64,000 nucleotides of DNA from contig CP084619.1 in assembly GCA_025917655.1 (NCBI GenBank), positions 3,143,001 through 3,207,000 of the forward strand, read 5' to 3'. Numbering within the stretch: position 1 is the stretch's first letter; the number at the start of each line of letters is the position of its first letter. The position numbers and the translations under genes were made by a program. This document shows positions 1 through 64,000 of the stretch, piece after piece. The notes beneath the pieces were generated by a model, which was not told the DNA's origin, searched no databases, and was given only the letters and a program-made list of their open reading frames with translations. Source of the DNA: Chlorella sorokiniana. Taxonomy: Eukaryota; Chlorophyta; Trebouxiophyceae; Chlorellales; Chlorellaceae.

Positions 1-576
1 GGCCAAGGGTCGACGGCAGCCTGTAAGCAGCTCAGGACTGGCAGCAGCTGCATGCTGCCGCGGCGCTGTCCATTATCTATCCTGGTGCTGCCAGTGGTGC
101 TCCTTGGAGCCGCAGCGCCCACCTTGCTCTTCACAACCTCATCCTCAATCATGGACGCTGCCATGATCTGCGACAGGACATCATATCACGACAGTTGCAT
201 CTGGTAGAACGCTGGACTTCGCGACAAACAAGACCCGCTGAAGCTTACCGCGCTGAGGAAGACCCACATCATCCCCAAGCCTTCGATACTTTGCAGCCAG
301 CGCACAAGAACCACACCAATTGCACATGCCAGCAGGTACCAGAACAACCGACGCGCTGTCCGGCTGCATAGGTACGGGTGAACAGGGTGAGGGACTAGCG
401 AGTCAGCGGCACTGGCGGCGGTGCACAAGGCGGGGCAGCCGCGAGCTCCTCAGCAACGTTGCATGGCCCATTTCGCTGTGTCAGATGATTGGGGTACCCT
501 ACCTGAAGTGCAGAAGCGTTTTTTCGCTCGCAATCCACAGGACAAAGCTCCCCACCAGCAAAGGAACGGTATACAT
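1..576 (-). CDS. Partial multi-pass membrane protein, unidentified
   Basis: Three exons can be joined in one frame on the minus strand: 503..576, 249..363 and <1..167. The first ATG is at 574..576. Donors read CAG|GTAGGG and GCG|GTAAGC, and the acceptors end in TATGCAG and TCGCAG. The product begins with two hydrophobic stretches (around MYTVPLLVGSFVLWIASEK and RRLFWYLLACAIGVVLVRW), then a short third hydrophobic segment ending MMWVFLSAIMAAS, followed by a charged hydrophilic tail starting EDEVVKSK. The tail runs off the left edge, so the C-terminus is missing. I do not recognise the family. The intron phases agree with an unbroken reading frame, which is the main argument that this is a gene. 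Additional upstream exons cannot be excluded. Confidence 0.5.
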
Positions 577-1236
577 GACTACTGGTCGTGGCCGACAGGC
601 ACCAGCAGCCTGCTGAGCCGCTGGCGCCCGGCGGCACTGCTGCTGGAAGTGTCCGAGAGCAACTGGCAACCCAACCGGCACCGTGCACAGCTCACACGAT
701 GGCCTGTATGATTGCGGGACCTTGAAATAACATTGGGAGACCTGCTAAAGATGCAGTGCGTCACTTGGCGCTCGCAATGAAAGTCTGAGCTGGCAACTTG
801 TGGCCACATGTGGGAAAACCTTTATTCAGCTAGCGGTGTGTTGGCATGCACACACTGCAGACACAACAGGTCGTCGCTACGTACGTGAGATGGTTGGCAC
901 AGCAGAAAAAGCTTATGTGGGCGACGGAGAAGGGCAGCTTGAAGAGGGCGCCCAAGTGCTAGCTGACCTCGATGGCGATTTGCCAGATGGTGACTCGTCA
1001 CTGCACCCTCTTCCAAAGTGCATGTTGCACATGCGGCAGCCAGCAATCAAAGCGCTTGAGTTTTTCTTCGTTCCTCTTTGCCGAACATCAGTTTACACTC
1101 GATTGATTTCAACAACGTAGCCACAGTAGCTGCAAAGGCACTGACGGCTTGCCCCAGCCTGCATGACGGCGGCGACCGACGTCTCGGCATTGATCAAGTG
1201 CATTTCGCTGTGCTGCCTGATGGTGCAGAGGGTGAC
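577..1236. other. Intergenic, divergent gene starts
   Basis: This lies between the minus-strand membrane-protein start and the plus-strand AAMP start, so it should hold both promoters and 5' leaders. The reading frame of AAMP stays open upstream of its ATG but without another ATG. I see no RNA gene, repeat or transposon. Confidence 0.4.
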
Positions 1237-2818
1237 ATGAGCGATGGAGATGGCGGGGAGGAGGAGGGTGACGACGTAGGAGTGGCAGAGGAGCAGGATG
1301 ACAGCATTCATGCGTTCACCGGTCACACAGGCAAGCCGGCGCGTTGGTTTCTGCGCAGCAATCACGCTCGATGTAGTCCGGGCACCATGCACCTCGTCCA
1401 CATGTACTGCTGTGCGCTGTGCAGGCGGTGTGTATTCGGTGGCGTGGAGCCCCGACAGGCCGATATGGTGGCCACTGGCGGCTCTGACGACCGCGCGTAC
1501 ATCTGGCGGGTTGGGCAGGAGGCGTTTGAGGAGACGGGGGCGCGGTGCTGGAGCTGACGGGGCACACAGACACGGTCGGTGCCCTAGCCTTCAGTGCGGA
1601 TGGCAGCAGCCTGGCTAGCGGCGGCATGGATGGCTGCTTGCGGGTGTGGGAGGTGGCCAGCGGGCGCTGCATCCAGGTGCTGGAGGGCCCCGGCGATGCT
1701 GTGGAGTGGCTCAGCTGGCACCCCAAGGGCAACGTGGTGCTGGCGGGTGCCGCAGACTTCACGGCTTGGATGTGGCTGGCGCAGACGGGGGCCTGCATGC
1801 AGGTGTGCCGCCAGAGGCGCCAGGCTGGGCTAGCTGTGCTGGGCCAGCTGCTGCTGGCGGGCCCTGCTGCGCCGCCGGCAGACCTTGACGCGCTCTCCTT
1901 CACAGGTGTTCTCCGGGCACAGCGGCCCCGTGACCTGCGGCGCTTTCACCCCTGACGGCAAGGCGGTGGTGACGGGCGGCGGCGAGGGCGATGCTTCGCT
2001 ACGGGTTTGGAACCCCAAGACGGGGGCCTGCACGGTGGTGGTGCAGGGGCACCCCTACCACGAGGCTGGCCTGACCAGCCTGGACATCCACCCCGACTCG
2101 ACAGCAGTCATCAGTGGCTCGGAGGATGGCGTACCGCGGGTGGGGCCTGCTGCTGCCGCAGGTCACGGCCCAGCACTGCCTATCACGGCTGCATCCAGGC
2201 TGGGCAGTGCACTGCCTGGCTCCCCCAGCCTGCCAGCCTTTGAGCTGCCATCTGGTGTCATGCAGCGCCCCTTCCCGTCGTGCTTGTGTGCAGGTGGTGA
2301 ACATCCAGAGCGGGCGCGTTGTGGCGTCGCTGGCCGGCCACGACGATGACACGAGCGTCGAGGCGGTGGCCTTCTCGCGCCACCTGCCACACGTGGCCAT
2401 GAGCGCAGGCATGGACGGCAAGCTGGTGCTCTGGGACCTGGCGGCGGCAGTGGCCAGCACAAGAGCCACCTGCGAGCACCCTAACGTGCGCATCATGGCC
2501 CATGCAGCCTTAACCTGCTTCCGCCCCAGCCGGGCTGGCTCTGCTGCACATGTCCAGCCAGTACGCACAGCATTTGCTTGCCTGTGACCCATGCAGGGCG
2601 TGACTCGCATTGCGCAGCACCCAACGCAGCCGCTGGTCTTCACTGGCTGCTTGGATGGCGGCGTGCGCTGCTGGGACACGCGCACCGGCGGCTGCGTGAA
2701 GCATTGGCGTGGCCATGTGGACGCTGTGCAGGACCTGGCAGTAAGCCCCGATGGCAACATGGTGCTGGCAGGCAGTGAGGACGAGACTGCGCGGGTCTTC
2801 TCGCTCCTCCACGACTGA
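1237..2818 (+). CDS. AAMP: AAMP-type WD40 repeat protein (Sqt1-like)
   Basis: This is a homologue of angio-associated migratory cell protein (AAMP), the family that includes yeast Sqt1, a chaperone of ribosomal protein uL16. Exons: 1237..1330, 1425..1802, 1906..2139, 2294..2485, 2597..2818. After an acidic N-terminus (MSDGDGGEEEGDDVG) come WD40 blades: DDSIHAFTGHT, VYSVAWSP, DMVATGGSDDRAYIWR, LELTGHTDTVGALAFS, EWLSWHPKGNVVLAG, VFSGHSGPVTCGAFTPDG, LTSLDIHPDSTAVISGSEDG, VEAVAFSRHLPHVAMSAGMD and a final VFTGCLDGGVRCWDTRTGG blade. The order and spacing follow AAMP closely. Intron 1 is GC-AG. Two one-base frame breaks (about 1450-1462 and 1535-1547, the latter in a G run) interrupt exon 2 but conserved sequence continues on both sides, so they look like sequence errors. 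The ATG chosen is the first in frame before the acidic stretch. Confidence 0.88.
1331..1424 (+). other. GC-AG intron 1 of AAMP
   Basis: The donor reads CACACAG|GCAAGCC and the acceptor GTGCAG|GCGG. Joining them gives GHTG-GVYSVAWSP, the expected first WD40 blade. No GT donor nearby keeps this frame. Confidence 0.65.
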
Positions 2819-3824
2819 TTCCCCCACCCACCCCTCCCCCACCTCTGTGGATGCTGTCGACGGTTTGGCGGTCGGTCCATAGCTGCTAATGCTGGAATGG
2901 GCAGCTGGCTGCTTGAGCAAGGCTGCCAGCACATGTCCAGTTGACCGCTGTTTTGTGAGAGACAGTAAAACAACAAGTCACGTTCAGTGGCCACCCCAGT
3001 TTGGCAGGCACAACTCTGCACCCCATGGGATGATCAAAGACGTGCGCCGGTGCTTCAGCTTGTTTTTTGTGCATAGAGAACAAGTAACGAGGAGGATGAA
3101 CGCGTCGTAGACGTTTTCGCGTCGCATCAAAGCGACTGCTTCATGCGGTGGAGGTAAGCGGACGGGGTGGGATGATGACATGAGCGATGGGTCAAAAAGA
3201 CCACACTTGTCCGCTTCTTTTGTATTGTGAAGCTTTCAAGCCTGAGCGAGCAACGGAACCCACCCTTCTCCAGCTCTCCGCTCGATGTTCACGGGGGAAT
3301 GTGCTTGAAGCACCTCAGTGGAGGTCGTGGTTGTCCCCCATCTCTAGGCGGACGTCCCCAGGTAAATCGAGAGCGGTGAAGTCTGGTGCACTCGTGGGCG
3401 ATGCCCACATTTTCGCGGCACTTCTGCTCTTCCTGCCTTCCGGCGTTTCGTTTCTCACAACCCGGCCCAATGTGCGTGCCTCTACGGTCCGGTTGTGGCG
3501 GAAGTGCCAACCTTGAGTGTGCCGCCGGCGGCCGCTGCCGTCAACCCCTCCCCCGCAGGACGCCGTGCGCAAGTCTGGCGGCGGTCGCGCTTGATACACG
3601 CTCAATCTAGCTTGCCTCTTACAGCGAGCGTGTACAATACCCTAGAGCGCGATTCCCTGGAACTGTCCATTTTATGCGCAACACCATTTTATTGCACTGC
3701 CTGCTGACGCACTGCTGATCTTTCGGGTTTGGCGCCACCGGCTCCCCACCTCAGCCACCCCTCTCCACGCTGCCACACGCTGCGTCCTAGCCTGCTGTAT
3801 CATCGCAGCGCAGCACCTGGGACC
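2819..3824. other. Intergenic: AAMP 3' end and VTC2 leader
   Basis: About 1 kb without a supported gene. It should contain the AAMP 3' UTR and the VTC2 promoter and 5' UTR. Several short open frames exist on both strands, none resembling a known protein. I could not recognise a conserved VTC2 upstream ORF here. Confidence 0.4.
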
Positions 3825-5991
3825 ATGGCTCTCATGATATCCCGCACCCCCACCGTCTACTCGCTGACCCAGCTGGCAGGCGACAGCGACGGCATCGGCG
3901 GGGGCAGCCCGGCCTTGGCCTCCACCCCCTCCTCCAGCCCCAGCCCCAGCCTGCCATCCCCAGCTAAGGGCGCTGTCGCCACGCCCGACAAGGCTGTGCA
4001 TGAGCTGGCGGGCGGCACCTCCCTGCTGCCCCTCTACTCCTTCCCAGCCCACGACGGCTTCCGCGTCAGCGCGTGCGCTCCTTTGGTTCCTTTGGCGACC
4101 TGGCGGCCGCAGCGGTGCCAGACATGGACGACGCGCTCAAGTAGGTCGCCATGTGCGGTGCCTTGAAAGCGCTGCAACCAACGCCTGGTTCCGGGAGTGG
4201 CGCCTTCCACGTCACTCATCATCCCCTGCGCCCCCACACCCCCACCCCCACACCTTCCCCTGCAGCGGTGCCTCAGACGACGAGTCCGCCTCGCTGGACG
4301 GCTCCTCCGACTCGGGGGCCAGCGTGCAGGTGGTGCCACAGCGCAGCGTGCTGGACGCGCTGCTTCTGGGCGAGTGGGAGGACCGCGCGGAGGCGGGCCT
4401 GTTCCGCTACGACGTCACCGCCTGCCCCACCAAGCTGGTCCCCGGCTCCTACGGCTTCATTGCTCAGTGCAACGAGGGCCGCCTGTCCAAGAAGAGGCCC
4501 ACGGAGTTCCGCATCGACCAGGTGCGCTGCGCAGCCAGGGCTGGCGCGAGAAGGAGGACCATGGCGGCCAGTGTGCTGCATGTGTGCAGGCCCGTGGCGG
4601 CCGACATGCGGTGTGCTTGCATTGGCGCCCTGCCGTGCTGGCGCCTGCCTGACGCGCCTGGCCCCGGCTGCACCTGCCCTCCCCCAACCCACTGCCTGGG
4701 CAGGTGGCCCAGGACTTTGACGAGTCGAAGTTCAACTTCAAGAAGGCGCTGCAGCAGGAGGTGCTCTTCATGTTTGAGCCCGCACCTGGGCGCTGCTCCA
4801 AGCCCGCCTTCCGCCCCGCCGCGCTGCCGCGCCCTCCCCCAGCCTCATCTACATCAACGTGTCGCCAATTGAGTACGGCCACGTGCTGCTGGTGCCCCGC
4901 GCCCTGGACAGCCTGCGCCAGCTGGTCACCCCGGATACGCTGCTGCTGGCGCTGCAGTTTGCGCGGGAGGCGGGTGAGTGACTGAGGGTGCCTGGGTTGG
5001 AGGGGGCCACACCGCACCGCACTCGTTGCAGCCTGCGCGCATGCGTGCTTTTGTTGTGTGCTGCTGCAGCAAGTGAGCATCACCAGCATGCGCCACCTGC
5101 TGGCCGCTGAGCTGGCCATCCCAGCCCCACCCTCACGCAGACAACCCCTACTTCCGCCTGGCCTTCAACTCGCTGGGCGCCTACGGCACCATCAACCACC
5201 TCCACTTCCAGGCCTACTACCTGGCCGCACCCTTTGCCATGGAGCGTGCACCCACAGCGCCGCTGGACTCGGTCGCGCTGGGCCTGGCGCCCAAGGGCAG
5301 CGCTGCCGGTATGCTGCAGCCCAGCGGCAAGACGCGGCGGCGCGCTGCAGGGGGCGTGCGCGTGGAGCAGCTGCGTGAGTACCCCGTGCGCACCCTGGTG
5401 TTCGAGGCCGGCGACTCGCTGGCAGAGGTGGGCTTCATGCGGCTTCGCGGGTGCTGGGCAAGGGTGCAGCCGGCGCAGCATGGCGTCGCCAGCCTGCGTG
5501 CTGAGGCAGCCCGCCCACTCCTGGTCTTGGCTCCTTCATCCCACCGCAGGTGGCTGAGCTGGTCGGTGTTGCGTGCCAGCGCCTGACTGCTGCCAATGTG
5601 CCGCACAACCTCTTCATCGCCGACTGCGGCGCCCGCATCTTCCTCTTCCCAAACTGCTTTGCCGAAAAGAAGGCGCGCGGCCAGATCCCTGAAGGTGTGC
5701 TCACGCAGCTGCGCCCTGCACTGCCTCGCGGCTTGATTATCAGATCAATGAAGGTGGTCAAGAACTTGAGCTGCTCAAGTCTGTGTTCCCCCTCCTGCCT
5801 TGCTTGCAGACGTGCTGGAGACGCAGGTGGACCCGGCTGCTTGGGAGATTGCGGGGCACATTGTGCTCAAGCGCCAGCAGGACTACGACGCCGTGACCCA
5901 GGAGGGCGCGTGGCGCCTGCTGGAACTGGCATCCGCCAGCGAGGAGCGGTTCGCAGAGGTTGCGCACCTGGCGCTGGAGGGCTTGCTGTGA
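3825..5991 (+). CDS. VTC2: GDP-L-galactose phosphorylase (VTC2)
   Basis: This enzyme converts GDP-L-galactose to L-galactose 1-phosphate, the committed and rate-controlling step of the plant Smirnoff-Wheeler ascorbate pathway, in cytosol and nucleus. Exons: 3825..4140, 4266..4521, 4704..4973, 5141..5427, 5550..5694, 5810..5991. Family landmarks in order are LDALLLGEWEDRAEAGLFRY, YDVTACPTKLVPGSYGFIAQ, EGRLSKKRPTEFRID, FNFKKALQQEVLF, INVSPIEYGHVLLVPR, NPYFRLAFNSLGAYGTINHL, the HIT-superfamily motif HLHFQ (codons at 5197-5211), NLFIADCGARIFLFPNCFAE and the C-terminal VDPAAWEIAGHIVLKRQQDY. The start is the first ATG of exon 1. A Ser/Pro-rich stretch follows the N-terminus. One-base frame breaks near 4072-4080 and in the C run at 4836-4840 sit inside conserved sequence and look like sequence errors. 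TGTAA lies at 6396. Confidence 0.93.
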
Positions 5992-6684
5992 GCGCGGCTC
6001 GTCAGGGAACCTTCTGTGGGGCTTCCCAAACCAGGAGCCCTTCAGATTTCCCTGTCCTTGCAGCTGCCGTGACCCGCCACCATACAGCTGGCTGCTGGGT
6101 GATGGAAACGCAGCCCCTGGTGGCTCATGGGCCAACTCTCCCATACAACTGGGGTCTGAGCAGCGTGGAGAAGCACCGCCTTAATGAAGACCCCACCCCA
6201 ACCCTCTCCTCCTTCACATTTAAATATTCTTCCAACCTTTCTTTTGTTGTTGAGAAATTTGCATTCCGTGTCGTCAAGCACTTTGTTTGCCTATCCCGCT
6301 GCACACCGGTTCATGCACCATCTGTCCTGCCTCTGTGTTTCGAGGATGGGCGTTTGCCCTGGACCCCTTTCTCCATTTGCCGCTGCGTTTCTTGATGTAA
6401 GACTGCAGTGTCCCCGCAAAAAAGTTGCACTGAACTACTTGAGCAAGAAGGTCTCCAAAACAAAGGCGGAACGAGCGTCAGAAAGCCTGTCATCTGACTG
6501 AAAGCACACGATGTATATCAAAGCAGTGCAGGCCGGCATACGGTGGGGCAGCTCGATTGTGCAGGCCTCCACAGACCCTGGCAGCCGCTTATGCCACGGT
6601 GGGTGCCAGTCGCCCTGAGCCTACACTCAGTTGTCGTGTTAGTGGATCTGGAGTTGGGGACATAAGCAGGAGGGCCGCAGCGCG
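5992..6684. other. Intergenic with VTC2 3' UTR
   Basis: This holds the VTC2 3' UTR, including the TGTAA motif at 6396-6400, and the upstream region of the plastid L18 gene. No further gene is seen. Confidence 0.4.
6396..6400 (+). terminator. Putative TGTAA poly(A) signal, VTC2
   Basis: TGTAA, the usual green-algal polyadenylation motif, lies about 405 nt after the VTC2 stop. The motif is short and could be chance. Confidence 0.35.
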
Positions 6685-7810
6685 ATGCAGGCGACCACGT
6701 TGAAGTTTGCTCCGTTCACCGGGCTGGGCGCCACCCGGAGCCTCAGCGCCCCGTCCATGCAGCCTGCAGCACGCGCAGGTGAGGTTTGGACGGCCCTTTG
6801 TGGCCAATGCGTGACCCCACTCCACAAACGTGGTGGCCCCCAAGCTTGCGCCCTTCCATGCTCTGTCCCAGCAGCCCTGACGCCGAGGTTTTGCGTCGAG
6901 GCGCGTGCGCTGACCCGCCGTGAGTCGGTGGAGAAGCGGCACAAGCGCATCCGCAGCAAGGTGTGGCGGCAGGCCGGCGCTGCTATGCACCCTTCTGTCC
7001 TTCTATGCAGCCCCAACAGGGCCTGGGTCTTGTGCTTGTGAGAAGGGAATGACCAAGAGCAGTGTGCCTCATAAAGTTGTCGCCCTGCACATGTTCGCTT
7101 GGCAGGTGGAGGGCACCACTGAGCGCCCGCGCCTTGCGGTCTTCCGGTCTAACAACCACATCTACGCACAGGTGGGCAGGCTGGGCAGTTGGGAACTCTT
7201 GTCAGCCCTGCCATCAAGTGGCAGCAGACTAGCTGCGCCCTTTCCACTATAACAGTGTAGCAACTGGTCGGCTCTTGTGGGCGGCCGAGCAGGCTTAAAG
7301 TTGGCGGTCTTTGCACCTTGTACCCACGCATTCAAGCCTTCTGCACTCTCCTTCTGGGCAACAGTGCGCTTGGCTCTTGGGTTAGAGGCATTGTGCTCCA
7401 AGCATGACCGTGGGCTGAGGCTGCTGCACACTGTATGCTGCTGCAGGTCATTGACGACACTGTGGGTCACACTCTTGCGGCCATCTCCACACTGAACCCA
7501 GAGATCCGGCAGCAGCTCACCGGCAGCGCCAGCTCCAATGTGGATGCAGCCAAGCTGGTTGGTGCCAAGATCGCAGAGCTTTGCAAGCAGAAGAACATTG
7601 AGAAGGTGTGGGGCTGCTGCCGTCTGAGGGGCTGCCCCAGTCGCAAGCTGTTTTTCGCAGCGCAATGCCCATTTGTTATTGCATCCTTTTAGGGGGCGGA
7701 ACCAGCTTGTTGCATCACTGCAGGTGTCCTTTGATCGCGGCGGCTTCCGGTACCACGGGCGTGTGGAGGCCCTTGCAGATGCAGCGCGGGAAGCCGGGCT
7801 GAGCTTCTGA
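6685..7810 (+). CDS. PRPL18: Plastid 50S ribosomal protein L18 (uL18c)
   Basis: This is a bacterial-type large-subunit protein that binds 5S rRNA in chloroplast ribosomes, encoded in the nucleus. Exons: 6685..6778, 6875..6960, 7106..7171, 7447..7605, 7724..7810. The first exon and the start of the second encode a Ser/Ala/Arg-rich presequence ([19 protein letters not shown]) fitting a transit peptide. The mature part shows the L18 core: [69 protein letters not shown] and the signature [20 protein letters not shown] ending EAGLSF. All five exons join in frame with no break. Total length, about 160 residues, is a bacterial L18 of about 120 plus a transit peptide. TGTAA lies at 8033. Confidence 0.95.
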
Positions 7811-8480
7811 GCGCCTGTTCTCTCTCAACAGTAGCAGCAGCAGCAGCAACCATTTCTCACCTTTATTTAGGAGCATTACCCATGCCACAGATCTTGTGCA
7901 GCACGCCTGGCCAACTGTACAGGCTCGTGTCTGCGTGGTGCTGCCCACAACGCAAGCAAGACATCATCTTGCTGCCACAGTGCGCGAGGTCGATGGTATC
8001 ACCCTGCCAACCCCTGCAGCTTACTTTCTGTCTGTAACAAGGACATACGTCATGCTCAGTGCACTGTCATGTCAAGCCTGACAGTTGTGGATAGCAGAAG
8101 CAGTTGAATCAAGCAAGCGCATCCTTGCACTTGCCAGCTGGCAAACACAGCCGTGCAGCCGGCTGCACGTCCTACACGGCTGTGAGACCTCCAGCCCGTG
8201 ATCATCCAGTGTATACGTGCGAACGCAGCTCTGCTACGGTAGGGACCTGCACCCTGCCTGGGGTTGGGCGCCCGCGCCTCCTCCCATTGTGCTTCCTCCC
8301 ACCTCCCTGTTGTTCCGGGATCACTCGCTGCATCTGCATTCTTCTCTTTCTGTCACTTGCAAGCTTAGAGAGATTAACAAACGACTGACTCGCTTACGAG
8401 CTGTTGTTGGCTCAGGCGAGACCCTCTTTCGTAGCCGAGCCAGCAACCCGTCCTTTGAAGGCTTGCAGCTCTCAGCGCTT
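7811..8480. other. Intergenic with L18 3' UTR
   Basis: This holds the 3' UTR of plastid L18, with TGTAA at 8033-8037, and the upstream region of cysteine dioxygenase. The dioxygenase frame is open upstream to about 8217 but lacks an ATG there. No other gene is seen. Confidence 0.4.
8033..8037 (+). terminator. Putative TGTAA poly(A) signal, plastid L18
   Basis: TGTAA about 220 nt after the L18 stop, on the coding strand. Confidence 0.4.
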
Positions 8481-9763
8481 ATGTCGCCCGCTCTAGCCGA
8501 CGTCCTTCGTGCTGGTGAGGAGGGTCAACCACCTTGTGCCAGCAACCCTGCTGAACTTGTTTGCGGGCTTCCCCATCCTTTGGTGAAGGCACTCAGCGAC
8601 GCAATCATTTGCGACCTTGCAGGAAGTGGCGGCGTTGTCCCGCCTGCCCACGGCAGCTTGGCGGAACAGCTGCGTCGGGGTGCTGGTGCTGCAGCTGAAG
8701 CGGCGCCCGTTTGTCCCAATGCATGGCTGCTGGATCTGTTCCTGCTCATCAACCGAGCTTTTGACGAGGAGCGCCGGCGGGGCTACACCATCAATGCGTA
8801 TCAGCCGCCAGAGTCAACTGCACGGCTGGATGCCGCTGTGCGCAAGGCTGTGCAGGAGTACGTGGTGAACGGGCATCAGGATTGGCGGCAGCTGGCCTGC
8901 TTCAATGCCGAGCATTATGTCAGGCACTTGGTGGAGGAGAATGAGAACTTTGAGATGATTCTCATTTGTTGGGGCAAGGGTCAGCGGTCTCGCGTGCACA
9001 ACCATGCCAACTCGGTGAGCTACTCCGGACTACCACGCTTCCGATGCACGCCCGCCTCGACTGCTGACCAACTGCCTGCTTGGGGCAACCTCCCCTGAAA
9101 CCCTTTGCACATTGTCCCATGCAGCATTGCTGGCTCAACGTGCTCAGTGGAGGCGTGGAGGAGCTGCGGTTTGCAAGCAACGGCACGCCTGTGCATAGCG
9201 AGCCGGCAGTGGCACCCCGCCTGCCGGGCGTCATTGCGTCCACCAGGTGGTGACCCCAGCTGCCTCCTTGCATATGCTCATCTACGACATGCACGCTGCT
9301 CCCTGCCGCGATCAGCTGGGTATGCATCAAGCTAAGCCAAAGCAGCCCTTCCGTGGCACTCACTTGTGCAGTCCATGCCCGCTATTGTTGCACGCCGGGG
9401 CGAACAAAGTAGGCAGGGGTGAAACCGCCTACATGTGCGACCGCCTGGGCCTGCATGCGGTGCGCTGCGATGATGACGCCATTCCAGAGGGCGAGGAGGG
9501 CTGCGTCAGCCTGCACATCTACGCGCCGCCCATCCGCCGCGTGCGGCTGTATGAGCCCCATGAGGACAGGTTGGACAGCCTTGCCCTGTGCTTGTTGAGA
9601 GGCTGTCCTGTTCCGTGTTGGGAAGCGTTTCAGGGCTCAAATTTCTGACATGCTGGCTCCTCACTCAATGCAGAGTAACCACACGGGCCCCGGCTTTGCA
9701 ACCATCCGCGGCGTGGACGAGGAGCACTGGCAGCTTGCCTCCCACATGTCCTCCTCGTTGTAG
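8481..9763 (+). CDS. CDO1: Cysteine dioxygenase (CDO1 type)
   Basis: This non-haem iron cupin oxidises L-cysteine with O2 to cysteine sulfinate, the entry to taurine/hypotaurine and to sulfur catabolism. Exons: 8481..9014, 9125..9246, 9417..9569, 9676..9763. The iron ligands are all visible: two His in SRVHNHANSHCW and one in DRLGLHAVRC. The Cys of NSHCW and the Tyr of VSLHIYAPP occupy the positions of the mammalian Cys93-Tyr157 cofactor crosslink, and the Ser-His of SLHIY is also kept. The C-terminus reads SNHTGPGFATIRGVDEEHW. The N-terminal region of about 80 residues is poorly conserved, and the start is simply the first in-frame ATG. The last acceptor (CAGAG|TAAC) was chosen because it gives a clean frame to the stop. 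The conserved crosslink Cys argues for the eukaryotic type over the bacterial type. Confidence 0.88.
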
Positions 9764-10135
9764 CTGCGCGCATCATCAAGTGTGGCCTTTGGGTCAAGTG
9801 CAGCATGTAGGAAGCCAGGTTTTCCAACCACCAACATCACTCATGAAACAGCTTTTGATAGCCCTCTGCCACCTGTGACAGCATTTTGCGAGCTTTTGAC
9901 GGCCATATCCTTGTTCCTCTTGGTTGTGTGCCGAATGCTGGCCTGCCTACGCCAACAAATTCAATGTACCATCCTTGAAGCCCTGTACCCTGCTGACGCT
10001 GTCCCGCTTTGATAATGAACCCCTGCTGAGCCACTCTATCTTGTGTATAAATTCAAAGCTTTTATGCCTTATGCAAGACATTGCGATGCAACCAACAAAG
10101 CGAGGTCGTTTGCAGCGTTGCCTTCTTGACATGCA
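9764..10135. other. Intergenic between convergent genes
   Basis: The cysteine dioxygenase and the minus-strand coiled-coil gene converge here. Both 3' UTRs must lie in these 372 bp. Nothing else is recognisable. Confidence 0.4.
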
Positions 10136-11240
10136 TCAGGGCAGCATCGAAGCGCCCGTGCACAAGCCCATGGCCAGCGTTGCTTCTTCCTGCGCGCATC
10201 AGCAGCAAGGTGGTGCCTGGGTGCGCAGGAATGCAACTGGGAGCACAGGTATCAGGGCACGCCACGAGTGAAGTCCAGGATTGCAAGGCAGGCCCACCTC
10301 TGCCTTCTCCTTCTCCTTGGTGAGCAGCACACGCAGCTTCTTCTCAATCTCCAGCTGCAAAAGGGGTGGTTATCTAGTGGGAGAAGCGCAGAGGCAGCGC
10401 TGGGGGCAGCGTGTGCCGCCAACCCACCTCTTCCCGCAGCACCATCACGGTCTGCTCCTTTTCAAGCAGCTCCTTCTCCTTCCCCAGCAGGACCAGCTCC
10501 TGCGACAAGAGGCATTCCAGGGTACAGAGCTGAACACGAATTAAATTGAAGCGGGGATGGATAGCACCCTGCCGTGGGAGGCCCTCCGCTGGGGAGTGTC
10601 CCTCACCTTCTCCGCCAGCTCAGCCCGTATCTCTTCAAGCTCCCGGATGCGGCCCTTCTTGCGCTTGCGCGCACGCCGTCGCTCCTCCTCCTCCTGCAAT
10701 CATGACGTGCGCGGAAGGCAGTCAGCACGGCAGAGCAGTGATGGGGTGTGGCACAGAGAAATCGTCGCGCCAGACAAATAGCAGGCCATGGCGTGGCACA
10801 CACGCTCACCTCCAGGAGCTTGGCTGCCGCCTGCTGCTCAAGCTCCTCCGGCGTGAGGGGCACAAGGCTCTTTTCAGTTTGCACATCATCTACTGCTGTG
10901 CCATCAAGGGGCACTCCTGCGCTCTCCTTCTCAGGGGTGGGAGGAGGGCTGTCCTGTGCTGCTGCTCGCCGTGGCGGCCTCGCTGCCGCAAGGCCTGCAC
11001 ACCCACGCACCACAGCTGTGATGAGCTCGGCGCCTATCGGCGAATGCGCAGGAAATAATTCCGATCCTTTATGAGCCCCTTATGAGCACGCTCACCGATC
11101 GCTATGGAAGCGCCAAGCAGGGCTCTCCTGCTAAGCCTGGCCCCGGGTTGTACACCATGTGCATTGCACTGAAAACAGGGTGCTCTAATCCTGCATGCTG
11201 CGGTAACGCTGGCGGGGCTCCTGAGCGCAGGTTGCCGCAT
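10136..11240 (-). CDS. Coiled-coil protein with twin-Arg-like N-terminus
   Basis: Six exons join in frame on the minus strand: 11096..11240, 10810..11033, 10607..10693, 10428..10499, 10298..10354, 10136..10189. The N-terminus is basic and Ala/Ser-rich and then has SRRALLGASIAIG, which resembles the RR-plus-hydrophobic signal of thylakoid twin-arginine substrates. A proline/acidic linker follows, then a long charged helix (EEEERRRARKRKKGRIRELE, ELVLLGKEKELLEKEQ, LEIEKKLRVLLTKEKEKAE) predicted to be a coiled coil, and the short tail ATLAMGLCTGASMLP. The exons of 87, 72 and 57 bp each encode whole heptad-rich segments with phase-0 borders. The family is unknown. A plastid, possibly thylakoid-lumen, location is an inference from the N-terminus only. 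Length is about 212 residues. Confidence 0.68.
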
Positions 11241-11559
11241 CGAAGGAGGGTCGAGGGGAGCCCGAGACCGGCTCGATCGGATACCAGCAGGCCGCCAAAG
11301 ACCTGTTGGACAATGCCACGCCGCTTCCTCCCCACGATGAGTGATCAGGGGCAGGGCAGCGCTGTGCGAGCGCAGCGTGAGGGCTGCATCGTCGCAGGGT
11401 GCTTCTGGCTTTCAACCACCAGCATTACCAGTGGCCTCAGGTGAGGAACACAAACCGGCAGGAAAAGGTACAACAAATGAAGCCATTCAAAGCAGATGCA
11501 GAGATGCGAACAAGCAAGGGGCAAGGGGGAGACCGGCGCGGCGCTGCCGGCGCCCACCC
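11241..11559. other. Intergenic, same-strand minus genes
   Basis: The region between the eIF4G stop and the coiled-coil gene start should carry the eIF4G 3' UTR and the coiled-coil gene promoter. No gene is seen. Confidence 0.4.
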
Positions 11560-14500
11560 CTATGCCAGCACGCCCAGCCCCTGCGAGCGCAGGAATTCCT
11601 GCGGCGCGGGCATGTCCCCATCAAACTCCGGGTCATGCGCCAGCAGGGCGGGCAGGTCCAGCGCAGCCTCCTTGACCAGCACCAGCAGCCGTTCGTCGCC
11701 GCCCGCCTCCTCCACCGCTTTCAGCGCCGCCGCCACAAATGCGCGGCGCGGCTCTGCCGACTCGCAGCTCCTCACCGCCTCTGCTGCCCAGTCCAGGCCT
11801 AGCAAGCCACCGAAGGCGGCGGCGCCCAGTAGGCGCCCCAGTAGGCGCGGTGCGGCGGGTATGTCGAGCGCAAAGTCCTCCAGCCCCGCCATCACCTCCG
11901 CAGTGCCCTCCTTGAGGTCGTCGCCGCCCAGCACACCGCGCGCTGCCAGCGCTGCCAGCAGGTCCACCAGGCTCAGCTGCTCCGCCTCGCTCAGCGCGTC
12001 AAACGCCTTCTCCAACCCGATCTGCGACGCGCAAGAGGGGCGGGGGGGCGCGATGAGCGGGGTCGACCGGCCAGCAGCACCGTGCGCTCAAGAGTGAACA
12101 CTGGCGGCCTGCTGCTGCGGCATCCCCACCCCAGGGTACCCACCTGCACCAGCTTGGGCATGAACCCTGGCGCCTCCAGCTCCTGCGCAGCCCCCACTGC
12201 CTCTTCAAGGTTTGGCGACGACAGGTAGTCGCTGAACAGGGACTTGCCCAGCGACTCGCGCTCCTCCGCGGACAGGTCGGTGCGGGGAGCCCTGTATGGG
12301 GAGTATGTGTGTGGGGGGGACTCTGGTGGGGCATGTGGCGCAGGCAGGCAAGCAGCGGCATGCACCCTGGCATGCAGCGTGTGCCCTGCAGTTCGTGTCG
12401 GGCCCTGCACCCTAGCAGCAGGGCCGAGGTCTGGGCGGGGTGTTTTTTGCGCAGCCTGTAGACCGCCAAGGCCATGAGGTGCCGCCCCCAGGGGGAACGA
12501 CGCGGCCCGCGAAGGATTAGCTGCAGAGTGTGAGCCCCGGTCGCAGCGGCGGAGCGGAAGGGCAGCGGCAGGGCGGACGACTCGGCAGCTCAGAAAAGCC
12601 CTGCCCCGCCCTGACCCCCCCCCCGGGGCTGCACATCAGGCCGGGTGCGTGCCCACCTGCCGGTGGTGGAGGGCGCCTCCACCTCGCTGGCCACCGCCAC
12701 GTAGTCACCCAGGAAGGCGGAGAACTTGCCGCCGCCCGCGGCCTCGCCACGCCCCGCGCAGCGGCCCACCCCGCGTCGCTGCTCTTGAAGGCTGCAGTGG
12801 GAGCAGGGCACACCACCAATCAGACGCGCCCGGCAGTCCAGCAACGTCACCGCCAGCCGTCGCCAGCCTGGCGCCCTTGCCCCGCAGCCGCCCACCTGGG
12901 AAGAGCTCCACCTCCTCGGGCCGCTTGGCAGCCAGGGGTGGCAGCGCCCGGGCAGCGCCTCCAGCCCCGGGATGGGCACATCCACGATGCCCAGCTCCGC
13001 CTGCGCCTCGCTGCGGATGTCGTCCAGCTTCTTGGCCTGCAAAGTAGGAGGGGGGTCAGAACAGAGCCCAGCCGCTTGCAGTCCTTGCCTGGGGGCAGGC
13101 AGTGCTCGCTGCCACCGGGCTGCACAAAGGTGTTCATAAGACGGCCTTCACCCTGCTCTGCCCTGCGACGCCCACGCACCGTGAACGTCTCCCTGCGCGC
13201 CACCCAGTGCTGCGCGCGCAGCTCCAGCACGTCCCGCACCACAAAGCGGATGCGGGCGGCATACACGCGGCTGGCCCCCGCCAGGCGCTCCAGCTGGCGG
13301 AAGGCCGCCTCCAGCCGCGCCTTGCCCTTAGCGCTCTTCTCCAGCTCAGCGCCGGCGATGGACAGCAGCTCACACACAGCCTGGGGGAGGGGGTGGAAGC
13401 AGGGAGCGGGCACACGGTGTGTAGCAGCACCACAGGCGGTAGCAGCAGCACGGCTGTTACGTCCACGTCATTCCACTCGAAGCACCACCACACACATGCA
13501 GCCACCAACCCCAGCAAAGGGCACACCCCCTCCCCTTGCCCCACCTCCACGCTGTCCTCTGGCGGGTCGTTGTCGGCCCCCCCAGCAGGTCTGCCAGAAT
13601 GAGCAGCATGATGCGGTCGTTGACCTGGGCCTTGTTGAACAGCTCCGCAATCAGGCGGATGTTGCCCAGCAGGCGCTGCTTGGCACGCCTCTCCGCGTCG
13701 TCGCGCTCGTCGCCAGACAGGCTCTTAAGCTGCTGCGCCAGGGCAGGCAGGGGGCAGCAGCAGCACCGCCACGTGAGCAATCGCAGGTCTGGCGCTGCGG
13801 GGCAAAAAAGCACACGGGCCAACCAGCGGCGGCTGCACAGGCGAGGTCAGCCCGCCACCACCGCGCGCTCCAGCCCCCACCTTGCGCGCCTCCTCTGTGG
13901 CCTCATACTCCTCCTGGCACGTGTTGGCCAGCATCTTCTTGAAGCTGGTGGGCTTGTCCTCGCCTGTGCGTGTGGGAAGGGGTGGGGTGGGGGCTCATGG
14001 GGCACTCTCACCCACACAGTCAGCACCAGCGTGCATCCATGCCAGGTCGAGCGGCAGCGGAGTGGCGCGCCAGGCACGCGTGCAGGCGCAGGCACGCGCC
14101 CCTGCCAGGCGCACCCGGGCGTGGAACTCGGGCAGCGCTGCGTCCAGCTCGCGGCACAGGTCGGCATACATGGCCACAAAGGTGGGCTGCTGCACCGCGT
14201 TCTCAAACACCTGGTGGATGGTGCCCTGCTCAGGGGGAAGGGACAGGGGCAGTGCAGCTCAGCGTCCCCGGCCCTCGTGCCCCCACTGCCTCGGGCACCA
14301 GCCAGCCGGGCGGCGCACCTGGCACCAGTTTGTTTGGGGGCGCGCAGGCGCCAACAACAACCCCGCCCATGCACCCCGCGCCTCACCTGCAGCACCTCGT
14401 ACGCGTTGACCATGGGGATAAGCTGGCTGAGCAGGCGCTCAAACTTCTCCGGGGTGAGCTTGTTCAGGATGCCCTTCACCTTGCGCAGGGTCTGCTCCGC

Positions 14501-15350
14501 GCCCTCGGCTGCTGTGCCCGCATGCCACGCCGTGCGCCCCAAGTCTGTGGCACGTTGTATCTTGGCGCCCTCCCCCGCCGCCGGCCCCGGCCGCCTGGTC
14601 CGGCCGCTTGCCAGGAGGCTGCTGCTGCTGCGTGGCTGCCGCGCCCGACGGGGCGGGCGGGGGCGCTGAGCGTGCACGCCAGTCGCGCTCATCTGCCTCA
14701 TCCGCCGCCACGCGCTGGAGAAGCTGCTGCTGCTGCTCGCGCATGGGGTCATCCGCTGCCAGCAGGATGTCGCTGTTTGAGTACTGCAGCTCCTGGGGCA
14801 CCCTTGTGTAACGCTGCACAAACTTCATGAGGAACTCGCGCGAGTAGTGGATGACCTCGCTCGGCGCCTTCTTCTTGTACTCCTCGGGAGGGGCAGCAGA
14901 CATAGCCTGCATCCCAAGCATTGTGTGCAACCGGTGTGGGTGGAGCAGTGGGCTGCCACTGCCGAAGGCCAGCAGCCCCGCCGCCGCCGCCAGCGGCAGG
15001 GAGAGCGCCGGCGGCGCTGGAACCCTCTGCTTGCTCCTGGCTCCTGGACATGGCCGCCTCGTGCAATTCTGCTAGCTGCTTTCCCTCACTAGTTGTCGCT
15101 GGGCTGCCCTGGCTCTTCCCTCCGCCGCATGATCGGCCATCACCGACTCAAAGCCCATGCAGGAGGTCAGCTCATGCCCCAGCCTGCCTACCTTGTTCTT
15201 CAACCCGATGCCTGCCCCCTTCGCGAAGCCCGCGAAGGGGTTGGCCCCGCCCGGGCGCAGGCTCAGCGGCCGCAGGCTTATGCTGTCTGCGTCCAGCGCC
15301 GCCATCATGCCGCTGTATGTTGCCGGCACCTTGGCAAGGTCACTTGACAT
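11560..15350 (-). CDS. EIF4G: Translation initiation factor eIF4G (MIF4G + MA3)
   Basis: This is the scaffold of the cap-binding complex that joins eIF4E, eIF4A and eIF3 on mRNA. Exons (minus, approximate): 15192..15350, 14387..15071, 14115..14225, 13881..13958, 13545..13732, 13180..13380, 12896..13036, 12657..12791, 12144..12291, 11560..12021. The conserved plant-eIF4G-like segment IHYSREFLMKFVQRYTRVP precedes the MIF4G domain: LRKVKGILNKLTPEKFERLL, TIHQVFENAVQQPTFVAMYA, KPTSFKKMLANTCQEEYEAT, RRAKQRLLGNIRLIAELFNK, MLLILADLL and AVCELLSIAGAELEKS. A C-terminal MA3-like part (LSAEERESLGKSLFSDYLSS, FDALSEAEQLSLVDLLAALA) ends the protein. The short N-terminus resembles eIFiso4G in length. One-base frame breaks occur near 12740, 12945, 13577-13583 (a run of seven C) and 14570-14577. 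They look like sequence errors because the domain continues intact. Confidence 0.87.
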
Positions 15351-15705
15351 GCGCCCGCTTCAGCATGCACAGGCAGGACAGGAGCAGGCCGGGGCAAGAC
15401 CGAGACCCTGGCCAGCGCTGCCATGAATGCAACGAAATGCAGCATTTCTGCATTGATTTCTGGAGAGGATGGTGACACGATGACCGCTCAGCCAAGCCAA
15501 CAGCAGGATGCCGTTAGCGCCCTTGGGCAAGGAGCCAGCGGCGGACTATGCCCGGTTTTCTGGGGTTGGGGAGGAAAGGGGTGCCAACCCTCAACCCCCT
15601 TAACTTTCAACGGGAACTTTTCAGACAGGTTGATACCTATCATGCATGTTTGGAGCAGACCTTGAGCAGCGTTTCGCAGGGGCATGGTCTACAGGGCAAC
15701 TGCCT
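15351..15705. other. Intergenic, eIF4G promoter and MIC10 3' UTR
   Basis: Both flanking genes are on the minus strand. The eIF4G promoter and the MIC10 3' UTR should be here. Nothing further is recognised. Confidence 0.4.
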
Positions 15706-16160
15706 TCATTTGCCTTGAAACAATTCAAGTAGAACGGCATTGCTCTGCTGATATGCGCTACCTAGTCCAAAACCAGTACCAAGCCCGACTGCCGTTGCGC
15801 GGGCGGTGGGCGACCCTGCAGTGCAGCGCACAGCCCACCCACTCAGTTGTTCCAGTGGTGGCAGGCCCACGACGCCCAAGCTCTCATGCAACATGTGACG
15901 ACCAGGGCCCTGGCGAAGAATGTCGCTATGCAGGCCCGTGCATAGCATGGGCGACAACATTTGCCAGGAATCCTTTGGTCGCTGCGCCCAAGGCAAGATG
16001 AATCTCTAGACAAACCGCACTCACTGAGGAGCAGAAGGGCAGCCACGCCGCCTGCAAGCGCTCCATAGCACGTGCGCCGCAGCATAAGGTCCAGTGCCTC
16101 ATCCCAACGGCGGTCGGTGAAGTGCTCCTGCTTGGCTTGCGACCCTGTGGACATGCCCAC
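15706..16160 (-). CDS. MIC10: MICOS subunit MIC10
   Basis: This small inner-membrane protein oligomerises to bend cristae junction membranes in mitochondria. Exons: 16025..16160 and 15706..15815. The product, about 80 residues, has the expected hairpin. A charged lead (RRWDEALDLMLRRTCYG) runs into the first membrane helix ALAGGVAALLLL. A short positive loop (RSPTARAT) is followed by the second helix with the diagnostic glycine ladder AVGLGTGFGLGSAYQQS. Both helices carry the GxGxG-like glycine pattern that drives Mic10 oligomers. The splice (CTCA|GTGAGT to CTGCAG|GG) joins the two helices in frame. The gene is too short to be obvious as one ORF because the intron splits the hairpin. Either Met 1 or Met 3 could start it. 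Confidence 0.88.
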
Positions 16161-17492
16161 TGACGTTTTGCTGCTGCCACCAGACAGACGGGTTCAATCC
16201 ACCCTGCAGCAGCATGTGAAGTAAAAAGAGCTTCAACGCATTGCCACCCTTCACTGAGAACATTGGGTGCGTTAATTTAAGCATCTGTCGTGAACCGCCA
16301 AGCGGCTTCAGAAGGGGAGGTGTCGGGGCTGCAGTGCCTAGTGCAGCCTTAAAGGCAAGCCATACGTTGTTTAATGCTGCTTTTCATACAAGGTCCACCG
16401 CACTGCTAGCACTTGAAAAACCACGGCCGGCGCAAGAGAAAAGAACCGAGCGGAAGCAAAACCCTGGCTACCCACCCGCTTGCAAACTTTTACGACGTCA
16501 AACACCAAATTGGACGCGTTTGCTACCAGCAGAAGCTGCGGTGCGTTAGGCGGTGAAATACAACACTGTTTGGTGGTGTCCTCTGGCCACCAAACACTTC
16601 GATCGCTTGGTTAGTAAGTGTGTAACGACCTCCGATCGCGGAGAACGCACGTCTCCCGCCCCCACTCCCACCGGCAGACAGGCTGGCACAGCGCGGCCCT
16701 TCCGCGGGGAAGCACGACCAACCTTGGCCAAACTTTGGAGTACTGAAGTAACTCAGATGCCCAACCATTACATTTGCCACCATGCCCTCATGCCCTTTTG
16801 CTTGCCTGGCAAGGTATGGCGCCGGAGTTCTTACCATGGGTGTGAGTTTGGTGGGGGGTGGAGGGGCCTGCGTGCGGACAGTCGGCTGGCAGCAAACTGA
16901 TGAATACTTGATCATACAGCTTTGTCATACAGCTCATCGTCCCTTTTTTGGCTAGAGAAGTTATATCGTTTGAATCAGGCAATGGTGAAAAGCGTGGAGG
17001 TCCTTTGAACCATCCACAACCAGGCATCTGCCGTGCGTCACTCATGATGGTCATAAATGAGCTTTTCTGACTGGTGATGAACACCAGCCCGCTGCCATGA
17101 TAAGTTCACTGTTCATTTGAAATCAGGCTAAGCAGTGAACCACATCTATTGATTGCGCTGGACTGCTGATAACCACAGCTCCGCTGCATGCAGAAGCGTC
17201 CCCGCAAACTGCAGTTGGCAACCATGCCGCGGTTGCGTGCAGCACTCTGCTGCTGCTTGTGGTGGCCACTCATTGGCTGTTTGTCAGGACTCAAACATTT
17301 GATTGCAGATTGCCAGCCCTTGGCATGTTAAATCTGCCAGTGTGGGCGTGTGCATATGTGCATCCACCGCCCGTGCACCCTGCAAGGTGAACCCTTCATT
17401 GGTGGAAAATGCACCCATGCATGAATGCACTATCCCTTGCCCGCTTGACATTGTGAATTTGTGTTCGTTTGAGCCAGCCTGCAGCCCGTCGT
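16161..17492. other. Intergenic, divergent MIC10/DUS1
   Basis: About 1.3 kb between two divergent genes, with lower GC than the coding regions. It should carry both promoters and leaders. No conserved ORF was found. A TTCAATCC stretch near 16190 resembles a tRNA T-arm but has no matching acceptor stem. Confidence 0.4.
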
Positions 17493-19615
17493 ATGCTCGT
17501 GGGGACTGCCACTTCCACTGCTGGGCTGCGCACCACAGTGACTGGAGCTGCTCGTCGCTTGAATACGAGGGGACAGTCCCTGGCGAGTTTTGAAAGCGTC
17601 GGGGGCTCGGGGCGCGCCATGCACAAACAGCCGCCGGAACTGGTGCCGCAAGAGGCCAAGGCTTGGGAGTGGTTCAATGCCATGGGGGCTCCAAAATACT
17701 GGGTGAGAATTGATCCTGTCGCAGCGGCTCTCGGCGCAGTGGCTGCTGCCGGCCATCTCCCGCCAGCGGCCCTGCACAGACTCGAATACGGAAGGTTTTG
17801 AGCTTCGCGCAGGTCGCTCCCATGGTGGACCAGAGTGAGCTGGCGTTCAGACAGCTGACGCGGCGGCATGGCGCCACGGGCGCCTACACGCCCATGCTGC
17901 ATGCCCGCCTTTTCTTGGAGACGCCCGCCTACCGCGCCGAGCATTTCACCACCACCGACACGGTGCGCCAAGCCGGCTTGCCACCCTAACTAGTTGAACT
18001 TGCTTGTTTGGGTTGGACAAAGAGGGACTTGCATGGTGGGCAGGTGCTAGATCAGCAGCGTTGGACACGTTCTGGCCGCGCCACTGCTGTTAACGCCTTG
18101 CCTGCCCTGCCTGCCCTCCATCCCTGCATGCCAGGACCGCCCGCTGCTGGCCCAGTTTTGCGCCAACGACAAGGACGTGTTCCTGTCGGCCGCACGCATC
18201 GTGGCTCCCCACGTGGATGGCGTGGACCTCAACCTGGGCTGCCCACAGCGTATTGCCAAGCGTGGCAAGTACGGTGAGCGCTGACCTTGGCGCAGCAGTC
18301 AGCAACCAGTGGTGAAGGCGGTGTACGGCAGCGTGCAAGGCCACGATGCTTGATTTACCCCCTCCCCCACGCGCCCGACCCTTCCCCACCCCAACCCCCT
18401 CCCTCCTCGCTTCACCCAACCAGGCGCCTACTTGATGGACGACCTGCCGCTTGTGGAGGGCATGGTGCGCCACCTGGCGACCAACCTGGAGGTGCCTATC
18501 ACTGTCAAGATACGGCGCTTTGACTGCGTGCAGCGCACCGTGGAGTACGCACAGATGCTGGAGCGAGCGGGGGCCTGGCTGTTGGCCATCCACGGGCGCA
18601 CGCGGGGGAGCAGCGGCGTGCCAGCGAGGTGCTGGCGGAGTGGGAATACATCCGAGCGGTGAAGCAGGTGTGTAATGGGGGCCCGCCGCGGCTGCTGCTG
18701 CAGATGCACGCCGTATACTCGGGAGCTTTGTGCGGCACCCAGAGCCAGGCTCTCTGCCCATGCCAGCTGGCTGAGTGCTGAATTGACAGTGCGGTTTGGG
18801 TGGTCCCCCCCGCCTCGCAGGCCCTGCGCATCCCCGTGCTGGGCAACGGCAACATCCGCACCCTGCGCGACTGCCACACGCTGATGGCGGAGACGGGGGT
18901 GGACGGCGTGATGAGCGCAGAGTCGCTGCTGCGAGACCCCGCCCTGTTCTCGCAGGTGGGCTGAGGCAGCGAGCGTGCGGTTTGCCAGGTGCGCATGCTT
19001 CACAACGAACTTCAGGCCGAGCCCCTCTCTCCCCTGCCCCGCCCCGCAGCGCCGCCTGCGCCCGGACGGCGCGTTTGGCCACCTGGACGGCTGCCAGCTG
19101 CTGCTGGAGTATTGCGACTTGGTGGACCTGCACCCTGCGCCCTGGCGCATGGTCAAGGGACACGCGTTCCAGCTGCTGGGTGGGTGCTCGGGCAGGGGCG
19201 GCAGCCTGCAGCGCCAGCCGCGCCTGTTCGCTTGTCTGCCTGACCTCTGCAGCCAGGCCCTCAGCCACCACCACTCCTTCCCCCTAGAGCAGGCCCCTGG
19301 CTCACCGAGTTCACAGACCTGCGGGAGCAGCTCAACCGATCGCACGAGTGGGGCACCGACCAGCTGCGGGCGCTGGCGCACGACGCCATAGCTCGCATTG
19401 AGGCCACCGGCCGCACGCATCCAGTGCCTGCGCTGTCGGCGCGGGCACTGGCACGCATGGAGGCAGAGGCGGCCAAGCATGCGGCCATTGAGGAGCAGCA
19501 GCGGGAGGCTGACGCGCTTCAGCGGTTGGAGGGTGGGCAGGGCCCGCAGGCAGCAGCACAGGCGGCCGCTGAGCAGCAGCAGAGCATTGAGCGAGCAGCA
19601 GCAGTGGTGGGCTGA
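17493..19615 (+). CDS. DUS1: tRNA-dihydrouridine synthase, DUS1 type
   Basis: This FMN enzyme reduces uridine to dihydrouridine, in the Dus1 family at positions 16/17 of tRNA. Exons: 17493..17702, 17813..17962, 18135..18273, 18424..18667, 18821..18955, 19050..19179, 19293..19615. Motifs: [20 protein letters not shown] (the family VAPMVD), [45 protein letters not shown] (the Dus1 signature), [28 protein letters not shown] and [14 protein letters not shown]. The C-terminus after [17 protein letters not shown] is an alanine/glutamine-rich helix. The first exon adds a basic, Ser/Thr-rich presequence ([20 protein letters not shown]) that could direct the protein to an organelle. A one-base frame break lies in the G run at 18604-18608. 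On the far side the expected [10 protein letters not shown] continues, so it looks like a sequence error. Confidence 0.9.
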
Positions 19616-20437
19616 CGCGCCCCTGCAATTTCATAGACCGATGACTGACAAACTTTAGCACACTTGTGACTGGTGACAGAGTGGAGAGGTTAGCCAGGGG
19701 GCTTGCCTGCAGGTAGCCGCCCAGCGGACCACAACCGTTGGTTGTTAAGTTCTGTGACGGAAGCTGACATGGGCACTGCTGGGCGTTAAGCGGTCCGGCT
19801 GACGCTGTGGCTGTGTGCCGGCCTGCCAGCCTGCACCCTCGTGGCCGCAGTTTTGCAGCATCGGCTGTCACTGGCTGCTGAGCAACCGCTGGCGCACCTT
19901 GGACAGCGGGACTGTCGATGCTGCGTTGAAAGTTCCTCGCTGCTCTGTTGCAAGTAGGATAGCGAGTGCCAGAGGTTGACCTGTAGTGCATCCAGCTCCT
20001 CAGGTCTGCCCTGTTGGCGTCGGCATGAGCCGCCCGGCATCCATGCCGCCGTTGATGCAGCCAGCCTGCAGCATGCCCAAGAGCAGGGAGGAGGATGTCA
20101 CCCGCGCTGGCGACTCCTCCCCCGCTGAACTAAGAATTGTGGACCTGAATTGAAGCCCTGTTGACGAGCAGGGCATGGAATTAGCGAAGTGAAGTGTCGG
20201 CTCGCCAGAGGCATGGGCTGGGATGAACGCTTTCGGCATTTGAATTGTCCACAACAGAATTGCTTTTGTCACTTGTCAGTTTATGATTTAGATGCGAAAC
20301 CGGGCGGCGCCGATCATGATGGGGGTGTGTTGCATGTACAGCTGGGACACAAGGAGCCCAATGGACAGCCTTCGATCTCGATGAAAGGACATCGTAAATG
20401 CACGTCATATTCCCCAGTGCGGTCACGTCAAGTGAAC
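19616..20437. other. Intergenic before DDRGK1
   Basis: Between DUS1 and DDRGK1. A 42-codon ATG-led ORF sits at 20025-20153 on the plus strand and could be an upstream ORF of DDRGK1, but nothing supports its translation. A minus-strand stretch near 19930-20000 reads protein-like but could not be assembled into a gene. Confidence 0.35.
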
Positions 20438-21651
20438 ATGCTCACGCTTGCGGTCGCAGTGGGCTCGCTGCTGCTGATATTGGCCGGCGTGGCGCTGTTC
20501 TTAAAGAATTCCAACAGTCGCGGTGCTGATCAGCGTGATGCAGGGCAGCCACAGGCGAGTGGGGCTTGCCCAACGAGACTTGCCGGCAGTTTTTCGAGCC
20601 TTGAGTGCTGGTCCGGAGCCTTGATGCTTAGGCTTGGCTTCCGCCACAGGAACTGGACATGGGTGCGCCCGCCCGGGGCTTGAATAGGCCGGGTGGCGCG
20701 GCGCGCGGCGGCGGCGGCGGCGTGCAGCACCATCGGACGAGGAGGATGAGGAGCAGGTGACAGACCATGCAGTTCAGTCAACCCCTCCATTAAATGTAAA
20801 CGGTATTTCCCAGGTTTTCAGTAAGCTTTATAGCGGTCTTGTACTCCACGCAGGAGGAGCAGCAGCGTGCCGAACCCGCACCCCGTCAAGTTACTGCTCG
20901 AGACGTAAGCGCACTGCTCAGGGCCACAAACCTAAGTTGGCTACCGTCCCCACCGGAAGCAGTGCTTGAAATGAATGGTCGTCGTCAGGATACCTGTTCA
21001 CAGCCTGGCCTGCGTTTCTTGTGCCTGACAGGCATATGAGGCTCGACGTGCCGCCCGCGAAGCAGAGCGCGAAGCGCAGGAAGCTGCGCAGGAGGAGGAG
21101 ATCCGACGCGCAGCAGAGGAGCGGCAGCGGCGTGAGGAACAGGAGGCTTCCAAATGGATGCATCTCTTCTCGGTGGAGGCGGCGGGCGAGGAGGTGCTGT
21201 CACAGGAGGAGGGGAAGGCGCTGGAGGCACGCTTTGTGGACTACATCAAGCGCCGCAAGACGGTGGCCCTGGACGAGCTGGCAGCCGAGTTTGGCATGCG
21301 CACCCAGGCCGCCATCAAGCGCGTGCAGGAGCTGGAGGAGTGCGGCAGCATCACTGGCGTCATGGACGACCGTGGCAAGGTGAGGGGCGGTTGAAGCAGG
21401 CCACCGCCAACCACGCTGCACACGGTGCCATGCACACGGCACATGTCAACTGACAGATGCTGCCCTGTAACGCTGTGCAGTTCATCTTCATCAGCCCTGA
21501 AGAGATGCAAGCTGTTGCAGACTTCATCCGCCGGCGTGGTCGCATTGGAATTGCCGAGCTGGCAGCAAAATCCGATCAGTTTGTGGACCTGGAGGCAAAG
21601 CCAGCGGCACTTGAAACGGAGTTTGCAGCCGCCATTGAAGTAGAAGCATGA
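20438..21651 (+). CDS. DDRGK1: DDRGK domain protein (UFBP1)
   Basis: UFBP1 is an ER-membrane adaptor of the UFM1 ligase complex (UFL1-UFBP1), acting in ribosome UFMylation and ER quality control. Exons: 20438..20554, 20650..20756, 20854..20904, 21032..21379, 21481..21651. It starts with an ER membrane anchor (LTLAVAVGSLLLILAGVALF). Next come a basic/acidic linker and a long charged helix (AREAEREAQEAAQEEEIRRA). The conserved C-terminal domain reads EEGKALEARFVDYIKRRKTV, TQAAIKRVQELEECGSITGV, MDDRGKFIFISPEEM (containing the eponymous DDRGK) and RRRGRIGIAELAAKSDQFVD. Intron 1 appears to be GC-AG. Exon 2 has an apparent one-base break inside a GGC repeat near 20700-20725. TGTAA follows 41 nt after the stop. 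Confidence 0.92.
20555..20649 (+). other. GC-AG intron 1 of DDRGK1
   Basis: The donor is CCACAG|GCGAGT and the acceptor GCCACAG|GAAC. Only this donor keeps the frame into ELDMGAPARGLNR. A GT three bases further changes the frame. Confidence 0.5.
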
Positions 21652-21691
21652 CCTTGAAACCTTTTACGTTTGTATTTGTCGGTGTTGCTGC

Positions 21692-21696
21692 TGTAA
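21692..21696 (+). terminator. Putative TGTAA poly(A) signal, DDRGK1
   Basis: TGTAA 41 nt after the DDRGK1 stop, on the coding strand and 224 bp before the next gene's ATG. Confidence 0.5.
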
Positions 21697-21919
21697 TACC
21701 GAGCTCACAGTCGCTGGGTGGGTGATGCCGCCTGCCCGCCGCCTGCTGAGACTGCTGTGCTGGCCTTAGGCTGCCACACTGTGCTGTGATCGCAAGTTCG
21801 CAGCAGTCATCGATCGGTTGGCCAGCAGCGATTCGTCACAAGCTCTGCTATGCTCCTCGCCGGCACTTGATCGTGTTGCACAAATTTCTGTCAAGCGAAT
21901 TGTCAGCAGCGGGCAAGGC

Positions 21920-24615
21920 ATGGCTACAGCCACAGACTTCAATACATTCTTGCCGCCGCAGCCTTGGGAATTGGCCACCTGCCAAAGCATAAGTTTGTCG
22001 CTTTCGCAGTTCAGGTTCACCATTTCCTTTGTGCTGTCTGTTGTGGTGGGAGCACTTTTCAGATTGGTGCCGCGCCGAGGTGAGAGATGGAGTGGAGGTG
22101 GCTGTCGCGACGGATGCTGCACAGTCGCTGCCTTCTGCTGACTCTTCACCACACTGACTGTGCCCATTGTAGGTCGTCATGCCTTCAGTGTGGTCACCGG
22201 CTTCTTGCTGATATACTTTCCTTTTGGCAATGGCTGCATACATGCGTTCATACCATCGCTCCTCGTGTACTTCTGCATGTTGCGCTTCCGCTCTCATTGC
22301 GGCATGCTTGCCTGGCTCATCTCGTTCCCTTACCTTATCATGGCGTGAGTGCGCTGGGTCGTTGTAGTTCTGTGCGCAATGTGCAATCACCAGGCAGACA
22401 GCCAAGCCTGGCAGCCAGCTGTCCACCGAGCCGCCCACCATTGGTTTGGCCTGCGCCTTGCCTTGCAGGCACGTGTTACAAGCCAGTGGTGCAGCATGGA
22501 AAGTGAGCGGGAGTGTTCTTTTTCATCAGCAACTGTTTTATTGTGCAGTGTGATGCAAATGTCTGATATTCCCTGCTTATGCAGGAAGGGCATCTTGATT
22601 TTACGGGGGCGCAGATGGTACTCACCTTGAAACTGATTGCTGTGGCAGTGAGGTGGGTGTGCCTGAGTTTCACTGCGTCGATGTCTGGGACAATGTTTTT
22701 TTATTTATGACAATGGCTGACTTCTTCGCAGCTACCAGGATGGTGCGAAGCAGAGGGAGCGGCTCAACGAGTACGCTGCGCAGAAGCAGCTCCAACATCT
22801 GCCATCCTTGCTTGAATTTTTCAGCTACATGTTTGCGTCTGGCAACTTGCTGGCGGGTCCCTTTTTTGAGGCTCGGGACTTCCTTGATTACATTGATCGC
22901 AAGGTGCTGATGGAGTTCCGAGCCCCGTGGGGCTGCGTAGGGAAGGCAGGTTTGCGCCCATGCCTGCCTCAGCTGTCACCCCACACCTTTGCAGGGAGAC
23001 TGGGACGAGGCTGACCCTGTCAAGCACATTCCCAGCCCACTGCTACCCGGCCTTCTGCGCTTTGTCAAGGGCATCTTCTGCGCTGTGCTGTGGTTGAAGT
23101 TGTCTGGCCAGTATGGGGCAGGTGAACCGTGCCGGCTAATTGCAGTGCCACCGCTTGCGGCTGTCTGCCAGCAATGGTGTGCAGCATCATGGGTGCCTCT
23201 GCTGATTGGGCGTTGCTTGGCACTTGTAGACTTGCTGGAAAGTCGATACTTCCAGCACGAAGTAAGCCTCGCACATCGCCTCTTCCTGCTGTGGTTGGTG
23301 GGGCTGGCAGCTCGCTGCAAGTACTAGTAAGTATCATGGCATAATGATAATCAGCCCCTTTGATTCCATGCACCATTTTTGTCCGGCAAGTGCTGTATGC
23401 TTGCTTTTCGCTCTTGTTTTTGCAGCTTTGCTTGGGCAGTAGCCGAATCATCACTTATCTTCAGCGGCCTGTGCTACAATGGACGCACAGCAGAGGCAAG
23501 TGTCAATATGGTTTCACTGAGACTCTTGAGCAAGCTTTCGCGCAACTCAGGGTTCCGCAGTCAAATCTGCTGCAGGGTCGGCCATTGTGGAACCGCTATG
23601 TTAACAGCCGCATCCGGCGTGTAGAGTTCAATGCTTCACTGCCAAATCTGGCTGCCAACTGGAATGTCTGCACTGGCCTGTGGCTCCGGCACTGTACGTT
23701 TGTTTAGTTACTCCTTACTTCCTCGATCACATCATGCCCTCTTCTCAACAACGGCCTTCCATGTCGGCCTTGTGCGCCTGCAGACGTGTATGAGCGTTTA
23801 ACGCCAGTTGGCAAGCGCCCTACTTTTGCCACACTGGTGGCAACGCAGCTGGTCAGTGGCGTCTGGCACGGCCTCTTTCCCGGCTACTGGCTGTTTTTTG
23901 CCAGCAGGTGCAGTTTGCCCTGGGCACCCAGTTTCAACTTTGTCATGCTGCTATTGGACGGTGCATTCCTTTACTGCTTGACTGACATACGCTGTTTGTT
24001 TTGTTTGAGCATGCAGTGCCCTCATGTTTGAGGCAGGAAAAACGCTGTACAGGTGCGGTACTCTTCTTCGTGTTAGAGAAACAAGCATGCTTTAACAGGT
24101 AGCGCTGCCGTGGCGTTGATGTTCTGCCTCACCTGTGCCGTTCAGGTACGAGCAGACCTGGCCCCCAGCTTTGCGCAATTTTCCGCTGTGGATTGCGCTC
24201 AAGGTAGTGTTCAACGCGCTCATCCTCAATTATACAGCCAGCAGCTTCATTGTGAGTTGTTGGCAAAGCTTTGGGGCGTGTCCAGCTGTGCTTTGTGAAG
24301 GTGCCACAGAGGATTAGAGCCTGTATTCAAGCTCGAAGTTGCTGTCAACTGTGCACTCTGCAGGTGCTTTGGCTCCATGACTGCCTGTCGATTTGGAAAT
24401 CGGTTTACTTCCTGGGCCATGCATCCACTACCGCCATTATCCTCATGGGCGTCGTCATGCCGCCGCTCAAGCCCAGGGGAGCACTCAAGGCGAAAGCTGG
24501 CAGAGCAGTGGGCGGCAGTGGCGAAAAGTCCGATGGGCCAATTGCAACAGTTCCGGCAGTCCCGGCGGTTCCATCGGAAGCTGCTGCAGCGTTTGCAGAC
24601 AAGAAGGTGCTGTAA
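21920..24615 (+). CDS. MBOAT lysophospholipid acyltransferase
   Basis: This is a membrane-bound O-acyltransferase of the LPCAT/LPEAT group, which re-acylates lysophospholipids from acyl-CoA in the ER (Lands cycle). Exons: 21920..22079, 22173..22344, about 22470..22501, about 22583..22650, about 22732..22902, 22995..23121, 23230..about 23327, about 23405..23495, 23576..23693, 23784..23907, 24017..24052, 24146..24251, 24364..24615. Family landmarks are HLDFTGAQMVLTLKL, LPSLLEFFSYMFASGNLLAG, PFFEARDFLDYIDRK, the conserved Asn block LPNLAANWNVCTGLWLR, and the catalytic His block LVSGVWHGLFPGYWLFF. At least eight hydrophobic segments are visible. The C-terminus is an Ala/Val/Pro-rich tail without a clear KDEL or dilysine signal. 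All exons join in frame, and one intron is GC-AG. Substrate preference cannot be told from sequence. Confidence 0.92.
23496..23575 (+). other. GC-AG intron of the MBOAT gene
   Basis: The donor is GCAGAG|GCAAGT, a perfect GC-donor consensus, and the acceptor is CTGCAG|GGTC. Joining gives GRTAE-GRPLWNRYVN in the MBOAT frame. The GT four bases downstream would break the frame. Confidence 0.72.
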
Positions 24616-24958
24616 TGCCCCCCACAGCATGCTGGGCAGTGTGTCGGCCCCTTTGCGTTGTCTCATTTTTTGATGCTGCCAGGCTATGTTTGGAATTACT
24701 CCTTTCTCGCTCTGCTGCACCCATTTTTTGTGAATCTATTCCATGTGTCAGATAAGGAGGGCATTGCCGTAACCAGCCTGATCCCACAGCGTGATGCTGC
24801 GCAGCATGCTAGTCCTGAGGCTGAAAGGTACCGCAACCCTCGATCATCTGTTTTGAAAAGGTTCCATCTGCTCGAAGGATAAGTTAAACGGATTTCGAGA
24901 GTCTTGCGGTTGCCTTGAGCTCTCCAGCGGGCTGAAACCGGAGCACCCTCTTGCAACT
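24616..24958. other. Intergenic, MBOAT 3' UTR and ABC promoter
   Basis: 343 bp between two plus-strand genes. No TGTAA beyond the one overlapping the MBOAT stop, and no other feature is seen. Confidence 0.35.
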
Positions 24959-27900
24959 ATGAGGCTCAGTGAGGACGATGGTAGGCCGCCGGATATTGTG
25001 CAGCCACTCGGTGGAGCAGCGGAAGCGTTTGACGTAGGTGAGCGTCCTTACAAAAACCCTTGCTTGCACCTCCCTGTGGGACACCTGTTGTTGTGCAATC
25101 ATGCGCTGTGAGATCAGCAGAACGCTCCATTACGCAACTCGGGTCGCCAGCCAGGCTTGCCGTTGGCAGCGCCGCTCACCAGGCGCCTGCCGACATTGCT
25201 TTCAACATAGTCTGGTTGGGGACCCCACCCAGATGACACATTTGCCTCTTCCCCGTTTTGACATTGAAGGATTTGATGTCACTGCCATGCTGCCGCACCT
25301 GCAACGCCACAGCCTGTTCAGCATGCACGGCGGCGCCAGCACATCCGTGGTGGACCTGGAGGAGCTTATCCACGCAGCGCGGGAGGAGCTGCGCCGTGCT
25401 CAGCATGGGGACAAGATGGCGGCGTGAGTGTGCTCACAGGGGGAAGAGAGCATAGTCTGCTCAGCCCATCATTTATGGTTTTATGCTGCACCGCCGCCGC
25501 CCCCGCCCCCCGGAGGCCCAAACCCTCCCCTCCCCTCTGCCCCTAACCGCACACAGAGTGGACAAGGCCCGCCTGGCGGGTCGGATCCTGGACTCCAGCG
25601 GCACTGGGGGCAGCCCAGGGTTTGCCGACAGGCTGGCGGCGTTGTTCAGGGAGGCTGGGGTGCAGCTGCCCGAGGTGACCCTGGAGTACCGCGGGCTGAG
25701 CGTGGAGGCGGACGCGATGGTGGGCTCCGCGGGGCAGCCCACCCTGGGCAACGCCTTCAAGCGGGTGCTCAAGCACGCCACTTGCCAGGTGGGCCGAGGC
25801 GCTTTTGCCAGCAATCCCGAGCTGTACTGTGGTGCCCTGCCCCTGCCTTGGCCACGGTTGCCGCTCGCATGCTCTGTTTAATGCGTCTGCGCCCCCTTGC
25901 CTCTGCCCCACCCAAGCAGGGTGGTCTGAAAACTGCCAGGTATCAGATACTCAAGAACATGAGCGGCGTGCTGCACCCCGGCACCACCACACTGCTTCTT
26001 GGCCCCCCGGGCTCCGGCAAGTCGGTGTTCCTTCAGACGCTCTCCGGCCGGCTGCAGAGCAGCGCCAGCGTGCACATCAGCGGCAGCGTCAAGTACAACG
26101 GGCGGGAGGCCAGCGAGTTTGAGTTGCGCCGCACAGCCGCATACGTGGACCAGAGTGAGCCCTCACGGCCGGAACACAGGCCAACCTCATTTGCTTAGCA
26201 TGGCGCATGCATTCGAACTGATCGGCGCGCTGCTTGGCTGGCATCCATCTTGTAGTTGACTACCACATTCCGTCGCTGACGGTGCTGGAGACCTGCCAAT
26301 TCTCCTTCAACTGCCAGAGCAATGTGGAGGAGGCTGCTCGCCGGATCGCTGAGTTTGGGCAGGTGGGCTTCGGGCTGGTGGCAGGCTCAGCGCTGATGCA
26401 AACCTATCCAATGGTCAGCAGAGCCGGGGCACTCCGTACTGTAGGCTCTGACGCCCTGATGCCACCAGCAGATTGAGGAGCGGTTGGAGCGAGACGCGGC
26501 GGTGGCGGAGATGCATGATGCCGCAGAGGAGGGCAAGGTGCGGTTGCCAGGCTGGCTGGCCCTGGTGCCAACGCATATTGTTGGCTTGCGCTGAAAGTAG
26601 AGGCACACTGTCCATGTTGCAGGCTGACCCTCAGGAGGGCCCCACCGCCGACGTGGAGTTTGTGTCGGGATGAGGCAAGCCCAATGGTTGCTGCCATTTC
26701 GCTGCTTGCGTACCGTGCTGCTGTCACCCTGGCTGCCCTACAACCTCGTGCTCATGGTGCAGGACGCTGGTCAAGCAGCGGGCCAAGCCCTTTGTCATCC
26801 TGAGGTGAGCGAGGCCAGTTGCGGTGCTACTCTGCAAGCCGGCAGGCCATGCATCCAACGTCCTGCCCCCACCTCACTCCCTTGCAGGGTTCTTGGCCTC
26901 AGCGACGTCGCGGATACCATTGTTGGGGACGCCATGTGCGCTGCTGCCAAACGTTGGCGCCCTGCTCACCTCGCTCCGGCCAGTGGCTCCTGGGATGCCA
27001 CCATGCTCATCCTTCCATTGCGTCTGCAGGAGGCGTGGCATCTCAGGGGGACAGCGCAAGCGTGTGACCACTGGCGAGGTGTTGTGCGGGCCTCAATCAC
27101 TGGTGCTCTTTGATGAGATCAGCACAGGCCTGGACAGGTTGGAGACTGTGTGTTCACAGGTTGCAGGCTTGCTTACAGCTGTGGTTACTCGTGGGGTTTT
27201 AGGGAGTGAGTTTCGGGGCCGGGAAGAGGCAGCACGAGCTGCTGCGTCCACGCCTTGTGCCGCCGCTTCAGCGCTTTGATCTTCTTTGCGGCCTTTGTTC
27301 GTGTGCAGTGCGACAACGTTCAGCATTGTGCAGAGCTTTGTGAAGACATCGCACGCAATGCGGAAGACGTTCCTCATATCGCTGCTGCAGCCAGCCCCGA
27401 GGTGGGAAGGCTGTGTCTCTGAGGTGATGCGTGTGGGGGAGGAGAGAACAACCGGTTCTGCAACACACGTCCTCGCCCCACCCGCAGGTTGTGCGCCTGT
27501 TTGACGACATCCTGCTGCTGACCGACGGGCGGGTGGTGTACCACGGCCCCGTGCCCGGCATCCTGCCCTTCTTCGAGGGCGCACTGCGCTTCGAGTGCCC
27601 CCCGCAAGGACCTGGGCTCCTTCCTGCAGGAGGTCACAACCCCGGTGGGCTCCTACGCCTACGCGGCGCCAGGCCTCCTGCAGGCGCGCGGCCTCACCCC
27701 ACAGGACCGAGACCCCATGAAGGTAGGGCCGGGTGTGCGGGAGGGGTCACGGAGCGGGCCAGCGGCGCCTGTGCTGGCCTGCTCAAGCCGGCTTGGGTTG
27801 TTTTTCTGGCTGCTTTGAGCTGGCCAAGCGGGGATCACTTGCTCACTCTGCCTCTGCGCTGCTTGCTGGTGCCGGTGTACAGCTTCTCACCAACCCCCCA

Positions 27901-30900
27901 GCCAGCCGCTGACGTCGGTGGAAGAAATGGAGGCCGCTTTCTGGAAGCACACCGAGGTGGGGCGAGGCAGCGGACCACAGACCTGAGGGCTATCTTTGCA
28001 GATGCAAGCTTGCAGAGAAGAAAGCCGCCGCAGGTGTTAAAAGCGCAGCCGCAGCAGCGCTCACGCAGGCCGAGTGCGCGCCCTCCTGGGCCCCCGGGCA
28101 CCCTCGCGCAGGCTGGTCAGGCACTGCTGGCACAGCTGGAGGGAAGCCCCTTCCGGCCACAGGACTGCCCGCCCGGCTCCCTGGCAACTTCCCGCTACGC
28201 CTCCTCCTACCTGCGCCTCACCAAGCTTGTTCTGCTGCGGCAGATGCTGCTGAACAGGCGCGACAAGGGCTTCTACATTGCCCGCGCGGTGCAGGTGGGT
28301 GGTATTGTGCTGTCTTAAGGTGCTGTGGGCCCAGGAATGGCGCAGGGGAGGTGCGCTGGCAAGAGCACAGCTTGCAAACTGCGCAGCCCTGCCGTTATGC
28401 CGGCCCAGGCCTGCCCCGTGTCCCCTTGCAACGGCCCTGCCCTCGCTGCCCCCGCGCAGGCTGCGGTGCTCACGCTGATCATCGGGTCGCTGTTCACGGG
28501 CCTGGACCCTACCACCCAGGACGCGCGCCAGGTCATGTCGTTGTCATCGCTCAGCACGCAGACCATGGCCATGATGTCCACACCGCAAATCGGGCTGGTC
28601 TTCCAAACGAAGCGGTGGGTGAGCGGCATGTTGGAGGGAGGTGGGGGCGCATGCAAAGGGGGCAGCATCAGCGGGGAGAGGAGAGGTGCAAACACGCCCG
28701 CCGCGAATCAGTCGTTGTGCCGGGGCCAGCAGGGCGCCGCAGGTGCGGCCCCAGTTGCCACCACTCACCCTTTCTTGTTTGCCACCGCGCGCTGCAGGGT
28801 GTTCTACAAGCACCGCGACAACAATTTTTTCCCACCGTTTGCATACGTGCTGACCCTGGTGCTGACGCAGCTCCCCCAGTCAACCTTGGAATGCACAATC
28901 TACAGGCAAGCTCTGCAGGGGGCGCCGCTGTCCCTCTCCTAGTCCCCCGACATCACTCACACACTGCCGCACCCCCTGCAGCCTGGGCGTGTACTGGATG
29001 AGCGGCCTGATGCGTACCGCCTCCAACTACTTTCTCTTCCTCGTCGTCATCTGGTCCATCAGCAACGGTGCGGGGTGGAAAGGGGCAACGGTGGTGGTGG
29101 CGGTGGGCCGCGAACGAGGTGGTGGAGGCTAGAGGGGTGCATGAGGGCCTGCTCGCACACGCGCTCTCCTTGCGTCACACACCCCAGCTGTCATCAACGG
29201 CGGCGGTGCTCCGCCGCCCATCGTGCAGCCATGGCGGCCTTTTACCGCCTGATCGCCTTCTCGGTGCCGTCCATGGTGGTGGCCAACGCAGGCGGCGGCG
29301 TGGTGAGTGCGCTGTGACGGGGTGCGCGCTGCTCGTGCGTTTGGGTAACCAGAGACGCCCGCAACCCAGCGCCGCTCGCGGGCCCGCCCTTCCTTGGTGT
29401 GCAGGCGCTCCTCTTCCTCATAGTCACCAACGGCTTCAGCATCGTCAGGTGGGGCGCAGCATGCGACGTGCGCTGCGCCGCGGCGTGGCACACCCGCAGC
29501 ACCCATCAGTGTCCTCCTTTCCCACTGGGCTCGTGTGCAGGACCTCCATCCCTACTTGGCTAATCTGGGTTTACTGGTGCGTGGTGCCCCCCGTGCTGCC
29601 TCCGTGGTGTGTATGGCATGACGCGGGCACTTGTGTGCCCCCTCCCCTCCCCTGCCCCCCAGGTGCAACCCGCTGGCCTGGTCCGTGCGGGCGCTGGTTG
29701 CCAACGAGCTGGGCAGCTCCCGCTGGGACACACCCGCCGGCAATGGGCAGACGGGTGGGGTGATGCTGCCTGGCTGTCCGCCCAGTGCTCGCAGCCATGC
29801 TGTGGGGCCGTGAGGGCGGTCGTGCTGCGCCTCCGGCATGCCCGTTTCATGCCAGGGGTTTGGTGTCCCCACCGCCCGCGCAGTGGGCCAGGCGTCGGCC
29901 GACGCGTTTGGCTTCTACTTGGGCGCGGAGTGGATCTGGGCGGCGGTCGGCTTCAGCTGGTTCTGGCTGCTGCTGTGCATGGCAGCGGGCGTGCTGGCCC
30001 TGAGCCTCACAAACCCGCCCACCCCCAGGCCCACAGGCGAGCCAAGCATGCGTGGGCGGGGCTTACGTTGCCTGGTTGCATGCTTGTTGGTTGTCAGGAG
30101 CGCTGCCCCCTCCCTCTGCCTTGCCGCAGTGGCTGAGGCGGAGCAGAAAGAGGCAATCAGGCGCGGCCTTTTGCCCAGCTGCTGAGAGCGGCAGGTGGCA
30201 CAGCGCGCCGCACGAGCCGCCTGGCCTCAACCACAATGAAGAAGGTGCTGCGCGGGCTTGCCGCCTGCCGCCTTGGCCCAGCGGCGCCTGTGCCAGCCCT
30301 CAGGCTCCTGTTGCCTTCCTCACCCGGCTTGCTGCCGCCCCGCAGGTGGGCTCCAAGGTTGCCCGCGCCGCCTCCTCGCCTGGGCTGGAGCAGCCCGCCA
30401 CGGATGAGCTGGAGCAGGCTGACTCGGCGGCGGGCCTGGTGCACACCGCAGCGGTGATTCCCTTCGAGCCCATCACGCTGGTTTGCCGCAACCTGAGGTA
30501 GGGCCGGGCCGGGCATGTTGCCTGGGTCAACCTTATGGGGCGCAAGTGTGCAGTCTGGATGATGTGGGCTGCCCCTACATCACCATGGACAGGTACTACG
30601 TCGACGACCCCTCCGGCGGCGTCGCCCGGGTGTGGTCAAGGACAGCGACGACCGAGAGATTGCCGGCAAGCTGGAGCTGCTCAAGGTGGGGGTGCAGGGG
30701 GAGGTTGGGTGGGCCGGGCAGAGCGCCCAACAGGGGAAGGCTGTCGGCGTAGCTGCGCAAACCAACCCTCCCCACCTTCGCCCACCCTCCCCTCTGCCCC
30801 CACCCCACCCACAGGGCTTGGACCTGTACGCTGAGCCCGGCTCGCTCACTGCGCTGATGGGGGCAGCGGCGCGGGCAAGACAACCGCCATGGATTGCATC

Positions 30901-33900
30901 CTGGGGCGGAAGACGACGGGCATCATCCGCGGAGACATCCTTGTGAATGGGCACCCAAAGGAGCAGGGCCCATGGTCGCGTGTGTGCGGGTGGGTTGGGA
31001 GCGAGTGGGGACCACCCCCTCCACAGCGGGACCGCAGGGGCTCCCTGGCAGCGGGCTGGGCCTCCTTGCTGCTCCCCCTTGCTTTGCACACAGCCTGCCC
31101 TGCCCCACCGCCCACCCTTGCCCACCCACACGCCACGGTCATCCACCTACTCGCCAAGCCCCCCAACCCCCAACCCTACACACACCCTGCCTCACCCCTG
31201 CGGCAGGTACGTAGAGCAGAGCGACATCCACAGCGCGGGCACCACGGTGCGGGAGGCGCTCGCCTTCTCCGCGCGCCTGCGCCTGCCCGAGGCGTCTGTT
31301 GGGGCTGGCGAGCTGGGCGCGGTGGTTGACGACACGCTGGCGGTGGTGGACCTGACGGGGCTGCGCGACAGCATCGTGGGGAGCCCGGTGGGTGGGGCGG
31401 CGGCACATGCCTGGGCCTGCACACCTGCGCCTCGGGGCACCTGCCCGCCTCTGTGCATGCCTGTGTGTGTGTGACAGACAACAGGGGAGGGCCTGCCGGC
31501 GGCCACGGGCACAGCCGCTTGCCGTTGCATGTTGAGCGGTGCTGGTCTGCGTGGGCTGCCTGCAGGCGGCGAGGGCCTGAGCGTGGAGCAGCGGAAACGC
31601 CTGTCCATCGGTGTGGAGCTGGTGGCCAACCCCAGCGTGGTGTTCATGGTGTGTGGTTGTGTTGGGGTGTGGGGGAAGGGGTGTGTGTGGGGGCGCGGGG
31701 GAAGGGGAGCCGCGCTTTCAAGGCACGCAGCCACCACTGGCTCATGATGCCTCTTACCGCCACCCCGTCGCCCGCTCAGGACGAGCCCACCAGCGGGCTG
31801 GATGCGCGGGCCGCAGCCATCGTGATGCGCGCCATCAAGAACGTCAGCCTGAGCAACCGCACCGTGATGGTCACCATACACCAGGTGGGCGGCTGGCGGG
31901 TGGCGGGTGGCCGCACCCCGGGGGCCCACCCGCCTGCCTGCCTTCCTGCCCGTGGACGCGTTGCCCCCACCCCACCACCCCTTTGCCCCCTCCCCCCTCT
32001 GCAGCCCTCCATGGAGCTGTTTGAGGCGTTTGACGTGCTGGTGCTGCTGCAGCGCGGCGGGCGGCTGACCTACTTTGGGCCGCTGGGGGAGGAGAGCAGC
32101 ACGCTCATCGTGTACCTGGAGGGCCAGCCGGGGTGGAGCCCATCCGTCCCGGCTACAACCCGTCCACGTGGTAGGCAGGGGGTGAGGGGGATGGTGGGCC
32201 CGCGCTGCGCAGGCAAGCCAGGCTGGCTGGACACGGGCGGCGTGTTTGTGCCCTCTGCCTCCCCGCAGGATGCTGGAGGTGACGGGGGCAGCACCAGCAC
32301 CACCTTCGCCAGCTCCGACCAGGACTTCCCCACCCTCTACGCCGCCAGCGAACTGAGCCGCCAGAACATGGCGCGCATGGAGCAGCTGGTGGAGGAGGGC
32401 AGGAGGGACCACGAGCCGCTGAGGTGCGCGGCCCAGGGGGCCGGCGGGGGCGCGGGCAGCTGGTTGTGCGGCCCAGGGGGGCCTGGTCCCTGCTGCCTCC
32501 CCAGCCTTTCGGGGGCCGCTGCCAGTCCAACATTCTGTCATGCCCGCCCCCAGGCTGGCCGCCGAGTACGCCACCGGCTACAGGACGCAGACCGGGGTGC
32601 TCCTTCGCAAGTTCTTCCTGCTCTACTGGCGCAACCCGAACTACAGTGAGCGCCCGCCCGGCCAGCCCGTGGGGCTCCCAGGGCAAGGAGCCCGGCAGGA
32701 GCCCGCCCGTGCATCGCCGCCCATGGTCCAGCCCTGTGCCCATTCGGTTTGTGTGGGCTCCATGGCGACCAAGCACTTGCACGGAACCCACTCTTGTTCC
32801 CTCGATTCGCCCTCTGTTGCCCGCAGACTTTGTCCGCTTCACCATGACGGTGGCAAGTGCGTGAGCCATGCGTTCGCGCAGCAGCTGCATGGGTTGCATA
32901 TCAGCAAGGTGCCCTCGCCGGCCTTCTTCTGCCACCCGACATGCCGCCGGCCTGCTGCCCCTGGCCTGCAGTCGCAATCATCCTGGGCCTGGTGTACATG
33001 GGGCAGGTGAGGAGGCACGCCAGCCCGCAGCTGCGCTTCACCGGCGTCACGCCCCTCCACGAAGCAGGCCTTCTGTGCTCTTGCCGCGCATGCTGCTGAG
33101 GCACGCGTGCCACCCCACCCACCCTTGACCCGCCACCGCCGCAGGGCGATCTGGATCCGGCTGGCAGCGATGTGGCCACGGTGCAGAACATCATGGGCCT
33201 CATCTTCGTGCTCACCATTTTCATGTGGGTGCAGGTCCAGGGGCGGCCTGCATACTCGTCTCTCGGCAGCCCGCACGGTGTCGCTAGATGACCCGCCCCC
33301 GGACCGGCCCATCCACCCACCCGCAGGGGCATGTTCAACTGCATGACAGTTCAGCCAGTGATGGGCGCCGAGCGAACCGTCTTCTACCGAGAGCGCAGCT
33401 CTGCCTACTACGCGCCCGGCCCGTACGCTGTGGTGCGCACGGCACTTGCCCCAGCAGCGTGCAGGGATGAATGGCTTGCTGCTGGCCCAGAGTCAATCCC
33501 GCCTCCCTTTGCCCGACCCGTGCAGGCGAGCGGGCTTGTTGAGGTGCCTTACCTGGCGGTGCAGTCGCTCCTCATGGTCTGCATCTCCTACTGGTGAGCC
33601 GCCGCTGCCGCCCGCCCTGGCACTGTGACGCCGCATGCGCCCATGTGCCCCGGGCCCCTGGCACTCCACGCTGCAGCGTGTCTTGCTGCCTGCAGGTTGG
33701 TGGGCTTTCAGGCGGTGGCCTGGAAGGTGGGTGACAGGGGCGGGGCCACCACGCTCGTGGTGTCCAGTGGTTGGAGCAGCGTGCCTGGCCTGCAGTGCTG
33801 GCCCTCACAGGCCACGCCATCCCCACCCGCTCCCCACGTGCTCCCCTCGCCGCAGTTCTTCTACTTCCTCCTCGTCTACTTCCTCAGCCTCACCCTCTTC

Positions 33901-34512
33901 ACCTTCTTTGGCCAGTTCCTGGTCTTCCTCACCCCCAACCAGCTGCTGGCCCAGCTGCTGGGCGCCTTCCTCAATCAGATATGGACCCTGTTTGCCGGCT
34001 TCCTGGTGCCCTACCCCCAGATGCCGGCGGTGAGGGCCGCGCTTGCGCTGAACCTGCGTGCCCGCCGCCCACCACCTTGCAACCGAAGCGGAAATGCCCA
34101 CCGTGCCTGCAGGGCTGGAAGTGGCTCAACCGCATCTCCCCACCACCTGGACGCTGTACGGCCTGGCGGGCAGCCAGCTGGGCGACCGCGACGTGCCCAT
34201 GCAGGGCTACAACGGCAGCACCACCGTCTCCGTCTTCATGCTGGACGCCTTTGGCTACGACTTCGGCATGATCTGGTGGTGCGCACTCATCGTCGCTGCC
34301 TACTGCATCTTCTTCAGGGGTGAGCCGTCCGGGCTGGGGGGGGGGGGGTGCTTCAGCGCAGAGGCTAGTGGGTGTCTGTGCTTGGTTATGTCTGCAGGCG
34401 GGGTGCGGTAGTGAACCGAACCGTTGGTGCGGGTCGCACATGACTGGCTCCCCCGTCTGTCGCAGGCATGTCTACCGTTTTGCTCAAGTATGTGAGCTTC
34501 TTGAGACGGTGA
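24959..34512 (+). CDS. Full-size ABCG/PDR transporter
   Basis: This is a pleiotropic-drug-resistance ATP-binding-cassette exporter, plasma membrane in plants, with the reverse order NBD-TMD-NBD-TMD. More than 30 short exons fill about 9.5 kb. NBD1: [13 protein letters not shown] (Walker A, about 26000), [16 protein letters not shown] (signature) and [12 protein letters not shown] (Walker B, about 27110). TMD1 spans about 28170-30030. NBD2: [12 protein letters not shown] (about 30860), [17 protein letters not shown] and the [15 protein letters not shown] Walker B (about 31640-31820). TMD2 spans about 32560-34510 and includes [20 protein letters not shown] and [18 protein letters not shown]. 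The protein ends [14 protein letters not shown]-specific blocks ([25 protein letters not shown]) are clear. One-base breaks occur at 27597-27604, about 30625, 30858-30863, 32129-32133, 32284-32288 and about 34138-34142, nearly all in G or C runs. One exon near 28000-28100 is uncertain. The substrate is unknown. Confidence 0.9.
28906..28981 (+). other. GC-AG intron in the ABC transporter
   Basis: The donor is CTACAG|GCAAGC and the acceptor CCTGCAG|CCTG. The join reads [17 protein letters not shown] in the transmembrane domain. A second possible GC donor (CCACAG|GCGAGC at 30037) in the same gene is less certain. Confidence 0.65.
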
Positions 34513-34651
34513 AGGTCCGCTGTGGAGTGGTCCTGCATGGCCTCCCATCATCTCTCAGTCGCTGCAATGCAGCGGGGCCCTGCCGTGCGCGCTGTGACGG
34601 GTTCCCCCATACAGGCTCGTACAATGCTACCCCTGGCTGTGTTGCTCTACC

Positions 34652-34656
34652 TGTAA
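34652..34656 (+). terminator. Putative TGTAA poly(A) signal, ABC transporter
   Basis: TGTAA 140 nt after the transporter stop and 73 bp before the ECD ATG. Confidence 0.45.
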
Positions 34657-34728
34657 CAGCAATTTACATCCCGCTCGTCAGACTGGTGGTTGGTTTGGGG
34701 CTAGCGCCTGCAGCGGTGTTCCGGGAAC

Positions 34729-37575
34729 ATGGATTTGCGCAAAGCGCTCGGCATTGTCGACTACAGCGCGGAAGAAAATACTGCAAGCTTCGAGGTTTAT
34801 CCAGAGCCCGGAAGTGCGTCAAGCTGCGGCTGCGAGGCTGCATTCCCACCTCGTTCTTTTGGGGCTCTTCAAGAGCCCCGCTATCATTTGGACAGCTTGA
34901 TGGCTCAAGGATGTGGCAGCGGAATTTGCGATCAAGAAGCCCTGCATGCGTGCAGGTCTAACGGGGACGAGCTGGCGGCGGTCCGAGCGCAGCTCCTCGA
35001 CCACCTGCTGCCTTTCCTGGCAGGCTACATCTGGCAGCGCGACCGCTTCTCCCTGCAGCTCTCAACGCAGCAACTCCCACACTGGCATCGCAGGACCGCT
35101 GCAGCGCGCAGCGAGCGGCGGCAGGGCAGCGCCGAAGCGACTCCGCTGTCGCGCGGCGAGGCCGCCGAGGCTGCGCCGCCCTTCCTGTGGGGCTCCCTCG
35201 GCTTTGGCGACAACGTGGAGGACGAGTGGTTTGCGGTGTGGCTGCTGCTGGAGCTGACGCGCGCCTTCCCCGTCACCGCCAGGTGGGACAGCCCCTGACA
35301 CCGGGGGGCACAGCGGAGCCTGCTGTGCGCTGACGCCACCCGCTGCTCACCGCCCCCTCCGCAGGGTGTGGGACAACGACGGCGAGTTCCTGCTCATAGA
35401 GGCGGCCTACGGGCTGCCCCGGTGGCTGAAGCCGGAGACGGCTGCCAACCGCGTGTGGCTGCACGCCGGCGCTTTCCACCTCGTGCCGCCGCCGCGCTTT
35501 AAGGGTGGGACACTCGAATACGCTGCGCCGCGCCAGCTGGCTGCCCACCCGCATGGCCTTCCCTATGGACTTGCTCTCCTCCCTGCTGACCCGCCCGCTG
35601 CCGCTGCCCGCAGGCGATCCGCTGCTGTCGCCGACGCCCAGCCTGGCGCAGGCGCTGGCGGCAGTGCGGGGGGAGGTGCCCACGCTGGCGCCGCCCGCCA
35701 TGCAGTCCCCGCTGCTGGACCGGCTGGAGGGCTACCCTCAGCGCGCCAAGCACAGCATGCATGTCGCGCACGCCCTGGTGCCCGCCCGCGTGGCGCACCT
35801 GCTGCGCGGCGAGCCTCAGCTGCTGGCGGCGGCGGCGGAGGCCTTCCACTACCGCGACCCCGACGATGCGCGGGTGGGTGGGTGCGGCGGGCCCCCACGC
35901 CCCCTGCCGCCGCCGCTGCCGCCCCCGCTCCCACAGCCAGCTGGCCCTGTCATTGGCAGCTTGCACCCGGTGTTGCTCCGCTGTCGGCGGGTACCCCCCG
36001 AATGCTTGCTGTCCCCTGACAAGGCAGCGGTGCTGGCACGATTTTGTAGCCTGCTGTGCCCCCCCCACCCTCCACCCCCCACCCGCAGGCCGCCTCCCGC
36101 ATGAGCGCCTTCCCTCCGCGCGACATGGTGCTGGCCGCCCCCACCTTCTCCCGCTGCCTGTACGCCCAGCTGGCGCTGCAGGAGTATGCGCCGCCGCGCG
36201 GCTACCCCCTGCCGCTGCCCAGCGAGCCGGGCTACCGCGCCGCGCTGCTGGGCCTCAAGCTCACCGCCGGGTTTGAGATGGTCTTGGCCAACCGCGCGCT
36301 ACGGGTGGCAGGAGGAGGGGGAGGAGGGGCAGGGGGAGGGGGAGGGGCAGCAGGCGGCTGGGCAGAGCGGCGCCGCCAACCTGGCGGGCCACCCCGGCTG
36401 GGCAGCCTTTGTCGGGCGCCTGCAGGCAGCGGGCTACTTCCGCGGCAGCCTGCCCGGCTCGCAGCAGCACACGCGCCTGCTGAGGCGGCGGCGGCGGCCA
36501 GCTACAGCGGCGCGGAGGCGTATCGCCGGGCGGCGGCGGCCCTGGCGGCGCCTGCGGTGCGCGCCGAGCAGCTGCTGGAGCAGGCGATCGACCCGGCCAG
36601 CTTCCCGCCCCCGACCAGCTGCCCGCGGAGGGCAGCGAGGACTGGCTGGCGGCGCAGGCGGGGCAGCAGCTGGAGGCTGAGCTGGCGCGGCGGCAGGCTG
36701 AGCTGCAGGCGGGGATGGGGCGCCCGCAGCGCGGCGGCACCCACCCAGACGGCGGCGCTGACGAGGCGGGCGGCGAGTACGACCCGTCTGAGCTGGCGGG
36801 CAGGCTGCGCGCGTTTGTGGACATGGCGGCGGGGCTGGAGGGCGCGGAGGTGCCGCAGCCGGGGGCTGAGGCCCAGCCCGCCTCAGGCCTGGCGCTGGAC
36901 GAGGCGGCCTTTGCCGCGGAGCTGCGCCGGGTGCTGGGCCTGGGTGCGGCGGCGGCGCGGCGCCAAGGCCTGGGCGGCGACGACGACGGCGACGACTCGT
37001 CCGACGAGGGCTCGTCCTTCTTTTCCGGCAGCGAGGCATCGGAGGACGGGGAGGAGGAGGAGGAGGGGGAGCAGGCGCACAGGAAGGCACCCAGCTCGGG
37101 GGGCCAGCTGCGGCAGGCACCGCCGCGTGCGGCCGCTCCGCGCGGCACGGCACCCGAGCGCGGATGCCGGCCTGGGGGAGCGAGGGCGGCAGCGAGGGCT
37201 GGGAGGCCGACACCGCCACCGACAGCGACGACGACGCCGCCTTCATGCACGCGTATAGCGGGGCGATGGACGCGCAGCTGGCGGGCACGCGCATGGCGCA
37301 CAGCTTCCAGCGCGCGGCGGGCAGCGGGGAGGCTGCGCATGGGCAGGCCGGGCAGGAGGAGGGGGCGCCGGGGCAGGCTGGGCGGGGGCGGGGCCGGGGG
37401 AGGAGAAGCCCGCCCCTCTTCGCTGCAGCTGCGCCCGCTGGACCTGGATGTGAACCTGGTGAGCAGCCTGCTGGCGTCGTACGGCGAGCAGGCTGGGCTG
37501 CCAGGCCCCGCGGGCAGCCTGGCGGGCCTGCTAGGCGTGGAGCTGCCGCCGCCGCAGCCGCCGTCGCAACGCTAG
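34729..37575 (+). CDS. ECD: Ecdysoneless (ECD/SGT1-family) protein
   Basis: ECD is a conserved eukaryotic factor tied to pre-mRNA splicing (PRPF8 stability) and cell-cycle progression in animals and yeast. Exons: 34729..35282, about 35366..35504, 35614..35873, 36089..37575. Family blocks: LLDHLLPFLAGYIWQRDRFS, GDNVEDEWFAVWLLLELTR, VWDNDGEFLLIEAAYGLPRW, RLEGYPQRAKHSMHVAHALV, FSRCLYAQLALQEYAPPRGY, GFEMVLANRAL, GWAAFVGRLQAAGYF, an acidic SDDD-rich region, and the C-terminal signature LDVNLVSSLLASYGEQAGLP. The start Met begins the well-conserved N-terminus. The GC-rich last exon needs about five one-base frame adjustments (about 36300-36360, 36475, 36610, 37160, 37400) although every conserved block is present in order. 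This points to sequence errors in G/C repeats. TGTAA lies 67 nt after the stop. Confidence 0.88.
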
Positions 37576-39115
37576 GGCCACGCCCCATGGCAACAGCGGC
37601 AGCATCTGCAGGCCACCACACGGCGGTGTGCTGCATCTTAGTGTAAAGGGCTTGGTCCTGAGTGGCAATGATTGCGGACTGGGTGCCAGACCCTCTGTCA
37701 GGGGGCAGCGGAGGCAGCCTTGCCAGCTGCTGTGCACGGTGCCAGGGCTGGGCAACCGGGACGCAGCGCCACATGCGCGCACATGCGCCCAGCCTCGCAT
37801 CCCGCCCCATCATTGTGACTGCGACCTCGCTTGACTGCAACCTCGGCTGATGAATTTGCTTAGTTTGGCCACATTTTACATCGAGAGGGAGGCCATGAGG
37901 TGGGTGTGGGGCGTGCCGCGGGCGCAGCCCAGGAGGGAGCAAAGCGGCGGCGGGTGGAGGGTGGCGAGCAGGCGTTGATCTTGGTGATCGGTGGGGCCAG
38001 GCGGCAACGAATTGGTATGAAATAGGCTAGGACAAGAACGAAAGGGGGTTGCGCTGGAGGTGTTCGAGACGTTTGTCGGGGGCAGAGGGGCCGGCAAGCA
38101 GCGTCGCCAGCATGTTGGGGGCGGCCCCTGGGCCACGGGGCCGCCAGTGCATTTGGCACGGGGCAGGGAGCATGGGAATCCTGAAATGGGATGCAGTGGG
38201 AGAGGTCCCCGGCAAGCGGGGGGGAGAGGCAAGCTCAGGACCTCCATGGCAGCGGGGGTGACAGAAGGGAGGCCTGGCATGGGGCGTCGTCGGGCAGGTG
38301 GGGGCTCATTCCTTGGGGGCGGGCGGCAACCATGGGGCCGGGCGGCGAGGCCCACGGACCCGCGGGCAGCCGCGCCGCAGGTGGCAGCGTCCCGGGCAAG
38401 TCCGGGCGCGCAATGAAATAATTGGGAAGGAAGAGGCACGTCAGGTGCGGCAGAGGCACACCAGCACAGAGGGGACCAGGGGCCGGTAGCGGCGGCAGTG
38501 GCACAGGTGGGGGCAGGTACTAGGCAAGACAAAAGGGGGAAAAAGGGCAAGCCGCAGGGGTGGTTCGCATTTGTTGTGCATTGCACGTGGGGCAGGGGCG
38601 CCTAAAAATGGGCCGGGAAAACAATCAAACGGCGGACGCGGGATGTATGCATGGTGAGGGAGAGGGCTGGGGCTGGGGGGTGGGGGGGGCCAGCATCCCG
38701 GGCCCGCCGCGAGGCGCGCTGTAAACTTTGAACTGTTGCATGCATCCTATTGAACTGCTGCCAGCATCCTGCACGATGCTGGGCACGGGGTCTGGAGGCG
38801 GCGCAGGCCGTGTCGCGGGGGGCAGCTCGCCAGGCAGGCTGGCTCAATGAAAATGAAAAGCAGGAGAGGGGGCAGGGAAGGGTCAACAGATCACTTGAAG
38901 CTGGATCTGGAGCCGCCCGCGCTTTGGGCGGGTGGCAACACGTCGAGCAGCTGGCCGCCGGGGGCAGTTCCCGACGGGCTGCTGGCCTGGTGTGCATGTG
39001 GGAGGCACGCTGGTGGCGCACGCTGCGTGGAATCATGCAGCCACGCGCTGGGGTGCAGGGAGGGGCAGCAGGGCTTGCTGGCCGGCAAGGCTGCCCCGCC
39101 GCGCTGCCGCTGGTT
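37576..39115. other. Convergent intergenic, G-rich plus strand
   Basis: ECD (+) and the PPR-SMR-cyclin gene (-) converge here. A TGTAA for ECD is at 37642. From about 37900 to 38720 the plus strand is strikingly purine- and G-rich with many GGGG runs. A 236-codon minus-strand open frame over it (37876-38586) is Pro/Ser/Leu-rich and resembles no protein. I see no gene. Confidence 0.4.
37642..37646 (+). terminator. Putative TGTAA poly(A) signal, ECD
   Basis: TGTAA 67 nt after the ECD stop on the coding strand. Confidence 0.5.
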
Positions 39116-42100
39116 TCAGGGTTGGCTGGCAAAGGGCACGCCGCCGGCGATCAGCGCGTTGGCGCCGTTCAGCTGTGGCTGCAGCAGGTGCTGCGTGGGG
39201 GCGGCGTGGCGCCGGAGGAGCGCGGCAGACGGCCCGCCTGCCGCAGCGCGCTCAGCGTGTGCTCCGACGACTGCACCCGCGGCAGCGGGCGGCAGCACCA
39301 CGGGGGGGCACGCCCAGCGCGTGCGTGCCTGCAGGGGAGGCTGCCGCTGCTGCGGCCGCCGCCGCCACCGCCGCCGCCAGGTCAGCGGAGCCCATGGCGC
39401 CGCTGGTGGGCAGGCTGCCCAGGGGGTGGGCGAGGGCGCCGACACCTGCAGGCCGGCGCTGATTGGGGGCCCAGGGCGGCTGGCGCCGAGGCGGCGGATG
39501 CTGAGCTGGCAGCGGAGGCCAGGCCCTGGGAGGAGGCTGGGCGTGAGAGGGAGCGAGAGGCTGAGCCGGGCGCGGTATGCCCCCACACGTCCGCACATGC
39601 GCTGCGCCGCCTTGATGGCCACCGACAGCTCGGGGTGGACATGTCCTGGTAGCCCGTCAGCTTGGCCAGCATGGAGGGCCAGAAGGGGATGATGCCGCGG
39701 GAGCGGCGCTCCACGTACAGCAGCGCGGCGGCAATCACCGAGGGGCGGCAGTTCAGGAAGGCCATGTCGGTGAGGCAGCCGGTGACCTGGGCGGGGTGGA
39801 AGGAAAGGGGGAGGGGCTCCTCAGGCGGGTGCAGGGACGGCATGCGGGGGCCCGGCGGCCCCAGCCCACGCAGCAGAGCGCGCCGGCCCCTGGCGCCCGC
39901 CCAGCGGGCGTGCGGGGGCGCCCTCACCAGCTGCGCCACCCTGCCGGCCATGGCTGCCGCGGCGGGTGCGTCCAGGTGGTTGGCCCCCAGCCGCTCCAGG
40001 AAGAGGCGCAGGCAGCGCAGGGTGGAGATGGCGGCGGTGTCCTGCGCCAGCACCTGCCGGATGTTCCACTCCATCTGCTCCACCGCCGCGGGGGCAGCCC
40101 GCTGGCGGCGCCCACGTCGGCGTCGGGGGCAGGGGGGCAGGCCGCCCGCGGGGCCGTCCACCTGCTTGGCGGCGATGACCACGCAGCCCACGGCCAGCAG
40201 GTGCAGCAGGTCGGGGGCGAGGTGGAGGGAGGTGGACATCACGCGGTCCATCAGCAGCACCGCGTCGTGGCCCGCCTCCTCGCGCACGCCCAGCCTGAGG
40301 GGAAAGAAGGTGCGTGTGAGCGTGCATGCGTGCCAAGGCTGCTCCGGCGATAGGAAGGTGCGGGGGGCACGTGCGGGGGCGGGGCGGGGAGCGCATGCAT
40401 GCAACGAGCCGAGACACTCGGGAGCGCACAGAGCCTGCCCAACCCTTCCCCCTCTGCTCACCCGGCAGCCACCTCCAGGCACTTGGCCACCAGCTCGTTG
40501 CGGCGCTGCAGGTAGGCGCAGCCCATGTTCTGCAGCGCCAGGCAGTGCGTCTTCTCAAAGTGGCGCACGGCGGCAAACGCCTCGCTGCACCGCTGCTCCA
40601 CGCTCGCCTGCAGCTCGGGAGAAAAGGGGGCGTGGGCGGTGGCTGTGAGGGCTGCACAGCACTTGCTTGCAAGGTGGTGCACCACGCCAGGTCCACACCC
40701 ATCCTTGCTGGGGGTCACGTGCACGCCTGCCCACCAGCGCCCAGCACCCACCCCCCCCCCCGCCCCCTGCGTCCACCCACCTCCTTGGAGCAGTCTGGGT
40801 CGTCCAGCAGCGCCGCCACGCCCTCCCGCCCCACCCCGTGTTGGCCGCCGAGGGCGTGATGTCGGTGCAGGGGAAGAAGGTGAAGAGGCGCGCCTCAAAG
40901 CCCTCCGACAGCAGCCACTCGCAGGCGTCCGGGCCGCACGCCTCCAGCATGCCGCTGTAGGTGCCGTCAATCACGGGCCTGCGTGGGGATGGGAGGGCAC
41001 TGTGGTGTGAGAAACGCCTTGTGCGGGACCTGACGCGGGTGGGGCGCAATGAGCACACAGCGCTGCAACAAGCAGCTGCGCCTGCTGCGGGTCCGCGCCT
41101 TCAGGCCCCCACCCCCTCCCTTCAAGCTCGGCGCACCTGAAGGGCGCGCCCCACAGCGCCATGGCCGCCGCCACCGCCTCCTTCACCACCAGGTTTCCCT
41201 GCTCCTTGGCCCCCTTGCCGCGGTCGGTGACCACCGCCAGGCGCAGCGGCAGCGCCCGCCCCGTGCTGCACCAGCAGCTGCTTGAGCGAGACGAGCCAGG
41301 CGTAGAGGGAGAGCATGGCCACCCCCGCCGTCATGGCGTGCAGGTTGACCTCGGCGCGGGCCAGCCCCGGCACCAGCTTGCCCTGGTGGAAGTGGCCCTC
41401 CTCCACGGCGGTCCTGCACAAAGACACACCAGGGGGGTGGGTGACACGCCGTCGTCGCATGCCGACCCCCCGCCTGGCAAGGCGCAGCCCGGCTGGCCGC
41501 CAGCACGCTGGCCGCACCCCGCCCGCCCGGCTCAGCGCCGCACCTGAAGAGGCGGAGGGCGCGGCGCTGCACCCACACCACCCCCGTCTCCCACAGCGCA
41601 TCGATGATGGCGTTGTAGACGATGGCGTCGGCGCGGCACCCCTGCGCCTTCATGCGGTCGTATGCCTGTGGGGAGGGGGCCGGCAGGGGGTGTGTGTGCG
41701 CGGGTCAGGCATCAGCAGCCGCCAGCAGGGGGCAGCGGGTATGGAGGGCAAGGGGCTTGGGGCAGCCGGCTGCGTGGGTGGCGAGGCAGCGGCGCACCTC
41801 CAGCGCCAGGCGCCACTGGCCTCCCTTCTCAAAGGCGGAGATGAGGGCGGTGTAGGTGACGACGTCGGGGTTGCAGCCCTGGCCGTGCATCTGCTCAAAC
41901 ACCTGGCTCGCCTTCTGCCACTGCGCGCCCTGAGCCAGCGCCGTGATCAGGCTGTTGTCTGCAGCAGGGGAAGGGAGCACCACAGCATGGCAGGTTGGCA
42001 CTGCGCTGCAAGGCAGCGCAGCGCACAGCACCGCAGCGGCCCGCTGCGGGCACGCCTGACACGGGGATCCGCGACAAGCGACGGCGTGGGCGGCGGGCGG

Positions 42101-44438
42101 CGGCGCCCACATGTGACGGTGTTGGGGGTGCACTGCTCGCGCAGCATCTCCTGGAACAGCTCCAGCGCCAGCTCCCACTGCCCCGCCTTCTCGCAGGCAG
42201 AGATGAGGGAGGAGTAGGTGATGACGGAGCGCTCGCAGCCGCGGTACATCATCTCCTGCACAGGCGGTACAGGCGCAGGACGGAGGGAGAGAGTGAGTCC
42301 ATGCATCGTGTCGCCGCCTGGGGTGCTCTGTCCGTGGGCCCCCACACACACACCACCCCTTCATAACCCCCAACACACCTCACACACACCACCACATGAG
42401 CCCCGGCACCGCCGCCAGCGCCCACCTGGAACACCTCCATGACCTTGTCCAGCTGGCCGGCCTTGCCGTAGGCGGAGATGAGGGCGTTGTAGGTGGTGGA
42501 GTTGGGGAGTAGCCCTCCTCCAGCATGCGGCGGTACACAGCCATCGCCTCGCGCGGCTGGTTGCACATGTTGCACGCAATGATGAGCGTGCTGCGGGCAG
42601 GGGCGGGTGTGTGGGGGGGGTGTGAGAGGTGGGGTGGGGGTTGCGAGAGGTGGGTGGGGTGGGGTGAGGTGAAGAACCAGGTCAGCCGTGTGTGTGTCCA
42701 TGTGAGATGAGCTGCGTGGAAAGCTGTGGCTCCTGTACACAAGGCAGGCCCCCAGCCGCATGGCCCGCCTCACTTGAAGGTGCGCAGCACCGGCTCCACC
42801 CCTCGCTCTTCATCAGCGCCAGCACATTCACCGCCTCCTCCCAGGACCCCATTTTGCCGTACACGTCAATGAGGGTGTTGTCTGGGGGAGTGGGCGCAGG
42901 GCGGCAGGCAGGCGTAAGGAGGGGAAGGAGGAGTTGAGGCGCCCTGGCAAGTTGCCCAGCGCATTCCCTTCAGCACACGGCAGGCAGCGCTGCGCGAAGG
43001 CCAGGACCGCCGCCGGCAGCTCACAGGTGACGACGTTGGGGGTGCACTTGTCCTGGCGCATGAGCTTGTACGTCTCCAGGGCCAGCGCATGCTTGGAGCA
43101 CTTGATGCACACGTTCATGAGGGCGGTGTAGGTGTGCACGTTGCGCTCAATCCCCTTGGACTTCATCTCGCCCGCCAGCTGCGGGAGGGCAAGACCACAC
43201 GGGGGTGCAGGCATTGGGGTCAGCGGCGCGGGAGGTCGAGGAGCAGGGCGGGCAGGGTGGCTGCTGTGGAACGGGCGTCAACGTCGGCTGCCTCGTCGCG
43301 GCCCCCCAGGCCCCCAGGCCCCCCACCTTGAGTGCTCGGTCCACGTCGTGCTCGGTGATGCAGAGGGAAATCATGGCGGTGTATGAGTAGACGTCCAGCA
43401 GGGACTGCAGGGGGTGCCCCTCATCCAGGGCGCGGATCCAGTCAAACAGCTCGGTGGCCCTGCGGGGGGAGCAGCAGCGCGGCCGCGTCAGCAGCGATGA
43501 CACAGCAGAGCGGAGCGGGGCGGGGTGGGGGCAGGGCCGGAAGGCGGGCCCCAGGCCCCGCAAGCTGCAGCCCTTGATGCATGCGGAGCATGCTGCTGGC
43601 GGCAACGCATGCAGCCCGCCAGCAAGTTGCGCCAGGGCACAGCGGTGCCGCAGCAGGCGGCGCTATGACACCATTGCGCCAAGCAGCAGCAGGCAGCCAC
43701 GCAACTAGCCGCAGCCGCCCCACCCCCGCCGTTCCCTGCAAGCGCCCAGCTCCCACCTGAACTGCATGCCCGCCTTGGACAGGTCTTTTAGCAGCAGGGC
43801 GCACGAGCGCCCGTCCAGCTGGAACAGCGCCTGGTAGACGGTGTCGGTGATTGGCTGCGAGGCGGGGATGCCCCCACCAGGGCCACCAGCCCATCGATGG
43901 AGAGGCCGTCGTGCGGCGTCAGGCCGTTGCCGCCATTGCTGGAGTCGTAGCCCCTGCGGAATCCGCGACGGCCGCTGCCAGAGCTGCTGCCTGCATTTTG
44001 GGCGTTGCCGCGCCCGCGGCCCCGCCCCGGCCGCCCGCCGAGCTGCCGCGCGCGCGCGGCTCTTGCCAAACCACGGCGCTTTGAAGGTGCCATTCTCGGT
44101 GATCGCCTGTCCCCCCAGCCCATGCTGTGTGGGGGCGCAGGAGCTGCTGCTGCCGCATATACGCTGCTAGTCGCGCCATTGCGATAAGGGGCTGCCGCAG
44201 GTGGTAGGGCGGTCGCCGCCGCCGCAAATTGTGCAAACTCAGGGGCCAGCCCTGGAGCTACCGCGGGGAGCGCCATCATGCCGTTCGTTACTGCTACTGG
44301 ATTCCATTCGTTGTGGACTGCGGGCTGGAGCTTGGCAGCCTGGACTGTGCTGTGGTGGGGCAGGGTGGAGCCATTCAGCGAAAGGCTGCCCACCAAGCCA
44401 GCAAGGGCCGCATCTGGCCCATCCCAGGAGCGCTGCAT
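39116..44438 (-). CDS. PPR-SMR-cyclin fusion protein
   Basis: Thirteen minus-strand exons: 43757..44438, 43327..43459, 43025..43178, 42774..42881, 42426..42590, 42111..42255, 41798..41958, 41544..41665, 41137..41413, 40781..40978, 40462..40607, 39928..40294, 39116..39786. After an Arg/Gly-rich N-terminus (ATG at 44436-44438), about eight PPR repeats are visible, e.g. VHTYTALMNVCIKCSKHALA, STTYNALISAYGKAGQLDKV, VITYSSLISACEKAGQWELA, DVVTYTALISAFEKGGQWRL. Many introns split the repeats at TY/N. Next comes an SMR-like domain (AEVNLHAMTAGVAMLSLYAW ... VVTDRGKGAKEQGNLVVKEA ... ALWGAPFR), a linker (GTYSGMLEACGPDACEWLLS), and a cyclin box (RRNELVAKCLEVAAGLGV, AVLLMDRVMSTSLHLAPDLL, VGCVVIAAKQ, RPSVIAAALLYVERRSRGI, LAKLTGYQDMSTPELSVAIK). 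PPRs bind organelle RNA; the cyclin role is unknown. One-base breaks lie near 39645, 40840, 41260, 42506, 42800 and 43868. The exact C-terminus is uncertain. Confidence 0.85.
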
Positions 44439-45433
44439 TACTCCAAGAGACTGTGAGGGGGTGTGGCTGTCAGAAGCTCTGCAGGTGGACGTGTGGGGAT
44501 GGGGAGCGCGATGGGTGGGCAGAGCGCCCCGCAGCCGCCACTTGCAAGGCGTGCAGCCGGGGCTGTGCCCTCACAACGCAAGGAGCGCGCATATGAAGTG
44601 CGTACAGCCCCGCTCGCCTCACCTCTTCTCAACCAGCCATTGGAGGTGAGCAGTCCGGTGCGTTTCTTGAAGACCAGACCTGTGTTCTGTGATATGTGTG
44701 TGTTGAAGAGCAGAAAGGAAGCAAAAGTCAGTCGCAGGGCGCCGGGCTCTGACAGCCACTAGCTCGGCTGCACATGCGGCAGCCAAGCGAGCACCCACCA
44801 CCAATGAGCCACCCCCTCCCAAAGCTTGTTCCACTGTACCCAATATTCCTTTATTGCCATTCTTGTCTAAATAGACGACCTCCGTCCATGCGTGAGGGAG
44901 GCTGGGGGTTGAACTTAGTTCAATTTCGACACGCCGGCTCCTTCAGGGCACGAACGTCCACCGGAATGCCAGGAGCGTCCTTGAATATTGCCGGCATGGG
45001 CAGACGGCTGCCGATGCCGCCGGTTTATCAGGTTGCACTTGCTGGCAACAGCGTTTCGGAAAACAGTCCCAACAACATTCTTGCGCTGCTTTCTGGTGTA
45101 ATTGGGTTACACTCTTCACAGGGCAAACAGCTTCGACTTGCTCGACCAAAGCAAGCGCTCCTGTGCTGGCTGCACCGTGTGTGCGGCCACAGGGCTTCCA
45201 AGCAAACCGGTTGGCGCCTCCCGGCGAAGTAGGAGTGTTCTCATGCACCAGCCAGCTGTTGGTAATGTGTCGGTCTGTGAGGGGCATTCGGGAACAACAC
45301 GCCAGTGTAGAACCGCTGGCGGCAGTCGTGCTAGGCATGCCAGGGCCATGACGCCGCAGAGGCTGCAGCTAAGCTGACGCCAGCACGGCGGTCATGCCGC
45401 CATGGCAGGCCACGCAGCGGGCACGCCGTGCGC
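44439..45433. other. Intergenic, PPR promoter and RPL10A 3' side
   Basis: About 1 kb between two minus-strand genes. It should carry the promoter of the PPR-SMR-cyclin gene and the RPL10A 3' UTR. A minus-strand TGTAA (plus-strand TTACA) is at 45107-45111. Short ORFs here resemble nothing. Confidence 0.4.
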
Positions 45434-47001
45434 TCAGTAGAGGCGGTAGGGCTTGCCCATGGAGCTCTTGATGTACAGCGACTTGACGTTCTGCCAGTTC
45501 TTCTTCAGCAGGGACACCAGGAAGTTGATGGACATCTGCTCATGGCAGGAATCAGGGGGGCCAGCGGGGGCACAATTGGGGGCTGCAGCCAGTAACAGCG
45601 TGCACCTCGTGCATAGCTGGCCAGCTAGCACACACCACATGCACACATGATGGGCAAGCTTTCCTTGCCAAACAAACAGTGATGAGCCTGCAGACAAGGC
45701 AGCATCAGACAGCGCTGCACGCACGCCCCCTCCTTCCCCCACCACACCACCCGCGGCCACCGCACCTGGATGTTGACGTACAGCTCGCGGTCGGACATGG
45801 CCACGTTGCCGACGGCCACGCCCAGGCACAGCACCTTCTTCAGCTGGTACTTGACAGAAGAGCGGATCTCGTTGATCTTGTTCTCCAGGGAGTCGTTGTG
45901 GGTGATGAGGGTGGGGAACTTGCCCGCCTTGTTCAGGCCGGGGCCCAGCAGGCGGGGAATCTGCTTGATCACAGAGTCAGAGGCCAGGAAGGCGGCGTAC
46001 TTCTTGGCTGCAAGGAAGGGTGCGGTTGGAGGGGGCGACCAAGCGGTGAGTGCGGGTGTGGGTGGACGGGGATTGGGGATAAAGCACAGAGCATGTTGGT
46101 GCGGGCCGCACTGCCGCCACCCAGCGGCTTCGCCAGACAACTTACCCAGCTTCTTCACCAGCTTCTTGTTCTTGTTCAGCTTCTTCAGATCATCCACCGT
46201 CATGGCGTCCACACCGAGGGCCTTGGCCTCCTCGCAATGCTTGTGGTCACCCAGCACGCACACCTGAACAGCGCAGCAGCAGCAGCAGCAGGCGCAGAGC
46301 AAAATGAAGCATGCTTACCAGCAAAAAATCACATTGCATGTAGGGTACCTTCTGGCTTGTATGCAAGGCTGCAGATTGCTCTTTGGCGGATGGGCACAGG
46401 CAAAGATGCTGCACACCTTCATGTTGGGGCGCGGGCAGTAAGGCAGCTTCACGGAGCCGCTGAAACGCTTGTCCTTCTGGGGGTCATAGTTCTTCAGGCC
46501 AATCTGCAGCTCCACAGTCTCGGTGAACTTGCGCTGCTTCTCCTGTGCGCCGCCCAGCACGCCTGCACGTGAAAGAGTTGCAGCGGCAGCCACCGCTGGT
46601 CGGCAAGGCGCGTTGCGGTGTGGCAGTGCCATTGCCAACGCTGCAGCCCGGCTGGGCCGTTGCCTGCACTAGAACCGGCTGGTGAAGGCTGCCTGTTTGC
46701 CGGACAACTCGCTGGAGCAGGGGCTGGGGTGGCATGCTGGCCGGCAGGTCGGCAGCCCCAAGAAGCGCTTTGAAACCCACCCGTGATGCCATCACGCAAC
46801 ACTTCGCCTATAGACAGAACAGGGAGGCCATGGGCAGGCAGCGTCACGGTCGGGCGTTCCACCGGGAAGGGCTGTACAGCAGCTAGCATGCATTCTGGAT
46901 GCTCCCAAAAGCAGCGGCACGGCTGCAGGGGCTGCACGCTGCATCGCGGACCAGGACTGCAAAATGCTCAACTGTGTTGGCATACCTGTAACCTTGCTCA
47001 T
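45434..47001 (-). CDS. RPL10A: Cytosolic ribosomal protein uL1 (RPL10A)
   Basis: This is the L1-stalk protein of the 60S subunit, contacting E-site tRNA. Exons: 46986..47001, 46781..46808, 46417..46562, 46146..46263, 45768..46007, 45434..45535. The first two coding exons are only 16 and 28 nt and encode [14 protein letters not shown]. The rest is highly conserved: [120 protein letters not shown] and the C-terminus [18 protein letters not shown]. It has no frame break. Total length, about 216 residues, equals the family norm, which supports the tiny exons. The start codon lies 182 bp from the divergent CSL4 start. Confidence 0.95.
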
Positions 47002-47183
47002 GATTGTTGCTCAAGCTGTTGCCCAGACAGTGAAAGAGGACGAAGACGCTGCGCCCCGGCCCTCTTGGCGCCCCTGCTGTGCATCGCAGCAGCGACCCGG
47101 GGTTGAAAGGAGTCGCTGTTTGGAACCAGGGGCCCTCAAGAATCATTCAACTACTCCCACGCGTTCTTGAGCCCTGCTGCCGC
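47002..47183. promoter_or_regulatory. Divergent promoter region RPL10A / CSL4
   Basis: The two ATGs face away from each other 182 bp apart, so the promoters and both 5' leaders are packed here. I cannot point to a TATA box. The sequence is compatible with a bidirectional promoter, which is an inference from spacing only. Confidence 0.5.
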
Positions 47184-48208
47184 ATGGCAGAAGCGCTCAT
47201 CACTCCTGGGGAGCGCTTGGCACTCGCAGTGAGTCGCTTCAAAGGCTTTGTGCGCCCATGGATGTCTGGAGGCATTGATCACTGCTTAGCAGGCGGGACA
47301 TACAGCATTGAACTGGCACAGCGACATGGTCACTGCGGCACCGCTCGTGTGCACCCTTGTGACTGTTCCCTTGCTCCCTTGCTCCCTGGCAGGCAGAGTA
47401 CGAGCCTGGCGCAGGCACCTGCGTGAAGGACGCCTTCATCTGCGCCACGCTCGTGGGAACCAAGCGTGTGCTGCCGGCTGCGGAGGGCGACCAGCTGCCG
47501 CGCGTGGACGTGCTGCGCGCGGGGCTGAGCCCGTGGTGCCGCGTGTGGGCGACCTGGTCACCGCGCGCGTGGTGCGCATCAACCCGCGCCTCGCCGCGGT
47601 GGACATTCTGTGCGTTGGGCCGCGGCCGGTGCGTCAGAGGTACAGCGGCGTCATCCGCACGCAGGACGTGCGCGCCACAGAGATCGACAAGGTGCGCGGG
47701 TTCGAGCCCGCGGCCCGCTGCCCAACGAGGGCAGGCCTGACTGCCGTGCACAGCTTGCACAGCGCCAGGATGCATGCAGTGCCAGCTGGGTCTGGATCGA
47801 ATGACTGCTCCCATCCGCACCTGCTTCCCTCTGCCACAGGTCAGAATAGAGCAGAGCTTCCGCCCAGGCGACATCGTGCGCGCCGAGGTGCTGTCCCTGG
47901 GTGACGCGCGCTCCTACTTCCTGGGCACCGCCCGCAACGAGCTGGGGGTGGTGCACGCCAAGAGCGTGGCGGGTGCGCCGCCGTGCCCAGCCTGCTCATG
48001 GGGGCCCGGGCGCAACGTGCCTTGCACAACAAGCTGACCAGCTCGCCCTTCGTTGCAAGCAAAAGCCAGCACGCTGCCCCTGACCCCCTTCCATCTCCTG
48101 ACTGACTGCGCTGCAGGCGTGCCGATGGTACCGGTATCCTGGCAGGAGATGCAGTGCCCCCAAACCAAGGCCGTGGAGAACCGCAAGGTCGCCAAGCTGG
48201 AGGCTTGA
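47184..48208 (+). CDS. CSL4: Exosome core subunit CSL4
   Basis: CSL4 is an S1/zinc-ribbon cap subunit of the RNA exosome (EXOSC1), acting in nuclear and cytosolic 3' RNA processing. Exons: 47184..47228, 47393..47691, 47840..47972, 48117..48208. The N-terminal domain starts LITPGERLALAAEYEPGAGT and runs DAFICATLVGTKRV. The S1 domain reads VPRVGDLVTARVVRINPRLA, YSGVIRTQDVRATEIDKVRI, SFRPGDIVRAEVLSLGDARS, YFLGTARNELGVVHAKSVAG. The C-terminus, MVPVSWQEMQCPQTKAVENR, matches the family ending (PISWCEMQCP in animals). A one-base break lies near 47520-47530 in a CG/G-rich stretch, between DVLRA and AEPVVPRVGD. Only 156 bp separate its stop from the ALG13 start, so the two transcripts may overlap or share a processed end. 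Confidence 0.92.
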
Positions 48209-48363
48209 CCCACCCGCCAGTACCCGTGCCAAGCACCTGCATCTGCACGAACAGCAGCCGCCCGTCAGCCGCAGCTCGCTGCCCTTTTATAGACGTCTGC
48301 CCAGCGCGCAGCCTCCCTTGCCTGGCTGGAGGGAATCCTTAGCGTATCGTTACGTTTGCGGGG

Positions 48364-49498
48364 ATGCGGGGCGGGGGTGGCGGACGCCCGCCGAGCGCAC
48401 CGTGTTTGTGACGGTGGGCACCACCCGCTTTGATGCGCTCATCCGTGCTGTGGACCGCCGCGCCTTTGCCGATGTGCTGGTGGCGGCGGGGTACACGCGC
48501 CTCATCATGCAGATTGGCAGGTGAGGCAGCCCATGCGGGGTGCGCCCGCCAGCCTTCAACACGCACTCACCTCATCACATGCACACGCGGCGACCCCCAT
48601 CCACTCCCACACCCTCTGCCAGCCACCCCGGCCCTTTCTTCCCCCGCTTCCCGCCCTCCCCACCCACCCACCCACCCTCCCATCCATTGAAAAACCTGCT
48701 GTAGGGCTCAGTATACGCCTCGCCAGCTGCTGCCCCCAACCAGCGGTCGGCGCGCCTGCACAGCGGCCTGGCTGTCGAGTATTTTGACTTTGCACCCTCG
48801 CTGGCGGAGCACCTTGGCGGCGCTGCTCTGGTGATCAGCCATGCAGGTGAGCGGGTGGCTGGCGAGGGGGAACGCATGCATGCCACCTGCACATCCAGTT
48901 TGAGCATTTGGTTGATGGGAGTGCGTGTGATTGCTCGAGACGCCCCACCGAAGGCCGATTGGCACCAGACGTGTGCCAACGCAACAGCGCACGTTTATCC
49001 GCGATGCAGGTTCGGGCAGCATCTTTGAGGCGCTGCGCCTGCGCCGCCCGCTGGTGGCGGTGCCCAACCCCGCGCTGATGGACAACCATCAGGAAGAGCT
49101 GGCCGCCAAGGTGTGTGTTGTGGTTCGTGAGAGCGGGGCTGGGGATGGGGGCAGCATCGGGCCCCGGCCCGACTGCAAGTCTTGGAGTGTGCGCTCGGGG
49201 GTATTGGGGGGGGGTGTGTGATTTGGGGGCGCAGGATGCTGCTTTACCTACTGCTCTTGCTAAAGCCGTCCAACAGGACACCAAAAGATTATGCTGCACC
49301 TAACGCAGCCCACCCTGCTCTGGCCGCTTGCGTGCAGCTGGAGGAGCAGGGGCACCTGCGTGCAGCCTCTCCCGACTCGCTGGCGCTGGTAGTGGCGGCC
49401 CTGGACCCGGCCCGCCTGGTGCCTTATGAGAAGGGCGACCCGGGGGCATTGTGCAGCACATTGACGCCGTCATGGGTGTGCGGCCCAAGCCCCGGTAG
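48364..49498 (+). CDS. ALG13: UDP-GlcNAc transferase catalytic subunit 13
   Basis: ALG13 pairs with membrane protein ALG14 on the cytosolic ER face and adds the second GlcNAc to the dolichol-linked N-glycan precursor. Exons: 48364..48521, 48705..48846, 49010..49110, 49338..49498. Motifs: [91 protein letters not shown], and the tail [16 protein letters not shown]. This is the GT28-like C-terminal fold without the other half, as in all eukaryotic ALG13. Three one-base breaks (48367-48378, 48729-48733, 49441-49445) lie in G or C runs. The first separates the only nearby ATG from the conserved start. A TGTAA lies 143 nt after the stop. Confidence 0.9.
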
Positions 49499-49864
49499 CC
49501 GACGATGACTCCGCAACGCGACATACCTGGGTCGGCAGCTGACGGCGTGTCTCTCTTGCCAGTCTGCTGGGCTGCATGCCCCTGTGTACACCAACAGCAA
49601 GCATGCACTTATTTTGCTGGACCCAAACTAATGATGCTGCTGTAAGCGAAACATGCGCGAGTTACTTCAGGGATGCATGCGCACGCCCCTAGGCCAGCAT
49701 GCTGAGCAGTATGCCAACCTCGCCACACTGAGCAGCATGGTGTGACCTCCATGGCGCAAACCCTTGTCTTCCACGCACATCCCACGACGCTCTTGCTGTT
49801 CCTGAGTGGTTTGGAATAGCACCGCTTCGCCGCTGCAGCATCAGCCTACACGAGGAGGGCCAAG
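49499..49864. other. Intergenic, ALG13 3' UTR
   Basis: This contains the TGTAA for ALG13 at 49641-49645 and the TOM20 promoter. Nothing else is recognised. Confidence 0.4.
49641..49645 (+). terminator. Putative TGTAA poly(A) signal, ALG13
   Basis: TGTAA 143 nt after the ALG13 stop. Confidence 0.45.
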
Positions 49865-51046
49865 ATGGAGACGCTGGGCCGAGAGGACCTTGAAAGGCGA
49901 GACTTGTACTAGTTATGTTTTAATCAGCAGGATACAGGGACTCATAGGCCAGCTTCGCGCCATGCAGGCTCATGTTCTTTGAGCAGGCCAAAGATCAGGC
50001 GGAGCGCGAGTGGAAGGCGAACAACAAGGATGCCATGGTGATTTAAATGCTCCTGTTGTGTTATCAGCGTCCAGCAGTCTGCTGTGGGACGGCAGCGCCA
50101 AGCCGCCTCTGCGTCGAGGAGGGGCGGTTGGCTGCAAGCTTTCCTCGACCATACCTTCAACCTCTGGCCCCAAGTGGCCATTATTTGGCGAAGGGTAGGG
50201 AAAGGTAGATATACAGCATGTTGATGTCCTTGTGGTTGCCCCGCCTGGTTTGTTCAGGCCCTGACTAAGTGGGGCGGTGCGCTGCTGGAGCTGGCTCACT
50301 TTCGGCAAGGCGGCGAGGCATACGAGATGATCGAGGAGGCCATTGCCAAGTTTGAGCAGGTGTGCAGCCCAACATGGCAGCAGGGTTAATGTTTTGGGGC
50401 TGTGGATAAGCTTTGCTGTTACTCGGCTGCTAGCTGCCCACCGCTTCCTGCACCCTGCCTTTACGCAGGCGCTGGGCATCGACGGCAAGCGGCACGACGC
50501 GCTGTGGTGCCTGGGCAATGCCTACACCTCGCAAGGCTTCCTGTCTGCGGAGGCTGTCGCTGCCAACCAGTACTTTGACCGCGCGGGGAGTGCTTCCGCA
50601 AGGCGGTGGACCTGGAGCCTGGCAACGAGTCGTACCGCCGTGCCCTGGACATGTCGGGCAAGGCGCCGCAGCTCTACCAGGAGCTGCAGCGGCAGCTGCA
50701 GGCAGCCAGCACGAGTGGCGGGTCACCGCGTGCCGCCGAGCCGCGTTCCACGCAGAGCAAGCAGGTGGGCTGGGATGCACTGGACTGATGGCTCGTGTGG
50801 ATGCCAAGTGATGCAGGGCTCAGAGGCACAGCAGCAGCGCGGGTTTTTTTGTGACTCGCATTGCCACACGTCCCTCACTCTCCCAATTGCTTCCGCTTTC
50901 CAAGCCCTGTCCGCTCTGTCATTACTGCGCAGAAGCCTGTCAGCGACTTTTGGTATGATGTGGCCGGCTGGGCCTGCCTGGTGGGCATTGTCTTCGGCGT
51001 GGCGGCGCTTTCACGCAGCAATGCAGCCACCCCACCCTCCGCCTGA
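49865..51046 (+). CDS. TOM20: Plant-type TOM20 import receptor
   Basis: This is an outer-membrane receptor for mitochondrial presequences. The plant/algal form is tail-anchored and unrelated in topology to animal TOM20. Exons: 49865..49896, 49968..50037, 50258..50359, 50469..50764, 50933..51046. METLGREDLERLMFFEQAKD opens the protein. TPR-like helices follow (TKWGGALLELAHFRQGGEAY, MIEEAIAKFEQALGID, HDALWCLGNAYTSQGFLSAE, AVDLEPGNESYRRALDMSGK, APQLYQELQRQLQAAS). A variable linker leads to the C-terminal anchor WACLVGIVFGVAALSRSNAA. A GC-AG intron joins exon 1 to exon 2, giving the expected residues; starting instead at the Met of exon 2 would lose the conserved lead. A one-base break occurs at the G run 50585-50588. 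TGTAA lies at 51108. Confidence 0.92.
49897..49967 (+). other. GC-AG intron 1 of TOM20
   Basis: The donor is TGAAAG|GCGAGA and the acceptor CATGCAG|GCTC. The join reads METLGREDLER-LMFFEQAKDQ, aligning with the plant TOM20 N-terminus. No GT donor fits this frame. Confidence 0.65.
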
Positions 51047-51686
51047 GCGTAACGCTCGTGCTGCAGTTGAACCCGCCTGCAGCGGATGCTGTTGCAGTAG
51101 GAATCAGTGTAATGTGTGGTTCGACTTTGTTGCCTTCACCATTGCTTGCTGCAGCTTGTCACTCCCACTATCCTTTCTGCTGTGCTCTGCTTCCTCCGCG
51201 TTACCATATAACATGAACAGAAGCAACTACTAAGCAGTCAAACAGGAGATGGCCAAAGAGTTATGCAGGCACCTTGCCACCCTGGAACCTAACAACAGAA
51301 TGTAGTGCTACACAAACAACAGAGCATAAGGGTGGGCAGAGATGCATGAATTAAATGAAGCGCAAGTAGATGGAAGATCTTACTGGTCATTGAAAACCGA
51401 ACTGTGCATACGACAATGATGTTGTGGAGCAAAAAAACGGTACAAGGTTTTCACGTGGCGTTGCTAAAGGTATCGGCAAGGCGGCCAGCAGTTGCTGACA
51501 GGTTGACTGGACAAACATGAAGCCAGCTTTCATGACCACAGGCTTGACCTGGCTTGCAGCCTCTTGGCCTGGCTGCATGGCAAGCACATGGTGGCAGCAG
51601 GTCACGTGCAAGGCAGCAACGCTCCGGGGCTATGTAACAAAACAACCCTGCTGACAAGCAGCACCATGCCATAGGAAGGAGTCTGC
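51047..51686. other. Convergent intergenic after TOM20
   Basis: AT-richer convergent region. TGTAA for TOM20 is at 51108-51112, 62 nt after its stop. The 3' UTR of the minus-strand small gene is on the other side. No gene is seen. Confidence 0.4.
51108..51112 (+). terminator. Putative TGTAA poly(A) signal, TOM20
   Basis: TGTAA 62 nt after the TOM20 stop on the coding strand. Confidence 0.5.
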
Positions 51687-52197
51687 TCACCCCCTGCTCC
51701 CTGTGTGGTCAAGCCGACGCTTGGCGGTCCTGCGTGTCGCTGATGCTCCAGAGGTGTTGGAGGCTCCAGAGCAGCAGCCCTCCAGAGCTTCGCCTTCATC
51801 TGGCGCTGCAGGATGAGCACTTGAAGCACGCAAGTCCTCTCGGTTGCGTGTCGCGGCGATGCCAGACTGCAAGGCTGCAGGCTGAGTGGGGGCCTGCACC
51901 TGCCATGGGCTCTGCCAACCGTTTGCCCGCATTCATGGACCATGGAGCCTGGCTGTCGGCATGCTGCTGCTGGCACAACAGGGATATGGCTGTAGCTGTG
52001 TTGACAGCAGCGAGAACAGCTGCAACCGCTGAGGGGGAGCCAAATGCTTGCAGCATCCAATCGGCGGGCGGGATGCCGTCAGCTGCAGGGGTGGCGCCGG
52101 CGCCGGCAGCGCTCGTGCAAGTCTGGGGCACGTTGATCGGCTCCCCACCACCGCTGGAGCTGGCTCTGCTGGTGCAGCTGCTAAGTGCGGGCTGCAT
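51687..52197 (-). CDS. Small lineage-specific protein, one hydrophobic helix
   Basis: Two exons join in frame on the minus strand: 51900..52197 and 51687..51805 (donor GGCAG|GTGCAG, acceptor CCTGCAG|CGCC). The ATG is at 52195-52197. The product, about 139 residues, has a low-complexity Ser/Gly/Ala start. Next is PADWMLQAFGSPSAVAAVLA followed by AVNTATAISLLCQQQ, a single hydrophobic helix. An acidic then basic Ser/Thr/Arg tail (PDEGEALEGCCSGASNTSGA, TRRTAKRRLDHTGS) ends it. No family is recognised. Support comes from the open, spliceable frame and the plausible composition. It could be a tail-proximal membrane protein or a transcribed non-coding stretch. Confidence 0.4.
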
Positions 52198-53349
52198 AAT
52201 GCCGCTCCTGCCTGTCAAGCCTGCAGGGAGAAACCAGAGGCATGGTGCCACAGAAGCCGGAGTCCACTCATTTACCCCCAGGCCACAAGCAATGACATCC
52301 AAAACCTACAAACTTCAAAGATCTGCATGACCCCGCCGCTAAAACTCCCCAAAGGCACTGTGTTTGTGCCGGCGGGTACGCACATAGTAGGCGGGACTCC
52401 TGCCTCACAGGCGTCCAGTTCCAGTATAATCAGACAATTGAAGCCGCCACTTCCGGTGGGGGCTAGTGTTTCAGGCTTAAGTCGCAACTGGCGCCGCGCT
52501 TGTAAACACCAGTTGTCGCAGGATTTACTAGAAAGCTTAGAACGTGTGTGCATGCAAAGATCCCGATACTACCGCCCGTTAGCTGAGCGACGGGCTGGCA
52601 AGGTGCCCAGCTCTCGGCGCCAGCGCAAACCACCGCCCCTATCTTGCTCCAGCTGATTGTTAATTATTAGCAAACCATGCTGCTTTGAGAGCATTGCGCC
52701 ACTTCTTCTACGCTGGGTCCCAGCAGGAGGAGCCCATGGCTGCGCCTGGTACAGCGGTGCGTTCTAGGGTGAAGGTGAGCTGCCTTAGCATCGAAGCGCA
52801 GAGATGTACTGCTTTGAATATAGTATCTTGTTTGCTGGCGAGAAAGCCTGCCTTGAGGAACTGCTCATGGGAAGAAGGCAACGGAAGTGTCCAGCTTCCG
52901 TCGTCACTTGCCACACCATTCGCCTATGCAGTACATGCCACACAGCCATGAACTGCAGATAGGAGCTAAGAACCAGCCCTGCCGCTCCCTAGGATCCTAT
53001 TCATGTGCCGCTGCATGTACCAATGCATGCAAGGGCGGAACGCTGTTGACTGTGCGGCTGTGCTTGCGCAGGGGATTCGGCTTGCCAACTGACTGTGCTG
53101 AGTTTGGCAAGCAGCCCAAATGCATGAATGCTGATGCTTAGCCAACTTTTAACATGGGGGTGACGGTGGCGCCAGCTGCACTTCGCTGGCTGCTGGCTAG
53201 CTGCAGCAGAAAACAGCCCCTGCTGCGCTGCTGCTTGATGACTGGGTTCAGCTTTGCACAATCAACGGCAAAGGGCCATGCTGAGCGTGTCATGTTACAG
53301 ATGTGGAACGTGGCATGCGTGCGATCACGGCAGCACAGCAAAGCCTTCC
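52198..53349. other. Intergenic, both neighbours on minus strand
   Basis: About 1.15 kb with moderate GC. It should hold the promoter of the small protein gene and the 3' UTR of the alanine-rich gene. I find no conserved ORF, RNA gene or repeat. Confidence 0.35.
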
Positions 53350-55959
53350 TCAAGGAGGCGGCTGGCGTGGGCTGCGGAAGCGACCAACTGCCACAGCGAA
53401 CCGTGCACGCAGCGAGCTCGCAAGCTCGCCCGCATGTTGTGCGGTGCCAGACAAAGCCGTACGCACGTGCCCCGCCGTCTCGCGAAGCTGTCGCCCCGCC
53501 TGACCTGCCCAGCCACGCACTGCACTGTTGCTCCGCTGCAGGGCTGTCTGGCTGGCTGCCAGAGCTTGCCGCACGGACGCCCGTCCCTGGGCAGCCACGC
53601 GCTGGACCGTGCCGGGCGCCGCACGCACGCTCCTGCTGGTGAGCTGCCATGCGGCAGTCACCTGCTCACGCACAGTGAGCGGCCGAGTGAGCTCCGCAGC
53701 TGCACCGCAGCAGCAGCATGTCATCAGATCTCCATCCGCCAGGCAAGCCCCAGCTGCAGGCGGACGCCAGCGCAGCGGCCAGACGGGGCAGCAGCCAGAT
53801 CCAAGCACAAGTGCAGCTGCCAGGGTCGGAGCAGGGCGTCATGGCGGCGCAGGATGCTGCCCGCACCTTGTGCCGCCAGCTGGGCCTGCCTGCGCACGTC
53901 GTGCTTGGCCATGACGGAGCGGGCAGAGGCCACCGACGCCTTCTGCGCGGCAGCGGCGCCCTCCGCTGCCGCCTGCTCGGCCTGTGCCGCCGCCTGCTCC
54001 GCCTCGACCGCCCACCGCCGCTCCACTGCCACCTGCGCACGCGCCGCCGCTGCAGCGGCACGCTGTGCTGAGTTGGCGGCAGCGGTGGCGGCCTCTGCGG
54101 CTGTGGAGAAGGCTGCGGTGGCGCGCTGGGCGTGGCGTGCGGCAGCCGCAGCTGCTCGGTGAGCGGCGGCAGCGCGCTGCTGCACTGCTGCTGTGCGCAT
54201 GGAGCGGGGTGCAGAGGCCTGTGCCGCCGCCTGCTCAGCCAGGGCGGCGGCCTCGCGCTGCTCCTCCCGCTCCAGCTCCCGCAGCAGCCAGCGCACGCTG
54301 CGGTCCTGCAGGTGCAGCTCCTCGTCCTCCTCCCCGGCCCCCACCCCCTGCGGCTGCGCTCGACCCCAGCTGCGCCGCTGGCTGTGGCCCCTCCCTGCAC
54401 CTGGCCAGGGGCGGCATCGCCAGCAGGCTGCCCAGCCACGGGCTGTGTTGGAGGGGGATCCCCTTGCGGCTCTCCGGCTCCCCCTGCTGTCGCTGCGGTG
54501 GGGTCGCCGCCGGCTGGGCGCCCTCAGCCTCGGCTTCCTCGGCGGCGCCAAATGCCTGGCGGTACCGCTGCTCCTGCCGCTCCTGCAGCTGCTGGTACAG
54601 CTGCTGGCGGCGCTGCTGCAGCCGCCGCATGCGCTCCAGCGCGGCAGCGCCCTCCCGCGTCCTGATGGGGAACTTGCGCTCGGGCTGTCCGGGGCTTCGG
54701 AGCTGGCGGGGGCCAGCAGGGCGTTGGCCTCCTGCCCTCCCGGTCGCCCTGTGCGTCGTGAGGCGGCGCGAGGCCGTCATGCTTTGTGCTGCCGCCATGC
54801 TGGTGGTCGGGCTCGCCTGCGGCTGCCACACCACCAGGCGCCAATGTTTTGGTGTGAGCGCCCAGGCTTGACGGAGGCGCATCATTCGCCTCCAACTCGC
54901 CGCTGCTGCTGTCCGCAGTCTGCCCTTGCACATCAGCTGCAGTCGGCACTGCTGCTGCGTCATGCGCATCCCACTGCCGTGCTGCCGGCCCAGCATCACG
55001 CAGGGGGCGCCAGCATTGCCATCGTGCGCTGCAGCAGCAGCCGTGATGTTGGCTGGAACCAAGCGGGCATCTGCAGGCTGCGTGGCGTGTGCCACGGGGG
55101 CTGCTTGACCCTCAGCCACGAGGGGGTTCTGCTGCCGCCAGCTGCCGTACCGCTGCAGGGCCAGGGCCGAAGCAATGCCAATGCCTGCAAGCAGGCTGCT
55201 GAAGAGAACATTGCCTGCGGAGGGGGAGAGCACAAGAGCTCGCAGACTTGGATGTCCGCCCATGAGAGGCGCCTCTCATGCACCAAACCACCGCAGCCCG
55301 CAGACGACCGTCTGCTGCCGCGCACCGGCAATTCTGCGCCGCGGAGGAGGGTCAGGTTCAAGGCCTGCCCAGCCTGTGCCGTTGTCTTCTGCGGCTGTCT
55401 CCATAGCCTCGCTGCTGCCCATGCCCATGGCCACTGCATCCCAGCTGCTGAAGAAGGTGGATGGTGAATCACTTCCTGACCTGCCGCCGGTGCTGTCGGG
55501 GGCTTGATCTGTGACTGGAGCAGCATCTGCCGCGCCCGATGCTGTCACCACATCGCCCTGTTTGGTGTCGATGTTGCCGACAGGCTGCCTGAAACTCAGC
55601 TGCTGGCTCTGTCCAACCTGCTGCATGCTGCCGCTGCCCGCCAAGCTGGTGCCAGCTTTGGCCAGTGGCTCCGGCTCCTGCTTGCTGCCAGGCGTGTCTG
55701 CTTCAGGTGGAGTTGCGATGCTCACTTCTGCAGGGCGCTGCCGCATGGAAGACCACCATGCCCCGGCCTGGGAAACCAGCGAGCCCAGCTTGTCCTGCCA
55801 CTCGACCGCCTTGCCGTCAGACTTGCGTTCGCCGTCGGCGCTGCCGCGAACACGCTGTGCCTGAAGGCGCTGCTTTCGTAATGACACCGACGCTCGCCTT
55901 GCATGTTTGAAGACTCCCAGGGGCCGGGCACCTCGGTCGATAGCGTGCGCAAAAACCAT
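53350..55959 (-). CDS. Alanine-rich coiled-coil protein, lineage-specific
   Basis: This is a minus-strand coding region whose exons I could not fully resolve. An ATG at 55957-55959 starts a basic lead (MVFAHAIDRGARPLGVFKHA, then RRASVSLRKQRLQAQRVRGS) that resembles an organelle presequence. A Ser/Asp-rich segment follows (TFFSSWDAVAMGMGSSEAME). After an intron near 55205-55300 comes a hydrophobic helix GNVLFSSLLAGIGIASALAL. Next is a Gln/Arg/Glu-rich coiled coil (LERMRRLQQRRQQLYQQLQE), then DRSVRWLLRELEREEQREAA and about 100 residues of Ala-rich repeats. The end, at 53350, is RTALSGTAQHAGELASSLRA-like sequence. Several frame changes are needed, some at G/C runs and some possibly at unseen introns. 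No known family is recognised. The antisense 913-codon frame over this region (55276-58017) is real only in its first roughly 700 bases. Confidence 0.45.
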
Positions 55960-56400
55960 TTCGTGTTGGCCCAACACCCCTACGTCGGCGGCTGCAGATG
56001 CATTCCTGCAATGCGAAATACCACCTCCGAGCGGGTTTCGCCGTTGCGATTCCCCAGCTTCCTCACGACAGCTGTACTGCTGCTGTTTTGGACAGGAACA
56101 GGCAGCCCTTTCTGCGGAGCACACGTTACCTGTCTCGTGGCAGAGCAGGCTGGTGCAAAGGAGGGCTGAAAAAAGGCGTGCATGCAGCGGGCCACTTCCG
56201 GCTATTAACTGAAAGCTTAGGGGGCTTGAAGCAGGCAAAATTTGACCATAGTAGTATCTATAGGACCTTGAGGGAGCGCCCCACAAGCCGCATTCCCCCG
56301 CTCGCTCGCTGGCAGCTGTGCCGCCAAGCTGCCGCCTGGCAGAACGTACCACCGCCAGCGCGGCACAGAGCAGCCCTCCCTTTTCTGGGGCCAGGGGCCG
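55960..56400. other. Divergent intergenic region
   Basis: This lies between the start of the alanine-rich minus-strand gene and the first supported exon of the cysteine-knuckle gene. It probably holds both promoters and may include an unrecognised first exon of the plus-strand gene. Confidence 0.35.
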
Positions 56401-58432
56401 CAGGAGATCGCTGATGTGAACAGACAGGGTGGCCGGGATGGCCAGGGGCAGCGGCAGCTTGGCGAGGCGGATGCCCTGGGCGGAGTCGCTTCTCCGCGCG
56501 GCCTGGTCCCTGCCTCGCAGCCCGAAGTCTGGTTTCAGGGACCACCTGCACAGCAGGCCCCGCAGGCAGCAGCAGGTGGCCCAGGCGAGGCCACCCAGAT
56601 CCCGGGCTGGACCTACTGCGAGGTGGTGGATGCCAGGTGGGAGCCTTGCGCCCGGCAGGCTGCCTGCATCACGCTCCTCCCTCTGACTCCGTGCGCCCTG
56701 CCCCTCTGCAGGCGGGCTGCGGCTGTCGCGGCGGAAGCCTGGCGCCAGCAGCGGCAGGGGCGGGAGCAGCAGCGGCTGGAGCTGATGTGGCCCCTGCTTG
56801 GTGGGCGCTGCTGCGCGTGTGTGGCTCGGCCTCTGCCACATGCAACCCCGCGCGGCTGTCGTCAAGCTCACCCTCTGCTGCCGCCCACACTCCTTTGCCT
56901 GCAGACTCGCAGCAGAAGCTGGGAAGGCTGAAGCGGCGGCGCGTGCAGCGGCAGTGGGGCGTGCGGCCGAGAGTGCAGCCTGCCCGGCAGCATGATGGGC
57001 CCGCCGACTCGGTCGCCGCCCCCAGCAGCGACGCAACCGGTGGGCCCAGCAAGCGGCGTCGGGCGGCGAACCGCAGCGGCCGTCCCCGCACAGCGTGCAC
57101 AGGAAAGCGGGCGACGACGGGGGCAACGAGCTTCGCTCCAGCGGGATGTGCCGCCGCCTGCGAGCGCCGCCGTGGGCGCGAGGCGCTCCGGCGGCGACGC
57201 AGGCGGCGCGGAGCAGGGATGGGAGGTGGAGCTGCCCACGGTGCCCGGTGTGCCGGCAGGGCTGATGCAGCAGCTCGCGCTGCTGCCGGTCAGCCGCCCC
57301 CATGCGGCACCTGTGCGGCTTGCGCGCCAGACGCTGCCGACGGGGTTCCTTGGAGGGCAGGCGCTGCCTGGCGCTGGCGGCGCTGCGCCGCTGGGATGCG
57401 CTGCTGCCAGCCCTTACCTTGCCAGAACTGCGCCAGCTGGCACGCACTCCCCAGCCCTGCGCACGTTGCCGTGCGTGCCTGCTGGCCGCGCATGGGGCGC
57501 CGGCGCCAGGCCGAACCGTCGAAGCGCGCGCCCGCCGGGGTGCCTCGCGCTGTCTCTGGTGCGTGGCGGGCCCGACAGGGCAGAGCGCCAGCTGGATCAG
57601 TTGGCAGGGGAGCGAGCGCGGTGGGAGGCGGCGGCCGGGCAGCAGGCAGGCGGCGCCGTGGGCACGGTGCCTGCAGCAGCGCCCGTGCACCAGCCCTCCG
57701 CCTCCTCCACATCCGATTCGGAGGGCAGCAACCGCTCCCGCCTGTGGCTGCGCAGCCAGCGGCGCCGCAAAGCCTCGCTGTACCTGCAGCCGCTGCCTGC
57801 GCCGGACGGCCGCCTGCCGCTGCCGGCGGTGCCCGGCGTGCGCTGGAGCCGGGTGGAGCAGATGGCGCACGAGTGGGTGGACGGGCCAGCACCGCGCTGC
57901 GGGCTGTGCTCGGGCTGCCTGGAGCAGCAGCCGCAGCAGCAGCAGGCTGGAGATGGCGGCAGTGGGGCGGGCGGGCCAGCGCGCTGCGCCGCCGCCGCTG
58001 CCCTCACGGCCTGGCACCGCCAGCTGGGGCCCGTCACCGTCGCCGCCGTGTCGGCGCTGGCCAAGCTGCCGGCGGCCCAGCTGCGCAGCGCACGGTGTGG
58101 CATGTGCCAGCAGTGCAGGCGTGCGCCTGCCGCCAGCACGCGGCCGCAGCGCTGCGCGACGGGTGAGAGCCTGCTGCTCCCGCTGCAGGCTGAGCCGCCG
58201 CTGCGGCGCTGCCTGGCCTCACCCCCTGCACATGCAACGTGCTTACAAAGCCACATAGTGCCGCCGTGCACCAAAAGCTGACCCGCCGCTCTGACTGTGT
58301 GCCTCAACATGCCCTGCAGCGCGGCGCCTGGCGGCAGGCAATCTGCCGGAGCGGTTGAGGCTGGCAGCAGAGGCGGCGCAGGCGGGGGCTTCAACATCCA
58401 CGTCCAAGGGCGCAGGCGCAAGTGCGAGTTCA

Positions 58433-58464
<32 letters not shown>

Positions 58465-61400
58465 CGCAGAAGGCAGCAGCGATGGACACAGCAGCGATGA
58501 GGGCAGCAGCTGCAGGGTGGCGGGCCGCAGCGGCGCCACCGCCAGCCGGCGCACGGGGTCAACGACGACCATGAGCCCCAGCAGCATGCAGACCAGCACA
58601 GCGGCAGGCAGCGACAGCAGCACCAGCACAGGCGCTAGCTCGGAGGGGGCAGCAGCGAGGGGGAGCGGCAGTGAGGGCAGCAGCAGCGACGACGAGGAGG
58701 CCGCCCGCTGGCTGCCCTGGGTGCGCCACTTCCTGCCGACCGAGGCCCAGCGGCGCGATGCAGCTGCCAGGGCGGCCCTAGCTGGCGCTGACGGCACGCA
58801 TCGCAAGACGCGTGCAAGCAGCGCCGGCAAAGGCAGCGACAGCAGCGGCGGCGAGCTGGCGTTTGCAGCTGAGCTGGCGGCGGCGCGCCGCCTGGTGCGG
58901 CGGCGGGAGGAGCGGGCGCTGCGGCAGCGCCACGGCCGCGTCAACCGCCTGGCGTTGCCGCGCTGGCAGGAGCCAGGCCCCAGCCGCTCCAAGAGCCTGC
59001 CCAGCCCGGCGGCTGCGTGCCATGCTGGCGGAGGCGCGCTGCCTGGCTGATGTGAGCACAGCGCGGGCGGGGGCTAGGCGTGCTCAAGCGTCGTGGTTTC
59101 CTCCCGGCTCTGTAACGCTTGGCATGTGCCGCACAGCCTGACTGGACGAGTCTGCACGCCTCGATGAAGCCAAATCTTATCCCCCGCCGCCCTTTCTCCC
59201 CCGCAGGATCTGGGCCTGCCGCTCAACGCGGTCACCGACTGGCGCTGCATCGCTCGGGTGCCGCTGGAGCAGGCGGCGGGGGCGGCGGCGGTGCCGCGCA
59301 GGCGACGCGTGAGTGCGGCCATAAGCATGCCCCCGGCGGTCGGGGGCTGGCTGGCACCTGTGGCAGGTGTGTGGCAGTGCCGTGTGTTCCTGGGCTGCAT
59401 GTGTGGCTTCGAAGGTGGTGGGGTGCGCGGGGGGGGTCCCTTTGGGAGAGGAGGGTGTCGGTGGGAGTCTGGGGTCGCAGCCTGGGGGCCGGATGCTCCA
59501 CAGTCTGGCCCTTCCATCTGGAGCGGCCCTGGCCCCCTCCTCCCCTGCAGTGCTTCAAGTGTGGCGCGCCGCGCTGGGAGGGGCCGGGGTGGCAGCTGGA
59601 GCAGCGGCTGGCGGCGGCTCTGCAAGGCAGCGCCGCCCTCCCCGCCCTGCCGCTGCCGCCACGCGGCAGCGATGAGTGCGAGGCGGCGGCAGCGCTGGCT
59701 GCTCAAGCGGCTCTGCAGCGTATGCGGCGGGAGGCTGCCGGTGCAGCACGTGAGGGGGCCGCCTTGACGGGTGTCGCCCCTCTGGGCAGCCTCATCCCCC
59801 AGGGTCCCGCCACGGGCAGCGCTGAAGGCAGCGAGGACGAGGCCCTTGCAGCGACAGCCGCTGCCGCCGGGTTCCCCAGCTTTTCGGCGGGAGACGAGTT
59901 CCGCAGCTTGGCTGACCTCACCGGGCACCTGCTGGCAGACAGCAGTGAGCGGGCTGCGCGTGCGCCCTGCTGCCGTGCGGTTGGACATCTTTGCTGCCCA
60001 TGGCTGAGACAGCATCAACATTTGACCGGGCGGCTGCTTGTCGGGTGTCCTGTGCAGGGGAAGCGTTTGGAGGCGGCGGCGCTGATGCGGCGGCTGCCAT
60101 GCACCAGCTGACGGCTGAGGAGCGCCGCCGCTGCCGCCAGATGCGGCGCAGCGCGCTGGGCAGGGTGAGTGCCGAGGGGACAGGTGCATGCCGCCCGCCA
60201 GCTGTGTCGGCACTGGGACAACCGCCACGTGCATTGTGTGATGCAGGCCGCTGCGGGCCTGGAGTCTGCCGCCATGTCGCTTGTGGAGGAGCAGCGCGCG
60301 CTGGCGGCCCTGCAGCAGCCCCAGTGCCGCCAGCAGCCAGTCGCGCAGCAGCAGGGGGCAGCAGCAAGGTGGGGTGGGCTGCGGGGCACCCACAGGCGCG
60401 CCAGGCCCCGGCACCGCGCCGCCAGCAGCCTGCGGCGAGCCGCGGCACGCGCTTCCGCGGACAGACGAGGCGGCGGAGCATGCTGAGGGGGCGCCTGAGG
60501 GCGCGGCTGCTGCGGGGCGCGGGCGCCTCGACTACCAACAGTTCATGGAGCGGGCGGTCGAGATCCTGGGCGGTGCGGCGCTGCCCAGCCCCACCGCTGC
60601 GCGCCGCCCGGCACGTGGCCGGCCCCCACCTGATGGCTTGCCTGCCTCGGTTCAGCCGGCGCGCCCTCTGCCTGACCGGCCTCCTCCTCCTCTGCGGCAT
60701 CGCTCAGGTGCTGACGCTAGCGGCGGCGGTGGCGAGGGCGGCAGCCAGCACCGCCGCCTGCTGCGCCTCTGCGACCAGCTGTACCTCAATCCCCGGGCAC
60801 CGGCTGGGATGACGCGGCTGTTGAGCAGCTGCAGCGACAGGTTTGGGAGCAGCGACAGCTGGCGCCGCGGCTGCCGCGTGTGCTGGGCCTGGCAAGTGGG
60901 GCGGCTGGGGCTTGGCCGCAGGTCAGGGCTCAGCCGCTGACTGTGCCGGAGCAGCAGCAGGAGCAGCAGGCACTCGGTGCAGCCCCCATGGAGTGGGGGA
61001 GTCCAAAGGGCGCTGGGGAGCTGCCTGCCATGCAGCTGCGGCAGCCTCCCCAGCCACCCGCCCCTCATCAAGCTGCACAGCAGCAGCAGGCGAGGAGGGC
61101 TCGCCGCCGCGCGCCCCCGACCTGCCGCCGCAGCAGGCCCAGCGGACGCAGGCGTGGCACGGCAGCCCCGCCAGCCCGCCCCCCCGCCAGCCAGCTGGGC
61201 AGCGAGCTGGGCAGCGAGCTGGGCAGCCAGCCGCCGCCGCTCCTCTTGAGCCAGGCGGGCGACAGCACGTCACCGCTGGCTGTCCAGGCCAGCCTGGGGG
61301 CCTGGGCGGGGGGGGCGGCACAGAGCCCTCCATCCAGCTGGGCGCCGAAGCCAGCCAGCCCGACCCGGTGCAGCAGGCGGCTTTGCTGCCGCAGCGGGAG

Positions 61401-63537
61401 GCCCAGCGCTTCCTGCTGGAGCGGCGGCAGCGGCTGCACGAGCGCCAGGCGCTGAAGCAGCGGGAGCAGCGGGAGCAGCGGGAGCAGCGGGAGCAGCCTG
61501 GCCAGCCGGCTCAGGGCCAACCGCCTGTCCCCGCGCCGCCAGCACAGGCGCCAGCCCAGGCCCAGGCAGGGGATGAGCTGCGGGAGCGGTGGCGGGAGCG
61601 GCAGCTGGCGGGAGCCAGCGACGCAACCGCCCGCTGCGTCTGGCGAGTGCTGGGTGCGCCCTCGCTGCCCGCCTAAACCCAATGCCTCTGGTGCGTGCGC
61701 AGTGACGGTGTCCAGCCAACTCGGTTCCTCTTGGTTTGTGCAGAGGGGCTTCTGCGGGACCTGCTAGAGCAAGACGTGCAGCAGCAGCAGCAGCAGCAGC
61801 AGCACAAGCGGCAGCGCGACGGCGGCCGAGGCAGCAGCCCACCACACGCGCGACTGCGCCTGCCGCCGCTGCCGGTGCCCCAGGCGGCGGCTGGCGACAC
61901 CACAGCCTCCGTGCCAAACGACGCTGCTGAGCGGCGGCAGGGCTGGCAGGCGGAGCATGCGGGCTGCCCGCCGCTGGCCTCGGTCCAGCCAGCACTTTTG
62001 CCGCCCAGGCTGGCCTGGCTTGCGTGGGAGCCCAGCACGAGGGCAGCGCCTGGCAGCAGCAGCAGGCCAGCAACCGTACAGCCACGGCCGCCCTCGCTGG
62101 CAGCACAGCAGGCCGCGCTGCTGCGGGCGATACCAAGGTGCGTCGGTCCCACCTGCCGCCCTGCATTACCGGGCCGGCAGTTCCCAGTCGCACCCTTTCT
62201 GCTGTTAACGGCTCGATCCACCGCCGCGCTGCCCTCCTCGGTCGCTGCCGCAGGTTCAAGCCGCTGACGGAGTGCCATGCTCGCCGCGGCGTGCCGGAGT
62301 CAGTCCTCCCCGCCCTGCTCCCCACCGCCGCCATGCCAGCCAGCGCGGCTGGGCCGCTCCACCCTCCTGGCCCGCCTCAGCCTGGCCCAGCGGAGGACGC
62401 AGGGCCCCCGCAGGCGAGCTTGAGGAGCAGCGGCGGCTGGTCGCGGCCCACCCGCACCTCCTGCTGCTGCTGGAGCACCCGCAGCTGCAGCGCTGCGGCA
62501 AGTGCGACGTGTGCGTGCAACAGGGCAGGGTGGTGGACCCCACGAAGCCCCGCCCGCGCACCGCCGGCACCCGCAACTGCCTGCTGTACCAGCGCTTCCT
62601 GCGTCACTTTGGCACCCAGCAGCAGCGGGAGCGCAAGCAGGCCCACGGCCGGCAGCAGGAGCACGATTTGCAGCAGCAGCAGCAGCAGCAGCAGGAAGCC
62701 GGTGGCAGCGCCGGCGGCGCCGCCCCCATCAAGCTGCTTGCCAGGGTGCCGCTGGCGGACGGGCTGCGGGCGGCTGCGGCCTACAAGCTGCTCAACCCGG
62801 GCTGGCAGCCCGACTTCCTCACCCAGCCGCGGCTCGCGTCAGTGGCCGCCGCGCTGCCTGCCCGCGGCGGCGGCCCTGCAGCGCAACGGGGGGCCGAGAG
62901 GAAGGGGGCCACCTCGTTCTTTGTGCGGCGGCAGGAGCAGAGGATGCGGCGGCTGCTGGAGCTGCTGCGGGGGCCGCAGCCTGCTGCGCTTGACGACGTC
63001 CTGCCGCTGGCCCAGCAGCCGCCCCATGCAGCGGGCGCTGGGGGCCAGCAGTGGCAGTCGCAGCCGCGGCAGCATCAGCCGACGCTGACGCGCTCCCCTG
63101 GGTCGGCCTTCCGGCCGACTTCGGGCGCACCACGCTTGCACCCCTCCCAGGAACCCGCAGAGCTGCAGCTGCAGCGCCTGCTGCCTGGCTTGCCGCTGGA
63201 TGTGAGGCTGGCTTTCCGTGCTGGCCTGGTGGCTGGCCTGCCTCCGGCCGCCATCACAGCAGCAATACAGCGGTATCATGCGATCACCGGGGCTGCAGAT
63301 GGTTGGCAGCCTGCAGCCGCCACGCTGCCTTCGCGGGGCAGGGCCGAGAGTGTGAGCAGCGACGGTGCAGGCACACGACCAAGCATAGGCGCAGGCGGGC
63401 TCAGCAGCAGCGACGAGACGGGCGCAGCAGCAGTGACGAATCGGAGAAGGGTACCAGCCGCAGCGAAGAGGAATAGTTGGATGTACTGCTCTGCTGATTC
63501 CGCCAGCATTGGCAGCATGCCAGCTTTATCAGGTTAA
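56401..63537 (+). CDS. Novel duplicated cysteine-knuckle protein
   Basis: This is a long lineage-specific protein with partly resolved exons: first about 56401..56638 (ends GWTYCEVVDAR), then about 56712.., 56905..58163, 58320..59052, 59206..about 59308, 59551..59944 and more to about 63476 or 63537. Its core is a tandem unit of about 110 residues. Copy 1 (57220-57560) has LPTVPGV, CGTCAAC, then RRCLALAALRRWDALLPALT and CARCRAC. Copy 2 (57800-58160) has LPAVPGV, CGLCSGC, then ARCAAAAALTAWHRQLGPVT and CGMCQQC. A further knuckle, CGKCDVC ... RNC, is at 62490-62580. Each knuckle is C-x2-C-x2-C followed by a distal Arg-Cys or Asn-Cys, enough for one zinc ion. Basic (KRRRVQRQW), poly-Ser and poly-Gln tracts surround it. 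A nuclear DNA-binding role is a guess from similarity to CXXC zinc fingers. Start and end are uncertain and several one-base breaks exist. Confidence 0.6.
58435..58461 (+). repeat. (AGC)9 microsatellite, read as poly-Ser
   Basis: Nine perfect AGC units inside the cysteine-knuckle gene, encoding a serine run in the supported frame. Confidence 0.85.
61194..61227 (+). repeat. 12-bp tandem repeat, nearly 3 copies
   Basis: GCTGGGCAGCGA is repeated twice in full plus ten further bases, within a low-complexity part of the cysteine-knuckle gene. Confidence 0.8.
61461..61496 (+). repeat. 9-bp tandem repeat x4 (Arg-Glu-Gln)
   Basis: CGGGAGCAG occurs four times without mismatch and encodes (REQ)4 in a Gln/Arg-rich helix of the cysteine-knuckle gene. 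Confidence 0.85.
61779..61802 (+). repeat. (CAG)8 microsatellite
   Basis: Eight perfect CAG units. In the frame of the surrounding open sequence they encode poly-Gln. Confidence 0.85.
62671..62694 (+). repeat. (CAG)8 microsatellite
   Basis: Eight perfect CAG units encoding poly-Gln about 60 residues after the last cysteine knuckle. Confidence 0.85.
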
Positions 63538-63691
63538 AAGTCCAATACAAAATGTCAGTCACTGAATTTGAAAGAAAGCATACAGTGTGAAGGGGACTGA
63601 GGTTAGCATTGCAGCAAAAACGCTCAAAAGGAGCACACAACTGGGCAAGGATACATGAGCGCTGCGGCGTCACTGTGCTGAACCGTTGGCC

Positions 63692-64000
63692 CTAATGTAC
63701 AGTGCCTACGGCCTCAATGGTCTGTTCCTCGCCGGCAATGCTTCTCACCGCTGCTGCTCCCTTCTTAACCACCGCCGCCGCGTCTTCTGCTTGCATGACA
63801 GTCTGCGCGTCCTCTACTCCGGGCAAGGGTGCGGGCGCTGCCAGGCTGGGCGGCTGCCGTCCCTGCCACAGCCACGGCAGGGCGGTGGGCAGGTCGTGGA
63901 TGCTGCGTATCTGCTGGTCGGAGGGGCAAGCCACGCCTGCGGGGACGCGGCAGGGGATCCCGGGGGCACGCTGGGGAGCGCTGACTTGCCCCACGTGGTG
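63692..64000 (-). CDS. C-terminal part of an unidentified protein
   Basis: A minus-strand frame is open from the right edge to a stop at 63692, giving about 103 residues. It reads GIPCRVPAGVACPSDQQIRS, IHDLPTALPWLWQGRQPPSL, then an Ala/Glu/Val-rich tail ending EEQTIEAVGTVH. The first half has ordinary protein composition with Cys, Trp and His, and the second looks like a disordered tail. No family is recognised. It converges on the cysteine-knuckle gene with about 150-215 bp between the stops. The rest of the gene lies outside the window. Confidence 0.4.
   Translation of the reverse strand, partial: HHVGQVSAPQRAPGIPCRVPAGVACPSDQQIRSIHDLPTALPWLWQGRQPPSLAAPAPLPGVEDAQTVMQAEDAAAVVKKGAAAVRSIAGEEQTIEAVGTVH

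What the first reader, a model, noticed from the sequence alone, without database searches (positions are those of the whole stretch)
39116..44438. PPR-SMR protein fused to a cyclin box
Eight or so PPR repeats and an SMR-like domain are followed, in the same spliced frame, by a recognisable cyclin box. PPR proteins act on organelle RNA while cyclins activate kinases, so one polypeptide could tie organelle gene expression to a kinase or to the cell cycle. I recall PPR-cyclin proteins being mentioned for green algae but cannot verify it. The presence of an SMR-like block between the two is the part I would call least described.
Basis: partly seen in the sequence, partly recalled or inferred. Interest (0 to 1): 0.8.

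Follow-up and report, generated by a model that had tools for sequence, protein, structure and literature searches.

The report
Green-algal PPR-SMR-cyclin fusion gene
This is a gene, probably of a green alga, that joins an RNA-binding repeat tract and a nuclease-like domain to a cyclin; such fusions are already named in algae, but what the cyclin part does is unknown.

Summary
On the minus strand, from 44438 to about 39.1 kb, 13 exons (GT-AG introns) encode nine 35-residue PPR repeats, an SMR-like domain and a two-fold cyclin box; Cyclin_N and Cyclin_C pass Pfam's cut-offs on the bridged model. "Same spliced frame" is not literally true: six frame changes lie inside exons, five next to C/G runs. 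A neighbouring TOM20 gene is cleanly broken in the same way, so I read them as sequence errors, not decay. The SMR is divergent (VNLH for LDXH, TDRG for TGXG) and Pfam's Smr model does not hit it. The cyclin keeps the residues aligned to K266 and E295 of cyclin A2; its substrate-docking patch is changed. Chlamydomonas PPR4 and PPR6 are already named "PPR-Cyclin protein", and PPR4 is a photosynthesis candidate gene, not predicted chloroplast-targeted. I recall, but could not open, Tourasse et al. 2013, which describes the same PPR-SmR-cyclin order. Verdict: a new member of a known, functionally unstudied kind, most likely a factor for photosynthetic gene expression with a cyclin-type binding module.

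The parts
43757..44438 (-). exon 1: low-complexity N-terminus with a basic KRR/RGRG stretch, then start of the helical region; one frame change near 43862
   Evidence: start codon inferred, upstream exons not excluded
41392..43392 (-). nine P-type PPR repeats of 35 residues (exons 2-9, introns included in this span); frame changes in exons 4 and 5
   Evidence: Pfam PPR_2 8.8e-85; repeat table; ends checked
40873..41349 (-). SMR-like domain (exons 9-10, one intron): VNLH at 41338-41349 for LDXH, TDRG at 41217-41228 for TGXG; frame change near 41254
   Evidence: alignment to PAP2 and to a recalled GUN1-like SMR; motif table in PMC6662315; codons checked
40781..40978 (-). exon 10: end of SMR and linker to cyclin; frame change in a G-rich stretch near 40828
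39632..40556 (-). two-fold cyclin box (exons 11-13, two introns included in this span)
   Evidence: Pfam Cyclin_N 5e-06 and Cyclin_C 2e-07 on the bridged piece; cyclin A2 alignment 77 vs best of 2000 shuffles 62
40165..40167 (-). Lys codon aligned to cyclin A2 K266
40069..40071 (-). Glu codon aligned to cyclin A2 E295
39116..39786 (-). exon 13: second cyclin fold, then a low-complexity tail with further frame changes; stop at 39116-39118 uncertain

Best explanation
One nuclear gene, probably of a green alga, encodes a PPR-cyclin. Nine P-type PPR repeats bind a short organelle RNA (code reading 5'-A A n C C/U A U G n-3'). The SMR domain, with its RNA-cleaving TGXG motif changed to TDRG, most likely serves as an RNA- or partner-binding part, not as a nuclease. 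The C-terminal cyclin box is a real cyclin that uses the conserved Lys-Glu pair to bind a kinase (or kinase-like partner) without the usual substrate-docking patch. The whole acts as a factor for expression of photosynthetic genes, with the cyclin as a regulatory or scaffolding module. Shown: domains, order, residues. Inferred: one transcript, RNA target, compartment, kinase binding, photosynthetic role, and the kind of organism.
For: PPR and cyclin profile hits; nine 35-residue repeats with code residues. SMR aligned with PAP2; TGXG is needed for RNA cleavage in SOT1 (PMC6662315, passages). Cyclin A2 alignment through both folds, K266 and E295 kept. All 12 intron junctions of the hand-picked model crossed in frame, no Met in the cyclin frame before the middle of exon 11, exons 10 and 11 only 173 nt apart, no TGTAA on the minus strand between 45107 and 37880. 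Chlamydomonas Cre12.g511400 (PPR4), 'Cyclin-related protein with PPR domain', is in the list of 253 higher-confidence photosynthesis genes from acetate-requiring mutants (PMC8448359 Table 2). rps4 and psbF are code-suggested targets of Chlamydomonas PPR3 and PPR6 (PMC8635915).
Against: No transcript evidence. Six frame changes, one between SMR and cyclin. The N-terminus does not look like a transit peptide, and Cre12.g511400 is scored 'O' (not predicted chloroplast). Orthology to PPR3, PPR4 or PPR6 was not tested: no algal sequence could be fetched (0 relatives in two viral-contig scans and one genome-contig scan). Cre12.g511400 is a candidate from insertion mapping; that paper validated two other genes. 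No kinase partner was found in the passages read. Repeats 3 and 9 have no clear code residue pair.
Confidence: 0.5

Rival explanations
1. A nuclear or cytosolic PPR-SMR-cyclin: the protein binds nuclear-encoded RNA or acts as a CDK subunit and affects photosynthesis or division indirectly.
For: No transit-peptide-like N-terminus in the first 60 residues of the model, by eye; a basic KRR/RGRG stretch follows. Chlamydomonas Cre12.g511400 is scored 'O' for localisation. Residues that meet the CDK in cyclin A2 (recalled) are kept.
Against: The start codon is inferred and an upstream exon is possible. All four Chlamydomonas PPR proteins that have been characterised are in the chloroplast (PMC8635915). 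Listing of Cre12.g511400 as a photosynthesis candidate.
Confidence: 0.25
2. Two neighbouring genes, a PPR-SMR gene and a cyclin gene, wrongly joined.
For: The frame change between SMR and cyclin in exon 10.
Against: Intron-sized spacing, matching splice phases at exons 10/11, no Met in the cyclin frame before the middle of exon 11, no TGTAA between (TGTAA is near chance frequency). PPR-cyclin fusions are named in Chlamydomonas.
Confidence: 0.05
3. A decaying pseudogene of a PPR-cyclin.
For: Six in-exon frame changes. The ribosomal L1-type gene upstream shows both its profile stretches in one frame, so breaks are not everywhere.
Against: Splice sites intact, no stop inside the pieces read, the two broken repeats have exactly 35 residues once bridged. 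TOM20 in the same window carries the same kind of break cleanly; a CSL4-like gene probably and an SGT1/ecdysoneless gene possibly do.
Confidence: 0.09
4. The cyclin fold is a pure protein-protein scaffold (as in TFIIB-type cyclin folds) and binds no kinase.
For: Docking patch changed (M210 to R, W217 to K by alignment); the region between the Lys and the Glu is low-complexity. phmmer of this piece finds no cyclin of the PDB at E<=1.
Against: Pfam gives Cyclin_N and Cyclin_C and nothing else at E<=1 on the cyclin piece; Lys-Glu pair kept.
Confidence: 0.3

Closest known systems
Green-algal PPR-cyclins (Chlamydomonas PPR4 = Cre12.g511400, PPR6 = Cre10.g437150; PPR3 by recall)
   Same: PPR tract plus cyclin in one protein (PPR4 and PPR6 named 'PPR-Cyclin protein'); 9-10 PPR repeats against 9 here. 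SmR before the cyclin is recalled from Tourasse et al. 2013, not read.
   Different: Not compared by sequence: no algal member could be fetched and the species of the window was not identified, so this may be a direct counterpart of one of them.
Land-plant PPR-SMR proteins (GUN1, pTAC2/PAP2, SVR7, SOT1)
   Same: P-type PPR tract followed directly by an SMR domain; alignment to PAP2 SMR.
   Different: The review of this group describes the SMR as C-terminal and does not contain the word cyclin (PMC6662315, abstract and search). TGXG here is TDRG; pTAC2 has SVRG, GUN1 TGWG.
CDK-activating cyclins (cyclin A2)
   Same: Both cyclin folds align; Lys and Glu kept.
   Different: Substrate-docking patch changed (MRAIL to RRNEL, W217 to K); fused behind PPR-SMR.

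Membership tests
P-class PPR proteins | tandem 35-residue PPR motifs | tested here: met
   PPR_2 8.8e-85, PPR 1.8e-63, TIGR00756 8.4e-74; nine repeats of 35 residues
SMR domain proteins | profile match to Pfam Smr | tested here: not met
   no Smr hit at E<=1 on the whole model or on the isolated block
SMR domain proteins | sequence similarity to a known PPR-SMR domain after the last PPR | tested here: met
   PAP2 SMR 62 vs best of 2000 shuffles 49, over 47 residues; 8w9z_E weaker, 53 with 1 of 2000 shuffles as good
SMR domain proteins | LDXH motif | tested here: not met
   VNLH here; plant members vary too, e.g. INLH in At1g74750
SMR domain proteins | TGXG motif (RNA cleavage in SOT1) | tested here: not met
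   TDRG; pTAC2 SVRG also lacks it
Cyclins | Cyclin_N and Cyclin_C profile matches above the curated cut-offs | tested here: met
   26.7 bits (cut-off 23) and 31.5 bits (cut-off 22) on the bridged piece; on the raw frame Cyclin_N is 18.5, below the cut-off
Cyclins | Lys and Glu of the CDK interface (K266, E295 in cyclin A2; role recalled) | tested here: met
   both kept in the alignment
Cyclins | binds and activates a CDK | not testable with these tools
   needs biochemistry
Green-algal PPR-cyclins | PPR tract and cyclin in one polypeptide | tested here: inconclusive
   splice model supports it but one frame change in exon 10 lies between SMR and cyclin; no cDNA
Green-algal PPR-cyclins | orthology to PPR3, PPR4 or PPR6 | not testable with these tools
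   no algal protein could be fetched

The most novel reading that the evidence does not exclude
A GUN1-like PPR-SMR module that senses plastid RNA (or plastid state) is fused to a kinase-binding cyclin, so that algae carry plastid-to-cell-cycle coupling in a single protein: a direct, one-gene link between chloroplast gene expression and a CDK.
Probability: 0.12. Interest if true: 0.8.

Novelty: new member of a known kind. Interest (0 to 1): 0.3.

Why it matters
PPR-cyclins join an organelle-type RNA-binding tract to a cell-cycle-type module, and no function of the cyclin part turned up in the passages read here. The kept Lys-Glu pair and the altered TGXG motif give two sharp, testable predictions (kinase binding yes, RNA cleavage no) for a family with one member already on a list of photosynthesis candidate genes.

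Tried and rejected
Whole-genome search of the window's own genome: not held. The species was not identified; 'green alga' rests on the plant-type TOM20 match and on the domain order. NCBIfam gave PPR as the only relevant one of 4 families. Structure predictions without an alignment were poor (SMR mean pLDDT 63.9; cyclin 43.2), so no fold search was run. The promoter and terminator scan of 40500-41200 found none but is for bacterial signals. TGTAA is close to chance in the window (32 found, mean 22.42 expected, 6 shuffles of 100 as many), so its absence inside the gene is weak evidence.

Literature searches, with papers found: 'PPR-cyclin' 1; 3 of 4 terms on PPR, green algae, cyclin domain, SMR domain 3 (not opened); 'PPR-SMR' + 'Chlamydomonas' + 'cyclin' 1 (there 'cyclin' is the start of 'cycling', whole word 0); 'PPR' + 'cyclin domain' + 'Chlamydomonas' + 'chloroplast' 0; 3 of 4 terms with 'SmR domain' 90, 20 listed (beside the papers already open I opened PMC8448359 and PMC4624840, the latter irrelevant); the two Chlamydomonas gene numbers 1 and 2; 'pentatricopeptide' with 'cyclin domain' 0, with 'cyclin box' 0. 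Tourasse 2013 and Cavaiuolo 2017 are not held. PMC13126933 has no 'cyclin'. PMC9368121 pairs plant genes named SMR11 and SMR4 (SIAMESE-related, as I recall, not the SMR domain) with PPR4 and PPR6; I take this as a clash of abbreviations and drew nothing from it.

Full report
What is there. The gene lies on the minus strand. From an ATG at 44438 thirteen exons run to a stop at 39116-39118, with twelve introns of 130-297 nt; I picked the exon ends by hand so that every intron is GT-AG. Read in the frame that makes sense in each piece, the protein is: a low-complexity N-terminus; nine P-type PPR repeats, each 35 residues; an SMR-like block; a linker; a two-fold cyclin box; and a low-complexity tail whose end is uncertain. 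The organism was not identified; a plant-type TOM20 match and the domain order point to a green alga.

Frames. The spliced sequence is not open in one frame. Six changes were placed, all inside exons. Five have the sense of one missing base and lie in or next to a run of four or more C or G; such runs make up 6.2% of the first 2861 bases of the model. One (exon 9) has the sense of one extra or two missing bases. All twelve intron junctions are crossed without a change. The two repeats that contain a break are exactly 35 residues long once it is bridged. A hand-picked list of coding-like segments shows 14 close frame changes outside the gene and 4 inside it; one of the 4 inside is the start of exon 4, so such a count includes exon ends. 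With Pfam on both sides the clean case is TOM20: profile 58-99 in one frame, 101-158 in the next, at a GGGG run. A CSL4-like gene (ECR1_N, then EXOSC1, again at a GGGG run) is probably broken in the same way, and an SGT1/ecdysoneless gene (230-300, then 309-344, the second piece below its cut-off, no run) possibly; in these two a short intron is not strictly excluded. Against this, the ribosomal L1-type gene at 45700-46266 gives both its profile stretches in one frame. I conclude that the breaks are most likely errors of the sequence, not decay.

PPR. Profile hits are overwhelming (PPR_2 8.8e-85); PAP2/pTAC2 of the plastid RNA polymerase is among the best natural matches in the PDB, through its PPR tract. 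The code residues (rules from memory and from passages of PMC8635915) read A, A, ?, C, C/U, A, U, G, ?. Without an organelle genome of this species no target can be named.

SMR. Pfam Smr does not hit. Pairwise, the block aligns directly after the last PPR with the SMR of PAP2 (62, best of 2000 shuffles 49; 47 residues) and less clearly with 8w9z_E (53, one shuffle of 2000 as good). The motifs here are VNLH and TDRG. In SOT1 TGXG is needed for RNA cleavage and LDXH for DNA cleavage (PMC6662315, passages), so a nuclease is unlikely, though pTAC2 (SVRG) shows that such domains persist without the motif.

Cyclin. Both Pfam cyclin domains pass their cut-offs on the bridged C-terminal piece; on the raw frame Cyclin_N alone stays below its cut-off (18.5 of 23). 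The alignment with cyclin A2 scores 77 against a best of 62 in 2000 shuffles and runs through both folds. The Lys and Glu that correspond to K266 and E295 (CDK contacts, recalled) are kept; so by position are R211, D240 and L255 (read by eye). The docking patch is not: MRAIL reads RRNEL and W217 reads K. The stretch between the Lys and the Glu is low-complexity and may hide two compensating frame changes.

One gene or two. Exons 10 and 11 are 173 nt apart with matching phase. The cyclin frame has no Met before the middle of exon 11. No TGTAA lies on the minus strand between 45107 and 37880, though that signal is near chance frequency. The frame change in exon 10 is the weak point.

What is known. 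PMC9368121 (one table passage seen) names Chlamydomonas PPR4 (Cre12.g511400) and PPR6 (Cre10.g437150) 'PPR-Cyclin protein'. PMC8448359 (part 1 of section 14 and passages) lists Cre12.g511400, 'Cyclin-related protein with PPR domain', among 253 higher-confidence photosynthesis candidates from acetate-requiring mutants, localisation 'O', with marks for the maize and Arabidopsis mutant libraries. PMC8635915 (passages) gives PPR3 nine motifs with rps4, and PPR6 ten with psbF, as code-suggested targets, says that PPR3, PPR4 and PPR6 are not studied yet, and contains neither 'cyclin' nor 'SMR'. [quoted passage not shown] If so, the exact architecture has been in print since 2013.

Verdict. A real nuclear gene, probably of a green alga, and a new member of a known but unstudied kind. 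Two added points are residue-level: the RNA-cleaving SMR motif is altered and the cyclin's kinase-contact pair is kept.

Noticed in passing
50436-50785 (+): TOM20_plant homologue split by a frame change at 50585/50588 in a GGGG run.
   Followed up: yes
36071-37110 (+): SGT1/ecdysoneless homologue with a possible frame change near 36291-36310.
   Followed up: partly
47390-47718 (+): Probable exosome CSL4 gene: ECR1_N then EXOSC1 in another frame, at a GGGG run.
   Followed up: partly
45700-46266 (-): Ribosomal protein L1-type gene just upstream on the same strand, with TGTAA at 45107-45111 as a possible end signal.
   Followed up: partly
39787-39927 (-): Intron 12 (141 nt) is open and in frame with both flanking cyclin exons, so its retention would insert 47 residues.
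   Followed up: no
28397-34056 (+): ABC2-type membrane transporter pieces; elsewhere a DDRGK-domain gene at 21086-21382 and a cysteine dioxygenase at 8727-9026.
   Followed up: no
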